From NCBI RefSeq assembly GCF_001571225.1, contig NZ_BCTJ01000005.1, forward strand, positions 62,001-126,000: a stretch of 64,000 nt of DNA. The letters are read 5' to 3'. The notes under the pieces are model-generated. The model did not search any database. It saw only the letters and a list, made by a program, of their open reading frames with translations, and was not told the DNA's origin. Made by a program: the position numbers and the translations under genes. Of this stretch, positions 1-64,000 are shown in pieces (position 1 is the stretch's first letter; each line of letters starts with the position of its first letter). The stretch comes from Hydrogenophaga palleronii NBRC 102513. GTDB taxonomy: Bacteria > Pseudomonadota > Gammaproteobacteria > Burkholderiales > Burkholderiaceae_C.

Positions 1-410
1 GCACCGGCCCGCGCGACGAGGTCGGTGAAACGCTGTACCTGCGTGGCGTGGTCAGCGCCGCGGTGGGCATCGAAGGCATCCGTGCCGCGCAGGAGCGCTT
101 CGGCAAGGGCAAGGTCATGACGGGTGAGCAGGTGCGCTGGGGCCTGGAAAACCTGAACCTGACGCAGGCCAAGCTCGACGCACTGGGCTTCAAGGGCGTG
201 CTGCGCGGCCCGATCAGCACCTCTTGCGCCGACCACGTCGGTGCCGGTGCGGCGCGCATCCACACCTGGGACGGCACCAAGTGGAACTTCACCTCGGACT
301 GGATCGAGGCCGACCAGCAGATCATCCGCCCGATGGTCCGCGCCACCGCCGCCAAGTACGCCGCCGAGAAGAAGCTGACGGCCCGCACGCCGGCGGACTG
401 CCAGAGTTAA
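1..410 (+). CDS. Periplasmic substrate-binding protein of a branched-chain-type ABC transporter (C-terminal part)
   Basis: Only the last ~135 codons are in the window; the reading frame is open from base 3 and stops with TAA at 408-410. The visible part ends with a Trp-Thr/Trp-Asn-rich segment (HTWDGTKWNFTSDWIEAD) followed by a charged tail ending in TPADCQS, which fits the C-terminal lobe of LivK/HAAT-family binding proteins that bind amino acids or aromatic acids in the periplasm. The next gene is the matching LivF-type ATPase, so this is the distal end of an ABC uptake operon lying to the left. The substrate cannot be read from the sequence; the PaaK-like gene downstream makes an aromatic or organic acid plausible (inference). 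Confidence 0.8.
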   Translation, partial: TGPRDEVGETLYLRGVVSAAVGIEGIRAAQERFGKGKVMTGEQVRWGLENLNLTQAKLDALGFKGVLRGPISTSCADHVGAGAARIHTWDGTKWNFTSDWIEADQQIIRPMVRATAAKYAAEKKLTARTPADCQS

Positions 411-442
411 GCACCCCCGCCGCAGAACGAGGAACACCCCAC

Positions 443-506
443 CGCGCTTCGCGCGTCCCCTCAAGGGGCGGCACCAGAGGACCGGCAAAGCCGGATCCTC
501 GGTGCC
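443..506 (+). repeat. Structured intergenic repeat, copy A
   Basis: Three successive stem-loops: CGCGCTTCGCGCG (443-455), CCCCTCAAGGGG (457-468), and a longer one built from GGCACC/GGTGCC (470-475/501-506), AGGA/TCCT and CCGGC/GCCGG. The same architecture recurs at 1411, 9659 and, on the minus strand, 22170. It lies between codirectional genes of one operon. Confidence 0.8.
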
Positions 507-590
507 ACGCGACCGGAGGCACCTCTTCTGCGGCGCCATTTGCAAGGGTGGCGCGCTGCCCTTTCAAATGGTCCAGAAGGAAATCACCTC

Positions 591-1400
591 ATGAGCACAC
601 CCAACATCGTCCTCAACGTCAATGGCATCGAGGTCATCTACAACCACGTCATCCTCGTGCTCAAGGGCGTTTCGCTCAATGTGCCGGACGGCAAGATCGC
701 CGCGATCCTGGGCGGCAACGGCGCGGGCAAGACGACCACGCTGCGTGCGATCTCCAACCTGCTCAAGGGCGAACGCGGCGAGGTGACGAAGGGCAGCATC
801 GAGCTGCGCGGCGAGCGCATCGAGAACCTGTCGCCGGCCGACCTGGTGCAGCGCGGCGTGGTGCAGGTGATGGAGGGGCGGCATTGTTTCGCCCACCTGA
901 CCATCGAAGAAAACCTCATGACCGGCTCGTACACACGCAAGAGCAAGGCCGAGATCGCGGCCAACCTGGAGAAGGTCTACAACTACTTCCCGCGCCTGAA
1001 GACGCGCCGCACCAGCCAGGCCGCCTACACCTCGGGCGGCGAGCAGCAGATGTGCGCCATCGGCCGCGCCCTCATGACCAACCCCAGCGTGATGCTGCTC
1101 GACGAACCCTCGATGGGCCTGGCGCCGCAGATCGTGGAAGAGGTGTTCGAGATCGTGAAGGACCTGAACCAGAAGGAGAAGGTCACCTTCCTGCTGGCCG
1201 AGCAGAACACCAACATGGCGCTGAAGTACGCCGACTACGGCTACATCATGGAAAGCGGCCGCATCGTGATGGACGGCGTGGCCAGCGAGTTGCGCAACAA
1301 CGAGGACGTGAAGGAGTTCTACCTCGGCATGGGCGGCGGCGAGCGCAAATCGTTCAAGGACGTGAAAAGCTACAAGCGCAGAAAGCGCTGGCTGGCATGA
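591..1400 (+). CDS. Branched-chain-type ABC transporter ATP-binding protein (LivF family)
   Basis: A 269-residue cytoplasmic ATPase that would power the uptake system whose binding protein ends at 410. Walker A is GGNGAGKTT at about residue 41, the ABC signature SGGEQQ at about 148 and Walker B LLDEP with D171/E172. The start at 591 is chosen because an AGAAGG ribosome-binding sequence precedes it (575-580); the frame is open further upstream but without a good start. The C-terminus has a basic extension (KSYKRRKRWLA) beyond the ABC core. It sits between the binding protein and a PaaK-like gene, separated from both by copies of the structured intergenic repeat. The LivF family assignment is firm; the substrate is unknown. 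Confidence 0.88.
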   Translation: MSTPNIVLNVNGIEVIYNHVILVLKGVSLNVPDGKIAAILGGNGAGKTTTLRAISNLLKGERGEVTKGSIELRGERIENLSPADLVQRGVVQVMEGRHCFAHLTIEENLMTGSYTRKSKAEIAANLEKVYNYFPRLKTRRTSQAAYTSGGEQQMCAIGRALMTNPSVMLLDEPSMGLAPQIVEEVFEIVKDLNQKEKVTFLLAEQNTNMALKYADYGYIMESGRIVMDGVASELRNNEDVKEFYLGMGGGERKSFKDVKSYKRRKRWLA

Positions 1401-1410
1401 AGCGCCCCGC

Positions 1411-1481
1411 GCGCCGCGCCTCCGGCGCGTCACCCCTCAGGGGCGATGCCTGAGGCCCGGCAAAGCCGGTTCCTCGGCCTC
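1411..1481 (+). repeat. Structured intergenic repeat, copy B
   Basis: Same three-hairpin layout as copy A: GCGCCGCGCCTCCGGCGCG (1411-1429), CCCCTCAGGGG, then GAGG-CCCGGC-AAAGCCGG-TTCCTC, where the middle stem differs from copy A but remains paired. It fills the gap between the LivF-type gene and the PaaK-like gene. Confidence 0.75.
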
Positions 1482-1516
1482 TCTGGATTCAGACACCTCA
1501 TTCCACCTTTGCAGCC

Positions 1517-2770
1517 ATGGCACAGACCGAATTCTTCAATGCACTGGAAACCCGCTCGACCGACGAGCGTGAGGCAGCGTTCATGGCGGCCTTGCCGGCG
1601 CAGGTGGCGCATGCACAGCAGCACGCGCCCGCCTTTGCCGAACTGCTGGCGGGCGTGGACGCAAGCACCATCACCTCGCGCGCCGCGCTGGCAACGCTGC
1701 CGGTGATCCGCAAGCACGAGCTGCTGGAACGGCAGAAGGCGCAGCGCGCCAGCGACCCGTTCGGCGGCTTCTCGGCGCTGAGGCGTGGCGTGCAGATGCC
1801 GCGCGTGTTCGCGTCGCCCGGCCCGATCTACGAGCCCGAAGGTTCCACGCGCGATTACTGGCGCGCCGGCCGTTGCCTGTTCGCAGCCGGGTTCCGCGCC
1901 GGCGATCTGGTGCACAACGCCTTCAGTTACCACATGACGCCGGGGGCCTTCATCCTCGAATCCGGCGCGCACGCGGTGGGCTGCTCCGTGTTTCCGGCCG
2001 GCACCGGCCAGACCGAACAACAGCTGCAGGCGATTGCCGAACTGCGACCCGATGGTTACACCGGCACACCCAGCTTCCTGCGCATCCTGGTCGAGAAGGC
2101 GCTGGAGAGCGGCACCGACATTCGCAGCCTGCGCAAGGGCGTGGTGGGCGGCGAAGCGTTTCCGCCCAGCCTGCGCGACTGGTTCACCGAACGTGGACTG
2201 GCGATCTACCAGAGCTACGCCACCGCCGACCTCGGCATGGTGGCCTACGAAACGCAGGCCCGCGAAGGCCTGGTGCTGGACGAAGGCGTGATCGTGGAAA
2301 TCGTGCGCCCCGGCACCGGCGACCCGGTGCCCGAGGGCGAAGTGGGCGAGCTGGTGGTGACCACACTCAACCCGGCCTACCCGCTGGTGCGCTTCGGCAC
2401 CGGTGACCTGTCGGCCATCCTGCCCGGCGCCTGCCCCACCGGTCGCACCGCGGACCGCATCAAGGGCTGGCTGGGCCGTGCGGACCAGACCACCAAGGTG
2501 CGCGGCATGTTCGTGCACCCCTCGCAAGTGGCCGACATCGTGCGGCGTTTCCCGCAGGTAGCCAAGGCACGCCTGGTGGTCAGCGGCGAGATGGCCAACG
2601 ACCAGATGTGCCTGCGCGTGGAGTCCAGCGAAACCAGCGACGGCCTGCGCAACCAGCTCGAAACCGCCGTGCGCGAAGTGACCAAACTGCGTGGCCAGGT
2701 GGAACTGGTGACCCCGGGCAGCCTGCCCAACGATGGCAAGGTGATCGAGGACGCACGCAGTTATCAATGA
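1517..2770 (+). CDS. Phenylacetate-CoA ligase family (PaaK-like) protein with altered P-loop
   Basis: A 417-residue protein related to AMP-forming phenylacetate-CoA ligases, which make aryl-CoA thioesters in the cytoplasm. The family fold is visible in the middle (TGTPSFLRILVEK, GGEAFPPSLRDW, YATADLGMVAYE) and in the C-terminal subdomain (RFGTGDLS, RIKGWLGRADQTTKVRGMFV, ending LPNDGKVIEDARSY). The usual Ser/Thr/Gly-rich ATP loop near residue 95 is replaced by ASPGPIYEPEG, so adenylation chemistry should not be taken for granted. The start ATG 1517 follows repeat copy B. Gene order binding protein-ATPase-PaaK-like suggests it acts on what the ABC system imports (inference). Family sure; exact reaction unknown. 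Confidence 0.75.
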   Translation: MAQTEFFNALETRSTDEREAAFMAALPAQVAHAQQHAPAFAELLAGVDASTITSRAALATLPVIRKHELLERQKAQRASDPFGGFSALRRGVQMPRVFASPGPIYEPEGSTRDYWRAGRCLFAAGFRAGDLVHNAFSYHMTPGAFILESGAHAVGCSVFPAGTGQTEQQLQAIAELRPDGYTGTPSFLRILVEKALESGTDIRSLRKGVVGGEAFPPSLRDWFTERGLAIYQSYATADLGMVAYETQAREGLVLDEGVIVEIVRPGTGDPVPEGEVGELVVTTLNPAYPLVRFGTGDLSAILPGACPTGRTADRIKGWLGRADQTTKVRGMFVHPSQVADIVRRFPQVAKARLVVSGEMANDQMCLRVESSETSDGLRNQLETAVREVTKLRGQVELVTPGSLPNDGKVIEDARSYQ

Positions 2771-2947
2771 GCGGCAACGCAGGATTCACACAGGTTGCAA
2801 AGAGGCCGCGCACAGGGCCAGACCCACGCGCCCTGACGGCCACCTGACGAGGGTTTTCCCCGGCCCGGGGCTAAGTAATTTCCGCGATTCACCCCCCCTT
2901 GTCGGGCACTACCATGCACGGGTAATCAACTTTCCCTGGAGCACCGT

Positions 2948-3934
2948 ATGAAAAAGATTCTTGCCCTGGCCGCCCTCTCGGTGGCCGCTACGTCCGGCGC
3001 GTTCGCGCAGGCTTTCCCGAGCAAGCCCATCACTCTCGTGGTGCCTTTCGCCGCCGGCGGCCCGACCGACCTGGTGGCCCGCCGCCTGGCCGAAGCCATG
3101 CGCAAGCCCATGGGCGGCGCCAACATCGTGGTGGAAAACGCTGCCGGCGCCGGTGGCACCATCGCCGCCACCAAGGTGGCCCGCGCAGCACCCGACGGCT
3201 ACACCCTGCTGGTGTGGCACATCGGCATGGCCGCCACCACCAGCCTGTACCGCAAGCAGACCTTCAAGCCGCTGGAAGACTTTGACTACCTGGGCGCCAT
3301 CAACGACGTGCCGATGACGCTGCTGGGCACCAACAAGCTCAACGCCAACACCTACCGCGACTTCGAGTCCTACATCCGCGCCAACGGCGGCAAGCTCAAC
3401 CTGGCCCACGCCGGCCTGGGTTCGGCATCGCACATCTGCGGCCTGATGTGGCAATCGGCTGTGAAGCTCGACAAGTCCATGACCACCATCGCCTACCGCG
3501 GCACGGCACCGGCCATGAACGACCTGATCGGCGGCCAGGTGGACGTGATGTGCGACCAGACCACCAACACCACCTCGCAGATCGAGGCTGGCCGCGTCAA
3601 GGCATTTGCCGTGACCACCGCCAAACGCCTGGACAAGCACAAGCTGCTGAAGGACTACCCGTCGCTGCAGGAAATGGGCCTGAAGGACTTCAACCTGACC
3701 ATCTGGCACGGCATGTACGGCCCCAAGGGCCTGCCGGCTGACGTGGCCAAGAAGCTCAACGACGCGCTCATCGCCGCGCTGAAAGACCCCGAGTTCATCA
3801 AGAGCCAGGAAGACCTGGGCGCCATCGTGGTGACCGACAACCGCATGACCCCGGCCGGCCACAAGGCCTTCGTCGCGAGCGAAATCGCCAAGCTCAAGAC
3901 CGCCATCGACGCCGCCGGCCAGTTCGCCGACTGA
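2948..3934 (+). CDS. Bug/TctC-type tripartite tricarboxylate transporter substrate-binding protein
   Basis: A 328-residue secreted solute receptor. Residues 1-21 form a Sec signal peptide (Lys-Lys, hydrophobic core, AFAQ-A). The mature protein starts with the family hallmarks FPSKPITLVVPFAAGG and later shows PDGYTLL and RLDKHKLLKDYPSLQE. Such proteins bind organic acids for TctAB permeases, or work as orphan receptors. No TctA/TctB genes are adjacent, so its partner is elsewhere. A CTGGAG ribosome-binding sequence precedes ATG 2948. It is followed by a rho-independent terminator, so it seems to be a single-gene transcript. Ligand unknown. Confidence 0.88.
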   Translation: MKKILALAALSVAATSGAFAQAFPSKPITLVVPFAAGGPTDLVARRLAEAMRKPMGGANIVVENAAGAGGTIAATKVARAAPDGYTLLVWHIGMAATTSLYRKQTFKPLEDFDYLGAINDVPMTLLGTNKLNANTYRDFESYIRANGGKLNLAHAGLGSASHICGLMWQSAVKLDKSMTTIAYRGTAPAMNDLIGGQVDVMCDQTTNTTSQIEAGRVKAFAVTTAKRLDKHKLLKDYPSLQEMGLKDFNLTIWHGMYGPKGLPADVAKKLNDALIAALKDPEFIKSQEDLGAIVVTDNRMTPAGHKAFVASEIAKLKTAIDAAGQFAD

Positions 3935-3971
3935 TGTTTGTGCAGTGCCTGCCCAACCGGGTGGGCCATGC

Positions 3972-3999
3972 AAAAAGCCGCCCTCGGGCGGCTTTTTTT
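3972..3999. terminator. Bidirectional rho-independent terminator
   Basis: The stem AAAAAGCCGCCC / GGGCGGCTTTTTTT lies between two convergent genes. It has a T-run on the right for the plus-strand gene and an A-run on the left that serves the minus-strand gene. Confidence 0.88.
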
Positions 4000-4043
4000 G
4001 TGGCTGCGCGCCAGCGTCTGGCGGGCCACTGGAAACGGAAAGC

Positions 4044-4373
4044 TCAGACGCCCCAGACGATGTCCACACCCGCCTGTTCGCAGCGCTGCAGCATCTCGAT
4101 GAAAGGCGCGCTGCGCAGGCGCAGGCTGACTTCGTCGGACGAGGCACCGTCGTTGTCGTCGCCGTCGTCGTCCGCGGTTTTCTGGGGCTGGCGCTGCGCT
4201 TCGTCCTGCGCCACCGCGGCGCGGATGGCCGCCACGGCACCGGTCATTTCTGCTGGCTGGATCACGCCGGGGCCCGACGGGTCTTTGCCCAGGATCTCCA
4301 GCAGCCGCTTGCCGTGCTGCGGGAGCATCACGAGGTCGCCCGTTTCGCGGGACTTGAATCGATAAACAGACAT
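4044..4373 (-). CDS. DUF1840 domain-containing protein
   Basis: A 109-residue cytoplasmic protein. The N-terminus (VYRFKSRETGDLVMLPQHGKR) and the C-terminus ending in GVDIVWGV match what I recognise as DUF1840, a short family of unknown function in betaproteobacteria. The middle carries an acidic, low-complexity stretch (TADDDGDDNDGASSDE, about residues 67-82). The start at 4373 is chosen over an upstream in-frame ATG because AGGAGG lies six bases before it. It is divergent from the aromatic operon and convergent with the Bug gene, sharing its terminator. No function can be assigned. Confidence 0.8.
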   Translation of the reverse strand: MSVYRFKSRETGDLVMLPQHGKRLLEILGKDPSGPGVIQPAEMTGAVAAIRAAVAQDEAQRQPQKTADDDGDDNDGASSDEVSLRLRSAPFIEMLQRCEQAGVDIVWGV

Positions 4374-4537
4374 CAAATGCCTCCTGTGTAAGGGGTTGGA
4401 CCATTCTTGCACCGTGGGGCCACACAAAGCCGGTGGCTTTGTAGGACACATGCCCATGGGGATGTAGGACAAGAGGTGCGGGCTTCGTCGCGGCCGTGTG
4501 GACCACGGGTTTACCCGGTTGGCGCGCTATATTTTAA

Positions 4538-4554
4538 GCCTAAACTAATTAGGC
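4538..4554. promoter_or_regulatory. Candidate MarR-type operator
   Basis: GCCTAAactaaTTAGGC is a perfect inverted repeat with 6-base arms and a 5-base spacer, ending directly before the ATG at 4555. Its 17-base size suits a MarR dimer, and the operon encodes a MarR regulator as its second gene. A TATATT -10-like hexamer lies just upstream (4529-4534). Binding is inferred. Confidence 0.5.
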
Positions 4555-6915
4555 ATGAAACCCTATTCGTCCGCACTCCAGCGCATCCTCTGCATCGGTG
4601 GCGGCCCGGCCGGCCTGTACTTCGCCCTGTTGATGAAACAGCGCGACCCCTCGCTCACCGTCACCGTGGTCGAACGCAACCGCCCGTTCGACACCTTCGG
4701 CTGGGGCGTGGTGCTGTCAGACCAGACCTTGGGCAACCTGCGTGCGGCCGACCCGGCCTCGGCAGCGCTGATCGGCGAGGCCTTCAACCACTGGGACGAC
4801 ATCGAGGTCTTCTACAAGGACGGCCGCGTGCGCTCGGGAGGCCACGGTTTCTGCGGCATCGGGCGCAAGAAGCTGCTCAACATCCTGCAGGAGCGCTGCC
4901 TGGCGCTCGGGGTGGATCTGGTGTTCGAGACCGACGTCACCGACGACCAGGCACTGGCCGCGCAGTACAACGCCGACCTCGTGATCGCCAGCGACGGCCT
5001 CAACAGCCGCATCCGCACGCGCTACGCCGAGACCTTCCAGCCCGACATCGACACCCGGCACTGCCGCTTCGTCTGGCTTGGCACCAAGAAAACCTTCGAC
5101 GCCTTCACCTTCGCCTTCGTGCAGACCGAACACGGCTGGTTCCAGGCCCACGCCTACAAGTTCGACGGCGAGACCTCCACCTTCATCGTGGAAACGCCCG
5201 AAGAAGTCTGGCAGGCCCACGGCATCGACCAGATGGAACAGGCCGAGGGCGTGGCCTTCTGCGAAAAACTCTTCGCCCCCTGGCTCGACGGCCATGCGCT
5301 CATCAGCAACGCCAAGCACCTGCGCGGCTCGGCCAACTGGATCCGCTTCCCGCGCGTGATCTGCAACACCTGGGTGCACTGGCAAGACATCGCGGGCCGC
5401 AAGACCCCCATCGTGCTGATGGGCGATGCCGCGCACACCGCGCACTTCTCCATCGGCAGCGGCACCAAGCTGGCGCTGGAAGACGCGATCGACCTGGCCG
5501 ACGAGTTCTCGCGCCACGCCAATGCCGACGTGGCCGAGGTGCTGCAGGGCTACGAAGCGCGCCGCAGCGTCGAGGTGCTGAAGATCCAGAACGCCGCGCG
5601 CAATTCCACCGAATGGTTCGAGAACGTGGACCGCTACACCGGCATGGAGGTCGAGCAGTTCGCCTACTCGCTGCTCACGCGCAGCCAGCGCATCAGCCAC
5701 GAAAACCTGCGCCTGCGCGATGCGAAGTGGCTGGAGGGTTACGAGAACTGGCTCGCGCAGCAGGCCCTGCCCGGCCTGCCGCCGAAGAAACACCCGACAC
5801 CGCCGATGCTGCTGCCGCTCACGGTGCGCGGCCTCACGCTGAAGAACCGCATCGTGGTCTCGCCGATGGCGCAGTACAGCGCGGTGGACGGCGTGGTGGG
5901 TGACTACCACCTGGTGCACCTGGGCGCGCGCGCCATGGGTGGCGCCGCGCTGGTGATGGTGGAGATGACCAGCCCCACACCCGAAGGCCGCATCACCCCT
6001 GGCTGCCCCGGCCTCTGGAACGACGCGCAGCAGGCCGGCCTGCAACGCATCGTCGCGTTCGTGCACGGCAGCAGCAGCGCAAAGATCGGCATCCAGCTCG
6101 GCCACAGCGGCGCCAAGGGCTCCACGCAGCTCGGCTGGCAACAGATCGACGAGCCCCTGCCCGAGGGCAACTGGCCGCTGCTGTCGGCCAGCGCCGTTGC
6201 CTACGGCGAACAGAACCAGGTGCCGAAAGCGATGACGCGCGCCGACATGGACACGCTCACCGCCGCCTTCGTCGACAGCACGCGCCGCGCCGCCGCCGCC
6301 GGCTTCGACTGGCTGGAACTGCACGCCGCCCACGGCTACCTGCTGTCGGCCTTCATCTGCCCGCTCACCAACCAACGCAGCGACGGGTACGGCGGCTCGC
6401 TGGAGAACCGCTGCCGTTACCCGCTGGAAGTGTTCAAGGCCATGCGCGCCGTGTGGCCGGCCGACAAGCCCTTCAGCGTGCGCATCTCCGCACACGACTG
6501 GGCACCCGGCGGCAACACGCCGGACGACGCGGTCGCCATCGCCCACCTGTTCAAGCAGGCCGGCTGCGATGTGATTGATGTCTCTTCCGGCCAGACCACG
6601 CGGCAGGCCAAGCCGGTGTACGGCCGCATGTACCAGACGCCCTTCGCCGACCGCGTGCGCAACGAAGCCGATATCCTCACCATGGCGGTGGGCGCGATCA
6701 GCGAAGCCGACCACGCCAACAGCATCATCGCCGCCGGCCGCGCCGACCTTTGCGCCGTTGCACGCCCGCACCTGGCCGACCCGGCCTGGACGCTGCACGA
6801 AGCCGCAAAGCTGCAGACCCGCGCCATCGAATGGCCGCGCCCCTACGAGAGCGGACGCGACCAGCTGTACCGCGAGATCGCCCGCCAGCAAGCCATGAAC
6901 CCGAGCACGCCATGA
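4555..6915 (+). CDS. Bifunctional 2-aminobenzoyl-CoA (or salicylyl-CoA) monooxygenase/reductase
   Basis: A 786-residue two-domain flavoenzyme. Residues 1 to about 400 form an FAD monooxygenase of the salicylate-hydroxylase type, with dinucleotide loop GGGPAG at residue 15 and GDAAH at 290-294. Residues ~415-786 form an Old Yellow Enzyme-type reductase with the HAAHGYL motif (H590, H593). This fusion is known from 2-aminobenzoyl-CoA monooxygenase/reductase of Azoarcus evansii and from salicylyl-CoA 5-hydroxylase relatives: the first half hydroxylates the CoA-activated ring and the second reduces the product. The neighbouring aryl-CoA ligase, dehydrogenase, hydratase and RidA make the 2-aminobenzoate route the better guess, but salicylate is possible. 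It overlaps the next gene by 4 bases (ATGA). Confidence 0.85.
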
Positions 6916-7394
6916 ACACCGCCTCGCCGCTCGACCTCGAAGCCCGCGCCCACAGCGAACACGCGCACGAGCTGCGCCTGTGGCTGCGCCTGCTGACCTG
7001 CTCGCAGCTGATCGAGAAACGCGTGCGCACCGGCCTGCGCGAAGAGTTCGACACCACGCTGCCGCGCTTTGATCTCATGGCCCAGCTGGAGCGCCACCCC
7101 GACGGCCTGAAGATGAAGGAGCTGTCGCACCGGCTCATGGTCACCGGCGGCAACGTCACCGGCATCACCGACCAGCTGGTGGCCGAAGGCCTGGTGGAGC
7201 GCCTGGGCGTGGACGGCGACCGCCGCGCCTTCCGCGTGCGCCTGACCGACCACGGCCGCAACGCCTTCGTGCACATGGCACGCCTGCACGAGCAATGGAT
7301 CGTCGAGGCCTTCGAAGGCCTGAACCCGCGCGACCTCGACAGCCTGCACAAGCTGCTCGGCAAGGTCAAACAGCACCAGCTCGACATGAAATGA
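6912..7394 (+). CDS. MarR family transcriptional regulator
   Basis: A 160-residue DNA-binding regulator of the winged-helix MarR type: the recognition region [20 protein letters not shown] and the wing [17 protein letters not shown] are clear, at about residues 75-120. It starts inside the stop of the monooxygenase gene (6912-6915), so it is translationally coupled to it. MarR proteins commonly release DNA when they bind an aromatic acid or its CoA ester, and the operon-leading palindrome at 4538-4554 is the obvious candidate site (inference). Confidence 0.88.
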
Positions 7395-7403
7395 ACACCC
7401 CTG

Positions 7404-7437
7404 CCGCGCTTCGCACGCGCTCCTCAAGGGGCGATGG
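7404..7437 (+). repeat. Structured intergenic repeat, copy C (truncated)
   Basis: Only the first two hairpins of the repeat family are recognisable (CGCGCTTCGCACGCG and CTCCTCAAGGGG). The third, CCGGC/GCCGG part is missing. Confidence 0.55.
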
Positions 7438-7503
7438 CCATGACCCTGCTCCATGACATCCCCCGACAGGACACGCGCTCCGGCTTCGAAAAGGACCCTC
7501 TGA

Positions 7504-8361
7504 ATGAAACACCCCATCCCCGACCACAACCCGATGCGCGGCCAGTACGGCCCCAAGGCCACACCCGCCCCCACCCACTTCGCGCTCAGCGTGGGCGACG
7601 ACGGCGTGGCCACCGTCACGCTCAACCGGCCCGAGCGCAAGAACCCGCTCACCTTTGATTCCTACGCCGAGCTGCGCGACTGGTTCCTGGGCCTGCAGAA
7701 AGCCACCGACGTGCGCGCCGTGGTGCTCACCGGCGCGGGCGACAACTTCTGCTCGGGCGGTGACGTGCACGAAATCATCGGCCCGCTCACCAAAATGACG
7801 ATGCCCGAGCTGCTCGCCTTCACGCGCATGACCGGCGCCCTGGTGAGCGCCATGCGCGCCTGCCCGCAACCCATCGTGGCCGCCATCGACGGCGTCTGTG
7901 CCGGTGCCGGCGCCATGATGGCGCTGGCCTCCGACCTGCGCCTGGGCACGCCGCAGACCAACACCGCCTTCCTGTTCACGCGTGTCGGCCTAGCCGGCGC
8001 CGACATGGGCGCCTGCGCACTGCTGCCGCGCATGATCGGCCAGGGCCGCGCCAGCGAGCTGCTGTTCACCGGCCGCGCCATGAACGCCACCGAAGGCCAC
8101 GCCTGGGGCTTCTTCAACGCCCTGCACGACAGCGCCGCGCTGCTGCCGGCCGCGCACAAGCTCGCCGCGCAACTCGCGCAAGGCCCGACCTTCGCGCACG
8201 GCATGACCAAGACCATGCTGCACCAGGAATGGGCCATGACGCTGGACCAGGCCATCGAAGCCGAAGCCCAGGCGCAAGCCATCTGCATGCAGACGCAGGA
8301 CTTCCGCCGCGCCTACGAGGCCTTTGCGGCCAAGCAGCGCCCGGTCTTCGAAGGAGATTGA
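7504..8361 (+). CDS. Enoyl-CoA hydratase/isomerase family protein
   Basis: A 285-residue crotonase-fold enzyme acting on a CoA thioester in the cytoplasm. Visible motifs are [17 protein letters not shown] (substrate side), [10 protein letters not shown] (first oxyanion-hole segment, about residue 83) and the [11 protein letters not shown] segment (about residue 135). The region where classical hydratases have the second catalytic glutamate reads [12 protein letters not shown], so the reaction may differ from simple hydration; ring-processing hydrolases or isomerases share this fold. AAGGA upstream supports ATG 7504. It lies between the MarR and acyl-CoA dehydrogenase genes of the aromatic operon. 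Confidence 0.82.
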
Positions 8362-8367
8362 TGCGAA

Positions 8368-8429
8368 ACACCCCTCTGCGCTGCGGCGCGGCAAAGCCGG
8401 TTCCCGTGGTGCGTGCCTGAAGCACGCCA
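8368..8429 (+). repeat. Structured intergenic repeat, copy D (degenerate)
   Basis: The element retains CGGCAAAGCCGG, flanked by altered arms and followed by GTGCGTGcctgaaGCACGCC, which is itself a hairpin. It lies between two genes of the aromatic operon. Confidence 0.5.
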
Positions 8430-8447
8430 CCCTCCCTGGAGACTTGA

Positions 8448-9647
<1,200 letters not shown>

Positions 9648-9658
9648 AACACCCCCGC

Positions 9659-9724
9659 CGCGCTTTGCGCGACCCCCTCCAGGGGGCAATGCCTGCGGCC
9701 CGGCGAAGCCGGTTCCGCGGCATT
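9659..9724 (+). repeat. Structured intergenic repeat, copy E
   Basis: The clearest copy: CGCGCTTTGCGCG, CCCCCTCCAGGGGG, then AATGCC/GGCATT closing TGCGG/CCGC and CCGGCGAAGCCGG. Compared with copies A and F the sequences of both stem sides change together. Confidence 0.82.
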
Positions 9725-9765
9725 TCTGGTTCAAGGCATTTCGCTCCGAATGAAAGCAGGGCCAA

Positions 9766-11418
9766 ATGATGACGCTCGCAATCCCCTCCGCCCAAGTCGA
9801 CCGCTTCGTGCACGACCGCCTGCCGCCGCCCGAACAATGGCCCGAGCTGCGTTACGAGCGGCCCGAGCTGGAGTTGCCGGCGCAGTTCAACGTGGTGCAG
9901 GCGCTGTTTGACCGCGCCATCCGGGCCGGCCATGCCGGGCGCCCGATGTTCCGCAGCGACGAGCGCACGCTCAGCTACGCGCAGGCGCAGTCGGAGGTGA
10001 ACCGCATCGCCAACGTGCTCACGGTGGAACTCGGCCTGGTGCCCGGCAACCGGGTGCTGCTGCGTGGCGGCAACTCGGTGGCCATGGCGCTGGCCTGGCT
10101 GGCCACGGTGCAGGCCGGCCTGATCGCGGTGGCCACCATGCCGCTGCTGCGCGCCAAGGAACTCGGCGCCGTGATCGCCAAGGCACAGCCGGCCGCGGCA
10201 CTGTGCGACGTGAAACTGCAGGACGAACTGCGCGCCGCACTGGCGGCCGACCAGCAGCACGCCGGCATGCCGCTGCTGGTGTTCAACACCGGCGGTGCCG
10301 ACGACGGCACGCCCTCGCTCGAAGCCCTGGCGTCGCGCCAGCTGGAGCGCAGCGCACCCTGCCCCACCGCCGCCACCGACATCGCCTTGCTGGCCTTCAC
10401 CTCCGGCACCACCGGCACACCCAAGGCCGCGGTGCACACCCACCGCGACGTGCTCGCCGCCTGCGAAACCTGGCCACGCCACGTGCTGCGCGCCAGGCCC
10501 GATGACATCGTGGTCGGCTCGCCGCCGCTGGCCTTCACCTTCGGCCTCGGTGGCCTGCTGGTGTTCCCGATGTGGGCCGGTGCCTCGGTGTATTTCCCGT
10601 CCATTCCCTACACGCCCGAGGCCATGGTGCAGCTCATTGGCCGCATCGGCGCCACCATCTGCTACACCGCGCCCACCTTCTACCGACAGATGGCCCCGTT
10701 CGCGCAGCAGCATGGCGTGGGCACGCTGCGCATCAGCGTGAGCGCCGGCGAAGGCCTGCCGGACGCCACGCGCCAGCTGTGGAAAGAGGCCAGCGGCCTG
10801 GAGATGCTCGACGGCATCGGCGCCACCGAGATGTTCCACATCTTCATCTCGTCGCCACCCGAGTCGGTGCGCCGCGGCGCCATTGGCCAGGTGGTGCCGG
10901 GTTACGAAGCGCGCGTGGTGAACGACGACGGCGAGCCGCTGCCGATCGGCGAGGTGGGCAAGCTGGCCGTGATCGGCCCGACCGGCTGCAAGTACCTCGA
11001 CGAACCGCGCCAGACCCAGTACGTGAAGGACGGCTGGAACTTCCCCGGCGATGCGTTCCGCCAGGACGCCGACGGCTACTTTTTCTACCAGGCGCGCACC
11101 GACGACATGATCATCACCGCCGGCTACAACGTGGCCGGCCCCGAGGTGGAAGCCGCGCTGCTGCAGCACCCGTCCGTGGCCGAGTGCGGCGTGGTCGGCA
11201 AGGCCGACGAGCAGCGTGGCCAGATCGTGCTCGCCTACGTGGTGCTCAAGCCCGGCCAGGCCGGCGACGCCGCCCAGGTGAAGGCACTGCAGGAGCACGT
11301 GAAGCAGAACATGGCGCCCTACAAATACCCGCGCGAGGTGGTCTTCGTGACCCATCTGCCTCGCACCGAAACCGGCAAGCTGCAGCGTTTCGCGCTGCGC
11401 CAGCAAGCCCAACATTGA
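9766..11418 (+). CDS. Aryl-CoA ligase (benzoate/2-aminobenzoate-CoA ligase family)
   Basis: A 550-residue AMP-forming acid:CoA ligase. The ATP loop TSGTTGTPK is at residues 212-220, followed by a conserved central region (PPLAFTFGLGGLL, SAGEGLP, DGIGATEMFHIF typical of the benzoate-CoA ligase branch) and the C-terminal hinge and lysine region (RTDDMIITAGYNVAGPEVE, PRTETGKLQRF). It activates the aromatic acid, probably 2-aminobenzoate or a hydroxybenzoate, for the downstream CoA-bound route. Two consecutive ATG codons (9766, 9769) are possible starts. It follows repeat copy E and precedes ridA by 17 bases. The equivalent Azoarcus gene is abmG; the symbol is not transferred because the substrate is unproven. 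Confidence 0.85.
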   Translation: MMTLAIPSAQVDRFVHDRLPPPEQWPELRYERPELELPAQFNVVQALFDRAIRAGHAGRPMFRSDERTLSYAQAQSEVNRIANVLTVELGLVPGNRVLLRGGNSVAMALAWLATVQAGLIAVATMPLLRAKELGAVIAKAQPAAALCDVKLQDELRAALAADQQHAGMPLLVFNTGGADDGTPSLEALASRQLERSAPCPTAATDIALLAFTSGTTGTPKAAVHTHRDVLAACETWPRHVLRARPDDIVVGSPPLAFTFGLGGLLVFPMWAGASVYFPSIPYTPEAMVQLIGRIGATICYTAPTFYRQMAPFAQQHGVGTLRISVSAGEGLPDATRQLWKEASGLEMLDGIGATEMFHIFISSPPESVRRGAIGQVVPGYEARVVNDDGEPLPIGEVGKLAVIGPTGCKYLDEPRQTQYVKDGWNFPGDAFRQDADGYFFYQARTDDMIITAGYNVAGPEVEAALLQHPSVAECGVVGKADEQRGQIVLAYVVLKPGQAGDAAQVKALQEHVKQNMAPYKYPREVVFVTHLPRTETGKLQRFALRQQAQH

Positions 11419-11435
11419 GACCGACAGAGACGACC

Positions 11436-11831
11436 ATGATGAAACAACTGCAACCGCCCGGTTGGGCCGCCCCCCGGGGTTATGCCAACGGCATCGCCGT
11501 GCGTGGCACCCACGTCTACGTGGGTGGACAGATCGGCTGGAACGCCTCCCAGGTGTTCGAGAGCGACGACTTCATCGACCAGACGCGCCAGACCCTGATC
11601 AACGTGCGCGACGTGATGGCCTGCGCCGACGCCGGGCCGCAGCACATGGTGCGCATGACCTGGTACGTGATCGACCGCGTGGAGTACAACGCGCGCCTGC
11701 GCGAACTCGGTGCGGTGTACCGCGAAGTGATGGGCAAGAACTTCCCCGCCATGACCTGCGTCGAGGTCAGCGCGCTGATGGAGGAGCGCGCCAAGGTGGA
11801 GATTGAAGTGACGGCGGTGGTGCCGGACTGA
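11436..11831 (+). CDS. RidA (YjgF/YER057c/UK114) family protein
   Basis: A 131-residue small cytoplasmic protein. The family pattern is visible: an early GQIGW segment, QTRQTLINVRDVMACADA in the middle, and the C-terminal ALMEERAKVEIEVTAVV. RidA proteins hydrolyse reactive enamines and imines to ketones with release of ammonia. Placed last in an operon for a CoA-activated amino-aromatic acid, this activity would explain removal of the ring nitrogen after reduction (inference). The glutamate of the ERAKVEIE segment corresponds to the conserved acidic residue, but the usual C-terminal arginine context is altered, so enzymatic activity is not certain. The start is ATG 11436; a second ATG follows directly. 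Confidence 0.8.
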   Translation: MMKQLQPPGWAAPRGYANGIAVRGTHVYVGGQIGWNASQVFESDDFIDQTRQTLINVRDVMACADAGPQHMVRMTWYVIDRVEYNARLRELGAVYREVMGKNFPAMTCVEVSALMEERAKVEIEVTAVVPD

Positions 11832-11858
11832 AGCAGCGCCACCGGCCGGCGCCGGTGC

Positions 11859-12083
11859 TCACCAGAGCGCCGAGTCGCGCATGCCGTCGATCTTGCGGCG
11901 GTCACGCTGCAACCGGTCTACCACCACGAACACCAGGGGCAGCAACAGCAGCAGGCCGGTCAGCATCAGCTCGGCCAGGCCCAGCGAACGGTTCAGCCAG
12001 ACGCCCAGCACCCAGGCCACCAGCAACAGGCTGAGGGCCCAGGCCAGGGCGGCAGTGGCGAAGAGGCGTTGGTGTCTGAACAT
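11859..12083 (-). CDS. Small two-helix membrane protein
   Basis: 74 residues with two hydrophobic segments (about 10-30 and 38-58) and a positively charged C-terminal tail (DRLQRDRRKIDGMRD), so both ends probably lie in the cytoplasm. I do not recognise the family. The gene is convergent with ridA; the 28-base gap contains a GC-rich inverted repeat CACCGG/CCGGTG (11840-11857) without a T-run. Confidence 0.6.
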   Translation of the reverse strand: MFRHQRLFATAALAWALSLLLVAWVLGVWLNRSLGLAELMLTGLLLLLPLVFVVVDRLQRDRRKIDGMRDSALW

Positions 12084-12176
12084 GGTTGCTGGTCGGAATT
12101 CGGGAATTCATTCTCGCACCGCGGCCGGCGTTTGTGGGTCACTACACTGGCGTCCTTCTCCAACGAACAACACGCA

Positions 12177-12776
12177 ATGGACATTCTGATTCTGGCCATG
12201 GTGGCGGCCACCGGCATCGCCTTCTTCAACGCGCAGCAGCAAAAGAAGCGCATTGCCCTGCTCAGCCGCGTGCTGGGCCAGTACCAGATCGAAGCGTTGA
12301 TGGAAAACCTCACGCAGGGCTACCTGCGTGCGCTGGGCGAAGACGATGCCGAACGGCGCGACCAGATCTGGAGCCTGCTCACCGGCGCCGAAACTTCGAT
12401 TGCCGAGCAGTTCGGCCGCTTCGCCCGCGACTTCGCCAACGTGGACGCCCAGGCCGCGCGCGTCAACAGGTTCCCCCTGCCGCTGCTCACCGGCCTGCTG
12501 CCCCAGGGCAGCTTCGACGCGCGCGAGGCCTTCAAGATCCACGCACAAGGCATTGCCGAGGCCGTGGCCAACGAGGCACAGCGGTCAGCGCGCGACAAGG
12601 CCTTCGTGCTGTCCGCCGAGCTGTTCCTGATGCAGCACACCTGCCACTGGTTCTGCCGCTCGCGCGCCACGGCCTCGGTGCGCCTGCTGCAGCGCCACCA
12701 GACCAGCCATGAGCAGGTGCTCGCTTCGGTCAGCCCCGCAACGCGCCGGGCCTACACCGAACTCACCGGGCTCTGA
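12177..12776 (+). CDS. Conserved hypothetical protein with N-terminal membrane anchor
   Basis: 199 residues. An N-terminal hydrophobic helix (MDILILAMVAATGIAFF, residues 1-17) is followed by a basic turn (QQQKKR) and a mainly helical soluble domain containing HTCHWFCRSRATASVRLL near the C-terminus. The start ATG 12177 is favoured over an upstream one because the helix begins there. It is divergent from the small membrane protein gene. No function is recognised. Confidence 0.65.
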   Translation: MDILILAMVAATGIAFFNAQQQKKRIALLSRVLGQYQIEALMENLTQGYLRALGEDDAERRDQIWSLLTGAETSIAEQFGRFARDFANVDAQAARVNRFPLPLLTGLLPQGSFDAREAFKIHAQGIAEAVANEAQRSARDKAFVLSAELFLMQHTCHWFCRSRATASVRLLQRHQTSHEQVLASVSPATRRAYTELTGL

Positions 12777-12797
12777 GCCCGGCCAGCGGGGCGCGTG

Positions 12798-13052
12798 TCA
12801 GCCGACCGCGTCCCGTGTGCACTTCTTGTTGAAGCTGTTCTTGGCGGCACCGGAGAGCTTTTTCTCGGCGGCCGAGATGTTGCACGTTGCTGCAGCGTCC
12901 TTCTCGCATTTCTTGAGGAACGAGGTTTTTGCGGCACCGGAGAGTTTTTTCTCGGTCGCAGCGGCATTGCAAGTGGTCGTCGCGCCCTGCGCGAACGAAG
13001 CCATCGGCATGAGGGCGGCCAGCGCAAAAGAACACAGGACAACGAGGCGCAT
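12798..13052 (-). CDS. PsiF repeat family protein
   Basis: An 84-residue exported protein. Residues 1-22 are a signal peptide (MRLVVLCSFALAALMPMASFAQ). The mature part consists of two copies of a ~27-residue Cys-containing repeat (CNAAATEKKLSGAAKTSFLK and CNISAAEKKLSGAAKNSFNK), each ending in KKC, which is the PsiF repeat known from phosphate-starvation-inducible PsiF of E. coli. The start is chosen at 13052, with GGAGAA upstream, rather than the longer in-frame ATG at 13082, because the signal peptide begins here. A TTGACA -35-like hexamer lies at 13105-13110, but I see no convincing -10 or Pho box. Molecular role unknown. Confidence 0.82.
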   Translation of the reverse strand: MRLVVLCSFALAALMPMASFAQGATTTCNAAATEKKLSGAAKTSFLKKCEKDAAATCNISAAEKKLSGAAKNSFNKKCTRDAVG

Positions 13053-13177
13053 GGAATTTCTCCAGAACAGAAGGAACCCCATTGGAAGGGGCAGACACCA
13101 AGGCTGTCAACCATACCCTCCCGGGGTAGCCTTTCATCATGCGCGGGCGCCGGGGCCGGCGCGGGCGGGAAGCCCGA

Positions 13178-14095
13178 TCAGCGCGAATGGCGCGCCAGCG
13201 TGCCGCGCAGGGTTTCGATGAAGCTGAGGCTGGCGGCCGACAGCGAGCGGCCCCGCTTGGTGACCACCGACACATCGCGCGAGACGCGTGGCGTCGAAAT
13301 CGGCCGGATCACCAGTTCCGGGTTGCTTTCGGCGCGGGCGTAGGCCGAGGGCATGATGGCCGCGCCCATGCCGCTGGAGGTCATCCACAGCGCGGTGGAC
13401 AGGAACGACACCTCGTTGCTCACCTCCAGGCTCACCCCCACCTGCGCCGCGGTGGTCTCGATCATCGGGCGGATGCCGTAGCCCGGCCGCACCGTCACCA
13501 GCGAGTGCCCGGCCAGGTCGACCCAGCGCACGCTGCGCAAGCGCGCCAGGGGATGCGTGGGCAGACACACGAGCGCGAGGTGGTCGCGCAGCAAGGTCTG
13601 CACATCGACCTCGGCACCCGGCCGCTCGGGGGTGCCGATCCCGAAGTCCACGTGCTCGCCCATGATGCGCGAGACGAACTGATCGGGCGCGCAGTCGTCC
13701 ACCAGCAGCCGCACGTGCGGATGCTGCTGCGTGAAGCGCCGGACGGCTTCGGGCAGGAGGAAGGAAGCCAGCGTCGGTGTGATCGCCACGCTGATGCGCC
13801 CACGTTCGAGCTGCGCCAGATCCCGGAAGCCGCCCGACAGCGCGTCCACGTCGCGCAGGATGCGCTCGGCCATCGGCAGCATTTCGGTGGCGGCCGGGGT
13901 GGGCTGGAGCGAGCGCGTGGTGCGGTCGAACAAGCGCGCGCCCAGGCCCTCCTCCAGCTGGCGCAGGAGCATGCTGACCGCCGACTGCGTGACGAACAAT
14001 TTTTCCGCGGCGGCACTGAGCTTGCGCAGATGGTGCACCTGCACAAAGGCGCGCAGTTGCCGGATCGTGGGGCTGAAATTCGGATTCATCAGCAA
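13178..14095 (-). CDS. LysR family transcriptional regulator
   Basis: 305 residues: an N-terminal winged helix-turn-helix (RQLRAFVQVHHLRKLSAAAE then TQSAVSMLLRQLEEGLGARL, about residues 12-60) and a two-lobed effector domain with ITPTLASFLLP and MGEHVDFGIGTPERPG. It is divergent from a Bug-type receptor and a flavin monooxygenase, the usual layout for a LysR activator of the adjacent catabolic genes. The intergenic inverted repeat at 14120-14139 is a candidate site. A second ATG two codons downstream (14089) is possible. Effector unknown. Confidence 0.88.
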   Translation of the reverse strand: MLMNPNFSPTIRQLRAFVQVHHLRKLSAAAEKLFVTQSAVSMLLRQLEEGLGARLFDRTTRSLQPTPAATEMLPMAERILRDVDALSGGFRDLAQLERGRISVAITPTLASFLLPEAVRRFTQQHPHVRLLVDDCAPDQFVSRIMGEHVDFGIGTPERPGAEVDVQTLLRDHLALVCLPTHPLARLRSVRWVDLAGHSLVTVRPGYGIRPMIETTAAQVGVSLEVSNEVSFLSTALWMTSSGMGAAIMPSAYARAESNPELVIRPISTPRVSRDVSVVTKRGRSLSAASLSFIETLRGTLARHSR

Positions 14096-14119
14096 ACATC
14101 ATATTTGCTTCTGAATTTA

Positions 14120-14139
14120 TTGATTTACGAATGAATCAA
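14120..14139. promoter_or_regulatory. Candidate LysR operator
   Basis: TTGATTtacgaatgAATCAA has perfect 6-base arms and an 8-base spacer. It lies in the 96-base gap between the divergent LysR gene and the Bug/monooxygenase pair. Role inferred from position and symmetry. Confidence 0.45.
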
Positions 14140-14191
14140 GCCAGCGTTCAATGCGAGCTTCCGGATACCACAACAAAAGGAGACAAGCACC

Positions 14192-15211
14192 ATGAAGCCA
14201 ACATCCACCACAGCGCACGCGCCCGGCGGGCTCAGCCGCCGCACCGCCCTGGCCGCCATGTCCATGGCCGGCCTGTCCGCCACGGGCCTGGCCCGCGGCC
14301 AGACGGCTTCCGACTACCCCAACAAGCCGATTCGCGTGGTGGTGACGTTTCCGCCCGGTGGCAGCGCCGACGCGGTCTTCCGCCTGCTGGTGCCCAGGCT
14401 GGGCGAAAAGCTCGGCCAGCCCGTGATCGTCGACAACCGGCCGGGTGCGGGCGGCAACGTCGGCATGTCGCTGGTGGCCAAGTCGCCCAACGACGGCTAC
14501 ACGCTGGGCCTGGGTGCCGCGGGGGCGCTGTCTGCCAACGTGAGCCTGTACGAGCAGATGCCCTTTGATGTCCAGCGCGATCTCAAGCCCGTGGCCATGC
14601 TGGCGGGCATTCCTTTCGTGCTCGTCGGGCACCCGTCGATGGAGCCGCGCACGCTGAAGGCCCTGATCGAACGCGCCAAGTCTGCGCCAGACAAGCTGTC
14701 TATCGCACACGGGGGCAACGGCACCGCCATGCACCTGTCGGCCGCGCTGTTCCAGCAGATGGCGGGCATCAAGCTGGTGGAGGTGGCGTATCGCGGCTCC
14801 GGCCCGGCAACGCTGGACACCCTCGGCGGGCAGGTGCCGCTCGCCATCGTCGATCTGCCGGCGTCCTTGCAACACATCCAGGCGGGCAGGCTGATCGCCT
14901 ACGCCGCGACCGGCACCCAGCGGCTGCCCAGCCTGCCCGACGTGCCGACGATGGCCGAGGCCGGCGTGCCCGGCTACGACTCCACCGGCTGGTTCGGCAT
15001 CGTGGCACCGGCCGGCACGCCAGACGCCATCGTCTCGCGGCTGAACGCCGAAATCAACGCCGGCCTGCGCGACGAGCAGACGCGCGCCACGATGCACACC
15101 ATGGGCGTGGCCCCGGCGCCGGGCACGCCTGCGCAGTTCGCCAGCTACATCGCATCCGAAACCTCCAAGTGGGCCACGGTGATCCGCACCGCCCGCATCA
15201 AGCTCGACTGA
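14192..15211 (+). CDS. Bug/TctC-type substrate-binding protein, probable Tat export
   Basis: 339 residues. The N-terminus carries a twin-arginine-like signal (GLSRRTALAAMSMAGLSATG) ending near residue 36 (RGQTAS). The mature part shows the family motifs YPNKPIRVVVTFPPGGSAD, NRPGAGGNVG and SPNDGYTL, and near the end RLPSLPDVPTMAEAGVPGYD. It binds an organic or aromatic acid in the periplasm. It is cotranscribed (7-base gap) with a FAD monooxygenase and controlled presumably by the divergent LysR gene. AAAGGAG precedes ATG 14192. No TctA/B permease is adjacent. Confidence 0.87.
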   Translation: MKPTSTTAHAPGGLSRRTALAAMSMAGLSATGLARGQTASDYPNKPIRVVVTFPPGGSADAVFRLLVPRLGEKLGQPVIVDNRPGAGGNVGMSLVAKSPNDGYTLGLGAAGALSANVSLYEQMPFDVQRDLKPVAMLAGIPFVLVGHPSMEPRTLKALIERAKSAPDKLSIAHGGNGTAMHLSAALFQQMAGIKLVEVAYRGSGPATLDTLGGQVPLAIVDLPASLQHIQAGRLIAYAATGTQRLPSLPDVPTMAEAGVPGYDSTGWFGIVAPAGTPDAIVSRLNAEINAGLRDEQTRATMHTMGVAPAPGTPAQFASYIASETSKWATVIRTARIKLD

Positions 15212-15218
15212 ACAACCG

Positions 15219-16898
15219 ATGAACCAACAGACTTTGACCGCCGACGTGCTCATCGTGGGCGCAGGCCCGGTGGGCCTGACCCTCGCCATGGATCTCGCTT
15301 CGCGCGGCGTGCGCGTCGTAATCGCCGAAACCCGCCGCCGTGGCGAGCCCCCCAGCGTGAAGTGCAACCACGTGGCCGCCCGCACCATGGAGCAGTTCCG
15401 CCGCCTGGGCGTGGCGCAGAAGGTGCGCCAGGCTGGCCTGCCCGAGGACTACCCGAACGACGTGGTGTTCCGCACGTCCTTCACCGGCCAGGAGCTCACG
15501 CGCATTCCCATTCCCTGCCGGCGCGACCGCTACACCGCCGAAGGTGGCCCGGACACCTGGTGGCCCACGCCGGAGCCACCGCACCGGATCAACCAGATTT
15601 ACCTGGAGCCGATCCTGCTGGAGCACGCGGCGGCCTTGCCCGGCGTGTCGCTGCACGACCGCACGCAGATCACCGGCTTCACGCAGGACGATGACGGCGT
15701 GGTCGCCACCGCCCTGGGCCTGGACGACGGCCACAGTTTCGACATCCGTTGCCGCTACATGGTGGGCTGCGACGGCGGCAGCTCGACCGTGCGCAAGAGC
15801 ATGGGCGCGAAGCTCGAAGGCACGCCGGTGATCCAGCGCGTGCAGTCGACCTACATCCGCGCACCGGGTCTGCTTGAACGCGTGCCCGGCACGCCGGCCT
15901 GGTCGTGTTACGCGGTCAACCCGCGCCGCTGCGGCACGGTCTTCGCCATCGACGGGCAAGACCGCTGGCTGGTCCACAACCACCTCAACCCGCACGAGCC
16001 GGACTTCGAGTCGATCGACCGCGACCAGTCGATCCGGGAGATTCTCGGTGTCGGGCCCGACTTCGAATACGAAGTGATCAGCAAGGAAGACTGGGTGGGC
16101 CGACGCCTGGTGGCAGACCGGTTCCGGCAAGGCCGTGTCTTCCTCGCCGGCGACGCCGCTCACCTGTGGGTGCCCTATGCGGGTTACGGCATGAACGCCG
16201 GCATTGCCGACGCGGTCAACCTCGGCTGGCTGCTCGGCGCCTGCATCCAGGGCTGGGCCGACGAACAGGCGCTGGACGCGTACGAGCTCGAACGCCAGCC
16301 GATCACCGAACAGGTGTCGCACTTCGCCATGGACCACGCGCAGAAGATGATCCGCGCCCGCAGCGCCGTGCCGCCGGACATCGAGGCGCCCGGCCCCGAT
16401 GGCGAGGCCTTGCGCGCCGCCATGGGACAGGAAGCCTACGAACTCAACGTGCAGCAGTTCTGCTGCGCGGGCCTGAACTTCGGCTACTTCTATGCGGACT
16501 CTCCGTTGATCGTGTCCGATGGCGAGGCGCCACCGCCTTACACCATGGGCAGCTTCACCGCGTCCACCGTGCCCGGCTGCCGCGCGCCCCACTTCTGGCT
16601 GGAGGACGGACGCTCGCTGTACGACGCCTTCGGCCCGGGCTACACGCTGTTGCGCAGCAACCGCGCGGTGGACATCGAGCCCCTGCTGCAGGCCGCGCGG
16701 CAAGCGGGCATGCCATTGGCCGTGATCGATGTGGCGGCCGCGCAGCTGCCCGAAGGCTACCGCCACCCGCTGGTGCTGTGCCGCGCCGACCAGCACGTGG
16801 TGTGGCGCGGCGAGCGCGTGCCCGAGGACGCCGGTGCGTTGGTCGCCCGCCTGTGCGGGCGCGCCCATGCGCTGGTGCCCGAGGCACTCAGTGGCTGA
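15219..16898 (+). CDS. FAD-dependent monooxygenase (aromatic hydroxylase, PheA/PHBH type)
   Basis: 559 residues. The FAD-binding loop VGAGPVGL is at residues 13-20, the DG-type motif VGCDGGSSTVRK is near residue 185, and the second FAD motif GDAAHLWVPYAGYGMN starts at 311. A C-terminal ~150-residue thioredoxin-like extension (FGPGYTLLR..., ending VVWRGERVPEDAGALV) is of the kind seen in phenol hydroxylase/MhpA-type enzymes. It should hydroxylate a small aromatic compound with NAD(P)H and oxygen; the substrate is unknown. No ring-cleavage gene is nearby, so the product must be handled elsewhere. The 3' end overlaps the convergent fmdB by 11 bases. Confidence 0.85.
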   Translation: MNQQTLTADVLIVGAGPVGLTLAMDLASRGVRVVIAETRRRGEPPSVKCNHVAARTMEQFRRLGVAQKVRQAGLPEDYPNDVVFRTSFTGQELTRIPIPCRRDRYTAEGGPDTWWPTPEPPHRINQIYLEPILLEHAAALPGVSLHDRTQITGFTQDDDGVVATALGLDDGHSFDIRCRYMVGCDGGSSTVRKSMGAKLEGTPVIQRVQSTYIRAPGLLERVPGTPAWSCYAVNPRRCGTVFAIDGQDRWLVHNHLNPHEPDFESIDRDQSIREILGVGPDFEYEVISKEDWVGRRLVADRFRQGRVFLAGDAAHLWVPYAGYGMNAGIADAVNLGWLLGACIQGWADEQALDAYELERQPITEQVSHFAMDHAQKMIRARSAVPPDIEAPGPDGEALRAAMGQEAYELNVQQFCCAGLNFGYFYADSPLIVSDGEAPPPYTMGSFTASTVPGCRAPHFWLEDGRSLYDAFGPGYTLLRSNRAVDIEPLLQAARQAGMPLAVIDVAAAQLPEGYRHPLVLCRADQHVVWRGERVPEDAGALVARLCGRAHALVPEALSG

Positions 16899-17232
16899 TC
16901 ATCCAGGGGCGCTTTGACGGGAAGGCCTTGGCCCCGTTCGGGGCCGTCACCGTGGCCTTGCTGCGCCCGGCGGTGCTGCAGCAGCCGCACCCGGCCGGGT
17001 GTTTGAGCCGCTGGTAGTCGCGCGACATCTTCGGTTCGTGCCGCGCGCGCTCGTTGATGCCGATGGCGGTGCGCGTGCCGCCGTCCATGAGCGCCAGGCG
17101 CGGCGCGCTCACGAACACGCGCGGCGAGGCGGTGCCGCAGTCCGGGCAACAGGCCGGTTCGTTGCGTTCGCTCAAGGGACGGAACGCATCGAAGCCACCG
17201 CAGGCCGGGCAGTCGTAGTCGTAGGTGGGCAT
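16888..17232 (-). CDS. fmdB: FmdB-type zinc ribbon protein
   Basis: 114 residues. The N-terminal zinc ribbon (PTYDYDCPACGG, C8/C11, and CCPDC, C29/C32) is the standard FmdB start; such proteins are often placed next to formamidase and may be regulators. The rest is basic with a cysteine cluster (HPAGCGCC). The gene begins 4 bases after the formamidase stop, so it is the last gene of the urt-fmd operon, and its 3' end overlaps the convergent monooxygenase gene. Confidence 0.82.
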   Translation of the reverse strand: MPTYDYDCPACGGFDAFRPLSERNEPACCPDCGTASPRVFVSAPRLALMDGGTRTAIGINERARHEPKMSRDYQRLKHPAGCGCCSTAGRSKATVTAPNGAKAFPSKRPWMISH

Positions 17233-17236
17233 GGCG

Positions 17237-18463
17237 TCAGAGGTCTGGCGACAGGGGCATCACCACCGAACCATCGAGGTGCTTGATCGGCCCGTTCGCG
17301 TTCGGGTTGATGTCGAACTCGAAGATCTGCGTCGGCAGCCACAGCGTGGCGCAGGCATTGGGCACGTCCACCACACCGCTGATGTGGCCCTGCACCGGCG
17401 CGGTGCCGAGGATGGAGTAGGCCTGCGCGCCCGAGTAACCGAACTTCTTCAGGTACTCGATGGCGTTCAGGCAGGCCTGGCGGTAGGCCACGTTCACGTC
17501 CAGGTAGTACTGCTTGCCGCTTTCGTCGACGCTGATGCCTTCGAAGATCACGTAGTCGTTGTAGGTCGGCACGATCGGGCTGGGCTTGAAGATCGGGTTC
17601 TTGATGCCGTACTTGGCCATGCCGTCCTTGATGATCGACACCTTCATGTGCACCCAGCCGGCCATTTCGATGGCGCCGCAGAAGGTGATCTCGCCGTCAC
17701 CCTGGCTGAAGTGCAGGTCGCCCACGCTCAGGCCCGCGCCTTCCACGTACACCGGGAAGAAGACTTTGGAGCCGCGCGAGAGGTCCTTGATGTCGCAATT
17801 GCCACCGTGTTCGCGCGGGGGCACGGTGCGCGCGCCGGTGGCCGCCGCCTTGGCCTTGGCGTCGCCGGTGAGCTTGCCCATGTGCGCGGTGCCGGCAAAG
17901 GGCGGGTTGGCCAGGCCGCTGGTGGCCGGGTCGGAATCGATCAGCGCCTGCTCGCGCGTGTTCCAGGTCTCCAGCATCTTCGGGTCGGGCAGGCAACCGA
18001 TGAGGCCGGGGTGGATCAGGCCGGCGTACTTCACACCGGGCACGTGGCGCGAGGTGGTGAACATGCCATGGAAGTCCCAGATCGACTTCTGCGCCTGCGG
18101 GAAATGCTCGGTGAGGAAGCCACCACCGTTCTTCTTGCTGAAGAAACCGTTGAAGCCCCAGAGGCTGTCGTCCTTGGCACCGATGTCGAGCAGCTCGACC
18201 ACCAGCAGGTCACCCGGCTGCGCGCCCTTCACGCCCACCGGGCCGCTGAGATAGTGCACCGTGGTCAGGTCGATGTCGCGCACGTCGTCCGCGCTGTCGT
18301 TGTTCTGGATGAAACCACCGGTCCAGTCGTAGGTCTCCAGCACGAAGTCGTCGCCGGGGTTGACCCAGCAGGCCATGGGAATGTCCGGGTGCCAGCGGTT
18401 GTGCACCATCTCGTTGGAAGGTGCGGGTTGGTTCAGATCGACTTTGATGAGGGTTTCAGGCAT
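17237..18463 (-). CDS. fmdA: Formamidase
   Basis: A 408-residue cytoplasmic enzyme of the acetamidase/formamidase family, hydrolysing formamide (and weakly other short amides) to ammonia and the acid. The length and the start (LIKVDLNQPAPSNEMVHNRW) match FmdA of Methylophilus methylotrophus as I know it. Conserved segments include DFHGMFTTSRHVPGV, PREHGGNCDIKDL, YVEGAGLSVGDLHFSQGDGE and PTYNDYVIFEGISV. It lies 37 bases downstream of urtE in the same operon, so amide uptake and hydrolysis are genetically linked. The ATG at 18463 is preceded by AAGGAG. Assignment is firm. Confidence 0.93.
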   Translation of the reverse strand: MPETLIKVDLNQPAPSNEMVHNRWHPDIPMACWVNPGDDFVLETYDWTGGFIQNNDSADDVRDIDLTTVHYLSGPVGVKGAQPGDLLVVELLDIGAKDDSLWGFNGFFSKKNGGGFLTEHFPQAQKSIWDFHGMFTTSRHVPGVKYAGLIHPGLIGCLPDPKMLETWNTREQALIDSDPATSGLANPPFAGTAHMGKLTGDAKAKAAATGARTVPPREHGGNCDIKDLSRGSKVFFPVYVEGAGLSVGDLHFSQGDGEITFCGAIEMAGWVHMKVSIIKDGMAKYGIKNPIFKPSPIVPTYNDYVIFEGISVDESGKQYYLDVNVAYRQACLNAIEYLKKFGYSGAQAYSILGTAPVQGHISGVVDVPNACATLWLPTQIFEFDINPNANGPIKHLDGSVVMPLSPDL

Positions 18464-18500
18464 GGCTTGTGCTCCTTGGGTGGGCGGAAAAAAAAGGGAA

Positions 18501-19190
18501 TCAGACGGAGAGGTAGGACTTGATGCGCTGCTGGTCGGTGTCGGCGCGGTCGGTCTCGTGCACCAGGCGGCCGCCTTCGATGACGAACAGGCGGTCGGCC
18601 ACGTCCATGGCGAACGAGAGCACCTGCTCGGAGACCACGATGGTGATCTTTCGCATCTTGCGGATCTCGTTGAGCGCCTTGGCGATGTCCTTGATGATCG
18701 AGGGCTGGATGCCTTCGGTGGGCTCGTCGAGCAGCAGCACCTTGGGGTCGGTGACGAGCGCGCGCGCGATGGCCAGCTGCTGTTGCTGGCCGCCCGAGAG
18801 GTTGCCGCCCTTGCGCCGGCGCATCTCCCACAGCACGGGGAACAGCGCGTAGATCTCTTCGGGCACCACCTTGTACTTCGCGTTCTCCAGGCCGGTCTGG
18901 ATGTTCTCTTCCACGGTGAGCGTGGGAAAGATCATGCGGCCCTGCGGCACATAGGCAATGCCCTTGGCCACGCGCTGGTAGCTCTCGAGCTTCGTCACGT
19001 CCTGCCCGGCCACCGAGATGTGGCCGCTCTTGGCAGGCAACACACCCATGAGGCTCTTGAACAGCGTGGTCTTGCCCATGCCGTTGCGGCCCATGATGGC
19101 CACCGCCTCGTTCTCGCGCGCCTCGAACGAGATGCCATGCAGCGCCTGGCTCTGGCCATAGGCGACGACAAGGTCCTTGACTTTCAGCAT
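18501..19190 (-). CDS. urtE: Urea ABC transporter ATP-binding subunit UrtE
   Basis: A 229-residue LivF-type ATPase. It has Walker A GRNGMGKTT (about residues 36-44), the signature LSGGQQQQLAIARAL, Walker B LLLDEPTEGIQPS, the typical UrtE reading. It pairs with UrtD to drive the UrtBC permease. It is the fifth gene of urtABCDE, with 10 bases between its start and the urtD stop. The order urtABCDE followed by fmdAB points to urea or short-chain amides; relatives of these systems (fmdDEF) carry amides in methylotrophs. Confidence 0.9.
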   Translation of the reverse strand: MLKVKDLVVAYGQSQALHGISFEARENEAVAIMGRNGMGKTTLFKSLMGVLPAKSGHISVAGQDVTKLESYQRVAKGIAYVPQGRMIFPTLTVEENIQTGLENAKYKVVPEEIYALFPVLWEMRRRKGGNLSGGQQQQLAIARALVTDPKVLLLDEPTEGIQPSIIKDIAKALNEIRKMRKITIVVSEQVLSFAMDVADRLFVIEGGRLVHETDRADTDQQRIKSYLSV

Positions 19191-19200
19191 GGTGGTTCCT

Positions 19201-19944
19201 TCAATGGCCGAGGTACACGTCGATGACCTTGGGGTCGGCCTGCACCTGGTCCATCGGCCCTTCGGCCAGGATCTTTCCCTGGTGCATGACGGTGACCTTG
19301 TGCGCGATCTTCTTGACGAAGTCCATGTCGTGCTCGATCACGATCACGGCGCGGTTCTGGCAGATGCGGTGCAGCAGCTCGGCGGTGAGGTCGCGCTCCT
19401 TGGCGCTCATGCCGGCAATGGGTTCGTCGAGCATCAGCAGCTCGGGCTCCTGCATCAGCAGCATGCCGATCTCCAGCCACTGCTTCTGGCCGTGCGAGAG
19501 CAAGCCGGCCTCGGTGTCGAGCTTGTCGGCCAGGCCGATGTCTTCGGCCACGGCCTTCACGCGCGCCTGGATCTCCTCGGTGGCGGTGAAGGCCAGCGCG
19601 CCCCACACCGAGCGGCCCGCCGGGAACGACACCTCCAGGTTCTGCAGCACCGAGAGGTTCTCGTAGATCGACGGTGTCTGGAACTTGCGGCCGATGCCCT
19701 TGCGCACCCGCTTGTGCTCGGGCACCTTGATGATTTCCTCGTTCTTGAACTTGATGCTGCCGCCGCTGGCCTTGGTCTTGCCGCAGATCAGGTCCAGCAG
19801 CGTGGTCTTGCCCGCGCCGTTGGGGCCGATGATCACGCGCAGCTCGTTCTTGTCGACGTAGAGGGTGAGGTTGTCGATGGCCTTGAAGCCGTCGAAGGAG
19901 ACGCTGAGGTCTTCCACGGAGAGGGCGAAGTCGGTGTTGCTCAT
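19201..19944 (-). CDS. urtD: Urea ABC transporter ATP-binding subunit UrtD
   Basis: A 247-residue LivG-type ATPase. Walker A is GPNGAGKTT (about residues 38-46); KTKASGGSIKF and RKFQTPSIYENLSV are UrtD-typical, followed by the signature region LSHGQKQWLEIGMLL and Walker B LLMLDEPIAGMS. The start is placed at 19944, after GGGGAGA, instead of an in-frame ATG at 19989 that would lie within the urtC coding end. The 3' part of urtC ends at 19964, leaving a 19-base gap. Confidence 0.92.
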   Translation of the reverse strand: MSNTDFALSVEDLSVSFDGFKAIDNLTLYVDKNELRVIIGPNGAGKTTLLDLICGKTKASGGSIKFKNEEIIKVPEHKRVRKGIGRKFQTPSIYENLSVLQNLEVSFPAGRSVWGALAFTATEEIQARVKAVAEDIGLADKLDTEAGLLSHGQKQWLEIGMLLMQEPELLMLDEPIAGMSAKERDLTAELLHRICQNRAVIVIEHDMDFVKKIAHKVTVMHQGKILAEGPMDQVQADPKVIDVYLGH

Positions 19945-19963
19945 GATGGTGTTCTCCCCGTGG

Positions 19964-21172
19964 TCACACGCCCTGGCCGCGGGTGCCATCGGGCAGCGTC
20001 ACGTCCACCGCAGGCGGGTTGCTCTTCGCCATTGGGGCGTGTGGGGGTGGCGAGGGCGGCTGGGGCCGGGCGGCAGACGCTTCGCGCAGCGCGGCCTGAC
20101 GCGACTTCCACCACGGCACGATCCTGCTTTCCCACAGGCCGGCCAGTCCCATCGGGAAGGCCATGGTCACGCCGATGAACAGCGCGGCCATGAGGAACAG
20201 CCAGGCGTCCGGGAAGCTCTCGGAGAAGAAGGTCTTGCCGGCGTTGACCAGCAGCGCGCCATACACCGCACCCACCAGGCTCATGCGTCCGCCCACGGCG
20301 GCGTAGATCACCATCTCGATCGAAGGCACGATGCCCACGAAGCTCGGCGACATGAAGCCCACCTGCAGCGTGAACATGGCGCCACCGATGCCCGACAGCG
20401 CAGCCGCGAGACAAAACACGAAGATGCGGAAGTCGGCCACGTCGTAGCCCGAGAAGCGCACGCGGTCTTCCTTGTCGCGCATGGCCAGCAGCAGCGTACC
20501 GAGCTTGCTGGTCTGCACCCAACGGCACAGCACGATGGACAGCACCAGCAGACCGACGCAGACGTAATACAGGATGTATTTGGCGCTGTCGGTTCGCGTG
20601 TCCCAGCCCATCAGGGTCTTGAGGTCGGTCATGCCGTTCACGCCGCCGGTATAGCCCTGCTGGCCGATGATGAGCACGGTGAGGATGAGTGCCACGGCCT
20701 GCGTGATGATGGCGAAATACACGCCGCCCACGCGGCGCTTGAACATGGCGAAGCTGATGATCCAGGCCAGCAGCATCGGCACCACGATGACGGCGGCCAG
20801 CGCGAAGGGAAAGCTCTTGAACGGCACCCAGAAGCCGGGCAGCTCGGTGATCTGGTTCCAGTCCATGAAGTCCGGAATGCCGGGGGTGGACTGGATCTTG
20901 GTGCTCTCGGGGTCCGAGGCCTCCAGCTTCAGGAACATCGCCATGGCGTAACCGCCCAGGCCGAAGAACACGCCCTGCCCCAGGCTGAGCACGCCACCGT
21001 AGCCCCAGAGCATCACCAGGCCGATGGCGACGAAGGCGTAGGTGAGGTACTTGCCGACCAGGTTGAGGCGGAAGATGTCGAGGCTGAGCGGCAGCACCAC
21101 CGCCAGCAGCAGCGTGAGCAGCACCAGGCTGGCGAGCTGGTAGCGGTTGATCCAGGCTTTCAGGGCGTTCAT
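19964..21172 (-). CDS. urtC: Urea ABC transporter permease subunit UrtC
   Basis: A 402-residue inner-membrane permease of the LivM type with about ten hydrophobic segments. UrtC-like segments are LWGYGGVLSLGQGVFFGLGG and RRVGGVYFAIITQA, a central loop with TGGVNGMTDL, and the EAA-like region AMRDKEDRVRFSGYDVADFR. The C-terminal ~50 residues form a proline/alanine-rich cytoplasmic tail (ASAARPQPPSPPPHAP...) not needed for the fold. It forms the membrane channel with UrtB. Confidence 0.92.
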   Translation of the reverse strand: MNALKAWINRYQLASLVLLTLLLAVVLPLSLDIFRLNLVGKYLTYAFVAIGLVMLWGYGGVLSLGQGVFFGLGGYAMAMFLKLEASDPESTKIQSTPGIPDFMDWNQITELPGFWVPFKSFPFALAAVIVVPMLLAWIISFAMFKRRVGGVYFAIITQAVALILTVLIIGQQGYTGGVNGMTDLKTLMGWDTRTDSAKYILYYVCVGLLVLSIVLCRWVQTSKLGTLLLAMRDKEDRVRFSGYDVADFRIFVFCLAAALSGIGGAMFTLQVGFMSPSFVGIVPSIEMVIYAAVGGRMSLVGAVYGALLVNAGKTFFSESFPDAWLFLMAALFIGVTMAFPMGLAGLWESRIVPWWKSRQAALREASAARPQPPSPPPHAPMAKSNPPAVDVTLPDGTRGQGV

Positions 21173-21196
21173 GAACGTACTCCGGGTGCAAAAAAA

Positions 21197-22117
21197 TCAG
21201 CGACGGACTTTGCTGGCGAACAAGCCTTGGGGGCGGAACATCAGGATCACCACGATCAGCGAGAGCGTGAGCATCTTGGCCATGGAGCCGGCCATGAAGA
21301 ACTCGGAGATCGACTGCGTCTGGGCGATGCCGAAGGCCGAGACCACGGTGCCCAGCAGGCTGGCCGCACCGCCGAAGGTGACGACCAGGAAGGCGTCAAC
21401 GATGTAGAGCGAACCCGAGGTCGGGCCGGTGGAGCCGATGGTGGTGAAGGCCGCACCGGCCACGCCGGCGATGCCGCAACCCATGGCGAAGGTCAGGCGG
21501 TCGGTCTTCTTCGTGTCGATGCCGATGGCATTGGCCATCACGCGGTTGCTCACCGTGGCGCGCACCCGCAGGCCCCAGCGGCTCTTGTGCAGCGCGATCA
21601 GCACGCCGGCCGTGACCACTGCGGCGAGTGCGAGCACGAACATGCCGTTGATGGGAATGTCCAGCCCTTCGGCCGGTGCCCACGAACCCAGCAGCCAGTC
21701 GGGCAGCGTGGGGCTCACTTCCTTCGGCCCGATGAAGGTGCGGAAGCACTGTTGCAGCGCCAGGCTGATGCCCCAGGTGGCCAGCAGCGTGTCCAGCGGG
21801 CGCTTGTAGAGGTGGCGGATCAGCGCCCACTCCACCAGCCAGCCCGCGATGAAGGCGAAGAGAAAAGCGGCCAGGATGGCGAACGGAAAGTACGCCGCCA
21901 CCGCGCCGGGGCTGATGGCGTTGGCCAATGTCGAGCCCAGAAAGACGGTGTAGGCACCGATGGTCATGAACTCGCCGTGCGCCATGTTGATCACGCCCAT
22001 CTGCCCGAAGATGATGGCCAGCCCCAGGCCCATGAGCAGCAGCACCGCAAACAGGCTGAGGCCGGCGAAGCCCTGCATCAGGCCGATGTTGAGCAAGTCG
22101 TTGAAACTCATGTCCAT
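21197..22117 (-). CDS. urtB: Urea ABC transporter permease subunit UrtB
   Basis: A 306-residue LivH-type inner-membrane permease with about eight hydrophobic helices. Segments such as IFGQMGVINMAHGEFMTIGAY, VEWALIRHLYKRPLDTLLAT and RATVSNRVMANAIGIDTKK are characteristic. Several urtB products carry a long N-terminal extension; this one has the short form starting MDMSFNDLLNIGLMQG. It is separated from urtA by 137 bases containing copy F of the structured intergenic repeat, which could set different levels of binding protein and permease. Confidence 0.92.
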   Translation of the reverse strand: MDMSFNDLLNIGLMQGFAGLSLFAVLLLMGLGLAIIFGQMGVINMAHGEFMTIGAYTVFLGSTLANAISPGAVAAYFPFAILAAFLFAFIAGWLVEWALIRHLYKRPLDTLLATWGISLALQQCFRTFIGPKEVSPTLPDWLLGSWAPAEGLDIPINGMFVLALAAVVTAGVLIALHKSRWGLRVRATVSNRVMANAIGIDTKKTDRLTFAMGCGIAGVAGAAFTTIGSTGPTSGSLYIVDAFLVVTFGGAASLLGTVVSAFGIAQTQSISEFFMAGSMAKMLTLSLIVVILMFRPQGLFASKVRR

Positions 22118-22169
22118 GAGGACTCTCCAGGCAAAAGAAAAGGCAACGAGAGCAGAAGCTCAAGTCCAG

Positions 22170-22242
22170 GATGCGGCGGATCCGGGTTTCCCGGTCCGCA
22201 CGCATCGCCCCCTTGAGGGGGTCACGGCGCTGCTGCGCCGTG
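22170..22242 (-). repeat. Structured intergenic repeat, copy F
   Basis: Read on the minus strand, in the direction of transcription: CACGGCGCagcaGCGCCGTG, CCCCCTCAAGGGGG, then GATGCG/CGCATC enclosing GCGGA/TCCGC and CCGGG-AAA-CCCGG. All three nested stems differ in sequence from copies A and E but remain fully paired. It sits between urtA and urtB. Confidence 0.82.
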
Positions 22243-22254
22243 GCGGGAGTGGGC

Positions 22255-23520
22255 TTACTGATAACCCTTGGGAAACGGATCGGGTTTGATCAGGTCCGGC
22301 GACTCGGAGACCACCTTGAAGGTCGCGTCCGGCATGCCCATGGCGATGCGCGACTTGCTCCACAGGTGGTGGTTGGCATCGATCTTCACGTAGCCTTCCG
22401 GCGCGGTCTTGAGCTCGATGCCGGGCGAAGCGGCCACGACCTTGGCCACGTCGAAGCTCTTGGCTTTTTCCACCGCGGCCTTCCACAGCCAGGGGCCGAG
22501 GTAGGCGGCCTGGGTCACGTCGCCGATCACCGCGTCCTTGCCGAATTTGGCCTTGAAGGCGGCCACGAATTTCTTGTTGTTCTCGTTGTCGAGCGTCTGG
22601 AAGTACTTCATCGACGAGTAGAAGCCGGCGAAGTTTTCACCGCCCACGCCGGTCATTTCGTCCTCGGTCACCGACAGCGTCACCAGCAGCTGCTTGTCGC
22701 CGGTGATGCCGGCCGCCTTGAGCGCCTTGTAGAAGGCCACGTTGGAGCCACCGACCACGGCGCAGAAGATGCAGTCGGGCTTTTGCAGCTTGATCTTGTT
22801 CATCAGCGAGCCGAAGTTGGTGCTGCCCAGCGGGTAGTACTCCTCGCCGACGACCTTGCCCTTCTGGAAATTCTCGATGTGCTTGCGCGCGATCTTCATC
22901 GAGGTGCGCGGCCAGATGTAGTCGGAGCCGATCAGGAAGAAGGTCTTGGCCTTCTTCTCTTTCTGCGCCCAGTCCAGGCTGTACAGAATCTGCTGCGTGG
23001 CTTCCTGGCCGGTGTAGATCACGTTCTTGGACTGCTCCAGGCCTTCGTAGAAGGTGGGGTAGTACAGCAGGCCGTTTTCCTTCTCGAACACCGGCAGCAC
23101 GGCCTTGCGCGAGGCCGAGGTCCAGCAGCCGAAGACGGCGGCGCAGCGGTCGTTGATGAGCAGCTTCTTGGACTTCTCGGCGAAGTTGGGCCAATCGGAG
23201 GCGCCGTCTTCCTTGATGACCTTGATCTTGCGGCCCAGGATGCCGCCCATGGCGTTGATCTCGTCGATGGCGAGCTGCTCGGCCTGGATCGAACCGGTTT
23301 CCGAGATCGCCATGGTGCCGGTGGACGAGTGCAGGATGCCGACCGTGACCTCGGTGTCGGTCACCGCCAGCTTGGTGGTGTTCACCGAGGCGGTGGGCTG
23401 GCCAAAGCTCCAGGCCGGCAGGCCGGCCAGGCCGGCGGCGCCCAGCATCTGCAGCACACGGCGGCGGCTGGCTTCGGGCGTTTCGAGGGAGACGGCGTGG
23501 GGTTCGGAGAGGTGCTTCAT
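22255..23520 (-). CDS. urtA: Urea/short-chain amide ABC transporter substrate-binding protein UrtA
   Basis: A 421-residue periplasmic binding protein. The N-terminus has a Tat-type signal (SRRRVLQMLGAAGLAGLP, residues ~17-34). The mature part shows UrtA/FmdD-like motifs: VTVGILHSSTGTMAISETG, CWTSASRKAVLPVFEKENGL, YPTFYEGLEQSKNVIYTGQ and GSDYIWPRTS. The start at 23520 follows GGAG; the frame extends upstream to 23760 but that extension crosses the promoter region and the divergent gene, so it is rejected. First gene of urtABCDE-fmdAB. Urea versus formamide/acetamide cannot be separated by eye. Confidence 0.9.
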   Translation of the reverse strand: MKHLSEPHAVSLETPEASRRRVLQMLGAAGLAGLPAWSFGQPTASVNTTKLAVTDTEVTVGILHSSTGTMAISETGSIQAEQLAIDEINAMGGILGRKIKVIKEDGASDWPNFAEKSKKLLINDRCAAVFGCWTSASRKAVLPVFEKENGLLYYPTFYEGLEQSKNVIYTGQEATQQILYSLDWAQKEKKAKTFFLIGSDYIWPRTSMKIARKHIENFQKGKVVGEEYYPLGSTNFGSLMNKIKLQKPDCIFCAVVGGSNVAFYKALKAAGITGDKQLLVTLSVTEDEMTGVGGENFAGFYSSMKYFQTLDNENNKKFVAAFKAKFGKDAVIGDVTQAAYLGPWLWKAAVEKAKSFDVAKVVAASPGIELKTAPEGYVKIDANHHLWSKSRIAMGMPDATFKVVSESPDLIKPDPFPKGYQ

Positions 23521-23605
23521 GAGGGGCTCCAGGACGTTGTGGACTGTGAGACCGGCGGGCTGCCGACTGGGGTTGAAGACTAGGGAAAGCCCCTGCATCA
23601 GCCCA

Positions 23606-23621
23606 TACGTCAAATAACGTA
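23606..23621. promoter_or_regulatory. Candidate NarL/LuxR-type 7-2-7 operator between urtA and the permease-kinase gene
   Basis: TACGTCA-AA-TAACGTA: two inverted heptamers with one mismatch and a 2-base spacer, the geometry known for NarL-type response-regulator dimers. It lies 85 bases upstream of urtA and 23 bases upstream of the divergent ATG at 23645. The regulator at 27078 has the right type of DNA-binding domain (inference). Confidence 0.55.
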
Positions 23622-23644
23622 GAGAGCCCGTCTGGCGAGCGGGG

Positions 23645-26600
23645 ATGGTTCTTGCTAGCGTGCTGGGCATGCCCTCACCCGAGCCCGCCAAACCCGTTGC
23701 CACGCAGAAAATCTTTCGCTTCCGGCGCGAGTACAACTCCTGGGTGGCCGACGAAACCATGGAGGACTACGCCCTGCGCTACACCCCGCGCAGCTTCCGG
23801 AAATGGAGCGAGTGGCGGGTGGCCAACACCGCGTTCGGCTCGCTGTCCTTCCTGGCGCTGGAAGCCATCGGTGGCGCCATCGCCGTCAACTACGGCTTCA
23901 CCAACGCCATGTGGGCGATCCTGGTGGTGGGCCTGATCATCTTCTTCACCAGCCTGCCGATTGCCTACTACGCCGCGCGCTACGGGCTGGACATGGACCT
24001 GCTCACCCGCGGCGCGGGCTTCGGTTACCTGGGCTCGACCATCACCTCGTTGATCTACGCGGTGTTCACCTTCATCTTCTTCGCCATCGAGGCGGTCATC
24101 ATGGCGCTCGCGCTGGAGATGGCGACCGGCTGGCCCCTGCCCTGGTGTTACCTGGTCTCGGCGCTGGTGATCGTGCCGCTGGCCATCCGCGGCATCACGC
24201 TGATCTCGCGCCTGCAGGCCTGGACGCAGCCGCTCTATCTGTTCCTGCTGCTGTTGCCCTTCGTGTGGATCGCGCTCTCGCAGCCCCAGCTGTACCGCGA
24301 CTTCACCAGCCTCACCGGCATCCGCTCGGGCAGCAACAGCTTCCAGCCGCTGATGTTCGGCGCCGCCGCGGCGGTGATCTTTTCGCTCGTGGTGCAGATC
24401 GGCGAGCAGGTGGACTTTCTGCGCTTCATGCCCGAGCGCACGAAGCAGAACCGCGCGCGCTGGTGGATGGCGGTGCTGATTCCGGGGCCGGGCTGGATCG
24501 TCATGGGCATGCTCAAGATGGTGGGCGGCGCCTTCCTCGCGTTTGCCGCCATGCAGTTCGAGGTCAACCCCGAACGCACCTCGGAGCCGACGCAGATGTT
24601 CCTGGCCGGCTTCACCGAGGCGGTGGGCCACCCCGGCCTGGCGGTGGTGATGACGGTGGTGTTCGTGGTGCTGGCACAGATCAAGATCAACGTCACCAAT
24701 GCCTATGCCGGCTCGCTGGCTTGGAGCAACTTCTTCGCCCGCGTCACGCACAGCCACCCCGGCCGCGTGGTCTGGCTGGTGTTCAACGTCTGCATCGCCA
24801 CGCTGCTCATGCTGCTGGGCGTGTTCGCCGGCCTGGAGAAGGTGCTGGGTGTCTACAGCAACGTGGCGATTGCCTGGGTCGGCGCGCTGGTGGCCGACCT
24901 CATCATCAACAAGCCGCTGGGCCTGAGCCCCAAGGGCATCGAGTTCCGTCGCGCCTACCTGTACGACTTCAACCCGGTCGGCATGGGCTCGATGCTGATC
25001 GCCGCGCTGGTCGCCAGCCTCGCCTACACGGGTGTCATGGGCGAATACGCCGCAGCGTTCTCGCCCTTCATCGCACTCGGCCTGGCGCTGCTGCTGTCGC
25101 CGCTGATCGCCTGGGCCACCCAGGGCCGCTACTACCTGGCGCGCCAGCCGTCGAGCGACTGGGCACCCGGCGAAGTGGTGCGCTGCGCGGTGTGCGAGAA
25201 CCGGTTCGAAGCCGACGACATGGCGAGCTGCCCGGCCTACAGCGCACCCATCTGCTCGCTCTGCTGCTCGCTCGAATCGCGCTGCCACGACCGCTGCAAG
25301 AGCAACTCGCGCGCCATCGACCAGCTGCGCGGCGCGCTCACCGCCGTGCTGCCGCAGGGCATGGTGGTGCGCGTCAACTTCCGTGCCGGGCAGTTCCTCG
25401 CGGTCTGGCTGTCGCTGAGCGCGGTCATGGCCTTCCTGATCGGCATGGTGTATGTGCAGGAGAGCCTGCACGCGCCGGCCGAGGCGCTGCAGTCGCCACT
25501 TCTCAAGATCTACGCCTTCCTGGTGCTGCTGGCCGCGGTGTGTGCCTGGTGGGTGGTTCTGACCACCGACAGCCGGCGCATGGCGCAGGACGAGTCCGAA
25601 CGGCAAACCCAGTTGCTGACGCAGGAGATCGACGCCCACCGCCGCACCGATGCCGAACTGCAGTCCGCCCGCGACCGGGCCGAGGCCGCGAGCCAGGCCA
25701 AGACGCGTTATGTGGCCGGCATGACGCACGAGCTGCGCACGCCACTCACCAGCATCCTGGGCTATGCACAAATCCTGCTGAAGAACCACGACCTCTCGGT
25801 CTGGGTGCGCGAGACCATCGCCACCATGCAACGCAGCGGGCAGCACATGCACGCGCTGATCGACGGCTCGCTCGACCTTGCCCGCATCGAGGCCGGCCGC
25901 CTGAAGCTGGACCCGGTGCCACTGCCGCTGGCCCAGTTGCTGGAAGACGTGGGGCGCATGGTGCGCCCGCAGGCCGAGGCGAAGGGCCTGCGCTTCGTGG
26001 TGCTGCAGGAAGGTGAACTGCCGGCCTGGGTGCGCGCCGACGCCAAGCGGTTGCGGCAGATCCTCATCAACCTGCTGAGCAACGCGGTGCGCTTCACCGA
26101 CGAGGGCCAGATCACGCTGCGGCTGGACTTCCGCCAGCAAGTGGCCCGCATCGACGTGGTGGACACCGGCATCGGCATCGCGCCGCGCGACCAGCAGCGC
26201 ATCTTCCTGCCGTTCGAGCGAGGCAGCGCGGGCCGGCGTGCGCTGGACAGCGGCACCGGTCTGGGCCTGACCATCACCCACCTGCTGACCGACATGATGG
26301 GCGGCGAGCTGCTGCTCAAGAGCCGGCCCGGCCACGGCAGCACCTTCTCGCTGCGGCTGTACCTGCCACCCATTCCGTCCGACCCCAAGCATCCGCTGCC
26401 GATCCCCTCCACCCTGCGCGCGATCACCGGCTACCTCGGTCCGCGCCGCACCCTGCTGGTGGTGGACGACCAGCCTCTGCACCGCCAGCTGCTGGCCAGC
26501 ATCCTGGTGCCGCTGGGTTTCGTGGTGCGCGAAGCGGCCAGCGGCCAGGAGTGCCTGGAGATCATCGAACAGCACGCGCCCGACGGCCTGCTGCTCGACC

Positions 26601-27094
26601 TGACCATGGACGGCCTGGACGGCTGGCAGACCGCCGCCGCAGTGCGCAAGCTGCTGCCACCCGAGCGCCTGCCCATCGTGTTCGTCTCGGCCAACCTGTT
26701 CGACAACCGGCCCGAACAACTCACCGCGCTGGACTGCCAGGCCTTCGTCGCCAAGCCCATCACCGAGTCCGAGCTGCTCGACGCGCTGCGGTTCGCGCTG
26801 GCACTCGAATGGGTGACCGAGCAGGCGCCGGCCGCCACACCGGTGCAAGTGGCGCGCCACCGCATCACCGGCCAACCCCTGCCCGACGACCTGCGCGAAG
26901 AGCTGCAACGCCTGGCGCGCCAGGGCCAGGCCGCCGCGCTGCGCCAACGCCTGCGGCAGGCCCAGACCACCTACCCCGCGCACGCCGCCACGCTGGTGCT
27001 GCTGCAGTCGTGCGCCGACCGCTTCGACTTTCAGACCCTGATCGAATACCTCAGAGACACCGCGGAGTTGACCGACGATGACATCGAGCATTGA
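23645..27094 (+). CDS. NCS1 permease-like / hybrid histidine kinase fusion
   Basis: 1149 residues. Residues ~50-490 form a 12-helix NCS1 (nucleobase/allantoin/hydantoin permease) domain (FRKWSEWRVANTAFGSLSFL; NVTNAYAGSLAWSNFF). Residues 514-551 hold eight cysteines (514, 517, 529, 537, 540, 541, 547, 551). Two more helices (~580-645) and a short coiled coil lead into a HisKA domain (MTHELRTPLTS, H695), an HATPase (NLLSNA with N813, DTGIGIAP, GTGLGLTI), a receiver (D985, K1037) and a ~90-residue helical tail. It probably senses a nitrogenous solute through the permease domain and signals to the regulator gene it overlaps by 17 bases. Transport is unproven. ATG 23669 is an alternative start. 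Confidence 0.88.
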   Translation: MVLASVLGMPSPEPAKPVATQKIFRFRREYNSWVADETMEDYALRYTPRSFRKWSEWRVANTAFGSLSFLALEAIGGAIAVNYGFTNAMWAILVVGLIIFFTSLPIAYYAARYGLDMDLLTRGAGFGYLGSTITSLIYAVFTFIFFAIEAVIMALALEMATGWPLPWCYLVSALVIVPLAIRGITLISRLQAWTQPLYLFLLLLPFVWIALSQPQLYRDFTSLTGIRSGSNSFQPLMFGAAAAVIFSLVVQIGEQVDFLRFMPERTKQNRARWWMAVLIPGPGWIVMGMLKMVGGAFLAFAAMQFEVNPERTSEPTQMFLAGFTEAVGHPGLAVVMTVVFVVLAQIKINVTNAYAGSLAWSNFFARVTHSHPGRVVWLVFNVCIATLLMLLGVFAGLEKVLGVYSNVAIAWVGALVADLIINKPLGLSPKGIEFRRAYLYDFNPVGMGSMLIAALVASLAYTGVMGEYAAAFSPFIALGLALLLSPLIAWATQGRYYLARQPSSDWAPGEVVRCAVCENRFEADDMASCPAYSAPICSLCCSLESRCHDRCKSNSRAIDQLRGALTAVLPQGMVVRVNFRAGQFLAVWLSLSAVMAFLIGMVYVQESLHAPAEALQSPLLKIYAFLVLLAAVCAWWVVLTTDSRRMAQDESERQTQLLTQEIDAHRRTDAELQSARDRAEAASQAKTRYVAGMTHELRTPLTSILGYAQILLKNHDLSVWVRETIATMQRSGQHMHALIDGSLDLARIEAGRLKLDPVPLPLAQLLEDVGRMVRPQAEAKGLRFVVLQEGELPAWVRADAKRLRQILINLLSNAVRFTDEGQITLRLDFRQQVARIDVVDTGIGIAPRDQQRIFLPFERGSAGRRALDSGTGLGLTITHLLTDMMGGELLLKSRPGHGSTFSLRLYLPPIPSDPKHPLPIPSTLRAITGYLGPRRTLLVVDDQPLHRQLLASILVPLGFVVREAASGQECLEIIEQHAPDGLLLDLTMDGLDGWQTAAAVRKLLPPERLPIVFVSANLFDNRPEQLTALDCQAFVAKPITESELLDALRFALALEWVTEQAPAATPVQVARHRITGQPLPDDLREELQRLARQGQAAALRQRLRQAQTTYPAHAATLVLLQSCADRFDFQTLIEYLRDTAELTDDDIEH

Positions 27095-28037
27095 ACCTGT
27101 TTCCCCTCCGTCGCCACCACCGGCGAGCCAACCGGTGATCCTGGTGGTGGATGACGCGGTGGACACCCTGCGCATGCTGGGCGACGCGCTGGTGGCCGAA
27201 GGCTATGTGGTGCTGGCCGCGCGCGATGCCGACGAAGCACTGGAGCGCTTCGAAGTCGCGGTGCCCGACGGCGTGCTGCTCGACGCGGTGATGCCCGGCA
27301 TGGACGGTTTCGCCTTCTGCGAAAAGATCAAGGCCACACCGGCCTGGTCGCACGTGCCCATCGTCTTCATGACCGGCCTGTCGGAAAGCGAGCAGATCCT
27401 GCGCGGCTTTGCCTGCGGCGGCGTGGACTATGTGGTGAAGCCGCTGCGCATTCCCGAGGTGATGGCGCGACTGGCCACCCATGTGCGCAACGCGCGCGTG
27501 GCGCGCCTGGCGCAGGAAGCGGTGGACGTGGCCGGCATGGGCACCGTGGTGCTGGACACCCAGGGCCGCATGGCCTGGCGCTCACCGCAGGCCACCGCCT
27601 GGCTGGAACTGGCCTTCGGCAACGGCGCCGACGCCGGCCAGCGCAGCCGCGAATGGCTGGGCGCCGCGGTCTTGCACAACGAAACCACCCGCGACCTCGG
27701 CGGGCGCCAGGGCCGCCTGCTGGCACGCCACATGGGCCAGGGCAACCTGGGCGAATCCATGCTGCTGCTGACCCTGACGCCAGCCGACAGCGCCAGCGCC
27801 AGCGCCAGCGCCGCCGGGTCGAGCGCCCAACGCCTGCGCGAGATCGCCCTGACGCCGCGCGAAACCGAAGTGCTGTCCTGGCTGGCCAAAGGCAAAACCA
27901 ACCGCGACATCGCCGACATCCTGGGCATGAGCCACCGCACGGTGAACAAGCACCTGGAGCATGTGTTCGAAAAGCTGGGGGTGGAAACGCGATCTGCGGC
28001 GGCGGCGATTGCAGGAAAGTTGTTGCCGCAGGATTGA
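27078..28037 (+). CDS. LuxR/NarL-type response regulator
   Basis: 319 residues. The receiver domain (VVDDAVDTLRML, acidic pair D25/D26, phospho-acceptor D69 in VLLDAVMPGMDG, K121) is followed by a middle section (~140-240) that may be a weak PAS-like fold (GMGTVVLDTQGRMAWRSPQA) and an Ala/Ser-rich linker. The C-terminal helix-turn-helix (LTPRETEVLSWLAKGKTNRD, then ILGMSHRTVNKHLEHVFEKL) starts near residue 257. It overlaps the permease-kinase gene by 17 bases, so they form one signalling pair. The likely target is the 7-2-7 palindrome before urtA (inference). A decayed copy of its C-terminal part lies at 32738-32945. Confidence 0.88.
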   Translation: MTSSIEPVSPPSPPPASQPVILVVDDAVDTLRMLGDALVAEGYVVLAARDADEALERFEVAVPDGVLLDAVMPGMDGFAFCEKIKATPAWSHVPIVFMTGLSESEQILRGFACGGVDYVVKPLRIPEVMARLATHVRNARVARLAQEAVDVAGMGTVVLDTQGRMAWRSPQATAWLELAFGNGADAGQRSREWLGAAVLHNETTRDLGGRQGRLLARHMGQGNLGESMLLLTLTPADSASASASAAGSSAQRLREIALTPRETEVLSWLAKGKTNRDIADILGMSHRTVNKHLEHVFEKLGVETRSAAAAIAGKLLPQD

Positions 28038-28111
28038 ACGCAGCAGGGGCCCACACAGGCAGGCGCTGGCGAGTCGGTTTGACGGGGCGCCTTGCATGGC
28101 GACAATGCGCC

Positions 28112-29191
28112 ATGACCGCTTCATCCCCCCACACCTCCTCGCCCGCGGCACCACTGCGCCTCACCAGCTTTTCACACGGCGGCGGTTGCGGCTGCAAGAT
28201 CGCGCCGGGTGTGCTGTCCAGCATCCTCCAGCACAGCGCCAACGGCATCATTCCGCCCGAGTTGCTGGTGGGCATCGAGACGTCGGACGACGCGGCGGTC
28301 TATCGGCTCAACGACGAGCAGGCGCTGGTGGCGACCACCGACTTTTTCATGCCCATCGTCGACGACCCCTACGACTTTGGCCGCATCGCCGCCACCAACG
28401 CGATCAGCGACGTCTATGCCATGGGAGGCAAGCCCATCATGGCGCTGGCCATCGTTGCCATGCCGGTCAACGCGCTGCCGGTGCAGGTGATCGGCGAGGT
28501 GCTGCGCGGCGGCCAGGACGTCTGCAAGCTCGCCGGGATTCCCATCGCCGGCGGCCACACCATCGACTCTGTCGAGCCCATCTACGGCCTCGTGGTGCTG
28601 GGGCTGGTGCACCCCGACCGCGTGCGGCGCAACCGCGATGCGCGCGCGGGCGACGTGCTGGTGCTGGGCAAGCCGCTGGGCGTGGGCGTGTTGTCTGCAG
28701 CCTTGAAGAAAGAACAGCTGGACGCCGCGGGCTACCAGCGCATGGTGGCCACCACCACCCAGCTCAACACGCCCGGCCCGGCGCTGGCCGCGCTTGACGG
28801 TGTGCACGGCCTGACCGACATCACCGGCTTCGGCCTGGCGGGCCACACGCTGGAACTCGCGCGCGGCGCGGGCCTGCGTGCCGTGATCGACTGGAGCACG
28901 GTGCCGCTGATCGAGGGTGTGCTGGATCTGGCCGCGCAGGGCTGCATCACCGGCGCCTCCGGGCGCAACTGGGCCGGCTATGGCACCGCCGTGCAACTCG
29001 ACCCGGCGCTGCCGCCCCTGGCCCAGGCCCTGCTGTCCGATCCACAAACCAGTGGCGGCCTGCTGGTGAGCTGCGCGCCCGATGCGGTGGACGCGGTGCT
29101 GGCGCTGTTCCAGAACCAGGGCTTCGGTGGCGCGGCGGTGATCGGCCACCTGCAAGCCGACAGCACACCCGGCCTGACCATCCGGCCATGA
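28112..29191 (+). CDS. selD: Selenide, water dikinase
   Basis: A 360-residue enzyme that makes selenophosphate from selenide and ATP. The catalytic N-terminal motif GGGCGCK has Cys26 and Lys29, matching Cys17/Lys20 of E. coli SelD, so this is the cysteine rather than selenocysteine form. The AIRS-type ATP site is visible (TTDFFMPIVDDPYDFGRIAA, AMGGKPIMAL, GGHTIDSVEPIYG) and LLSDPQTSGGLLVS lies near the end. The start at 28112 is in frame well downstream of the ORF's first codon and fits the family's N-terminus. It overlaps selU by 4 bases. Confidence 0.93.
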   Translation: MTASSPHTSSPAAPLRLTSFSHGGGCGCKIAPGVLSSILQHSANGIIPPELLVGIETSDDAAVYRLNDEQALVATTDFFMPIVDDPYDFGRIAATNAISDVYAMGGKPIMALAIVAMPVNALPVQVIGEVLRGGQDVCKLAGIPIAGGHTIDSVEPIYGLVVLGLVHPDRVRRNRDARAGDVLVLGKPLGVGVLSAALKKEQLDAAGYQRMVATTTQLNTPGPALAALDGVHGLTDITGFGLAGHTLELARGAGLRAVIDWSTVPLIEGVLDLAAQGCITGASGRNWAGYGTAVQLDPALPPLAQALLSDPQTSGGLLVSCAPDAVDAVLALFQNQGFGGAAVIGHLQADSTPGLTIRP

Positions 29192-30240
29192 AGGGACCGG
29201 TGCGGGTCACCGACCGGGCTGACTACGATGCGCTGATCGACGCGCGCTCGCCCGCCGAGTACGCCATCGACCACATCCCGGGCGCCATCAACTGCCCGGT
29301 GCTGGACAACGAAGAACGCCGCATCGTCGGCACGCTGTTCAAACAACAGGGCGCTTTCGAGGCGCGGCGGGTGGGCGGCGCCATGGTGGCCAGCAACCTG
29401 GCGCGCCACCTGCGCGAACAGTTCGCCGACAAGCCCGCCAGCTGGAAACCCCTGGTGTACTGCTGGCGCGGCGGCATGCGCTCCGGCTCCATGGTCACCT
29501 GGCTGCGCCTGGTGGGCTGGAACGCGCAGCAACTGGCCGGTGGCTACAAGAGCTGGCGCCGCCATGTGATCCAGCTGATCGACACCCTGGCGCCGCAGTT
29601 GCGCACCACCGTGCTCTGCGGCGCCACCGGCAGCGCCAAGACGCGCGTGCTGCACGCATTGGCCGCACAGGGCGAACAGGTGCTGGACCTCGAAGGCCTG
29701 GCCTGCCACAAGGGTTCGCTGCTGGGCGCCCTGCCCGACCGGCCGCAGCCTTCTCAGACCGCGTTCGAGACCGGCATTGCCGCGGTGCTGGAGCGTGTGG
29801 ACCTGCAACGGCCGCTGTACGTGGAGGGCGAGAGCCGCCGCATCGGCCGCCTCAACGTGCCGGTCGACCTTGTCGAGCGCATGCGCGAGAGCCCGGTGGT
29901 GGAAGTGCAGGCCGGCTTCCCCGCGCGGCTGGACTACCTGCTGCGCGACTACGCCTACCTGGGCGACCGGCCCGACTGGCTGGCCGGCCAGCTGGCGCTG
30001 CTGAAGGAATTGCACGGCAAGGAAAGGACGGCCGCCTGGCAAGCCATGGCGCAGGCCGGCGACCTGCGCAGCCTCTTCGCCGAGCTGGCGCAGCGCCACT
30101 ACGACCCCGCCTACGCCAAGTCGCAGCGCGCGCAATTCAACCAGTGGGCGCAACGCACGCCGGTGGCCACCGACGATCTGTCGGACGCCGGCATTGCCCG
30201 CGTGGCCCAGGCCATCGCGGCCTCGGCGGTGGGCCGCTAA
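29188..30240 (+). CDS. selU: tRNA 2-selenouridine synthase (MnmH/SelU)
   Basis: 350 residues. An N-terminal rhodanese domain holds the catalytic cysteine C92 (LVYCWRGGMRSGSM). A C-terminal P-loop domain (GATGSAKT at 145-152) binds the geranyl donor. It replaces 2-thio- or geranyl-thiouridine at the wobble base of some tRNAs with 2-selenouridine, using selenophosphate from SelD. The ATG lies inside the selD stop, so the two are translationally coupled. No selA or selB is adjacent, which fits selenium use for tRNA in this operon, though they may lie elsewhere. Confidence 0.92.
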   Translation: MKGPVRVTDRADYDALIDARSPAEYAIDHIPGAINCPVLDNEERRIVGTLFKQQGAFEARRVGGAMVASNLARHLREQFADKPASWKPLVYCWRGGMRSGSMVTWLRLVGWNAQQLAGGYKSWRRHVIQLIDTLAPQLRTTVLCGATGSAKTRVLHALAAQGEQVLDLEGLACHKGSLLGALPDRPQPSQTAFETGIAAVLERVDLQRPLYVEGESRRIGRLNVPVDLVERMRESPVVEVQAGFPARLDYLLRDYAYLGDRPDWLAGQLALLKELHGKERTAAWQAMAQAGDLRSLFAELAQRHYDPAYAKSQRAQFNQWAQRTPVATDDLSDAGIARVAQAIAASAVGR

Positions 30241-30244
30241 GCAC

Positions 30245-30284
30245 GGCCGCGCGCCAGCGTCGCCATCGCCATGAGCGCGCGGCC
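30245..30284. terminator. GC-rich hairpin between convergent genes
   Basis: GGCCGCGCG (30245-30253) can pair with CGCGCGGCC (30276-30284). The 55-base gap separates selU from the convergent permease gene. There is no T-run, so a role in termination is only suggested by position. Confidence 0.4.
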
Positions 30285-30295
30285 TGCGCCCGCGC

Positions 30296-31096
30296 TCAGT
30301 GCACCGGCCGGCCGAGGCGTTTGCTTGCCCTGGAGATCGCGTAGTTCACCAGGCAGTAGAGCAACGCCACCACCAGGTACACCGGCACCAGCGAGCTGTA
30401 GTTGGCGATGAGCACCTTGGCGTTCTGCATGAGTTCACCGTAGGTGACGACGTAGCCGAAGGTGGTGTCCTTCACCACGATGACCAGCTGCGCCACCAGC
30501 GCCGGAACGATGTAGCGCAGCGCCTGCGGAAAGACCACGGAGAAAAACACCTGGGCTTCGGTCAGCCCCAGGCTGCGCGCCGCATTCGTCTGGCCGCGGG
30601 GCACGGCGAGCACGCCGGCGCGGTACACCTCGGCCACCACGGCGGCGGTGGCCAGGCCGACGGGCAAGGTCAACATCCAGTAGGTGCTCAGCTTGATGCC
30701 GGCCGACGGCAGCACCAGGAAACACACATAGATCAGCAGCAGCGTCGGCGTGCCCCGCAGGAACTCGATGAGCGCGATGCTCGGCCAACGCACCAGCCTC
30801 GAACGCGCCATGCGCCCCACCATCAGCACCAGCCCGAGGCTGAGCGCGATGACGGCGGCCATCGCCGCCGACGCCAGCGTGCCGAGCAGGCCTTTGGCCA
30901 GGAAGGTCCATGTCGTCGACCAGGTGAAGAACTTCCAGTACCGGGCTTCGAGCTGCCCGGCGGAATGGAACTGGTACACGATGCCCGCGGCCAGCAGGAG
31001 CAGCACGGCCGCGGCGGCCACGCTCACCAGCCGCGTGAGGGTCTGCGCCTGCGGGCTTGGCACGCCAAACAGAATGTCTTCGAGAGAGCGGCTCAT
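30296..31096 (-). CDS. Amino-acid ABC transporter permease (HisM/GltK-type)
   Basis: A 266-residue inner-membrane protein with an N-terminal cytoplasmic segment (SRSLEDILFG), one helix (~30-45) and the conserved permease core. IEFLRGTPTLLLIYVCFLVL and the EAA loop (EVYRAGVLAVPRGQTNAARS, LGLTEAQVFFSVVFPQALRY) are typical of polar amino-acid permeases. The start at 31096 lies within the stop of the upstream permease gene (ATGA overlap 31093-31096). It forms a heterodimer with that permease. No ATPase gene follows; selU is convergent. Confidence 0.88.
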   Translation of the reverse strand: MSRSLEDILFGVPSPQAQTLTRLVSVAAAAVLLLLAAGIVYQFHSAGQLEARYWKFFTWSTTWTFLAKGLLGTLASAAMAAVIALSLGLVLMVGRMARSRLVRWPSIALIEFLRGTPTLLLIYVCFLVLPSAGIKLSTYWMLTLPVGLATAAVVAEVYRAGVLAVPRGQTNAARSLGLTEAQVFFSVVFPQALRYIVPALVAQLVIVVKDTTFGYVVTYGELMQNAKVLIANYSSLVPVYLVVALLYCLVNYAISRASKRLGRPVH

Positions 31097-31755
31097 CGCA
31101 GTATCCGCACCTTCTTTTCCAGGGCGGCGCCCGCCCAGGCGATGAGCAGGCCGGTAGCAACGTACATCGCAGCCGCCACCGTAAACGCGGCCATGCCTGC
31201 GGCGGAGTCGGTGGCGATCTTGGACACGAGCGCAGTGAGCTCGCGGCCCGGAAACGGCACCTGCGACGCCAGCGAGGTCGACAACATCAGCGCGATGAGC
31301 AGCGAGGTCATCGGCTGCACCACCGCGCGCAGCGCCTGCGGCAACACCACCGCCGTGATGATGCGCATCGGCCGCATGCCCAGGCTGAGCGCGGCCTCGG
31401 CCTGGCCGCCGGGAACGGTGTTGATGCCCGAGCGCAGGTAGTCCGCCGTGAACGCGGAGCAGACCAGCGTCAAGGTCAGGATCACGGCGGGCTCGTAGTC
31501 GATCAGTACGTTGAGATCGGGCAGCGCAAACACGATGAAGATCAGCAGCGCCACGCTGGGAATGTTGCGGAAGATCTCGACGTAGACGGTCAGCACGAAA
31601 CGCAGCGGCGGCAGCGGCAGGAGCCGCAACACCGTCACGACCATGCCCAGCACGAAGCCGGGCACGAACGACAACAACGTGAGCTTCCACGTCAACAAAA
31701 GGGCCTGCCCGAAGGCAGGCCCATGGTCGGCCAGAAGCCTGGCAACCTCACCCAT
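31093..31755 (-). CDS. Amino-acid ABC transporter permease (HisQ/GltJ-type)
   Basis: A 220-residue inner-membrane permease with about five helices. Family segments are VEIFRNIPSVALLIFIVFAL and the EAA loop YLRSGINTVPGGQAEAALSL-GMRPMR followed by VVLPQALRAVVQP. It starts 3 bases after the binding-protein stop and overlaps the next permease by 4 bases, a tight three-gene operon on the minus strand. The substrate is likely a polar amino acid; the genes give no finer clue. Confidence 0.88.
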   Translation of the reverse strand: MGEVARLLADHGPAFGQALLLTWKLTLLSFVPGFVLGMVVTVLRLLPLPPLRFVLTVYVEIFRNIPSVALLIFIVFALPDLNVLIDYEPAVILTLTLVCSAFTADYLRSGINTVPGGQAEAALSLGMRPMRIITAVVLPQALRAVVQPMTSLLIALMLSTSLASQVPFPGRELTALVSKIATDSAAGMAAFTVAAAMYVATGLLIAWAGAALEKKVRILR

Positions 31756-31758
31756 CGT

Positions 31759-32661
31759 TCAGGGGATGGCGGGCGGCGCCGGCACGGCCGTGCTGCCGGT
31801 GCGTTGGCCGATGGAAATCGTCCACAGCTTGGCCCAGGTGCCGTCGGCTTCAATCTTCTTCAGGAACGCGTTGACGAAGGCCACGCCGTCCGAGCCCTTG
31901 GGCAGGCCGATGCCATAGGGGTCTTGCGCACCAAATGGCGCGCCCGCCAGCTTCGCGTCGCCGGTGCCCAGGCTCAGCGCGTTGAGCAGCAGCGTGTGGT
32001 CGGTCACGTAGGCCTCCACGCGGCCCTGGCGCAACCCGTCAAGGGCTTCCTGGTGCGTCTGGAACTCTTGCACGACCGCCTTGGGCGCGTACTGCGCCAG
32101 GATCGCCGGGCCCGTGGAGCCCGCCTGCGTGGCGACCCGCTTGCCAGCCAGATCGTTGTGCGACTGCACCGTCTTGTTGTTCGACTTGACCAGCACCCCG
32201 GCCTGCGAGGTGTAGTAAGGACCGGCGAACGAGATCTTCTCGGCGCGCGCGGGAGTGATGGAGTAGGTGGCGAACACCATGTCCACCTGGTCGTTGATGA
32301 GCACCTGCTCGCGCGTGGACGAACTCACCTGCGTGAACTGGATCTTGCCCCCTTCGCCCAGGATGTAGCGCGTGAGCAGCTGGGCCAGGCCGGCGTCGAA
32401 GCCGCGCATCTTGCCGTCCTTCTCGTTGAGCAGCGAGAACAGATTCGAGGTTTGCGTGCCACCGAGGCGCAGCGTGCCGGCCTGCTTGATCTTGCTGGCC
32501 CAGGTGCTCGACGCAATGGCCGCCGCATCGGCCACGGGGCCCTGCGCCACCAGTGCGTCAAACGCCGCTGCATTGATGGGCGTGCCCTGTGCAAAAAGCG
32601 ACCCACCGGAGACGAGCGCCAGTGCCACCACGTTGAATTTGAGAATGGATTTGATCGACAT
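31759..32661 (-). CDS. Amino-acid ABC transporter substrate-binding protein
   Basis: A 300-residue periplasmic protein of the SBP_bac_3 family. The signal peptide is residues 1-25 (LALVSGGSLFAQ). The mature part begins with a ~40-residue extra segment before the family start (IKQAGTLRLGGTQTSNLFSL), then KMRGFDAGLAQLL, QVDMVFATYSITPARAEKISF and GPYYTSQAGVLV. It would deliver an amino acid to the two downstream permeases. It is the first gene of the operon; the upstream region contains the decayed regulator fragment. Confidence 0.88.
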   Translation of the reverse strand: MSIKSILKFNVVALALVSGGSLFAQGTPINAAAFDALVAQGPVADAAAIASSTWASKIKQAGTLRLGGTQTSNLFSLLNEKDGKMRGFDAGLAQLLTRYILGEGGKIQFTQVSSSTREQVLINDQVDMVFATYSITPARAEKISFAGPYYTSQAGVLVKSNNKTVQSHNDLAGKRVATQAGSTGPAILAQYAPKAVVQEFQTHQEALDGLRQGRVEAYVTDHTLLLNALSLGTGDAKLAGAPFGAQDPYGIGLPKGSDGVAFVNAFLKKIEADGTWAKLWTISIGQRTGSTAVPAPPAIP

Positions 32662-32737
32662 GCGGTTCTGTTGAATGGTTTGCGATGCGAATCAATATAT
32701 AGCAGTTGCGGTGTGCGTGGGCTGGGTGGGCGTTTGA

Positions 32738-32945
32738 GTAGCCGGTGCGAGTGCCCTACGTCTGCTTGAGGTTGCACTGACGCTGCGTGAAAGCGAGGGG
32801 ACCGGCCTGGCTAGCAAAAGCAAGACCAGCCTCGACATCGCCATGCTGGGTAGGGGCCATCGCACTGTGCACAACCACTTGGAACGCATGTTCGAAAGCT
32901 GAAGGTAGCAACGCGGTCTTTGGGCAGCGATTGCAGTTGTTGCCG
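32738..32945 (+). pseudogene. Decayed LuxR-type response-regulator C-terminal fragment
   Basis: Read from 32738, the frame gives VAGASALRLLEVALTLRESE and SLDIAMLGRGHRTVHNHLER-MFES before a stop. This aligns with the C-terminus of the regulator at 27078 (AAGSSAQRLREIALTPRETE; RDIADILGMSHRTVNKHLEH-VFEK). A one-base loss at the GAAAAG/GAAAG position shifts the frame; continuing in the other frame recovers KLKVATRS, then the similarity ends near GTTGTTGCCGCA (compare KLLPQD region). No receiver domain remains. It is therefore a broken partial duplicate or paralogue. Confidence 0.75.
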
Positions 32946-33252
32946 CAAGCTTGTGAGCAGGGAGTTGGATTGATCTGTGAATACGGGCCGAGGGTTGAAC
33001 ACAGTCCGGACGACCTGCACCGGTAACGTCTCGGCAGAAATAGCTGGCCATCACTTTTTAACGCCATCGACTGAATTCGATCACGAGTGGCTCGGCAGCT
33101 GCACGCTCCAATGCTGCTGACAGGGTACTATTGCCCCTCGCAAATGTGATTGGCGCCAACACACCGGCACTGGCAATTTGAGTCTGACCGTAGGCTGATT
33201 GCAAGTGAAGTCAGGCGGAAATACTGATTGACTGGCAACGAAAAAACCACCC
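32946..33252. other. Intergenic region before the SIR2-like gene
   Basis: About 300 bases with lower G+C than the flanks and no convincing gene on either strand. I see no clear promoter, tRNA remnant, attachment-site repeat or strong ribosome-binding sequence ahead of the ATG at 33253. It may be the left edge of an inserted segment. Confidence 0.4.
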
Positions 33253-34683
33253 ATGCCGATCGACTACAAGCAGTACCAAAAAGAGGTCACCACTGATGTT
33301 GCGAAGGTCCTCGCCGATGCCGAATGTCAGCCCATATTATTTGTGGGATCCGGATTCTCGAAGCGGTACGCGAGTGGGCCGAGTTGGGAAGAACTACTGA
33401 CGGCTCTGGCGAAGAAGTGCCCGCTGATCGACAAGGACTTTGCCTATTACAAGCAAACGTATCACGGCGACTTAAAGAAAATCGGCTCAATCTTCACTGA
33501 CCTCTATCGAGAATGGGCATGGGGGAAGGGTAAAAACGATTTTCCGGAGGACTACTTTGACGCAAGTGCGCCTGCCGACATCTTCGTGAAGCACGCAATT
33601 GCTGATCTGCTCAAGGGTCTCGGTCCGAACGTCAAAGGCTCCTATGGCTCACCGGAACTAGATGCAGAGATAGAGGCCCTGCAGAACATCAGCGCGCACG
33701 CGATCATCACGACGAACTACGATGAAGTGATTGAGCCCCTGTTCCCTGAGTACGAGACAATCATCGGGCAGCAGATTATGAGGAAGGGTTACCTCGCGAT
33801 CGGCGAAATCTTCAAAATCCACGGGTGCCGGACACTGCCACAGTCGCTTGTCGTCAATGAAGCCGACTACCAGCGCTTCGACGAGGATCAAAAATATCTA
33901 AGCGCAAAACTACTGACGTACTTCATTGAACACCCTCTCGTCTTCATTGGCTACCGCGCTGACGATCCGAACATCAAGGCAATCCTGTACGACGTGTATC
34001 GCATGGTACGCGCCACGACGACGGATGTTGTTCCAAACATATACCTTCTGCAGTGGGACGAAACAATCGACGAGTCGTCGAATCCGGCTCGCGAATACGT
34101 CATCTCGGTTGCGCCAGACATCAACATTCGGATAAAGAGCATCTCGGCAAACTCTTTCGAATGGGTGTTCAAGGCGTTCGGACAAGCGGGCAACTTGGAG
34201 AAGATCAACACAAAGCTCTTACGAGCACTGATGGCCCGTTCAGTCGAGCTGATCCGATCAGACATCCCGAAGAGGCACATTGAGATTAACTTCCAGCAGT
34301 TGGAGCACGCTGTTGAGTCGGGTGAGAGCTTCGCGAAGCTGTTCGGCGTCACGTCGCTAGCTGATCCCTCGAAGGTGAATCTCGACTACAAATACGCTGC
34401 TACGGGCGTCGGTCAACAGCTCGGCTACGACACTTGGCACGAGGTAAGGAAGATCATCAACCGCATTAAAGAGGAGAAGGGCTTCGACATCACCGCAACC
34501 GATAACAAGTACCACATCGCGCTGAAGCTCGGACACAAGTCGCCTCAATTGACCCACCGCTACACGGATGCGGCGGTTGATATCTTCCGAAAAGTAATCA
34601 ATGGCGAACCCTATGAACTGGACACAGGCGCCGTTGATATCGACAAGGCTGCGCTTGCTGCAGCTGCGAAGATCGCTCCATAG
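33253..34683 (+). CDS. SIR2-like domain protein (candidate NADase/defence effector)
   Basis: 476 residues. The N-terminal ~290 residues carry the SIR2-type NAD pocket: VGSGFSKR (G32-S36), TTNYDEVIE with N155/D157, KIHGC with H190, and FIGYRADDPN near 230. Catalytic Asn and His are both present, so NAD hydrolysis is plausible; this SIR2 branch is common in phage-defence proteins that deplete NAD. The C-terminal ~150 residues are unrecognised; LGHKSPQLTHRYT near 425 resembles a tyrosine-recombinase box II segment, but no recombinase triad is evident. The gene stands alone and is less G+C-rich than its surroundings (52-55% in two hand-counted lines), suggesting acquisition. No Thoeris, HerA or Argonaute partner is adjacent. 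Confidence 0.8.
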   Translation: MPIDYKQYQKEVTTDVAKVLADAECQPILFVGSGFSKRYASGPSWEELLTALAKKCPLIDKDFAYYKQTYHGDLKKIGSIFTDLYREWAWGKGKNDFPEDYFDASAPADIFVKHAIADLLKGLGPNVKGSYGSPELDAEIEALQNISAHAIITTNYDEVIEPLFPEYETIIGQQIMRKGYLAIGEIFKIHGCRTLPQSLVVNEADYQRFDEDQKYLSAKLLTYFIEHPLVFIGYRADDPNIKAILYDVYRMVRATTTDVVPNIYLLQWDETIDESSNPAREYVISVAPDINIRIKSISANSFEWVFKAFGQAGNLEKINTKLLRALMARSVELIRSDIPKRHIEINFQQLEHAVESGESFAKLFGVTSLADPSKVNLDYKYAATGVGQQLGYDTWHEVRKIINRIKEEKGFDITATDNKYHIALKLGHKSPQLTHRYTDAAVDIFRKVINGEPYELDTGAVDIDKAALAAAAKIAP

Positions 34684-34829
34684 GCTGGCAGGCGCGTTCT
34701 CGCAGAGGATGCGCAAGGCATGGCGCCTTCGTCCACGCCATCCCAGTCCTACAAACACACCTCTCGCCGACCGACCTTCGGCGCAGCCACCGCTCCCTAC
34801 GATGGTGCTCACAACTCAAGGAGCAACTC

Positions 34830-34904
34830 ATGAACACCATCATCTACATCGTGGGCCTGGTCGTCGTCATTGCCGTGCTGCTGAGCTTCTTCGGCCTGCG
34901 CTGA
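34830..34904 (+). CDS. 24-residue single-helix membrane peptide
   Basis: The short frame ATG 34830 to TGA 34904 encodes MNTIIYIVGLVVVIAVLLSF followed by FGLR. It has a strong ribosome-binding sequence (AAGGAG, 34818-34823) six bases before the ATG, and it is almost entirely one transmembrane helix with a C-terminal arginine. I recall nearly identical small peptides in other betaproteobacteria, which would need a search to confirm. Function unknown. Confidence 0.65.
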   Translation: MNTIIYIVGLVVVIAVLLSFFGLR

Positions 34905-34947
34905 TCACCGTGCCCGGGGTGTGCGGCGGTGAGCGCGCTGCGCATCA

Positions 34948-35310
34948 TCAATCCGAGCCGTTCATCATCCCGAGCACAAACACCGCGTGCATGCGGCCGG
35001 CGCTGGCGGCTTGTTCCAGCAGGGTCGCGGCCCTTGACGGGTCGCCGCGCAGTTGTGTGCCATACACCGCCGACCCCAGCATGAGCATGTAGCCTGCGCG
35101 TTCGGCGGCTTCGGTGTCGCCCTGCGCGGCGAGCTGTTCGTACAGCATGAGCGAGCGCTCGTACTGGCCCTGGTGGTAGGCCTGGTGCGCGGCTTCGATA
35201 GGCGTGGGTTCGGCCCGGGCTGCGCCGGCGAAAGCCACACACAGAAACAGCGCCCCGCCGGCAATGTTGCGCGCGAGCGTGTGGCGATGAAGGTGGGTTG
35301 GATGGGGCAT
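34948..35310 (-). CDS. Exported Sel1-like/TPR-type repeat protein
   Basis: 120 residues with a signal peptide (residues ~12-33, IAGGALFLCVAFAGAARAE). The mature part consists of two to three helical repeats: AAHQAYHQGQYERSLMLYEQ, AAERAGYMLMLGSAVYG and RAATLLEQAASAGRMHAVFV, the spacing of Sel1-like repeats. It is probably periplasmic and protein-binding. It lies downstream of the diiron protein gene but is separated from it by a tandem repeat stretch. No specific role. Confidence 0.7.
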   Translation of the reverse strand: MPHPTHLHRHTLARNIAGGALFLCVAFAGAARAEPTPIEAAHQAYHQGQYERSLMLYEQLAAQGDTEAAERAGYMLMLGSAVYGTQLRGDPSRAATLLEQAASAGRMHAVFVLGMMNGSD

Positions 35311-35333
35311 GGCGTTGTCCTCTGAAGATCTCT

Positions 35334-35375
35334 GGATGAATGTGGATGGATGAATGTGGATGGATGAATGAATGG
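35334..35375. repeat. 14-base tandem repeat
   Basis: The unit GGATGAATGTGGAT occurs at 35334-35347 and 35348-35361, followed by a partial unit GGATGAATGAATGG. It lies in the gap upstream of the Sel1-like gene. Confidence 0.8.
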
Positions 35376-35401
35376 CTTGTGCGTGAGCGCGGTTCAGGCC
35401 T

Positions 35402-36331
35402 TCAGTTCGTCAGCGGCAGCAGCGCAGCCTGGATGCGCTGTTGCTGCGCCGGTGTGGTCATGTCGATCAGCGTCTGGCGAAAGCGCGGCACCTGCATGCC
35501 GGAGACGATGTACTGCCAACGGTAGGCGTCCAGCACACCGGCCGCGATGCGTTCGGCCTCGGTGGTGGAGAAGGCCCTCGGGTTGCTGTGCGCGAAGTAG
35601 TGGGCGTCGGCGGTGGCCTGCTGCTGCAGGATGTGGTCGATCGCACCCACCAGCGCAATCAGGTCGTCCACCGCCGCGTCGCGTGCCCTGGGGGTGAGGC
35701 GCGCGTTTTCGCAGGCCCACTCCAGCTCGTCGAGGATGACGTGCTGCGACTCTTCCTGCCAGTGGTAGCGGAAGACGTCGCGGTAGAGCTCGGCGATGTC
35801 GGCCGAGGGTTCGATGCTCTGGCGGTAGTGCACCTGGGTGAACAGTTCGATGTGGCAGGTGAGCGCCAGCACCGCCCAGGTGGAGGCCTCCAGCACCTGC
35901 GACGCCACGGCGTTGGCGGTGGGCGCGAATGCGTAGCCCGGCGCCATGCCGTCGGCCGCCAGGCGCTCGATGCGGCGGAACAGCTCCTGGTGCTTGAGTT
36001 CTTCGTCGGAGAAACGCACCAGCGCCTCCAGCGCCACCTGGTCGCCAAACCAGTGGCGGCGGCTGCACGACAGCATCTGGATGCCGATGAAACGTTCAAC
36101 CAGGCCGAACATGTTGGCGTAGGTGCGGCCCTGCACCTGGCTCAAGCGCACGCGCTCCGTTGGCGTGAGGAATTCGAGCCGGCCGATGCGGGACAGGCCT
36201 TCGGGCAGAAAAGGTTTGGACAGGTCGAGGCGGCGCGCGCGGATCACGTCGCGGTCGATGTCCCAGCGCACGCGGCGCGAGGCCGCAATGCATTGCGCGT
36301 AGCGCTCGGTGTTGACGGTGGTCAGGCTCAT
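35402..36331 (-). CDS. Ferritin-like diiron protein of unknown function
   Basis: 309 residues, largely helical. It contains the ligand pattern of a diiron four-helix bundle: VERFIG, EELKH (E-x2-H), HIELFTQVHY and EESQH (E-x2-H). This resembles the AurF-type diiron oxygenase and related ferritin-like families, but the exact family is not recognised. The start at 36331 (MSLTTVNTER) is preferred because GGAG lies nine bases before it; an upstream ATG at 36346 (MELNR) is possible. It is the last gene of a minus-strand operon with a patatin and an alpha/beta hydrolase, so a lipid- or fatty-acid-modifying oxidation is a guess. Confidence 0.65.
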   Translation of the reverse strand: MSLTTVNTERYAQCIAASRRVRWDIDRDVIRARRLDLSKPFLPEGLSRIGRLEFLTPTERVRLSQVQGRTYANMFGLVERFIGIQMLSCSRRHWFGDQVALEALVRFSDEELKHQELFRRIERLAADGMAPGYAFAPTANAVASQVLEASTWAVLALTCHIELFTQVHYRQSIEPSADIAELYRDVFRYHWQEESQHVILDELEWACENARLTPRARDAAVDDLIALVGAIDHILQQQATADAHYFAHSNPRAFSTTEAERIAAGVLDAYRWQYIVSGMQVPRFRQTLIDMTTPAQQQRIQAALLPLTN

Positions 36332-36356
36332 GCGGTTCAGCTCCATGGGGGTGCGG

Positions 36357-37280
36357 TCATTGAATGAAGGCCAGCGAGCCCGGCGCAAACGACGGTGCAG
36401 GTGGTGCAGGTGCTGCGGGCGTTTCAGATGCCGCCTCCAGCGCGGCCACGATGTCGGGCAGGTGTGTTTCGGCCGCGTGCCAGCCGGCCTCGAACAGCTC
36501 AGGCATGGCCGCGGTTTCCCACAGGCCAACGGGGCGCTTCAGGTGCAGCTCGATGTCGATCACCTTCTGCCCGGCGGCGCGTGCGGCGTGGGTGCGCGCC
36601 TGCATCAGGTTGTTGATCAGCGTGGTGCTGGTCTGCGCCACCAGGTGCGAGACGCGGCCGATGCGGCGCGGCATGCGGCCCAGGAAACCAAGCGAGAGCA
36701 CCACCTGCGCGTCGGCCGCGGCGGCGATGGGCAGCGGGTCGGACAAGACACCGTCCACCAGCCTCCGCCCACCGATGTCCACACTCGGAAACAGGATGGG
36801 CACGGCCATGCTGGCGCGCAGCGCGTCCACCACGCTGCCCTGCGTGAGCACCACCGGCAAGCCGGTGCCGGCTTCGGTGGCGGCCACGCGCAGCGGCGTG
36901 GGCAGTTGCTCCAGCCGAGCATCACCAAACGCGGCGCGGATGCGTTGTGCGATCAGCCGGTCGTCGCGCAGCGCAAAGCCGGCACCGAAACCGGCCAGCT
37001 TCGGCGCCACCAGTTGCAGGTAGGCGCGCCAGCGGCGTTGCTCGGTGAGTTCGGCCGACCACAGGGTGGTGGCCAGGCGCAGCGCGCTGCGGTCGTGCCG
37101 GCCTTGTGCGACCTGGGCACCGAACAGCGCGCCCGAGCTGCAGCCCACCACGAGATCGGGCCGGATGCCTTCGCGCGCCAACCGCTCGGCGATGCCGAGC
37201 GCGGCAATGCTGCGCACGCCGCCGCTGCCGAGCACGAGGGCCAGCCGGTGGGGCCGCGTGCCCACGATATGGCTGTTCAT
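36357..37280 (-). CDS. Patatin-like phospholipase family protein
   Basis: 307 residues. The oxyanion loop LVLGSGGVRSIAALGI is near residue 15, the nucleophile elbow GCSSG is near 46 and the catalytic aspartate lies in LVDGVLSDPLP near residue 175, so the Ser-Asp dyad of patatins is complete. It should hydrolyse acyl esters of phospholipids or related lipids in the cytoplasm; no signal peptide is present. The start overlaps the upstream hydrolase stop by 4 bases (37277-37280). A Pro/Ala-rich tail ends the protein. Confidence 0.85.
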   Translation of the reverse strand: MNSHIVGTRPHRLALVLGSGGVRSIAALGIAERLAREGIRPDLVVGCSSGALFGAQVAQGRHDRSALRLATTLWSAELTEQRRWRAYLQLVAPKLAGFGAGFALRDDRLIAQRIRAAFGDARLEQLPTPLRVAATEAGTGLPVVLTQGSVVDALRASMAVPILFPSVDIGGRRLVDGVLSDPLPIAAAADAQVVLSLGFLGRMPRRIGRVSHLVAQTSTTLINNLMQARTHAARAAGQKVIDIELHLKRPVGLWETAAMPELFEAGWHAAETHLPDIVAALEAASETPAAPAPPAPSFAPGSLAFIQ

Positions 37281-38215
37281 ACCGCCTCCTGATGGCCGAG
37301 GAAATTCACCACGCGGCGTATCACCGCCGGGTTGCGCACGAGGCGGTGGTGGCCGAGCCCGCGCGTGGCCTTGAGCTGTGCGGCCGGCATTGCAGCGGCC
37401 AACGCCAGGCCGTGCGCGAACGGAATCTCTGCGTCGTCTTCGTCGTGCACCAGCAGCGACGGCAGGTGCGCCTGGCGCGCCATCTCCACCACCGACATGC
37501 GGCTCAGGTCCAGGCGCCCGCTGTAGCGCTCTTCGAACAGATCGCGCACCCGCTGCTGCACCGCGGGCGTGAGGCCCACGTGCTGCGCGTACATCTCAAG
37601 AAACCAGTGGCAATGCTGGAAGGGGCTGAAGAGCACCAGGCGTGCGGTGTCCAGCCCCCAGTCGCGGGCGGCGAACAGCGCCATGGCGGCGCCAAAGGAA
37701 TGGCCGATCACCGCGTGCAGCGGCCCGGCATGGCGCGCGGCAACGGCCACGCCATTGGCAAACCCCACCATGTCGGTGCGGCGGCCCGACGAGCGTCCGT
37801 GCGCGGGCGCATCGAGGGCCACGACGCGGAACCCGGCGGCCACCAGCGCCAGCGCCAGGCGGCCCATGTGCGTGGCGTTGCCGCCCCAGCCGTGCACCAG
37901 CAACACGGCCGGACCCTGGCCCCATTCGTAGACCACGATCTCACCCGTGCCGCACACCAGGCGGCGGCTGCGTGTCTGTTCCCGCAGGGCCACCGGCCAC
38001 TTGCCGACGGGCGCGCGCGGCGGCGTGGCGAGTTGGCGGTAGGCCACACGCGCGGCCACGGCCGGTGCCCAGCGGCACAGCGCGGCGAAGGCGCGGCGCT
38101 GCCACGGCGTGCGCGGCGTTTCGGCAAAACGCCCCACGCGCAAACCGGGTTGCGGCAGCGGCAGGGTGGGCATGGTGTGGGGGGATTCGAGGGCGGTTGA
38201 GAACAGCAGTCTCAT
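37277..38215 (-). CDS. Alpha/beta hydrolase
   Basis: 312 residues. The hydrolase fold is seen in VLLVHGWGGNATHMGRLAL (oxyanion region), DAPAHGRS, the nucleophile elbow GHSFG, LLVHDEDDAEIP (catalytic acid) and GLGHHRLVRN (catalytic histidine). The start at 38215 is preceded by AAGGA; a longer in-frame ATG at 38263 lacks one. First gene of the hydrolase-patatin-diiron operon, 188 bases downstream of the sensor kinase gene. Substrate unknown. Confidence 0.82.
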   Translation of the reverse strand: MRLLFSTALESPHTMPTLPLPQPGLRVGRFAETPRTPWQRRAFAALCRWAPAVAARVAYRQLATPPRAPVGKWPVALREQTRSRRLVCGTGEIVVYEWGQGPAVLLVHGWGGNATHMGRLALALVAAGFRVVALDAPAHGRSSGRRTDMVGFANGVAVAARHAGPLHAVIGHSFGAAMALFAARDWGLDTARLVLFSPFQHCHWFLEMYAQHVGLTPAVQQRVRDLFEERYSGRLDLSRMSVVEMARQAHLPSLLVHDEDDAEIPFAHGLALAAAMPAAQLKATRGLGHHRLVRNPAVIRRVVNFLGHQEAV

Positions 38216-38403
38216 GGAGAGTCCTTGGGTGTTGCCACACACACCACGTGTGCAGCAGGGCACCCAATCTACCGACGCAGCGTGCGCGCAACCATGTGAA
38301 ATTGGTCATGCCTGCGTGGCACTTCGGGGGCCGGAACCGGCCATCTTTCGAGGGGTTTTCAAGCGCCTCTTTTCGTGCGCTTCTCGTGCCCGTTCTTCGC
38401 GCT

Positions 38404-40185
38404 TCAAAGCGCCTGCAAGGCACTCAACAAGCGGGCGCTAGACACCGGCTTGATCAACAAGGGCAGGCCGTGCCGTGCCGCGGAGGCACGCAGCGCGGCG
38501 TGTGTCTCGCCGCTGATCAGCAGCACACGCAGGCCCAGCGTGCGCAGTTGCAGCGCCAGCTCCAAGCCCGAGGAGGCGTGCGGCAGGCGCTCGTCGCAGA
38601 TCGCCGCATCGGCGAACGCCGCGTGTTCCAGCGCTTCCGCGGCGGTCTGCACCTGGCGCACCTGCAGGCCCCAGGCCAGCAACTGGTCTCGCGTGGCGCC
38701 GGCCACCAGGGCGTCGTCCTCCACCAGCAGCACCCGTTGGATCGCGAGCGTGGGCAAGGACCATGCCGGCGGCCCGGCCAGGGGCAACAAGGCGCCGGGC
38801 AACGACACCGGGTCTTGCGGCGCGTCGCTGCCGGCGTCGGGCGTGGCCGGCGGGCGCTCGGCCCGGGGCAGCGTCACCGTCATGCAGGTGCCCTGCCCCA
38901 GCGCCGAGCGCAGGGTGATGTCGCCATTCATCAGCCGCACCAGACGGCGTGCAATCGCCAGCCCCAGCCCCAGTCCCTGGCGTCGATCGCGCGCCTCGTT
39001 GTGCAGTTGCACGAACTCCTCGAACACGCGCGCCTGTGCCGCCGGCGCGATGCCCATGCCCGCATCGCGCAGCTGCAGCCGCCAGCGCGGGCCGTCGCTG
39101 CCACCAGCGTCACCATCACCCCGGCGCAAGGCCAGCAGCACGGTGCCGCCGCCGGGGGAGAACTTGATGGCGTTGTCCAGCAGGTTGGAGACCACGCGCC
39201 CGAGCATCAGGCCGTCGGCCAGCGCGAAAGCGTCGGGCCGCACCAGCGCCACGATGCGCACGCCCGCCGCCTCGGCCACCGCGCTGTGCTGGCGCACCAG
39301 GCTCCGCAGCAGCGGCGCGAGTTCGGTCGGCCGCAGCTCGGCCTGCACCACGCCCGAGTCCATGCGCGTCAGGTCCAGCACCTGCGAGAGCAGTTCGTCG
39401 AGCGCGCGCCACGACTGGTCGATGCCGTCGAGGGCGCGCAAGGCCGCGCGGTCCTGCGCGCGTTCGGCCAGGCGCTGCAAGGGCGCGAGGTAGAGGCCAA
39501 TGGCGTGCACCGGCTGGCGCAGGTCGTGGCTCACCGCGGCGAAGAAGCGCGACTTGGCCAGGCCCAGCGCCGCCAGCGTGTTGGCCGCGGCCTCGGCGCG
39601 GCGGCGCTGCTCCACCTGGCGCAACACGCCGATCTCCTGCGTGCGGGACAGCACCACCATGGTCAACGTCATGAGCGCGCCGCCGGTGCCCATCATCGCC
39701 AGCAGCGGCGGGCCCTGCAGGCCGTCGGCGATCAGGCGCAGCGACGTGGGCAGCACCGCCAGGCACAGCGCCACGCTGGTGCGCACCACGTCGCCCGTGA
39801 GGCGCACCGCGATCAGCGTGGCGTTGCCGAGCAAGTAGCTCATCAGCACGGCGAGCATCGGCACGTTGCCCGGCACGTAGAGGAACCAGCAGGCGCTGCC
39901 CACGAAGGACATCAGCACCCACATGTAGCGGCGGTACACGCGCTGGCGGCGCCACTTGGGCAGGCTTCGAAACGCCGGGCGGTTGACGTGCCAGCCGCGC
40001 AGCAGGCCCATGCCGGCGATGACCGCGAACCACAGCACCGGCTGCTGCCACGGCAACGCGGTGGCGAACATGAAGACGCACAGCAGCTCGCAGGCGCGCA
40101 GCGCCCAGAGCGAGGCCACGGTGTGGGCGCTGTCCTCCGGGTCCGGGCGTTCGTCGGGCGCCGCGTGGATGGTGGCCTGGCTCAC
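38404..40185 (-). CDS. Hybrid sensor histidine kinase
   Basis: 593 residues. About five or six N-terminal transmembrane helices (residues ~28-180) with little periplasmic loop are followed by a HisKA domain (AAVSHDLRQPVHAIGLYL, H220), an HATPase (NLLDNAIKF, DAGMGIAP, GLGLGLAIARR) and a C-terminal receiver (VLLVEDD, ICDERLP, KPVS). It probably senses a signal in or at the membrane. The start overlaps the stop of the LuxR-type regulator gene by 4 bases, so the pair is cotranscribed. The genes downstream form the hydrolase-patatin-diiron operon, which could be its target (weak inference). Confidence 0.87.
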   Translation of the reverse strand: MSQATIHAAPDERPDPEDSAHTVASLWALRACELLCVFMFATALPWQQPVLWFAVIAGMGLLRGWHVNRPAFRSLPKWRRQRVYRRYMWVLMSFVGSACWFLYVPGNVPMLAVLMSYLLGNATLIAVRLTGDVVRTSVALCLAVLPTSLRLIADGLQGPPLLAMMGTGGALMTLTMVVLSRTQEIGVLRQVEQRRRAEAAANTLAALGLAKSRFFAAVSHDLRQPVHAIGLYLAPLQRLAERAQDRAALRALDGIDQSWRALDELLSQVLDLTRMDSGVVQAELRPTELAPLLRSLVRQHSAVAEAAGVRIVALVRPDAFALADGLMLGRVVSNLLDNAIKFSPGGGTVLLALRRGDGDAGGSDGPRWRLQLRDAGMGIAPAAQARVFEEFVQLHNEARDRRQGLGLGLAIARRLVRLMNGDITLRSALGQGTCMTVTLPRAERPPATPDAGSDAPQDPVSLPGALLPLAGPPAWSLPTLAIQRVLLVEDDALVAGATRDQLLAWGLQVRQVQTAAEALEHAAFADAAICDERLPHASSGLELALQLRTLGLRVLLISGETHAALRASAARHGLPLLIKPVSSARLLSALQAL

Positions 40186-40847
40186 AGACGCTCGGCGTCG
40201 AGCTGCGCCGCCTGCGTGCGGTTGGACACCTGCAGCGCCTTGAAGATCTCGCTCATGTGGTTCTTCACCGTGCCTTCGCTGATGCCCAGCGTGCGCGCGA
40301 TGAGCTTGTTGCTCATGCCCTGGCGCAGCAGCTGGCGCACCTCTTCCATGCGCGGCGTCAACACCACCTCGGGCCGCCGCGCCTGCGGCGCACGGTGCGC
40401 AAACGGCAGCTTGTGGCCGAGCAAGGCGGCGTGGATGGCGGCGCTGATCTGCACCGACGGCGCACTCTTGGGGACGAAGGCGTGCACGCTGGCGATGTCG
40501 AGCGTGCGCCGCACCACGTCGGGCGAGGTGAGGGCCGAAATCACCACCAGCGGCAGGCCCGGGTGCACGTGCGCCAGCTCGGCCAGGCGGGCGCCACGCT
40601 CCATGCCGGGCATGTTCAGATCCACCAGCGCGAGGCGCGCGCCGGGGTGGCGGCGCGCGGCGCGCATCAGCGCGTCACCGTCGTCCACCTCCAGGCAATG
40701 CACCTCGCCGAGCACGGCGGCCACGAGGCTGCGCATGCCGTCGCGCACCAGGGCGTGGTCGTCGGCAATGAGGACGGTGACCGCGGCGGTGGATGGGGCA
40801 TCGCCCCACCCCGCCACAGAAGGAGAAGCATCAAGACACACACCCAC
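40182..40847 (-). CDS. LuxR/NarL-type response regulator
   Basis: Up to 221 residues. The receiver (TVLIADDHALVRDGM, phospho-acceptor in LALVDLNMPG) is followed by a helix-turn-helix (LTPRMEEVRQLLRQGMSNKL, ISEGTVKNHMSEIFKALQV). The start is uncertain: GTG at 40847 gives a 20-residue N-terminal extension with no clear ribosome-binding site, while an internal GTG just before TVLIADD would fit the family better. Cognate partner of the kinase it overlaps. Confidence 0.82.
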   Translation of the reverse strand: MGVCLDASPSVAGWGDAPSTAAVTVLIADDHALVRDGMRSLVAAVLGEVHCLEVDDGDALMRAARRHPGARLALVDLNMPGMERGARLAELAHVHPGLPLVVISALTSPDVVRRTLDIASVHAFVPKSAPSVQISAAIHAALLGHKLPFAHRAPQARRPEVVLTPRMEEVRQLLRQGMSNKLIARTLGISEGTVKNHMSEIFKALQVSNRTQAAQLDAERL

Positions 40848-40937
40848 ATCTTCGGAGCGGGTGACCGGCCTGTCTTGGCAACCCGTGCGCGAATGATGTG
40901 CAATGCGCGCAGCGCGATCAACGGAGAGGCCATCCCC

Positions 40938-41771
40938 TCACGCCGGCGCGCGCTGTTCCGTGATGTGGGCCGACACACACAACCAGCGGCCGCCGGGCTG
41001 CCGGTGCCAGATGTCGGTGTAGCGAGCCACGCCCTGGCGCCCGTCCTTGAGCGTGTAGGCGTTCTCGGCGTGGATCAGCGCCACGTCGTGGAAGCACCGC
41101 ACGCTCACCCGGCCCACCGGGAAAGACCGCATGTGCGTGGCGTAGGAGCCTTGCGCGAAGCGGGCCAGCGCCGCGGCACGGTCCGACAGCGTGCCGTCGT
41201 CCTGCACGGCGTTGTACTCGGGCGCAAAGTGCGCGGCGTACCAGGCCACGTCGGCCGCGCGGTAAGCCTGCACGTACTGCTCGTTCAGCGCCTGCAGCAG
41301 CAACAGCGTGGGGCCGACCGGGTCCTGTCCGGTCCAGGGTGCATGGGCCGGTGCCACGCCCGGCGGCGGCACGGTGGGCACGTCGTCTTGCACGGGCGTG
41401 TGCTGGCTGTTGACCAGGCGCCAGGCCGAGTCCCTTTGCAGGTACACATCGGTGCAGCGACATCGTGTGGGTGCACCGCCACCGCTTGGCGGCGTCTGCA
41501 ACAGCGTGCCCTGCAGCAGCGCAACAGGCCCGTACCGCCGCACGCTGATGCCATTGCACGCCGCGCTGCGCAGCACCGGCGCGCACCGGAGCGCCAGGTA
41601 ATCGGTGCGGTCCAGCCAGGCGCCGTCGCTGCCGGTGAAGCGGAAATCGGCGTCCACCAGCGCGTCGGTGAACGCCGCATCGGGTACCACCAGGGTTTGC
41701 AGCGCGCGCCGGTGCAGGGCCTGCAGCTCGGCAGGTGCCTCGTGCACGGACAGGGGCGATGGGCTGGGCAT
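40938..41771 (-). CDS. Tandem SnoaL/NTF2-like domain protein
   Basis: 277 residues. Two similar ~120-residue units are visible: LHRRALQTLVVPDAAFTDAL ... DVYLQRDSAWRLVNSQHTPV in the first half, and LNEQYVQAYRAADVAWYAAH ... RYTDIWHRQPGGRWLCVSAH in the second. This is the DUF4440/SnoaL-type cone fold duplicated. Such folds serve as enzymes or binding proteins for small molecules, so no reaction can be named. The start ATG 41771 has no strong ribosome-binding site. It is divergent from an AraC-type regulator, which may control it. Confidence 0.65.
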   Translation of the reverse strand: MPSPSPLSVHEAPAELQALHRRALQTLVVPDAAFTDALVDADFRFTGSDGAWLDRTDYLALRCAPVLRSAACNGISVRRYGPVALLQGTLLQTPPSGGGAPTRCRCTDVYLQRDSAWRLVNSQHTPVQDDVPTVPPPGVAPAHAPWTGQDPVGPTLLLLQALNEQYVQAYRAADVAWYAAHFAPEYNAVQDDGTLSDRAAALARFAQGSYATHMRSFPVGRVSVRCFHDVALIHAENAYTLKDGRQGVARYTDIWHRQPGGRWLCVSAHITEQRAPA

Positions 41772-41987
41772 GCCGGCATCATGGTCTTGCGCGGGCGCGG
41801 TGTCTTCGCAGTGCGTGCGCCGTGCCTTGGCAAAGCGCGCAGCCTGCACACCTTGAGCCGGCGCCGGCCATCGCCACGCTGCGCCTGGGTGCATATTCAC
41901 GCCCGCTTGTGGGCGGCTGCCGGAAATTTCATACTGTCGGGCGCGCAACATCCTGCGGGGTGTGCGCAGAACCCGGAGACAGACACC

Positions 41988-42935
41988 ATGCTGATGCAAT
42001 GGTCCACCGACAGCGTGCCCGCGGCGGTTCGCTTTGACGAATGGCACGCGGCGTGCTGCGAGCACGTGTACGCACTCACCCCACAACGCCAGGCACACCA
42101 ACCCTTCCAGGGCAGCATTGCGCGGCACCAGCTCGGCGCGCTGGACGTGACCGACATCCGCTGCGACGGCCACGTGGTGCAGCGGCGCGAGCAGGACATC
42201 GCCGATGGCCCGGGCGACACCTATTACATCTACCTGCAGCGCGAGGGCCGCGTGTGGTTCGACCAGCGTGGCCGCCACTGCGTGGTTGAGGCGGGTGACA
42301 TCGTCATTGCCGACCCCAATCTCGCGTTCAGCACCGGGGTCGAAGACCGCTTCGATTTCCGCCTCTGGCGCATCCAGCGCGAACGCCTGCGTCCGCTGCT
42401 CGCCCTGCCTTCGGGCGACCTGCCCATGCTGCGCATCGGCCGCGAGCAGGCCGAGCGCCACCTGATTGCGAGCTGGCTCGACAGCTTGCTGCACCACCAT
42501 GACCACCTGACGCCACAGAACCTGGACATGGCCGTGGGCACGCTCTGTGCGCTGGTGGCCAGCAGTGCCGGCGCGGCACCCGAGTGGCGCGAGCACGGCC
42601 AGTTGGCGCGGCGCCGCGCCCTGCTGCTGCGGGTGCAACAGTGGGTGGAACAACACGCGGGCGACATGGGCCTGCGGCCACAGCAGGCGGCGGGCCAGTT
42701 CGGCTTGTCGCTGCGCACGCTGCACCAGCTGTTTGCGCTGTCGGACTGCAGCTTCCATGCCTTCCTCACGCGTGCCCGGCTGGCACGCGCGCACACGATG
42801 CTGTGCGACCCGGCCTCGCGCCACCTCGGCACGGCAGAGATCGGGTTTGCGGCCGGCTTCGGCGAGGTGTCCACCTTCTACCGGCGCTTCCGCGAGCGCT
42901 ACGGCATGACACCCGGGGAATTGCGCGCCGGCTGA
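41988..42935 (+). CDS. AraC family transcriptional regulator
   Basis: 315 residues. The N-terminal half (PAAVRFDEWHAACCEHVYAL, GDTYYIYLQREGRVWFDQRG, VEAGDIVIADP) matches the AraC-binding-like domain of FeaR/XylS-type regulators. The C-terminal part contains two helix-turn-helix units (QQAAGQFGLSLRTLHQLFAL and IGFAAGFGEVSTFYRRFRER-YG). GGAG seven bases before ATG 41988 supports the start. It is divergent from the SnoaL-like gene across a 216-base gap. Effector unknown. Confidence 0.87.
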   Translation: MLMQWSTDSVPAAVRFDEWHAACCEHVYALTPQRQAHQPFQGSIARHQLGALDVTDIRCDGHVVQRREQDIADGPGDTYYIYLQREGRVWFDQRGRHCVVEAGDIVIADPNLAFSTGVEDRFDFRLWRIQRERLRPLLALPSGDLPMLRIGREQAERHLIASWLDSLLHHHDHLTPQNLDMAVGTLCALVASSAGAAPEWREHGQLARRRALLLRVQQWVEQHAGDMGLRPQQAAGQFGLSLRTLHQLFALSDCSFHAFLTRARLARAHTMLCDPASRHLGTAEIGFAAGFGEVSTFYRRFRERYGMTPGELRAG

Positions 42936-43025
42936 AGCGCGCGCGCCACTCTGGGCCGGCCATCAAGTTCGGCACTGCGTGGCCGATACACAAGGCATTC
43001 CTTTTTGCCAACCGAGACCAGCCCC

Positions 43026-43229
43026 ATGGACGTTTCTCCCGCCGCACTCGTGCACGCCGTCGCCGCCATGAAGCACGACCAGGCCACCAGCGAAGTGCAG
43101 ATCGAGGTGCTGAAGAAGGCCATGGACATCCAGTCTTCCAGCGCCATGGCCATGCTCAACGCGCTGCCGGCCCAGTTGCCACTGGCCAGCGGCGGTGCGC
43201 TCGGCACCCAGGTCAACACCCTGGTTTGA
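43026..43229 (+). CDS. YjfB family (putative motility) protein
   Basis: 67 residues. The N-terminus MDVSPAALVHAVAAMKHDQA and the amphipathic middle VQIEVLKKAMDIQSSSAM match the short YjfB family annotated as putative motility proteins, often predicted by genome pipelines. The ATG at 43026 is chosen over an in-frame TTG at 43005 because the family starts here. It is a single gene with no flagellar genes nearby. Function uncertain. Confidence 0.7.
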   Translation: MDVSPAALVHAVAAMKHDQATSEVQIEVLKKAMDIQSSSAMAMLNALPAQLPLASGGALGTQVNTLV

Positions 43230-43247
43230 AGCGGCCGCGCGCCCGGC

Positions 43248-44144
43248 TCAGCCGGACTTGCGCGAAGCCTCGCGCATCAGCTCGATGAAGCGCTGCGCAC
43301 CCAGCCCCATCGGGCGCTCGGTGTGCCACACCACGTCCACCCACACGCGCAGCTGGTTGCTCACGTTGCCGAAGCGGATTTCCATCAACGTGCCCGCCCC
43401 CACCAGCGGCTCGATCAGGCTGCGCGGCAGGTAGGCCCAGCCCAGGCCAGCCTGCACCAGGCTCAGCGTGGCGAGGTGGCTGTCGGTGCGCCAGATGTGG
43501 CGCGCCACCATCAGCCGCGGATCGCGCGCGCCCGGGTCGCGGCTCACCACCGCGATCTGGCGGATGTCGATCAGGTCGTTGAGCTGCATCTGCCCCTGGC
43601 GCGACTGCGCCGCCGGGTGGTCGGGGGAGATCACCGCCACCAGAATCTCCTGCCCAAGCTCCTGGAAGCCTTCGCGCTCGTCGGTACCGGGCCGCTCGAA
43701 CACCAGCGCCAGTTGCGCCTCACCGGCGTGCAGCTGGCGCAGCGCGTCGGCCTGCGGCGCCGAGCGCACCTCGACGATCAGGGCCGGGTACTCCTCAGCC
43801 AGCACCGCCAGCGGCTGGCTCCAGGGGGCAGACAACAGTTCGGGCGCAATGGCAATGGTGAGCTTGTGCTCCAGCCCCTGGTGCAGGCCCTCGGCGTGTG
43901 CCTGCAGTTGGCGCAGCTGGCTGGCGATCTGGCGCGCCTGCGGCTCCAGCGCGCGCGCCACGTCGGTCGGCCGCGGCTCGCGCGCGCTGCGGTCGAACAG
44001 CGCCAGATCGAGCTCGGCCTCCAGGTTGGCAATCGTCATGCTGATGGCGGAAGGCACGCGGCCCAGTTGCCGCGCGGCGGCCGAAAACGAACCGCTGTCG
44101 AGCACCGCAAGAAACACCCGCACGTTGTCGCTGGAAAAGGCCAT
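43248..44144 (-). CDS. LysR family transcriptional regulator
   Basis: 298 residues. The helix-turn-helix (NVRVFLAVLDSGSFSAAARQ, VPSAISMTIANLEAELDLAL) is followed by a type-2 periplasmic-fold effector domain (LTIAIAPELLSAPWSQPLAV, EVRSAPQADALRQLHAGEAQ). It is divergent from a PACE efflux gene, the same layout as AceR/AceI in Acinetobacter, so it likely activates efflux in response to a biocide or polyamine (inference). The palindrome at 44158-44170 lies 14 bases upstream of its start. Confidence 0.87.
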   Translation of the reverse strand: MAFSSDNVRVFLAVLDSGSFSAAARQLGRVPSAISMTIANLEAELDLALFDRSAREPRPTDVARALEPQARQIASQLRQLQAHAEGLHQGLEHKLTIAIAPELLSAPWSQPLAVLAEEYPALIVEVRSAPQADALRQLHAGEAQLALVFERPGTDEREGFQELGQEILVAVISPDHPAAQSRQGQMQLNDLIDIRQIAVVSRDPGARDPRLMVARHIWRTDSHLATLSLVQAGLGWAYLPRSLIEPLVGAGTLMEIRFGNVSNQLRVWVDVVWHTERPMGLGAQRFIELMREASRKSG

Positions 44145-44157
44145 GGCGCCGAACTTA

Positions 44158-44170
44158 TCAGAATTTCTGA
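44158..44170. promoter_or_regulatory. Candidate LysR operator (T-N11-A)
   Basis: TCAGAAtTTCTGA is a perfect 13-base palindrome of T-N11-A form in the divergent gap between the LysR and PACE genes. Binding is inferred. Confidence 0.5.
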
Positions 44171-44266
44171 AAGTATCTGACTTTTGTCGTCAGTCAGGCT
44201 GCCATACCATACCCCCTATCGTTCGGCGCCAATCCGGCCCCGGCCCCCGTTTCCTGGAGAAATGCC

Positions 44267-44704
44267 ATGCAAGGCATCAAACGCAAAGTCGTCTACATCA
44301 CCCTGTACGAAATCATCGCCATCAGCATGTCCACCATCGGCCTGGCCCTGTTGTCGGGCTCCGGCATGAGCCATGCCAGCGTGGCCGCCGTCGCGGCCTC
44401 GGCCATCGCCGTGGTCTGGAACCTGGTCTACAACACCTTGTTCGAGCGCTGGGAAGCGCGCCAGGCCAAGCGCGGCCGCAGCATCGCGCGCCGGGTGGCG
44501 CACGCCGTCGGTTTCGAAGGTGGCCTGGTCATCACCCTGGTGCCGCTGTTCGCCTGGTGGCTGGAGATCTCGCTCTGGCAGGCCTTCGTGCTGGACCTGG
44601 GCCTGATCGTGTTCTTCCTGGTCTACACCTTCGTCTTCAACCTGCTGTTCGACCGCATCTTCGGCCTGCCCAGCTCGGCCCAGCCGGCACCGCAAGGCGC
44701 CTGA
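44267..44704 (+). CDS. PACE family efflux transporter (AceI-like)
   Basis: A 145-residue inner-membrane protein with four helices in two tandem bacterial-transmembrane-pair units. Unit one starts KRKVVYITLYEIIAISMSTI with E15 at the position of the proton-coupling glutamate of AceI; unit two contains HAVGFEGGLVITLVPLFAWW. The loop YNTLFERWEARQ and the end YTFVFNLLFDRIFGLP are typical family repeats. It would export biguanides such as chlorhexidine, or polyamines, by proton exchange. TGGAG seven bases before ATG 44267 supports the start. Confidence 0.88.
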   Translation: MQGIKRKVVYITLYEIIAISMSTIGLALLSGSGMSHASVAAVAASAIAVVWNLVYNTLFERWEARQAKRGRSIARRVAHAVGFEGGLVITLVPLFAWWLEISLWQAFVLDLGLIVFFLVYTFVFNLLFDRIFGLPSSAQPAPQGA

Positions 44705-44754
44705 AGCGCCAGCCATGGGCGGCCATCCCGCGCCTCCATAGAAGGAACCCGCTC

Positions 44755-45141
44755 ATGAAAACCAGCACCCTGTTGTGTGTCTCGGCCTGGCTGGCGCTGT
44801 CCGCGCCCGCGGCTTTTGCGGCCACGCCGTCCCCGGCCTGCGAAGCCAAGCGCGCCCAGATCCAGGCCCAGCTGGCCGCAGCCACCGAGCGCGGCCGCCG
44901 CCAGGAAGTGGCGGGGCTGAAGAAGGCGCTGCGCGCCAACCAGGCCAACTGCAGCGACGCCGCACTGGAGAAAGAGCGCGAGGGCAAGATCCGCCAGGCG
45001 CAGAAGAAGGTGAACGAGCGCGAAGCCAGCCTGCGCGAAGCCGAGCAGAAGGGTGACGCCAAAAAACAGGCCTCGCGCCAGGCCAAGCTGGACGAAGCCC
45101 GCCGCGAGCTGGCCGACGCGGAACAACCGCTTCCGCGCTGA
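44755..45141 (+). CDS. DUF1090 family exported protein
   Basis: 128 residues. Signal peptide 1-23 (TLLCVSAWLALSAPAAFA). The mature part is a charged coiled coil starting with CEAKRAQIQAQLAAATERGR and containing a paired cysteine (ANCSD), then long Lys/Glu/Arg-rich helices (REASLREAEQKGDAKKQASR). This is the pattern of DUF1090 (YqjC-like) proteins of the periplasm. GAAGGA lies eight bases before ATG 44755. Role unknown; it is codirectional with the PACE gene but 50 bases away. Confidence 0.78.
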   Translation: MKTSTLLCVSAWLALSAPAAFAATPSPACEAKRAQIQAQLAAATERGRRQEVAGLKKALRANQANCSDAALEKEREGKIRQAQKKVNEREASLREAEQKGDAKKQASRQAKLDEARRELADAEQPLPR

Positions 45142-45183
45142 AGCGGCAGCGCCCGCCAGCGGCGCCATCACCGCCACCGCACT

Positions 45184-46794
45184 TCAGCCCGGCGGCTCGG
45201 GCTTGGCGGTGCTCTCCATCAGAAAACGCGTGACCCGCGGCGGCTCCTCGCTCACATGGAAGGTGAGCTTGCGGTCGCGCAGGGCGACGTCGGCCGCGGT
45301 CACGCGGTCAAAGCGCCGCAGGTGGTCGGTCCAGGACTCGTCGACGATGGCTTCGATGAACCGCGCCGGGTCGTTGATGTCGTGCAGCAGTTCCCACGAC
45401 AGCGCGCCGTGGCGCAGCCGCCCGCGCCGGCTCTCGTTGATCATCAGGGCACGAAACTCGGGCGCGCGCGCCGGGTCGATGCGGTACTCCACGTGCACCA
45501 CCACCTGGCCACTCTTGGGCGGCTGCTCGGCCGAGGGCACGGTGAAGACGCGCTTGGGCGTGATGTCGTCCTCCACCCCGGCGTCGGGCATGTAGCGGTT
45601 GACCAGCCACATCGCCAGCAGGCCGCTGACCGAGGCGATGCCCAGGCTCACCGGCACGCTGCTCCAGGTGGCGATCTGGCCCCAGATGGCGGCACCGATG
45701 GCGCTCGCGCCCATGATGGCCATCTGGTAGATCGACATGCCACGCGCGCGCACCCAGTCGGGCAGGCCCATCTGGATCGACACGCTGAGCGTGTTGGCGG
45801 TGGTGATCCAGGCCGCGCCGCCGATGAACATGGCGGGCACCGCGATCCAGAGCTGGTCGGTCAGCGCCATCACAGCCATCGAGGCGGCCTGCAAGGCGGC
45901 ACCACGCATCACCAGCGCGTCGCGCACATAGCGGCGGCGCAGGCGCGGCAACACGGCGGTGGAGGCGATGGCGCCCGCGCCCATGGAGGCCAGCAGCACG
46001 GTGAAGGAACCCGCTCCACCGCCCTGCATGCCACGCGCCAGCAACGCCAGCAAGGCCATCAGCGCGGTTGAGTGGAAGAAGAAGATCGAGATGCGCAGCA
46101 GCACGCCGCGCAGCAGGTAGGACTGCGTCACGTACAGCCAGCCCACGCGCATGGCCGAGCCCAGGCGCTCGCGGCCCAGCGGGTTGGGAATGTGTTCGCG
46201 TTTCCAGCGGCTGATGATGACAGCGGCCACCACCGACAGCACCGCGTTGAGCAGAAACACCCAGGCACTGCCGGCGCTGGCGATCAGCGCGCCGGCCACC
46301 AGCGGACCGATGATGCGCGAAGCGTTCATCGACACGCCGTTGAGCGCCAGCGCCGAGGGCAGTTGCGTGCGCGGCACCAGCTCGGGCACGATGGCCGAGA
46401 ACACCGGCCAGCGCATCGCCAGCCCGACACCGTTGGCAAAGGTCAGCGCCAGCAGCAGGGGCGGCGTCATCACGCCGAGGAAGATGATGGCGCTCAGCAG
46501 CATGGCCACCAGCGCCACCCAGAGCTGCGTGAGCAGGAAATAACGCTTGCGGTCCACGTTGTCGGCCAGCGCGCCACTCGGCAAACCGAGCAACAGCACC
46601 GGCAGCGTGGAGGCGGTCTGCACCAGCGCGACCCAGATGGGCGTGGTGGTGAGCGAGGTCATCATCCAGGCCGCCGCCACGTCGTTCATCCACATGCAGA
46701 CGTTGGCCACGAGCCAGGTGATCCACAACATGCGGAACACCGGTCGGCGCAAGGGGGCGATGGGAGAAAGGCTGTCGTCGTCTGCGGTCATCAC
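45184..46794 (-). CDS. MFS transporter (MFS_3/EntS type) with C-terminal ABM-like domain
   Basis: 536 residues. Residues ~15-410 hold twelve transmembrane segments. MFS_3-type features include the N-terminal FRMLWITWLVANVCMWMNDV, the loop GLPSGALADNVDRKRYF and the mid region NGVSMNASRIIGPLVAGALI. After the last helix (LLAMWLVNRYMP) follows a ~110-residue soluble domain (VVVHVEYRIDPARAPEFRAL, RHGALSWELLHDINDPARFI, TAADVALRDRKLTFHV) resembling an antibiotic-biosynthesis-monooxygenase-like fold. Such fusions are known in this MFS branch. It probably exports a small molecule; substrate unknown. Two ATG codons open the frame. Confidence 0.82.
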   Translation of the reverse strand: MMTADDDSLSPIAPLRRPVFRMLWITWLVANVCMWMNDVAAAWMMTSLTTTPIWVALVQTASTLPVLLLGLPSGALADNVDRKRYFLLTQLWVALVAMLLSAIIFLGVMTPPLLLALTFANGVGLAMRWPVFSAIVPELVPRTQLPSALALNGVSMNASRIIGPLVAGALIASAGSAWVFLLNAVLSVVAAVIISRWKREHIPNPLGRERLGSAMRVGWLYVTQSYLLRGVLLRISIFFFHSTALMALLALLARGMQGGGAGSFTVLLASMGAGAIASTAVLPRLRRRYVRDALVMRGAALQAASMAVMALTDQLWIAVPAMFIGGAAWITTANTLSVSIQMGLPDWVRARGMSIYQMAIMGASAIGAAIWGQIATWSSVPVSLGIASVSGLLAMWLVNRYMPDAGVEDDITPKRVFTVPSAEQPPKSGQVVVHVEYRIDPARAPEFRALMINESRRGRLRHGALSWELLHDINDPARFIEAIVDESWTDHLRRFDRVTAADVALRDRKLTFHVSEEPPRVTRFLMESTAKPEPPG

Positions 46795-46860
46795 GGCACT
46801 GTAACGGGTGGCCCGGGCGGCCCGCTGCCGAGGCCGCCATGGCCGACGCTGCCCCGCTGC

Positions 46861-47733
46861 TCAGCGCCCCAGGACGGCATCGATGCGGCGGCGCACGGCC
46901 GGGCGCATCAGCCCGCTGATCACCACCAGCAACATCACACCACCGAGCGCGGCCGACGGGCTGGGGGTTTCGTCGAAGAACAGGTAACCCAGCAGGTGGC
47001 CCAGCGGCAGCGTGACGTAACGCGCCGACGCGGCGGTGCTGGCCGGGATGCGCTTCAAACCGGCAACCCACAGCAGACCGAACGCGCTGCCCAGCACGGC
47101 GGCCGTGGCGAGCAGCAACAGGTCTGGCGCCGACACCTGGAGCAGTTCGCGGCCCGCCATCGGTGCGCCGATGAGCGTGCTGCACACCGCGAGCCAGAAG
47201 GCCAGCGCCAGCGGCGAGTGCCCTTGCGCCAGCCGCCGGGTGATGACGGTGGCCAGGCCAAAGCTGGCGGCACCGAGCACGGCGATGCCGGCGTCAACGT
47301 CGAACCAGGCCCAGGCCAGCGCGCCGTGTTGCCGCGTGCCCAGCAGCACCGTGGCCACGCCCAGAAAACCGAGCACGCTCACCAGCCAGTCGGCGCGCGT
47401 CACCCGCTCCTGCTTCAGCACACCGGCAAACAGGGTGGTGAACACCGGCTCGGCAAAAAACACCGTGCTCACCACCGCCAGCGGCAGGTTCTGCAGGGCG
47501 TGGAAAAGGCAGAACACGCCGAAGCCGTTGAGCAGGCTGCGGCAGAGGTGCACCTTGTCGCACGGCCGCCAGTCGCCGGGCCGGAAACGCCAGACCACGA
47601 CCGGGCAGAGGAACAGCACTGCGATGGCCCAGCGCCAGGTGACGAGGGTCCAGGTAGGAACGTCGGGCGAGACCATCTTGATGGCCACGTCCATGAAGGC
47701 ACTGGCCAGCATGGCCGAATAGATGAAATGCAT
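46861..47733 (-). CDS. EamA/DMT family transporter
   Basis: A 290-residue inner-membrane protein with about ten short helices in two EamA halves; LVTWRWAIAVLFLCPVVVWR in the first half and FGLLWVAGLKRIPASTAASA with VTLPLGHLLGYLFFDETPS in the second are typical. It likely exports metabolites or amino acids. The start is placed at 47733 (MHFIYSAMLASAF), where the first helix begins; the frame runs upstream to 47862 through the inverted repeat but that part has no membrane character. Confidence 0.83.
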   Translation of the reverse strand: MHFIYSAMLASAFMDVAIKMVSPDVPTWTLVTWRWAIAVLFLCPVVVWRFRPGDWRPCDKVHLCRSLLNGFGVFCLFHALQNLPLAVVSTVFFAEPVFTTLFAGVLKQERVTRADWLVSVLGFLGVATVLLGTRQHGALAWAWFDVDAGIAVLGAASFGLATVITRRLAQGHSPLALAFWLAVCSTLIGAPMAGRELLQVSAPDLLLLATAAVLGSAFGLLWVAGLKRIPASTAASARYVTLPLGHLLGYLFFDETPSPSAALGGVMLLVVISGLMRPAVRRRIDAVLGR

Positions 47734-47842
47734 GGGAGTTTGGGAAGGTCGGGCGTGCGCTGAGGAAGCCCCTGGCGGCCGGCGGCACGCATCGCGGCAC
47801 TGCAGAGAGGCCAGATCATCGGCACGGCAGGCCCGCCCGAAC

Positions 47843-47917
47843 ACCCACCCAAGGCAGGGCATGGCGCTGTGAAAAATTCACCCGCCGCGGCCCACGTTTG
47901 CCCTGCCTTGGGTGGGT
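47843..47917. repeat. 19-base perfect inverted repeat in divergent intergenic region
   Basis: Arms at 47843-47861 (ACCCACCCAAGGCAGGGCA) and 47899-47917 are exact reverse complements with a 37-base loop. The 323-base gap 47734-48056 between the EamA gene and the small oxidase-like gene holds nothing else I can identify. The right arm can also form an alternative small hairpin with TACCCAA (47908-47923). Confidence 0.8.
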
Positions 47918-48056
47918 ACCCAAAGCCCCGTGCGGCGCCGAGACTGGTGCCTGCTGCCTGGCCAGGGCACCGCCCAGCGCCAGCGATGCCGGCACGGCAA
48001 GCGCAGCAACCCACCCCTACCCACCTCCCACTACCGCACCGTCAAGGAGTCCTTCT

Positions 48057-48440
48057 GTGTTGTGCCAACGCTTCATCCATACCGCCGTCCTGTTCTTCGT
48101 GGTCGGCGTGTCCCTCGGCGCCTACATGGGGCTGACCGGGAACTTCACCCTGGTCCCCGTGCACGCCCACATCAACCTGCTCGGCTGGGTGTCCATGGCC
48201 TTGATCGGCCTGCTCTACGCGCACTACCCGCATCTGCAGCGCGGGCGCCTGCCCAAGCTGCAGTACTGGCTGCACCTCGCCGGCCTGGTGCTCATGATGA
48301 GTGGCCTGGCGCTGCTCAAGACCATGAACGACACCAGCTTCCTGTTCATGGTGATCACCGGCAGCGGCATGCTGATTGCCGCCGTGTTGCTGCTGGCCTA
48401 TCTGGTGACCGCCCGCCTGCGCATCGAGTGCGCCGGCTGA
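48057..48440 (+). CDS. Four-helix membrane protein resembling a heme-copper oxidase subunit I fragment
   Basis: 127 residues with four hydrophobic helices. The segment FTLVPVHAHINLLGWVSMAL has the His-x-His pattern seen in helix II of cbb3/NorB-type oxidase subunits, and small proteins like this are annotated as cytochrome c oxidase-like in related genomes. The catalytic helices of the full enzyme are absent, so it cannot be an oxidase by itself; heme binding through the paired histidines is possible. The start is a GTG at 48057, chosen because AAGGAG (48044-48049) is seven bases before it and the first helix follows. Confidence 0.68.
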   Translation: MLCQRFIHTAVLFFVVGVSLGAYMGLTGNFTLVPVHAHINLLGWVSMALIGLLYAHYPHLQRGRLPKLQYWLHLAGLVLMMSGLALLKTMNDTSFLFMVITGSGMLIAAVLLLAYLVTARLRIECAG

Positions 48441-48449
48441 TACACCGCG

Positions 48450-48469
48450 CACCCCGGGCTACCCGGGTG
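48450..48469. terminator. Hairpin between convergent genes
   Basis: CACCCCGGG-cta-CCCGGGTG overlaps the stop codon of the minus-strand LysR gene (48459-48461) and follows the small membrane gene. There is no T-run; possible bidirectional termination. Confidence 0.4.
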
Positions 48470-49364
48470 CCTGCAACGTGCGTTCGGCCAGCGCCAGCAA
48501 CCAGGCGCGAAAGGCCTGGAAGGCCGGCAACGCCAGCGCGCGCTCGGGGTAGCTCAGGAAGTAACCCTCGCTGTGCACGAAGGGAGCGAACGGCACGCTC
48601 AGCGCACCGCTCTGCACCTCAGGGCGGACCAGGCACTCGGGCATCAGCGCCACGCCCTGGCCCACGCTCACCGCCGCGATGAGCGAACTCGCCAACGTGC
48701 GCAGCGGCCCCGGCGGCGCCGCCAGGTGCGGCACGCTGTGGGCCTGCAACCAGACCGACCAGGCCAGCGGCGCCACCACGTGGCGCAACAGCGTGTAGTG
48801 GCGCAGGTCGTCCGGGGTTCGCAGCTCATGCGTCTGCAGCGCCGGCGGCGGCGCGATCACCACCACCTCGTGCCCGCCCAGATAGTCGCTCCACTGCCCG
48901 GGCCAGTCTCCGCTGCCATGGCGAATGGCGCAGTCGAGCACGGTCGGCGCGCCCTCCTCTTCTCCATGCGACGAGAAAAACTGCAACTCCACCTCCGGGT
49001 GCAGTGCCTGGAACGCGGGCAGGTGCGGCATCAGCCAGGTGTCGCCCAGCGTGGGCAGCACCGACAGCCGCAGCACGCCGGCGCTGCGGACCGCGCTGTG
49101 CATCAGTTCGGAAGTGACGGCCTCGAGCCGGCTCAGAATGGGCTGCAGTTCGGCGCAGTAACGTTCGCCGCCGGGCGTGAGCAGCAGGCGTTTGCGCTCG
49201 CGCTCGAACAAGGGCACGTCCAGCCAGCGCTCCAGTTCACCAATCTGTTTGCTCACCGCACTGGGCGTCAGGTGCAGGTTGTCGGCGGCGCGCGCAATGC
49301 TGCCCAGTTGGGCGGTGGCAAGGAAGGCCCTGAGCAGGTGGGTCGGCGGCAGCAGGCGTCTCAT
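48459..49364 (-). CDS. LysR family transcriptional regulator (GcvA-like)
   Basis: 301 residues. The start at 49364 (MRRLLPPTHLLRAFLATAQL) follows GGGAGC and matches the GcvA-type beginning; the longer frame to 49481 has no support. The helix-turn-helix region is SIARAADNLHLTPSAVSKQI; the effector domain shows LRLSVLPTLGDTWLMPHLPA and DCAIRHGSGDWPG, as in GcvA/AmpR relatives. It is divergent from a LuxR-type regulator. Target unknown. Confidence 0.86.
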   Translation of the reverse strand: MRRLLPPTHLLRAFLATAQLGSIARAADNLHLTPSAVSKQIGELERWLDVPLFERERKRLLLTPGGERYCAELQPILSRLEAVTSELMHSAVRSAGVLRLSVLPTLGDTWLMPHLPAFQALHPEVELQFFSSHGEEEGAPTVLDCAIRHGSGDWPGQWSDYLGGHEVVVIAPPPALQTHELRTPDDLRHYTLLRHVVAPLAWSVWLQAHSVPHLAAPPGPLRTLASSLIAAVSVGQGVALMPECLVRPEVQSGALSVPFAPFVHSEGYFLSYPERALALPAFQAFRAWLLALAERTLQAPG

Positions 49365-49432
49365 GCGAAAGCTCCCGTGGATCGGCAGCCCCGGCGCACG
49401 GGCGCCGGCCGGGCGGTCTGGATCATGAGCAA

Positions 49433-50578
49433 ATGGAAACTCAAGCTGCCCGATTTTCGCTGGCGCCGTGCGCGCGCGCATGCCCCAATCGAGGATTCTG
49501 CAACCGGGTGAAACGCATGAAGAACACCAAGGCTTTGGCCCACATTCGACAGTTGTGTGGCCTGGGTGTGGAATCCCACGCGGTCATGCCGGCGCTGATG
49601 CATGCGCTGCACGACCTGATCCCCTCGTCGAACAACCTGTTCGTCTGGACCGATGCCGAGGGCAAGGTGGTGGAGCGCTACTGCGAGGTGCACCTGCCCG
49701 CCGTGATCGAAGCCACCCGCCAGGACCTGCCAGGCAAGACCGACGTGCCGGCGCTGGCACGCAGCGGTGCCGCGGTGGGCAACCTGCGCCAGCGGCCGAG
49801 CAGCTTCTACCGCTCGCCCTACTACGCCGAGGTGTACCGGCCGATGCGCACGCGCCACTCGCTCGACGCGGTGGTGCGCACCGCGCGTGGCACCGAAGGC
49901 GTGCTCATCCTGCACCGCGACAGCGACACCGCGTTCAGCGACGAAGAAGCCGGCGAGCTGGCGGCGGTGCTGCCCTACATCCGCCAGCTCTGGACCAAAC
50001 CGCCCAGCCCCGCCAGCGAAGTCTTCAACGACACGGAAGGCCACGGCACCCTGGTCTGCGACAGCGACGGCCACATCCGGCACGGCTCGCGCAACGCCGC
50101 GCAGTTGCTGGCGATGGCGCAGCGCCAGGGCGCCATGAGCTGCAGCGGCGGCAGCAACCAGTTGCCACCGGAACTGATGGGCTTGCTGCAACGCCTGCTG
50201 ACGCTGGACACACCGGGCGCCCACGCCGGGCCGCCGGTGCTGTACGTGAACAACCGCTGGGGGCGTTTCGTGTTCCGCGTCAGCTGGCTGGAAGGTGTGG
50301 GCCACGGAGCAACGCCACTGGTGGCCATCGGCATCACGCGCCAGGAGCCGCTTGCAGTGAGCGTGGTGCGCGGGCTCCAGAGCTCGCCGCTGTCGCCCAA
50401 GCAGCGCGACGTGGCCCTGATGCTGGTGACCGGGCGCTCGGCCGAAGACATCGTGAGGGAACTGTCCATCAGCGTCACCACCTACAAGGACCACCTGCGC
50501 AAGATCTACGAGAAGCTGGGCATCAGCAAGCGCGTCGACCTGATCCACCACCTCACCCAGCCCACGCCGGCGCCCTGA
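49433..50578 (+). CDS. LuxR-type transcriptional regulator
   Basis: 381 residues from the first ATG, or 353 from ATG 49517 (MKNTKALAHIRQLCGLGVES), which I consider more likely although neither has a strong ribosome-binding site. Residues ~30-200 may be a GAF/PAS-like sensing region; there is no receiver aspartate pattern. The C-terminal helix-turn-helix reads LSPKQRDVALMLVTGRSAED then LSISVTTYKDHLRKIYEKLG. It probably responds to a small ligand directly. Neighbours are a divergent LysR gene and a DUF3574 gene 30 bases downstream. Confidence 0.8.
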   Translation: METQAARFSLAPCARACPNRGFCNRVKRMKNTKALAHIRQLCGLGVESHAVMPALMHALHDLIPSSNNLFVWTDAEGKVVERYCEVHLPAVIEATRQDLPGKTDVPALARSGAAVGNLRQRPSSFYRSPYYAEVYRPMRTRHSLDAVVRTARGTEGVLILHRDSDTAFSDEEAGELAAVLPYIRQLWTKPPSPASEVFNDTEGHGTLVCDSDGHIRHGSRNAAQLLAMAQRQGAMSCSGGSNQLPPELMGLLQRLLTLDTPGAHAGPPVLYVNNRWGRFVFRVSWLEGVGHGATPLVAIGITRQEPLAVSVVRGLQSSPLSPKQRDVALMLVTGRSAEDIVRELSISVTTYKDHLRKIYEKLGISKRVDLIHHLTQPTPAP

Positions 50579-50608
50579 GGCGCACCCGGCGTCGCCACAC
50601 CCGCCACC

Positions 50609-51040
50609 ATGCACCGACCACGCCCCCACCAAAGACCATGGCGATGGCAACGCCTTGCCGCCGTGGCACTCGGCCTGAGCGTGGTGGCCTGCAGCGGCCT
50701 GCAGCGCTGCGCATCGGGACAACAGGCCATGCTCAACTCGCTGCTGTACTTCGGCACGGCGCAGCCCACGGGGGTGGTGAGCGACGAACAGTGGCAAGCC
50801 TTCGTGAACGACAGCATCGTGCTGCGTTTCCCCGATGGCTTCACCGTCTGGCCCGCCACCGGCCAATGGCGCGACGCGGCAGGCCAGCCAGTGCGCGAGG
50901 CTTCCTTCGTGCTGAACCTGGTGCATCCGGCGAACGACGAAACGAGCCAGGCCTTGAAGGCCATCACCGCGCGCTACAAGGAGCGCTTCCAGCAGGAGGC
51001 GGTGCTGCATGTGCAAAGCGGCGTGTGTGTGGCCTGGTGA
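50609..51040 (+). CDS. DUF3574 family lipoprotein
   Basis: 143 residues. The signal sequence ends in the lipobox SVVAC (Cys28), so it is probably anchored in the inner or outer membrane. The domain features LLYFGTAQPTGVVSDEQWQA, FVNDSIVLRFPDGFTVWPAT and ALKAITARYKERFQQEAVLH are those I know as DUF3574, a family without an assigned role. It follows the LuxR-type gene closely and may be cotranscribed. Confidence 0.8.
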   Translation: MHRPRPHQRPWRWQRLAAVALGLSVVACSGLQRCASGQQAMLNSLLYFGTAQPTGVVSDEQWQAFVNDSIVLRFPDGFTVWPATGQWRDAAGQPVREASFVLNLVHPANDETSQALKAITARYKERFQQEAVLHVQSGVCVAW

Positions 51041-51061
51041 GGTTCGTGCGGCGCACGGCCT

Positions 51062-51607
51062 CTAGACCTCGCGCTCCATGAAGCGCCACATCGGGTGCAG
51101 CACCGCAGGGGTTTCGGCTTCGGCATACGGCGGGCGGTCCACGAAGCCGTGCTCCCGGTACAGGTGGTGGGCGGCGTGCATGAAGGGCGCGCTTTCGAGC
51201 AGCAGCTGCTGAAAGCCGCAGGCGCGTGCATCGGCGATCAGCTGCCGCAACATGAACGGGCCCAGCTGCTTGCCGCGGTGGGCGGGCCGCACATACACGC
51301 GCTTGATCTCCGCCTCGTGTGCATTGATTCGGCGCAGGCCGCACATCCCGGCCACCTCACCGTCCACCCGCAGCAGATAAAAGATGCCGGCGGGAGGCCG
51401 CTGGCCGCAGAACTTGTCCAGCATGCGATCGATGTGGTCTGCGATCGGGCCGCCGAGTGCCTCTTCAAGCGAGACGCCGAGATGCATGCGCACCTCCGAG
51501 ACCACCCAGGTGGCGTACTCCACCTGGATTTTCAGAATCTCTGCTCGCTGCGTCTTCAGGTCAACCGCCTGCAGTTCGCGCACGGGGTGTCCGTTGTCCT
51601 GTTGCAT
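51062..51607 (-). CDS. GNAT family N-acetyltransferase
   Basis: 181 residues. The acetyl-CoA binding core is seen in AEIKRVYVRPAHRGKQLGPF (V-x-P-x-x-R-G-x-x-x-G), preceded by YLLRVDGEVAGMCGLRR and followed by ACGFQQLLLESAPFMHAAHH and REHGFVDRP. It transfers an acetyl group to an unknown amine, cytoplasmic. The start ATG 51607 gives a complete N-terminal region. It follows a membrane protein gene on the same strand by 14 bases. Confidence 0.83.
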   Translation of the reverse strand: MQQDNGHPVRELQAVDLKTQRAEILKIQVEYATWVVSEVRMHLGVSLEEALGGPIADHIDRMLDKFCGQRPPAGIFYLLRVDGEVAGMCGLRRINAHEAEIKRVYVRPAHRGKQLGPFMLRQLIADARACGFQQLLLESAPFMHAAHHLYREHGFVDRPPYAEAETPAVLHPMWRFMEREV

Positions 51608-51621
51608 CGCCCGCTCGCGCC

Positions 51622-52074
51622 TCAGACCGGACCGAACGCCGTCAACAGCATCAGGGCCGACAGCACGGCGCTGCCACTGATCGACAAGGTGCGCGGCCAG
51701 TTGAAGCCGATCAGCTCGCGGATCACGCGGTCCTGCTTGCCGTGATCGGCCAGCTCGTGGTGGCGCGGCATCTCCAGCATCAACGTGATCAACAGACCCA
51801 CCAATCCACACAGACCGTTGAGCATCACCAGCCAGGGAGGCGCCGTCAACGGCGGCACAAACACCAGCAGCATCGGCAGGAGAAAGCTGGCAAAGCCCGG
51901 CGCAATGACGGGCAACGGAATGCGGTGCGCATAGAAGCGGTGGTAGTCCACGTACTCCGCCGCCCCCACTTTCTCGAACAGGGGGTACACCACGATCTGC
52001 GCAAACCAGATCGTGCCAAGCGAATAGAACATGACGGCCGCGTTGAGCAGCACCAGCCAGTGTGAGGTGTTCAT
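51622..52074 (-). CDS. Four-helix membrane protein
   Basis: 150 residues with four hydrophobic segments (about 5-28, 58-78, 80-100 and 128-148). The first helix region reads LLNAAVMFYSLGTIWFAQIV and the first loop KVGAAEYVDYHRFYAHRIPL. It looks like a DUF1772-related or similar small membrane family, but I do not assign it. The start at 52074 is where the first helix begins; the frame is open upstream without membrane character. The GNAT gene follows closely. Confidence 0.65.
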   Translation of the reverse strand: MNTSHWLVLLNAAVMFYSLGTIWFAQIVVYPLFEKVGAAEYVDYHRFYAHRIPLPVIAPGFASFLLPMLLVFVPPLTAPPWLVMLNGLCGLVGLLITLMLEMPRHHELADHGKQDRVIRELIGFNWPRTLSISGSAVLSALMLLTAFGPV

Positions 52075-52139
52075 GGGCAACATCGAGAGGGCAAGGAAAA
52101 GCTGGCCCGCATGGTGCGCCGCACGCGCCCCCGGGACAA

Positions 52140-52155
52140 CCCTGCGATCGCAGGG
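52140..52155. repeat. 16-base perfect palindrome
   Basis: CCCTGCGATCGCAGGG lies 66 bases upstream of the membrane-protein start at 52074, between it and the insertion element. It could be an operator; no specific link is visible. Confidence 0.5.
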
Positions 52156-52320
52156 TGTCGAGCGGCCCGGCCGTTGAGTTGAGGTGATGTGCGCCCATTT
52201 CCAACACACGAACCACCCTGTACGCAGACGAGGAAAAGGCCAGGCCCTGTCTTGCCTCCGACTCGGCGACGTGACCCGTCCTGAACAAGGTTGACACCAG
52301 GGAGGTTGAAGGAGACTGGG

Positions 52321-53195
52321 TTATCCAGCCAAAGACGCCCGATGCACCGCATCGGGCGTTTGCATCTTGAGCGATGAATGAAGCCGCCCGTGGTTGTCGA
52401 TGTGCACCGCCTGCGCCACCATGCGCCTGGCCTGGTGCAGATCGGCAGGGCGATGAGCAGGAACTCGGTTTTGAGGATGCCAGTCACGCGCTCGGCCAGG
52501 GCATTCTGGTCGCAGTCATGGCCATCGGTCATCGAACACCTGATGCCTTGACGCTGCTGCAGCGCTTGGTAGTAGGTCGAGCAGTACTGGATGCATCTGT
52601 CCGAATGGTGCACCAGAGGCTGATGTGTCTGGCGCAGGTGCAAGGCCATCTTCAGGGCTTGCGCCACCTGCTCGGCCTGCAAGCTATCGTGCACGTGCCA
52701 GCCCACGATCTTGCGGGAATACGCATCCGTGATCAGGCTCAGATAGACGAACCGGCCCACCGTGGGCAAATATGTGTGTCGGCCACCCAGACCTGTTCAC
52801 AGCCGAGGCGCGCACCTGCTGTGGCCCCATCTTCAGCAGGTTGGGGAGGCGCCTGAAGCGGTGATGGCTGTCGGTGCTCTTGTGATACGCCCGCCGGTTG
52901 GGCGCCAGCAGCCGATGGTGGCGCAGCACGTCAAACAGCGCGTCACGGCCCAGCGCCATGCCCTGGCGCTGTAGCGGCTCGCGCAGCATGTGGTGCAGTT
53001 TGCGTGTGCCTACCCGGGGCTGGCGCATCCGCTGCTCGCGCACCAATTCCACCACAGCCTGCACCTGCTGGACTCGCTGCGCATGCCTGCGCTGTCCTTG
53101 GTAGTACGCCTGGCGACTCATGCCCCAGTACTGGCAAGCGCCGCTCACGCTCAGTCCTTGGACGAGCGCTAGTTCGAGGACTTGCCCAAAGGCTT
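52321..53195 (-). pseudogene. IS3-family transposase orfB, frameshifted
   Basis: The frame starts with ELALVQGLSVSGACQYWGMS and RKLHHMLREPLQRQGMALGR, the HTH_21 region. The DDE core continues in another frame at TVGRFVYLSLITDAYSRKIV and QALQQRQGIRCSMTDGHDCD. After KTEFLL the frame changes again, and the final HSSLKMQTPDAVH-like end and a TAA at 52321-52323 are read from a third frame. At least two indels therefore disrupt the integrase-type transposase. Confidence 0.8.
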
Positions 53196-53543
53196 TTTTG
53201 CGATGCGCACCCCGTAGTCCTTGCGCAGCACATCAATCACCGCCTCAAACAGCTGGGCCGTGTCCTGCGCCTGCTTCAGCTGTACCTGCAGCGCCTTGAT
53301 CTGCTGCACGGGGCTGGTCTCGCTGGGTTTCTGGTCTATTGCCATGGCTTGCGATGCTGCCGCAGCACTCCAGCCCAAGCGACCATGCTTAGCGCATCCA
53401 AGCCAGCACCGTGGAGCGCACCTGAATGCCGTCCCTGGCTTGCGCCTGCTTGCACGTCGGCTCGCCTTCTTCTACCTGCCCCACCACGCCCAGCTTAAAC
53501 GCCAGCGCGTTGTCTCTTTGCGTGGCTTGACCCTTGATTCCAT
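53169..53543 (-). pseudogene. IS3-family orfA (helix-turn-helix), frameshifted
   Basis: From ATG 53543 the beginning is MESRVKPR; after a one-base shift the frame gives ALAFKLGVVGQVEEGEPTCK and QARDGIQVRSTVLAWMR, the usual IS3 OrfA helix-turn-helix. A one-base insertion after WMR then moves to KHGRLGW and the coiled region PVQQIKALQVQLKQAQDTAQ ending at 53169. Two indels make it non-functional. Confidence 0.8.
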
Positions 53544-53602
53544 TGACTTGCCTTTTCCTGCCGGAAAAGGCGTCAACCTCTGGCAGGGCGGGTCACAGGC
53601 AA

Positions 53603-53629
53603 CAAAAAAGCCCACGTTTCCGTGGGCTT
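53603..53629 (-). terminator. Rho-independent terminator of the rplQ/tRNA-fMet transcript
   Basis: The stem GCCCACG/CGTGGGC (53610-53616/53621-53627) with loop TTTC is followed, on the minus strand, by a run of six T. It lies 34 bases past the tRNA end. Confidence 0.85.
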
Positions 53630-53662
53630 CATTGACAAGCAACTGGTATTGCTTGGAGGATT

Positions 53663-53739
<77 letters not shown>

Positions 53740-53756
53740 TCAAGCCTTGTATTCTA

Positions 53757-54152
53757 TCACGCTTTGTCGGCATCGGCAGCCGGTGCCGCATCTTCTGCAC
53801 GATCCACCAGTTCGACCAGGGCCATCGGCGCGTTGTCGCCGACGCGGTAACCCATCTTCAGGATACGGGTGTAGCCGCCCGGACGCGCCTTGAAGCGCGG
53901 GCCGAGTTCGTTGAACAGTTTCACGACCACATCGCGGTCGCGCAGACGGTCGAATGCCAGGCGGCGGTTTGCCACGGTGGCTTCCTTGGCCAGGGTGATC
54001 ATGGGTTCGACCACGCGGCGCAGCTCTTTGGCCTTGGGCACCGTGGTCTTGATGGCTTCGTGCGTGAGCAGCGAGTTCATCATGTTGCGCAGCATGGCGA
54101 GGCGGTGCTCGCTGGTGCGGTTGAGTTTGCGAAGTCCGTGTCCGTGACGCAT
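53757..54152 (-). CDS. rplQ: 50S ribosomal protein L17
   Basis: A 131-residue protein starting [20 protein letters not shown], the invariant L17 N-terminus, with [20 protein letters not shown] in the middle. It ends in an acidic/alanine-rich tail of the type found in betaproteobacteria. L17 binds 23S rRNA near the peptide exit tunnel. Last protein gene of the block, 88 bases after rpoA. Confidence 0.97.
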
Positions 54153-54240
54153 TTTTTCATCCTTTCAGTGTTTTGCCCCCAGCCGTGTCAGGTACTGGGA
54201 GTTCGTCCGGGTCTGGCCCCCTGGCCAGACGCTGCGGTGC

Positions 54241-55227
54241 TTAGTGCTTGTCCAGACCGGCCGGCGGCCAGTTTTCAAGCTTCATGCCCAAGGTCAGGCC
54301 GCGCGAAGCGAGCACTTCCTTGATTTCGTTGAGCGACTTGCGACCCAGGTTGGGGGTCTTGAGCAGCTCGTTCTCGGTACGCTGGATCAGGTCACCGATG
54401 TAGTAGATGTTTTCGGCCTTCAGGCAGTTCGCCGAGCGCACGGTCAGTTCGAGCTCGTCCACCGGACGCAGCAGGATCGGATCGAATTGCTGCGAGCTGC
54501 GTTGTGCCGGCGCATCGAACGCAGACAGTTCCACACCTTCGAGCTGCGCGAACACCGCCAGCTGTTCCACCAGGATCTTGGCCGAAGCGCGAACCGCTTC
54601 TTCCGGACCGATGGAGCCGTTGGTTTCGATCTCCAGCACCAGCTTGTCCAGGTCGGTGCGCTGTTCCACACGGGCGCTTTCGACCGTGTAGCTCACGCGC
54701 TTGACGGGCGAGAACGACGCGTCGAGCACAATGCGGCCGATGGAACGGGTCTGGTCGTCGTTGCGACGCAGGCTGCCGGGCACATAACCACGGCCCTTTT
54801 CGACCTTGATCTGCATGTCCAGCTTGGCGCCGGCCGACAGCGTGGCGATCACGTGGCCGGGGTTGACGATTTCGACGTCGTGCGGCGTCTGGATGTCGGC
54901 GGCGGTCACCAGACCTTCACCGTCCTTGCGCAGGCTCAGCGTGACTTCATCGCGGTTGTGCAGCTTGAACACCACGCCCTTGAGGTTCAGGAGCATGTTG
55001 ACGACGTCTTCCTGCACGCCGTCGATCGAGGAGTACTCGTGCACCACACCAGCGATGGTGACTTCGGTCGGCGCGTGGCCGGTCATGGACGACAGCAGAA
55101 CCCGGCGCAGGGCGTTGCCCAGCGTGTGGCCGTAGCCGCGCTCGAAAGGCTCAAGCGTGACTTTGGCGCGATTCGTCGAGACTTGCTCGACATTGATGGT
55201 CTTGGGCTTCAGCAGATTGTTCAGCAT
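54241..55227 (-). CDS. rpoA: DNA-directed RNA polymerase subunit alpha
   Basis: 328 residues, the normal length. The N-terminal dimerisation domain ([40 protein letters not shown]) and the C-terminal DNA/activator-binding domain ([40 protein letters not shown]) are both complete. It assembles beta and beta-prime and contacts UP elements and activators. It lies between rpsD and rplQ in the order typical of the alpha operon. Confidence 0.98.
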
Positions 55228-55320
55228 TCAAACTTCCTTCAGTTCCCTCGGCTCGTTACACCGATAAGGCAGACGGAGCATGGCCCGACCACACCACAAC
55301 GGTGTTGGCCGGGAACGAAA

Positions 55321-55944
55321 TTAACGGGAATACAGTTCGACGATCAGCGATTCGTTGATGTCGGAGCCGAACTCATCGCGGTCGGGCGACTTCTTGAACA
55401 CGCCTTCGACCTTGTCGGCCGACACGTCCACCCAGGCGGGGAAACCGATCTGCTTGGCGAGTTCCAGGGCCTCGGTCACTCGGCCTTGTTTCTTCGACTT
55501 TTCGCGCACGGCGATGACATCACCAGCCTTGACGGAGTACGAAGGGATGTTGACCGGCTTGCCATTGACCGTGATGGCCTTGTGCGACACGATCTGGCGC
55601 GCTTCGGCGCGGGTCGAGGCGAAACCCATGCGGAACACCACGTTGTCCAGGCGCGCTTCGAGCAGGAACAACAGGTTGGCACCGGTGTTGCCACGGCGGC
55701 GGTCGGCTTCAGCGAAGTAGCGGCGGAACTGGCGCTCCAGCACGCCATAGGTGCGCTTGACCTTCTGCTTCTCGCGCAGTTGCACGCCGAAATCGGAGGT
55801 GCGCTGGCCCGAGGTGCGGCCGTGCTGGCCGGGCTTGGAGTCGAATTTGGCCTTGTCGCTGATCGAGCGGCGGGCGCTCTTGAGCAACAGGTCGGCGCCT
55901 TCACGGCGGGAGAGTTTGGCCTTGGGGCCGAGGTAACGTGCCAC
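55321..55944 (-). CDS. rpsD: 30S ribosomal protein S4
   Basis: 207 residues starting [20 protein letters not shown]. The S4 RNA-binding domain is clear ([32 protein letters not shown]). S4 starts 30S assembly and in E. coli represses the alpha operon. Here it is preceded by a 151-base gap holding a terminator-like hairpin and a second palindrome, so rpsD-rpoA-rplQ may be controlled separately from rpsM-rpsK. Confidence 0.97.
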
Positions 55945-55986
55945 GTTGGTTTCCTTGGTTCACTGCCGCAACCGGTCGTTGCGGGA

Positions 55987-56008
55987 GCCACCTTGCATGC
56001 AGGGTGGC
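55987..56008 (-). promoter_or_regulatory. Palindrome in the rpsD leader
   Basis: GCCACCTTGCATGCAGGGTGGC is a 22-base near-palindrome (10 of 11 pairs) starting 43 bases upstream of the rpsD ATG. It could fold in the leader RNA and be a site for S4 autoregulation or an operator; both are guesses. Confidence 0.45.
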
Positions 56009-56020
56009 GGTGGGCTTAGC

Positions 56021-56050
56021 AAAAATGCCACCGCAGGCGACTGCGGTGGC
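56021..56050 (-). terminator. Rho-independent terminator/attenuator between rpsK and rpsD
   Basis: On the minus strand the 9-base stem GCCACCGCA/TGCGGTGGC with a 6-base loop is followed by a T-run (ATTTTTG). It is oriented to stop or attenuate transcription coming from rpsK before it reaches rpsD. Confidence 0.75.
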
Positions 56051-56095
56051 GCTCGAAAAAAGCCTTCGATTGTACCGCGTAATGCGGCAGGTCGA

Positions 56096-56500
56096 TCAGA
56101 TGCGACGACGCTTCTGTGGGCGGCAGCCGTTGTGCGGCACCGGCGTCACGTCGGAGATCGAGTTGATGCGGATGCCGAGGGCGCCCAGTGCACGCACCGA
56201 CGACTCACGACCTGGGCCCGGGCCCTTGATCTCGACGTCCAGGTTCTTGATGCCCTGTTCGATGGCCGCACGGCCAGCAACTTCGGACGCCACCTGCGCG
56301 GCAAACGGCGTGGACTTGCGCGAGCCCTTGAAGCCCTGACCACCCGACGACGCCCACGACAGAGCGTTGCCCTGGCGGTCGGTGATGGTGATGATGGTGT
56401 TGTTGAACGACGCGTGCACGTGCGCGATGCCGTCGGCAACGTTCTTGCGAACCTTCTTGCGAACGCGAGCGGATGCGCTGCTGGAGGGAGACTTGGCCAT
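56096..56500 (-). CDS. rpsK: 30S ribosomal protein S11
   Basis: 134 residues. Family signature [20 protein letters not shown] and the C-terminal [18 protein letters not shown] are complete; an extra Lys/Ser/Ala-rich N-terminus is usual in betaproteobacteria. S11 lies on the 30S platform next to the Shine-Dalgarno helix. It starts 18 bases after rpsM and is followed by the terminator at 56021-56050. Confidence 0.97.
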
Positions 56501-56518
56501 GTGGGTCCTTCTAACCGA

Positions 56519-56884
56519 TTATTTTTTCAGCGACTGGGCGGCCTTGCGGGGACCCTTGCGCGTACGGGCGTTGGTCTTGGTGCGCTGACCACGCAGCGGC
56601 AGACCACGACGGTGGCGGAAGCCACGGTAGCAACCGATGTCCATCAAACGCTTGATGTTCATCGTGGTTTCGCGTCGCAGGTCACCTTCGATCGTGAACG
56701 CGCCCACTTGGTCACGCACCTTCTCGAGTTCCGCGTCGCTCAGGTCCTTGATCTTCTTGTTGTAGTCGATACCACAGGCTTCGCAAATCTTGCGAGCGCG
56801 GGTGCGGCCAATGCCGAAGATTGCCGTCAAGCCGATTTCGGCGTGCTTGTGCGGCGGAATGTTGATGCCTGCAATACGAGCCAT
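56519..56884 (-). CDS. rpsM: 30S ribosomal protein S13
   Basis: 121 residues starting [20 protein letters not shown], with [15 protein letters not shown] and the basic C-terminal end [17 protein letters not shown]. The start is at 56884, not the longer frame at 56944, because the family begins here. S13 contacts the 50S subunit and the P-site tRNA. It follows rpmJ by 23 bases. Confidence 0.97.
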
Positions 56885-56907
56885 GTTGGTTCCTCTTAAC
56901 TTACCAA

Positions 56908-57021
56908 TCAGCCTTGACGCTGCTTGTGACGCGGGTCGGTGCAAATGACTCGCACAATGCCATGCCGCTTGATGATCTTACAGTTGCGGCACATTTTCTT
57001 GACCGAAGCCGAAACTCTCAT
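56908..57021 (-). CDS. rpmJ: 50S ribosomal protein L36
   Basis: 37 residues: [20 protein letters not shown] then [17 protein letters not shown]. All four zinc ligands of the C+ form are present (C11, C14, C27, H32). It is too short for many gene finders but fits the spc/alpha gene order between infA and rpsM. Confidence 0.95.
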
Positions 57022-57064
57022 AGTCTTCTCCTAGATATTCCTAAAACTTTCAACAACTGACCCC

Positions 57065-57283
57065 TCACTTCGAGCGGAACACAATCCGCGCTCGGGTGAG
57101 GTCGTAGGGCGTGAGCTCTACCTTGACCTTGTCCCCTGGCAGGATCCGGATGTAATGCATCCGCATCTTGCCGCTGATATGCCCCAGCACCACGTGACCG
57201 TTTTCGAGCTTGACCCTGAAGGTCGCATTGGGAAGGTTTTCAACCACTTCCCCCTGCATCTCGATCACGTCGTCCTTGGCCAT
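57065..57283 (-). CDS. infA: Translation initiation factor IF-1
   Basis: 72 residues, the standard size, with the OB-fold pattern ([49 protein letters not shown]). It binds the 30S A site during initiation. The position between secY and rpmJ is typical of betaproteobacteria. Confidence 0.97.
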
Positions 57284-57292
57284 AAGCGAAGT

Positions 57293-58606
57293 TCAAGGGG
57301 AGGTTTTGAAACTTGCTTTCTTCAACAGCGATTCGTACTGCTGCGACATCATGTAGTTCTGAACCTGGGCCATGAAGTCCATGGTGACCACCACGATGAT
57401 CAGCAAGGAGGTGCCGCCAAAATAGAACGGCACGTTGTACTTCAATATCAGGAACTCGGGCAGCAGGCAGACGGCGGTGATGTACACGGCGCCGGCCAGC
57501 GTCAGCCGCAGCAGGATCTTGTCGATGTAGCGGGCGGTCTGGTCACCCGGGCGGATACCCGGAATGAAGGCACCACTCTTCTTCAAGTTGTCTGCCGTCT
57601 CGCGGCTGTTGAACACCAGCGCGGTATAGAAGAAGCAGAAGAAGATGATGGCCGCAGCGTACAAGGCCACATAGATCGGCTGACCTGGCGACAGGGCAGA
57701 CGCGATGTCGCGCAACCAGCGGGTGGAGTCACCCGTGCTCACCCAGCTCACCACCGTGGTGGGCAGCAGGATGATGGAAGACGCGAAGATGGGCGGGATC
57801 ACGCCGGCCATGTTCAGCTTGAGCGGCAGGTGGGAAGACTGGCCTCCGTACACCTTGTTGCCCACCTGACGGCGCGCGTAGTTCACCAGGATCTTGCGTT
57901 GACCACGTTCGACGAACACCACGAAGTAGGTGACCAGGATCACCAGCGCGATGATGAAGATCGACACCAGAATATTCATGGCACCGGTACGCACCAGCTC
58001 CAGCAGCCCACCGACCGCGCTAGGCAGGCCTGCGGCGATACCAGCGAAGATCAGGATCGAGATGCCGTTGCCCAGACCACGCTCGGTGATCTGCTCGCCG
58101 AGCCACATCAGGAACATCGTGCCGGCCACCAGGCTGACCACCGCAGTGATGCGGAAGCCCATGCCGGGATCGATCACCAGACCGGGCGAACCTTCGAGCG
58201 CCAGGGCGATGCCCATGGACTGGAAGATGGCCAGAGCCAGCGTGCCGTAACGGGTGTACTGGGTGATCTTGCGACGGCCGGCTTCGCCCTCTTTCTTCAG
58301 CTGCTCGAACGTGGGGACCACGTACGTCATGAGCTGCATGATGATCGAGGCCGAGATGTACGGCATGATGCCCAACGCGAACACGGTGAAGCGCGACAGG
58401 GCGCCGCCCGAGAACATATTGAACAGGCTGAGAATGCCACCCTGCTGTCCCTGGAACAATTGCGCCAGCTGCGCCGGGTCGATACCGGGCACGGGGATAT
58501 GCGCCCCGATGCGGTACACCACCAGCGCCAACAACAGGAACACCAGACGGCGACGCAGGTCGCCGAACTTTCCGGTTTTGGCCAGGGACGTGGATCCAGT
58601 TGCCAC
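57293..58606 (-). CDS. secY: Preprotein translocase subunit SecY
   Basis: A 437-residue inner-membrane protein with ten helices. N-terminal [20 protein letters not shown] and the pore/plug region [20 protein letters not shown] are standard; loop [20 protein letters not shown] is the C5 ribosome/SecA-binding loop. It forms the protein-conducting channel with SecE/SecG. It follows rplO by 23 bases and precedes infA by 9. Confidence 0.98.
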
Positions 58607-58629
58607 AGGAGTTTCCGGTTGGGTCCGAA

Positions 58630-59070
58630 TCAGGCAGCAGCAGCCAGCGAGCCACCAGCGGCTTCGATCGCCTGCTTGGCACCGGCGGTTGCGCCGACGT
58701 CCTTCAGGTTCACGGCACGTGTGATCTCACCGGTCCTGATGACCTTGACGCGCTTGGCCAGGTGGGGCACCAGACCGGCTTGCTTGAGCACCAGCATGTC
58801 GACGTCAGCCACTTCCAGAGCGTTGATGTCGCTCAGCGTGACTTCGGCGTTGAACTGCAGTTGCGCCGACTTGAAGCCGCGCTTGGGCAGACGACGCTGC
58901 AGCGGCATTTGACCGCCTTCGAAACCGACCTTGTGGTAACCGCCCGAACGAGACTTCTGGCCCTTGTGGCCACGACCCGCGGTCTTGCCCAGGCCCGAAC
59001 CGATGCCGCGGCCGACACGGCGCTTGGCATGCTTGGCGCCTTCGGAAGGCTTGATGGTATTGAGTTGCAT
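58630..59070 (-). CDS. rplO: 50S ribosomal protein L15
   Basis: 146 residues. The N-terminus [20 protein letters not shown] and the glycine-rich [20 protein letters not shown] are diagnostic. L15 organises 23S rRNA in late 50S assembly. It lies 14 bases after rpmD. Confidence 0.97.
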
Positions 59071-59084
59071 GTCAGTGACTCCGA

Positions 59085-59267
59085 TCAGACGATTTTGACC
59101 AGGTAGCTGATCTTGTTGATCATGCCGCGCACGGCGGGCGTGTCCTGCAGCTCGCTGACGCTATTGAGCTTGCGCAGGCCCAGGCCACGCACGGTGTCGC
59201 GGTGAGATTGCTTGGTTCCAATGGGGCTGCGCACCAGTTGGATCTTGACGGTATTTTGAGTGGTCAT
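59085..59267 (-). CDS. rpmD: 50S ribosomal protein L30
   Basis: 60 residues: [40 protein letters not shown] and [12 protein letters not shown]. The start at 59267 (MTTQNTV) is preferred to an upstream in-frame ATG at 59282 that lies within the rpsE end. Its usual position is between rpsE and rplO. Confidence 0.96.
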
Positions 59268-59278
59268 GATCGCTCCAA

Positions 59279-59797
59279 TCAACCCAGGATGTCTTCGACG
59301 GACTTGCCACGCTTGGCAGCCACGTCGGCAGGCGTCGTCGAGTTCTTCAGTGCGTCCAGCGTGGCGCGCACCAGGTTGTAAGGGTTGCTCGAGCCATGGC
59401 TCTTGGCCACGACGTCGGTGATGCCCAGAACTTCAAACACCGCGCGCATCGGACCGCCAGCGATGATGCCGGTACCCTTGGAGGCCGGCAGCATCATGAC
59501 GTTGGAAGCGCCGTGCTCGCCGTGCACGCTGTGGTGCAGCGAACCGTTCTTGAGCGAAACCTTGATCATGTTGCGACGGGCCTGTTCCATGGCCTTCTGC
59601 ACGGCCACCGGCACTTCACGCGCCTTGCCCTTGCCCATGCCCACGCGACCATCGCCGTCACCGACCACGGTCAACGCTGCGAAACCGAGAATGCGACCGC
59701 CCTTGACCACTTTGGTCACACGGTTGATCGCGATCATCTTCTCGCGCAGACCGTCTTCGTTCGCTTCTTTGTTGATGTTTGCCGTAAATTTAGCCAT
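59279..59797 (-). CDS. rpsE: 30S ribosomal protein S5
   Basis: 172 residues. The S5 N-terminal domain ([40 protein letters not shown]) and the C-terminal domain ([38 protein letters not shown]) are complete. S5 guards decoding accuracy and contacts S4. It starts 18 bases after rplR. Confidence 0.97.
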
Positions 59798-59815
59798 TGT
59801 GTGTATTCCGTTTGA

Positions 59816-60181
59816 TCAGAACTGCAGACCGGCTTCACGTGCCGCGTCTGCCAGGGCTTTCACCCGGCCGTGGTAAGCAAAACCGGAACGGTCAAACGCC
59901 ACCTTCTCAATGCCGGCGGCCTTCGCCTTTTCAGCGATGCGCTTGCCGATCAGGGCCGCAGCGGTGGCATTGCCACCCTTGCCGGCGCCACCGATCTGGG
60001 CGCGCACCTCGGCTTCGGCCGTCGATGCGGCAGCCAGCACGCGGCCACCGTCGTCGGAGATGACGGCAGCGTAGATGTGCAGGTTGGTGCGGTTCACGGT
60101 CAGGCGCACGGCGCCTTGTTGCGCGATCCGGATGCGGGTCTGGCGGGCGCGGCGCAGACGTTGCTCTTTTTTGGTCAACAT
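59816..60181 (-). CDS. rplR: 50S ribosomal protein L18
   Basis: 121 residues: basic N-terminus [20 protein letters not shown], then [20 protein letters not shown] and the C-terminal [21 protein letters not shown]18 binds 5S rRNA. It lies 11 bases downstream of rplF. Confidence 0.97.
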
Positions 60182-60192
60182 GATCCTGATCC

Positions 60193-60726
60193 TTATTTCT
60201 TCTTGGTTTCCTTGATCACGACCTTCTCATCCGCATAACGGATGCCCTTGCCCTTGTAGGGCTCGGGGGGGCGAACAGCTCGCACCTCGGAAGCGATCTG
60301 ACCCACGCGCTGGCGGTCGGAACCCTTGATCAGGATTTCGGTCGGCGTCGGGGTTTCCACCTTGATACCGGCAGGCATGTCCATCACCACAGGGTGGGAG
60401 TAGCCGACCGTCAGGTTGAGCTTGGCGCCTTGTGCCTGGGCCTTGAAACCCACGCCCAGCAGCGTCAGCTTCTTTTCGAAGCCCTTGCTCACACCGTTGA
60501 CCATGTTGTTGACCAGCTGACGCATGGTGCCCGACATGGCATTGGCTTCACGCGACTCGTCGACGGGAACAAAGGTCAGCGAGCCGTCCTTGTTCTCGAT
60601 CTTCACCAGTGCGTTCTGCGTCAGCGCCAGGGCACCCAGGGCACCCTTGACGTTGATCTGGTTGTCCTTGACGGCAACTTCCACCCCGGCAGGGATGGTG
60701 ACCGGCAGTTTTCCAATACGTGACAT
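60193..60726 (-). CDS. rplF: 50S ribosomal protein L6
   Basis: 177 residues starting [20 protein letters not shown], with the second repeat ending [20 protein letters not shown]. The longer frame to 60783 crosses the rpsH end and is not used. L6 binds helix 97 of 23S rRNA near the factor-binding site. Preceded by GAGGAG. Confidence 0.97.
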
Positions 60727-60748
60727 TAATTTCTCCTCAATGCCCGCA

Positions 60749-61144
60749 TCAGGCGACGTAACACAGGACTTCGCCGCCGACACCGGTGGCGCGCGCCTTG
60801 CGATCGGTCATCACACCCTGCGGCGTGGTGACGATGGCCACGCCCAGGCCGTTCTGGACCTGGGGGATGGCGTTGCGGCCGCGGTAAACGCGCAGACCAG
60901 GACGGCTCACGCGCTCGATGCGCTCGATCACCGGACGGCCAGCGTAGTACTTGAGGGAAATCTCAAGTTCGTTCTTGCCGTCGGCGCTCTTGACCTGGAA
61001 TCCGTCGATGTAACCCTCGTCCTTCAGGACCTGGGCGATCGCGGCCTTGACCTTGGATGCCGGCATCGTCACGACAGCCTTTTCGACCATCTGTGCGTTG
61101 CGGATGCGGGTCAACATGTCAGCAATAGGATCACTCATGCTCAT
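60749..61144 (-). CDS. rpsH: 30S ribosomal protein S8
   Basis: 131 residues: [20 protein letters not shown] and the C-terminal RNA-binding segment [20 protein letters not shown] and [21 protein letters not shown]8 binds helix 21 of 16S rRNA and in E. coli represses the spc operon by binding near rplE. A second ATG two codons downstream could serve as start. Confidence 0.97.
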
Positions 61145-61162
61145 TTGTGGTTCTCCTAGTGC

Positions 61163-61468
61163 TTACCAGCTGGCTTTGGTGATGCCGGGGATTTCACCGG
61201 CAAACGCCATTTCGCGGACCTTGGCACGGGCCAGGCCGAAGTGGGCGAAGGTGCCGCGCGGACGACCGGTGATCTCGCAGCGATTGCGCTGACGGGTCGG
61301 GTTCGAGTTGCGGGGCAGCTTCTGCAGCGCCAGACGGGCTGCGTCGCGCTCTTCGTCGCTCTTCTTGGCGTCGTTGGACGTCGCCTTGAGTTCGGTGTAT
61401 TTCTTGGCGAACTTGGCCGCGAGCTTCTCGCGCTTGAGTTCACGTTGGAGTAGTGCTTGTTTAGCCAC
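61163..61468 (-). CDS. rpsN: 30S ribosomal protein S14
   Basis: 101 residues, the long zinc-free form (no Cys-x2-Cys pairs). The conserved end [20 protein letters not shown] and [11 protein letters not shown] is complete. The start is a GTG at 61468, preceded by GAGGT, because the family begins [15 protein letters not shown]; an upstream ATG at 61522 would lie inside rplE. The GTG start is unusual for this block and may lower translation slightly. Confidence 0.95.
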
Positions 61469-61476
61469 GCGCCACC

Positions 61477-62022
61477 TCAGTTCTTGAACGGGAAACGGAA
61501 ACCAGCCAGCAGAGCCTTGCACTCTTCGTCGTTCTTGGCGGTCGTCGTGATGCTGATGTTGAGACCGCGCAGGGCGTCAACCTTGTCGTACTCGATCTCA
61601 GGGAAGATGATCTGTTCCTTGACACCGACGTTGTAGTTGCCACGGCCGTCGAACGAGCGGCCGGAAATACCACGGAAGTCGCGCACACGGGGCAGCGCCA
61701 CGGTGACGAAACGGTCCAGGAATTCGTACATGCGGGCGCCGCGCAGGGTCACCATGCAGCCGATGGGCTGCTGCTCACGGATCTTGAAACCCGCGATGGC
61801 CTTGCGAGCCTTGGTCACCACCGGCTTCTGGCCAGCGATCTTGGTCAGGTCGCCCACGGCGTTGTCCATGACCTTCTTGTCGGCAACAGCTTCGCTCACA
61901 CCCATGTTGAGCGTGATCTTGGTGATGCGCGGCACTTCCATCGCCGACTTGTAGCCGAACTTCTTGACGAGGTCCGGGGCGATGGTGTTGCGGAAAACTT
62001 CTTGCAAACGTGCCATGGTCAT
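61477..62022 (-). CDS. rplE: 50S ribosomal protein L5
   Basis: 181 residues: [40 protein letters not shown] and the conserved [20 protein letters not shown]. The first ATG at 62022 overlaps the rplX stop (ATGA); a second ATG at 62016 gives the more usual N-terminus. L5 binds 5S rRNA. Confidence 0.97.
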
Positions 62023-62339
62023 GCCACCTTGATTTCTTCGCCGCTGGACTTGAAGACGCGCACTTTCTTGCCGTCAGCCAGGAGCTTGATGCCCACGCGA
62101 TCTGCCTTGCCCGTGGCGCCATTGAAGATGGCAACATTGGACTGGTGGATCGGCATGGTCTTTTCGATGATGCCGCCAGTGATGCCCTTCATGGGGTTTG
62201 GCTTGGCATGCTTCTTGACGAGGTTCACACCTTCGACAACCAGACGGCTGTCGTCGCTGCGCTGCAGCACTTTGCCGCGCTTGCCCTTGTCACGGCCGGC
62301 AATCACGATGACTTCATCGCCACTACGAATCTTGTTCAT
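62019..62339 (-). CDS. rplX: 50S ribosomal protein L24
   Basis: 106 residues: [20 protein letters not shown] carries the KOW motif, followed by [20 protein letters not shown] and a C-terminal [21 protein letters not shown]24 initiates 50S assembly. It starts 9 bases after rplN. Confidence 0.97.
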
Positions 62340-62348
62340 GATGATTCC

Positions 62349-62717
62349 TCAGAGAACCTCAGGCGCCAGCGACACGATCTTCATGAACTTCTCGGTGCGC
62401 AGTTCGCGCGTGACCGGTCCGAAGATGCGGGTGCCGATGGGCTCCAGCTTGGCATTGAGCAACACTGCTGCGTTGCCGTCGAATTTGATCAGCGCGCCGT
62501 CCTGGCGGCGGATGCCCTTGGCGGTGCGAACCACCACGGCGTTGTAGACCTCGCCTTTTTTGACGCGGCCACGGGGCGCTGCTTCTTTGATGGTGACCTT
62601 GATGACGTCGCCCACGCTGGCGTAACGACGCTTGGAGCCGCCGAGCACCTTGATGCACATCACGGACTTGGCGCCCGTGTTGTCAGCAACATCGAGTCGA
62701 GATTGCGTTTGAATCAT
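62349..62717 (-). CDS. rplN: 50S ribosomal protein L14
   Basis: 122 residues: [20 protein letters not shown], then [20 protein letters not shown] and the basic C-terminal domain [21 protein letters not shown]14 contacts the 30S subunit. Here it is the first gene of the block, with a promoter at 62867-62896 and glpD upstream instead of rpsQ/rpmC/rplP. Confidence 0.97.
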
Positions 62718-62866
62718 TTGATATATGTCCCAACTTGAATCCCCCCAGCCACCACGGCCGGGAGTGATCAGTCTTGGGCCCGTCGTCGAATCTGTGTCGG
62801 GCAGAACGCCTGGCGCAGCTTCTTCGGTGGGCAGATAGCTCTCCGCTTTTTCAAGCGAAGCCGCGA

Positions 62867-62896
62867 ATTATGGCATGGATGCGAAAGCCGCGTCAA
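62867..62896 (-). promoter_or_regulatory. Candidate sigma-70 promoter of the spc-alpha block
   Basis: On the minus strand TTGACG (62896-62891), an 18-base spacer and CATAAT (62872-62867) match the consensus well. The -35 box overlaps the glpD stop codon (62893-62895). The leader to rplN would be about 145 bases. Confidence 0.6.
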
Positions 62897-64000
62897 CCGG
62901 CGGTCGGAGAATTTGGCAGATACCGGGCGCACAAGGCCTGGAAAGTGGCCAGATCCGGGTCGGTGCCGAGCTCTTCGGCCAGGATGGCCGCCACCGCCGG
63001 CGCCATGCGGGCGGCCTCGACGGCGTCCAGGAACAACACGCGCCAGCGCCTAGCGAGCACATCTTCCACCGTCTGCGCATATTCAAAGCGGGCGGCGTAA
63101 CGCACCATGGCTTCGGTGAGGCCGTGGCCGAGCGCGTTCGCCGCTCCCGGGCATTGCTGCACCTGGGCGGCTTCGCTGCCGTACAGGTGCAGGCCGGGTG
63201 CGTCGTGCACCGGCACCGTGGTGGCAGTACCCGCCCGGGCAGTGCCCAGCAACTCATGGGTGGCGCTCTGCCCGCCGGCCCGGCGCGGCAGCAGCTGGCT
63301 GTCGAAACAGCGCTCCAGCACGTCCTCGGCCATGGCGCGGTAGGTGGTCCATTTGCCGCCGGTGACGGTGACCAGGCCATTGGCGTCGACCACGATGGTG
63401 TGTTCGCGCGACAACACCTTGGTGCCGCCCTCGGCCGCGGCGGGCGCGGCCACCAGCGGGCGCAGGCCGACCCAGAGGCTGCGGATGTCTTCCCGGCGCA
63501 CCGGGCGGGCCAGGGCCTGGCTGGCCTCGCCCAGGATGAAGGACAGCTCTTCGGCAAAGGCGTCGGGCTCGCGCGGCAGGTCGCGCCGGGGGGTGTCGGT
63601 GGTGCCCAGCACCAGCTTGCCCAGCCAGGGCACGGCGAACAGCACCCGGCCGTCCCGCGTCTTGGGCACCAGCAGGGCGTGGCCACCGGGCATGAAGTCG
63701 CGGTCCACCACGACGTGCACGCCCTGGCTCGGGCTCACCATGTGCGAGGCCTCGCCCTGGTGGCCGGCTGGCCGGGTGCGGTCGCGCAGGGCGTCGACCC
63801 AGACGCCGGTGGCGTTCACCACACAACGCGCCTGCAGCTCGAAGGAGGTGCCGCCACGGCGGTCGCTCACCTGCAGGCTGGACAGCGGCTGCTCGCCACC
63901 CGAGAGCTGGCGCACGGCCGTGACTTCGGCGTAATTCAAGACTTGGGCCCCGGCGGCCTCGGCGCTGCGCGCCAGTGCCAGCGCCAGGCGCGCGTCGTCG
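62893..64000 (-). CDS. glpD: Glycerol-3-phosphate dehydrogenase/oxidase (5' part outside the window)
   Basis: At least 369 codons; the frame is open to the window edge (upstream residues read DDARLALALARSAEAAGA). The FAD-dependent GlpD family is indicated by VVNATGVWVDALRD, HMVSPSQGVHVVVDRDFMPG, FAVPWLGKLVLGTTDTP and TVTGGKWTTYRAMAEDVL, followed by the C-terminal helical domain (AARFEYAQTVEDVLARRWRV-LFLDAVEA). The enzyme oxidises glycerol-3-phosphate to dihydroxyacetone phosphate at the inner membrane and feeds quinones. Its stop overlaps the -35 box of the ribosomal promoter. Confidence 0.9.
   Translation of the reverse strand, partial: DDARLALALARSAEAAGAQVLNYAEVTAVRQLSGGEQPLSSLQVSDRRGGTSFELQARCVVNATGVWVDALRDRTRPAGHQGEASHMVSPSQGVHVVVDRDFMPGGHALLVPKTRDGRVLFAVPWLGKLVLGTTDTPRRDLPREPDAFAEELSFILGEASQALARPVRREDIRSLWVGLRPLVAAPAAAEGGTKVLSREHTIVVDANGLVTVTGGKWTTYRAMAEDVLERCFDSQLLPRRAGGQSATHELLGTARAGTATTVPVHDAPGLHLYGSEAAQVQQCPGAANALGHGLTEAMVRYAARFEYAQTVEDVLARRWRVLFLDAVEAARMAPAVAAILAEELGTDPDLATFQALCARYLPNSPTAG

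Follow-up and report, generated by a model that had tools for sequence, protein, structure and literature searches.

What does a histidine kinase sense, and what does it control, when one half of the protein resembles a permease and its gene lies beside genes for urea and amide uptake? Few fusions of transporters with kinases are understood. A kinase of this kind is encoded in a 64,000-nucleotide stretch of the Hydrogenophaga palleronii NBRC 102513 genome (contig NZ_BCTJ01000005.1, positions 62,001 to 126,000), which is referred to here as the window.

Here, we characterise computationally the architecture of this kinase, the NCS1 fold and homology of its permease-like domain, its invariant residues, its gene association, a DNA site, and a group of sister permeases. 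From its neighbours and the common DNA site, the kinase–regulator pair is a putative switch that, in many bacteria, turns on the genes by which urea and simple amides are taken up and broken down.

Organization of the kinase–regulator locus

The kinase gene is followed by that of a LuxR-type response regulator, and the features of the two genes (all on the + strand) are as follows.

23641..23656, + strand: sigma54-like -24/-12 site before the kinase gene
23669..27094, + strand: hybrid sensor kinase with an NCS1-type permease domain, the likelier extent of an ORF that opens at 23645 (ORF calling, Pfam, AlphaFold, hhalign, Foldseek)
23750..25117, + strand: NCS1-type 12-helix domain, kinase residues 36-491 (hhalign, Foldseek, residue invariance)
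25184..25297, + strand: Cys module with eight Cys, C514-x2-C-x11-C-x7-C-x2-CC-x5-C-x3-C551 (alignment)
25379..25564, + strand: an additional pair of membrane-length helices, of which the second leads into a coiled coil ahead of HisKA (AlphaFold model)
25697..25897, + strand: HisKA, residues 685-751, phospho-acceptor H695 (Pfam)
26039..26365, + strand: HATPase_c, residues 799-907 (Pfam)
26456..26788, + strand: C-terminal receiver of the kinase, residues 938-1048, D985 (Pfam)
27078..28037, + strand: LuxR-type response regulator of 319 aa, receiver and GerE HTH (Pfam)

A preliminary description, made from the sequence and its open reading frames, gave this order of domains – a 12-helix NCS1 permease-like domain, a Cys-rich module, two helices, HisKA, HATPase and a receiver – and it is borne out by Pfam, the AlphaFold model, hhalign and Foldseek, as is the overlap with a response-regulator gene (17 nt, with Pfam receiver and GerE domains). 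The length of 1149 residues that it gave is correct for the ORF at 23645-27094, but the sigma54-like site, recognised from the sigma54 consensus, covers the ATG at 23645, which we have dropped as the start; translation therefore probably begins at ATG 23669, for a product of 1141 aa.

The protein has the HisKA with its His, the HATPase and the receiver of a hybrid histidine kinase, together with a separate receiver–GerE partner. In an alignment of 147 rows (which contains duplicates, the window protein being present twice) the H695 column is His throughout, and the D985 column is D in 139 rows, a gap in seven and L in one. No HPt was recognised with the hybrid kinase, which leaves phosphate transfer to the regulator a proposed step. 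A simple ORF caller places a regulator-family ORF in 90 of 120 kinase loci, a count that we prefer to the 75/80 from partial tblastn, which may take in other receivers.

Association with urea and amide genes

The kinase gene is divergent from a urtABCDE-fmdAB block (16888-23520, - strand), as previously described and with Pfam, tblastn and annotated plasmid genes in agreement.

22255..23520, - strand: urtA, substrate-binding protein of a urea/short-chain amide ABC transporter (tblastn, annotated plasmid genes)
21197..22117, - strand: urtB (tblastn, annotated plasmid genes)
19964..21172, - strand: urtC (tblastn and position)
19201..19944, - strand: urtD, start picked by eye (tblastn and position)
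18501..19190, - strand: urtE (tblastn, annotated plasmid genes)
17237..18463, - strand: fmdA, formamidase/acetamidase (Pfam FmdA_AmdA, 6.3e-181)
16888..17232, - strand: fmdB-type zinc-ribbon protein (Pfam Zn_ribbon_8, 7.7e-12)

Among 399 genomes of the order, the kinase is present in 41 of the 53 with a close UrtA (E <= 1e-120) and in 26 of the 346 without (Fisher p 2e-27, relatedness ignored), and urt, urease or formamidase markers lie near 59 of 71 kinase loci. The consistent neighbourhood across genomes that the preliminary description had proposed to look for is thus found. These counts include kin by shared ancestry. Six genomes with nothing but weak or stray matches (G026, G147, G207, G279, G315, G375) were removed beforehand, as were additional fragments of a locus already represented; the families of neighbouring genes come from the simple ORF caller, with some genes miscalled.

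UrtA is no more than 25 kb away at 39 of the 71 loci, where the kinase is either divergent from urt (23/39) or on the same strand at a distance of 6-16 kb (16/39). The other 32 comprise 20 at which a urt, ure or fmd marker passes E <= 1e-8, in some cases with an identity of 36-50%, and 12 with no such marker in the stretch fetched, two of which adjoin nifHDK-draT and four of which (L180-L183) have longer frames of 1376-1415 aa. Among 80 genome_contigs relatives ranked by similarity to the query, UrtA accompanies 73 and FmdA 63. The Hydrogenophaga genome contains a second kinase, which adjoins ureA. A phylum-wide profile search returned mostly short kinase-linker matches, and its full-length matches alone were used.

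A palindrome at the urtA promoter

Two candidate regulatory elements lie between urtA and the kinase gene.

23606..23621, no strand assigned: palindrome TACGTCAAATAACGTA, candidate response-regulator site between urtA and the kinase (motif search)
23577..23582, - strand: TAGTCT, candidate -10 hexamer for urtA, lying 23 nt beyond the palindrome

The palindrome is 86 bp upstream of the urtA ATG, and the pattern TACGT-N6-ACGTA has a single copy in the 4.84 Mb genome. The same pattern is found in 20 of 21 divergent urtA–kinase pairs of other genomes. Of 12 genomes that have UrtA but lack the kinase, none has it near urtA, although the only UrtA of eight of these 12 is a more distant one (51-61% identity), making the control partly one of another UrtA type. 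In 120 loci, partly related to one another, 84 exact cores were counted where an order-1 Markov model predicts 0.4. In 24 further kinase-positive genomes an exact copy lies by the kinase in only 10, and Bradyrhizobium mostly has TACGC-N6-GCGTA instead. A set of 38 genomes with the kinase holds 49 copies, of which 24 lie more than 600 bp from the start of urtA or of the kinase gene, four of these 24 within 20 kb. Pseudomonas has the palindrome also before fmdA, and elsewhere it is found before a sister permease or fmdA. The urease-linked second kinase type has no palindrome within 420 bp before the kinase, and no DNA site of its own was found.

Judged by its spacing from the -10-like hexamer, the palindrome is centred near -42 relative to the urtA promoter, a frequent position for LuxR-type activators, and it is a candidate binding site for the co-encoded regulator. 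The spacing count used a loosened pattern, TACG[TC]-N6-[AG]CGTA, and the copy nearest urtA; the Pseudomonas copy in this count is a degenerate second one, with the exact copy elsewhere, and the hexamer was not seen in two Klebsiella rows.

The NCS1-type domain and the Cys module

An AlphaFold model of kinase residues 21-704 (pLDDT 80.8, pTM 0.80) can be read as a core of 12 helices, the first of them broken, followed by a small Cys module rich in strands and by two membrane-length helices (helices 13-14, at 559-586 and 592-683 in model numbering, residue minus 20), the last of which appears continuous with the coiled coil. The NCS1 label of the preliminary description stands by hhalign and Foldseek and is invisible to Pfam PF02133 (NCS1), which matches none of 41 sequences (the window kinase and 40 relatives) at E <= 1 and leaves the window kinase without a match at 0.1. 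Comparison by hhalign with 29 NCS1 proteins including E. coli CodB gave a probability of 99.3 and an E of 4.5e-20 over 386 columns, and among 483 Foldseek matches in the PDB the first five places go to Mhp1 and CodB structures (E 3.5e-9 to 3.8e-7; TM-score by target 0.60-0.72). Sequence searches of the PDB gave no match for a single kinase protein or a stand-alone NCS1 relative, and a kinase-family profile matched kinase linkers only.

Seven residues of the domain, E149, D257, R260, K347, N349, N352 and Y354, are invariant in all 147 rows, with a lysine (K347) at the sodium-ligand position and a glutamate at the substrate site. Residues were mapped from alignments rather than coordinates, and the CodB Na2 hydroxyl ligands T278/T279 correspond to K347/I348 (the latter I or V in 147/147), positions at which the 29 NCS1 proteins also vary. 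The kinase domain thus lacks the Na2 hydroxyl ligands of CodB; it is probably independent of sodium, and it may have no transport activity. CodB N280 and Y285 are retained. The aromatic sandwich of CodB consists of W108 and F204 (PMC9379551). At the F204 position, the second aromatic clamp, the kinase rows have V, I, M or L (146/147) or S (1/147), in a column that maps near a gap and is also variable in the 29 NCS1 proteins. The W108 position, which we take to be that of Mhp1 W117, is F in 135 rows and L in 12. All eight Cys of the module are kept in 147/147 rows, and form a possible zinc site.

Stand-alone sister permeases

The sensor domain has stand-alone relatives, 43-53% identical to it and recorded as 'allantoin permease' or 'cytosine permease'. 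Their site residues match those of the kinase in 15/15 rows (14 distinct), save for one F to Y change and the variable V249 column. Ten of these rows have a ure or fmd gene within the stretch retrieved, and no such marker is near the other five (L236, L237, L240, L247, L248), and at four loci (L244-L247) the palindrome sits between the kinase and the permease or fmdA. A search of viral contigs found no relative of the stand-alone permease. A quick tree gives the kinase fusion one origin (SH-aLRT 99).

These findings suggest that urea or amides are the substrates of those permeases in urease clusters that currently bear the names of allantoin or cytosine. We lean, by a small measure, towards a wider interpretation in which an undescribed clade of NCS1-type urea/short-amide permeases, sodium-independent by virtue of the invariant Na2 lysine, gave rise once to receptor kinases whose present range extends from cyanobacteria to proteobacteria; receptor and transporter would, in certain lineages, face each other across the regulator site, sharing a ligand and an ancestor. 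A sensor with sister permeases having the same residues, next door in some genomes, permits a direct comparison of receptor and transporter.

A model for signalling, and its alternatives

That this permease–kinase controls urt/fmd, as the preliminary description proposed, is supported by the neighbourhood, the palindrome at the urtA promoter, and the permease paralogues beside urease and formamidase genes. A nitrogenous solute had been suggested as the ligand; the palindrome, the ureA-linked second kinase and the stand-alone permeases together make urea or short amides the most likely choice. We think it probable that the kinase is a receptor derived from a permease, that it responds to these compounds and that it drives urt/fmd. 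Its NCS1-type domain would bind urea, or a short amide such as formamide or acetamide, in the old substrate site, and the ligand would shift the helix bundle, with the signal presumably passing through the Cys module and helices 13-14 to the long coiled coil and there setting HisKA autophosphorylation. Phosphate would pass to the co-encoded LuxR-type regulator, predicted to bind TACGTCAwwTGACGTA-like palindromes near -42 of the urtA promoter and to activate the uptake and hydrolysis genes, and the sigma54-type promoter of the kinase gene would add nitrogen-limitation control.

Alternatively, the domain might be a true transceptor that has kept the ability to transport urea or amides, probably coupled to protons, and that signals the flux to the kinase. 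The agreement of its site residues with those of the stand-alone permeases fits such a role, and the transporter-kinase CbrA moves histidine with a lysine, K196, at its Na2 site, like K347 here (preprint PMC13022988). Transport by the kinase seems redundant, however, because uptake is already provided for in many kinase genomes by urtABCDE or a sister permease, and we regard it as possible but rather doubtful. It is unlikely that the domain senses a classical NCS1 ligand (nucleobase, hydantoin or allantoin) and reaches urt-fmd merely via general nitrogen control; the homology to CodB and Mhp1 and the names of the stand-alone relatives are consistent with such a ligand, but the position of the second aromatic clamp has V, I, M or L in nearly all rows, and the genes nearby encode urease, formamidase and carbon-nitrogen hydrolases, with none for nucleobases recognised in the part of the neighbours that was named or scanned. 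A nucleobase sensor was dropped on the clamp position and the urease/formamidase neighbours.

Could the permease be a mere anchor, with the Cys module as a zinc or redox sensor? The invariance of the eight Cys would suit this, as would a relative (L231) that has helices 13-14, the kinase and some Cys and no permease. The substrate-site residues are equally invariant, however, and the module is not specific to signalling, because four or more of its eight Cys are also present in 13 of the 15 stand-alone permeases; we give this reading a low probability. We judge it very improbable that the targets of the kinase–regulator pair lie elsewhere and that the pair is only a passenger of urt-fmd. Shared ancestry, together with transfer of the block as a unit (Klebsiella plasmids included), could produce such an association, but it survives changes of gene order (both orientations noted above, and urease or permease elsewhere), and the palindrome sits on the urtA, fmdA or permease side.

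Comparison with known systems

Like the receptor kinase favoured here, CbrA and CrbS (SLC5–STAC kinases of Pseudomonas and Vibrio) have a transporter-fold sensor, of LeuT fold, fused to a histidine kinase; the window kinase differs in having an NCS1-type domain rather than SLC5, and the eight-Cys module and two helices in place of STAC. Membership of the SLC5–STAC kinases was rejected, since NCS1 structures outrank SLC5 in Foldseek (NIS rank 6, SGLT2 rank 17); STAC had no match in Pfam or among the 25 best NCBIfam rows, libraries that may hold no STAC model. CrbR is a LuxR-family regulator acting via an inverted repeat, as in the window system, with a different DNA site and target genes (PMC5715377). 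Kuenenia Amt-HK, likened by description only, also joins a nitrogen-compound transporter domain to a histidine kinase, with an Amt domain and ammonium as ligand, unlike the window kinase (PMC5764959). The window domain shares its fold with CodB and Mhp1 and is profile-homologous to CodB and 28 other NCS1 proteins; it differs in the missing PF02133 match, the apparent loss of the TM6 aromatic, the replacement of T278/T279 and the attached kinase. MetT is an NCS1 metformin transporter (PMC13390362).

Clusters of urt and formamidase genes of the same kinds as in the window are known as the UTS of Klebsiella CG307 (preprint PMC13060141) and the Bradyrhizobium urt-amidase cluster (PMC3098086), and the cluster descriptions in these reports name the transporter and enzymes, not a control system of the window type. 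The Klebsiella urea/formamide uptake cluster has been suggested to aid in the urinary tract (PMC13060141). The pair described here predicts a DNA site and target genes for such uptake clusters, some of them on Klebsiella plasmids: two Klebsiella plasmids carry both kinase and palindrome, with no identity to the CG307 plasmid implied.

Organization of the kinase-regulator locus

The window encodes a hybrid sensor kinase (P0001) and a LuxR-type response regulator whose ORFs overlap by 17 nt, in a source assembly of 4.84 Mb; on the opposite strand, urtA first, urtABCDE (urea/short-amide ABC transporter), fmdA (formamidase/acetamidase) and fmdB (zinc-ribbon protein) run from 23520. Both the two-protein architecture and the divergent urt-fmd genes of the preliminary description are borne out. 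The relevant features are:

23606-23621: palindrome TACGTCAAATAACGTA, between urtA and the kinase gene
23641-23656: sigma54-like site before the kinase gene, covering ATG 23645
23645-27094, + strand: hybrid sensor kinase ORF, 1149 aa; HisKA, HATPase and receiver (Pfam)
27078-28037, + strand: response regulator ORF, 319 aa; receiver and GerE (Pfam)
L009 (fetched locus, contig C24 of the same genome, outside the window) 8199-11699: a further kinase of NCS1 type that has a regulator of its own and is transcribed divergently from ureA/ureC

Because the sigma54-like site overlaps ATG 23645, ATG 23669 is the likelier kinase start. Sigma54-like scores of at least 9 precede the kinase in 64 of 79 loci (7.8 expected from shuffles), and in 17 of 22 loci of a second group (2.7 expected). 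The 3′ side of the regulator (28172-30240) carries AIR-synthase-type and rhodanese-type genes, presumably SelD-like and SelU-like. NtrC is tied to urt genes and to urea/acetamide use in the available portions of two papers (PMC5491218, PMC9311074).

The sensor domain is an NCS1 homologue

The best genome_contigs matches to the sensor domain, among those listed, are mostly Hydrogenophaga MAGs (85-92%). The Pfam NCS1 model matches neither P0001 nor any of the 41 sequences in its alignment with 40 relatives, while the profile of that alignment matches one built from 29 NCS1 proteins that include E. coli CodB, over 386 columns (probability 99.3, E 4.5e-20). In an AlphaFold model of residues 21-704 (pLDDT 80.8), a 12-helix core is followed by an eight-Cys module and then by two more helices, the final one forming a continuous helix with the coiled coil; Mhp1 and CodB make up the best five of the model's 483 PDB matches. 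On the profile and fold matches we hold that the sensor domain is an NCS1 homologue with a predicted NCS1 fold, beyond the reach of the curated Pfam model, and the previously described permease-like domain, Cys-rich module and two further helices are upheld.

For the substrate-site comparison raised earlier, CodB residues were mapped onto the kinase by profile-profile alignment: N280 and Y285 are kept (N349, Y354), F204 aligns with V249, an aliphatic residue, and K347/I348 stand in place of the Na2 hydroxyls T278/T279, the last to be read with caution as Na2 positions also vary among the 29 NCS1 proteins. Q105 and W108 correspond to T142 and F145. E149 occupies the position four after CodB W108, a position that we take to hold Q121 in Mhp1; caution applies here too, with E at that position in 5/29 NCS1 proteins. 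The 147 aligned rows (not de-duplicated; 117 are 40-90% identical to the window protein) show no variation at E149, D257, R260, K347, N349, N352, Y354, H695 or any of the eight Cys. From these residues we infer that the ligand may be a small polar molecule, and that the domain would make no use of sodium. In the accessible part of a preprint, lysine K196 of CbrA likewise occupies the Na2 site (PMC13022988); we do not argue that the two lysines belong to the same helix.

Stand-alone sister permeases

Kinase-free relatives lie outside a single clade of 39 kinases (SH-aLRT 99) in a quick 63-row tree. All 15 stand-alone rows share the site signature, bar one F to Y change and the variable V249 column. 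Plasmid records include a 535-aa 'allantoin permease' whose identity is 45% across the NCS1 core and the beginning of the Cys module, and which sits in urease clusters of Acinetobacter plasmids and 3′ of ureG in a 5.4-Mb Klebsiella record; Moraxella and Tsukamurella relatives adjoin fmdA. Fetched stretches contain ure or fmd genes for 10/15 and neither for five (L236, L237, L240, L247, L248). Five relatives in urease/formamidase clusters (L232, L235, L238, L239, L241) are recorded as cytosine/allantoin permease or hypothetical protein, names that are probably wrong.

Among 377 genomes of the class, five have stand-alone forms (six in total), and four of these have the kinase close to one such form: kinase, palindrome, permease, fmdA, fmdB (two genomes); kinase, palindrome, fmdA, permease (one); and permease, palindrome, kinase, with fmdA absent (one). 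A Methylovirgula plasmid has the order fmdB, fmdA, kinase, regulator, permease, aliphatic amidase. An A. baumannii record has kinase and permease divergent around a one-mismatch palindrome, with no ure or fmd marker.

Gene neighbourhood across genomes

The proposed co-occurrence with urt/fmd is seen as an association in 399 genomes of the order: the kinase is present in 41/53 UrtA-positive genomes (E <= 1e-120) vs 26/346 others (Fisher p 2e-27, ancestry ignored). Strong kinase loci number 71, in 67 genomes, and 39 have a close UrtA within 25 kb (23 on opposite strands, 16 on the same). Fetched stretches of the remaining 32 contain urt, ure or fmd markers in 20, some distant or cut by contig ends, and none in 12. 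Of 80 genome_contigs relatives, a set biased by its ranking by similarity, 73 have UrtA and 63 have FmdA nearby. Across 120 loci, 90 have an ORF of the regulator's family and 38 a carbon-nitrogen hydrolase, assigned from one scanned member and which we take to be aliphatic-amidase-like.

Two loci adjoin draT and nifHDK genes (L161 scanned; the same families in L162), which suggests a link to nitrogen fixation. A nitrogen-fixation cluster table for Dechloromonas aromatica, in the part of the paper available, places a kinase of 1131 aa and a receiver of 308 aa beside urtA (PMC2907700).

A palindrome between urtA and the kinase

TACGTCAAATAACGTA is the sole TACGT-N6-ACGTA in its genome. Exact copies number 84 in the 120 loci (0.4 expected). 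Thirty-eight other kinase-positive genomes contain 49, 25 of them no more than 600 bp from the start of urtA or of a kinase gene; 38 kinase-negative genomes contain 17. Twelve UrtA-positive, kinase-negative genomes have seven copies, none within 10 kb of UrtA; eight of the twelve have only a more distant UrtA (51-61% identity). The palindrome accompanies 20/21 divergent urtA-kinase pairs in other genomes (exception G361) and adjoins the kinase in 10/24 further kinase-positive genomes. In many Pseudomonas loci a further copy lies close to fmdA. Two observations count against the site: the urease-linked kinase type lacks it, and most Bradyrhizobium copies read TACGC-N6-GCGTA instead. With the pattern loosened to TACG[TC]-N6-[AG]CGTA, 74 distinct sequences were compared at the hexamer starting 24 nt past the palindrome on the urtA strand: 56 have A as its second base and 54 have T as its sixth, a spacing that would place the palindrome near -42 of the urtA promoter.

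Proposed account

On the most economical reading, a single capture event joined a urea/short-amide permease to a kinase, whose receptor it became, and the regulator would drive urt-fmd or permease-fmd through the palindrome. We favour a ligand among urea, formamide and acetamide, the fmdA neighbours pointing to amides for the window type; the same argument is made for a Bradyrhizobium urt-amidase cluster in the part of that paper available (PMC3098086). Among the papers listed by our literature search there is no study of an NCS1-kinase fusion, a weak absence as most subscription papers lay outside its reach. Two genome papers, in their accessible portions, list the pair beside urt with no functional claim (PMC2907700, PMC13296017).

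Related kinases

The second NCS1-type kinase of the same genome, beside ureA and ureC, is 51% identical to the first. Urease markers occur at 5/6 loci of this type, and the palindrome is absent before the kinase. Also near it in L009 are CstA, a second binding protein resembling UrtA, and a kinase with a Cache domain.

Four loci (L180-L183) have longer kinase frames (1376-1415 aa), no urt/ure/fmd marker nearby and perhaps a different ligand. A 623-aa frame (L231:6842-8710) has helices 13-14, kinase, receiver and a partial Cys module, with no permease domain. The cyanobacterium Elainella saxicola (L097) has two kinase frames; close to the kinase are FmdA and a receiver-MarR protein.

A Klebsiella UTS preprint names the transporter and formamidase in its available text (PMC13060141). 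Sensor-domain matches occur in 342 Klebsiella plasmid records, and two such plasmids (L233, L234) carry the urt-formamidase block, kinase and palindrome and have heat-shock or arsenic genes in the vicinity.
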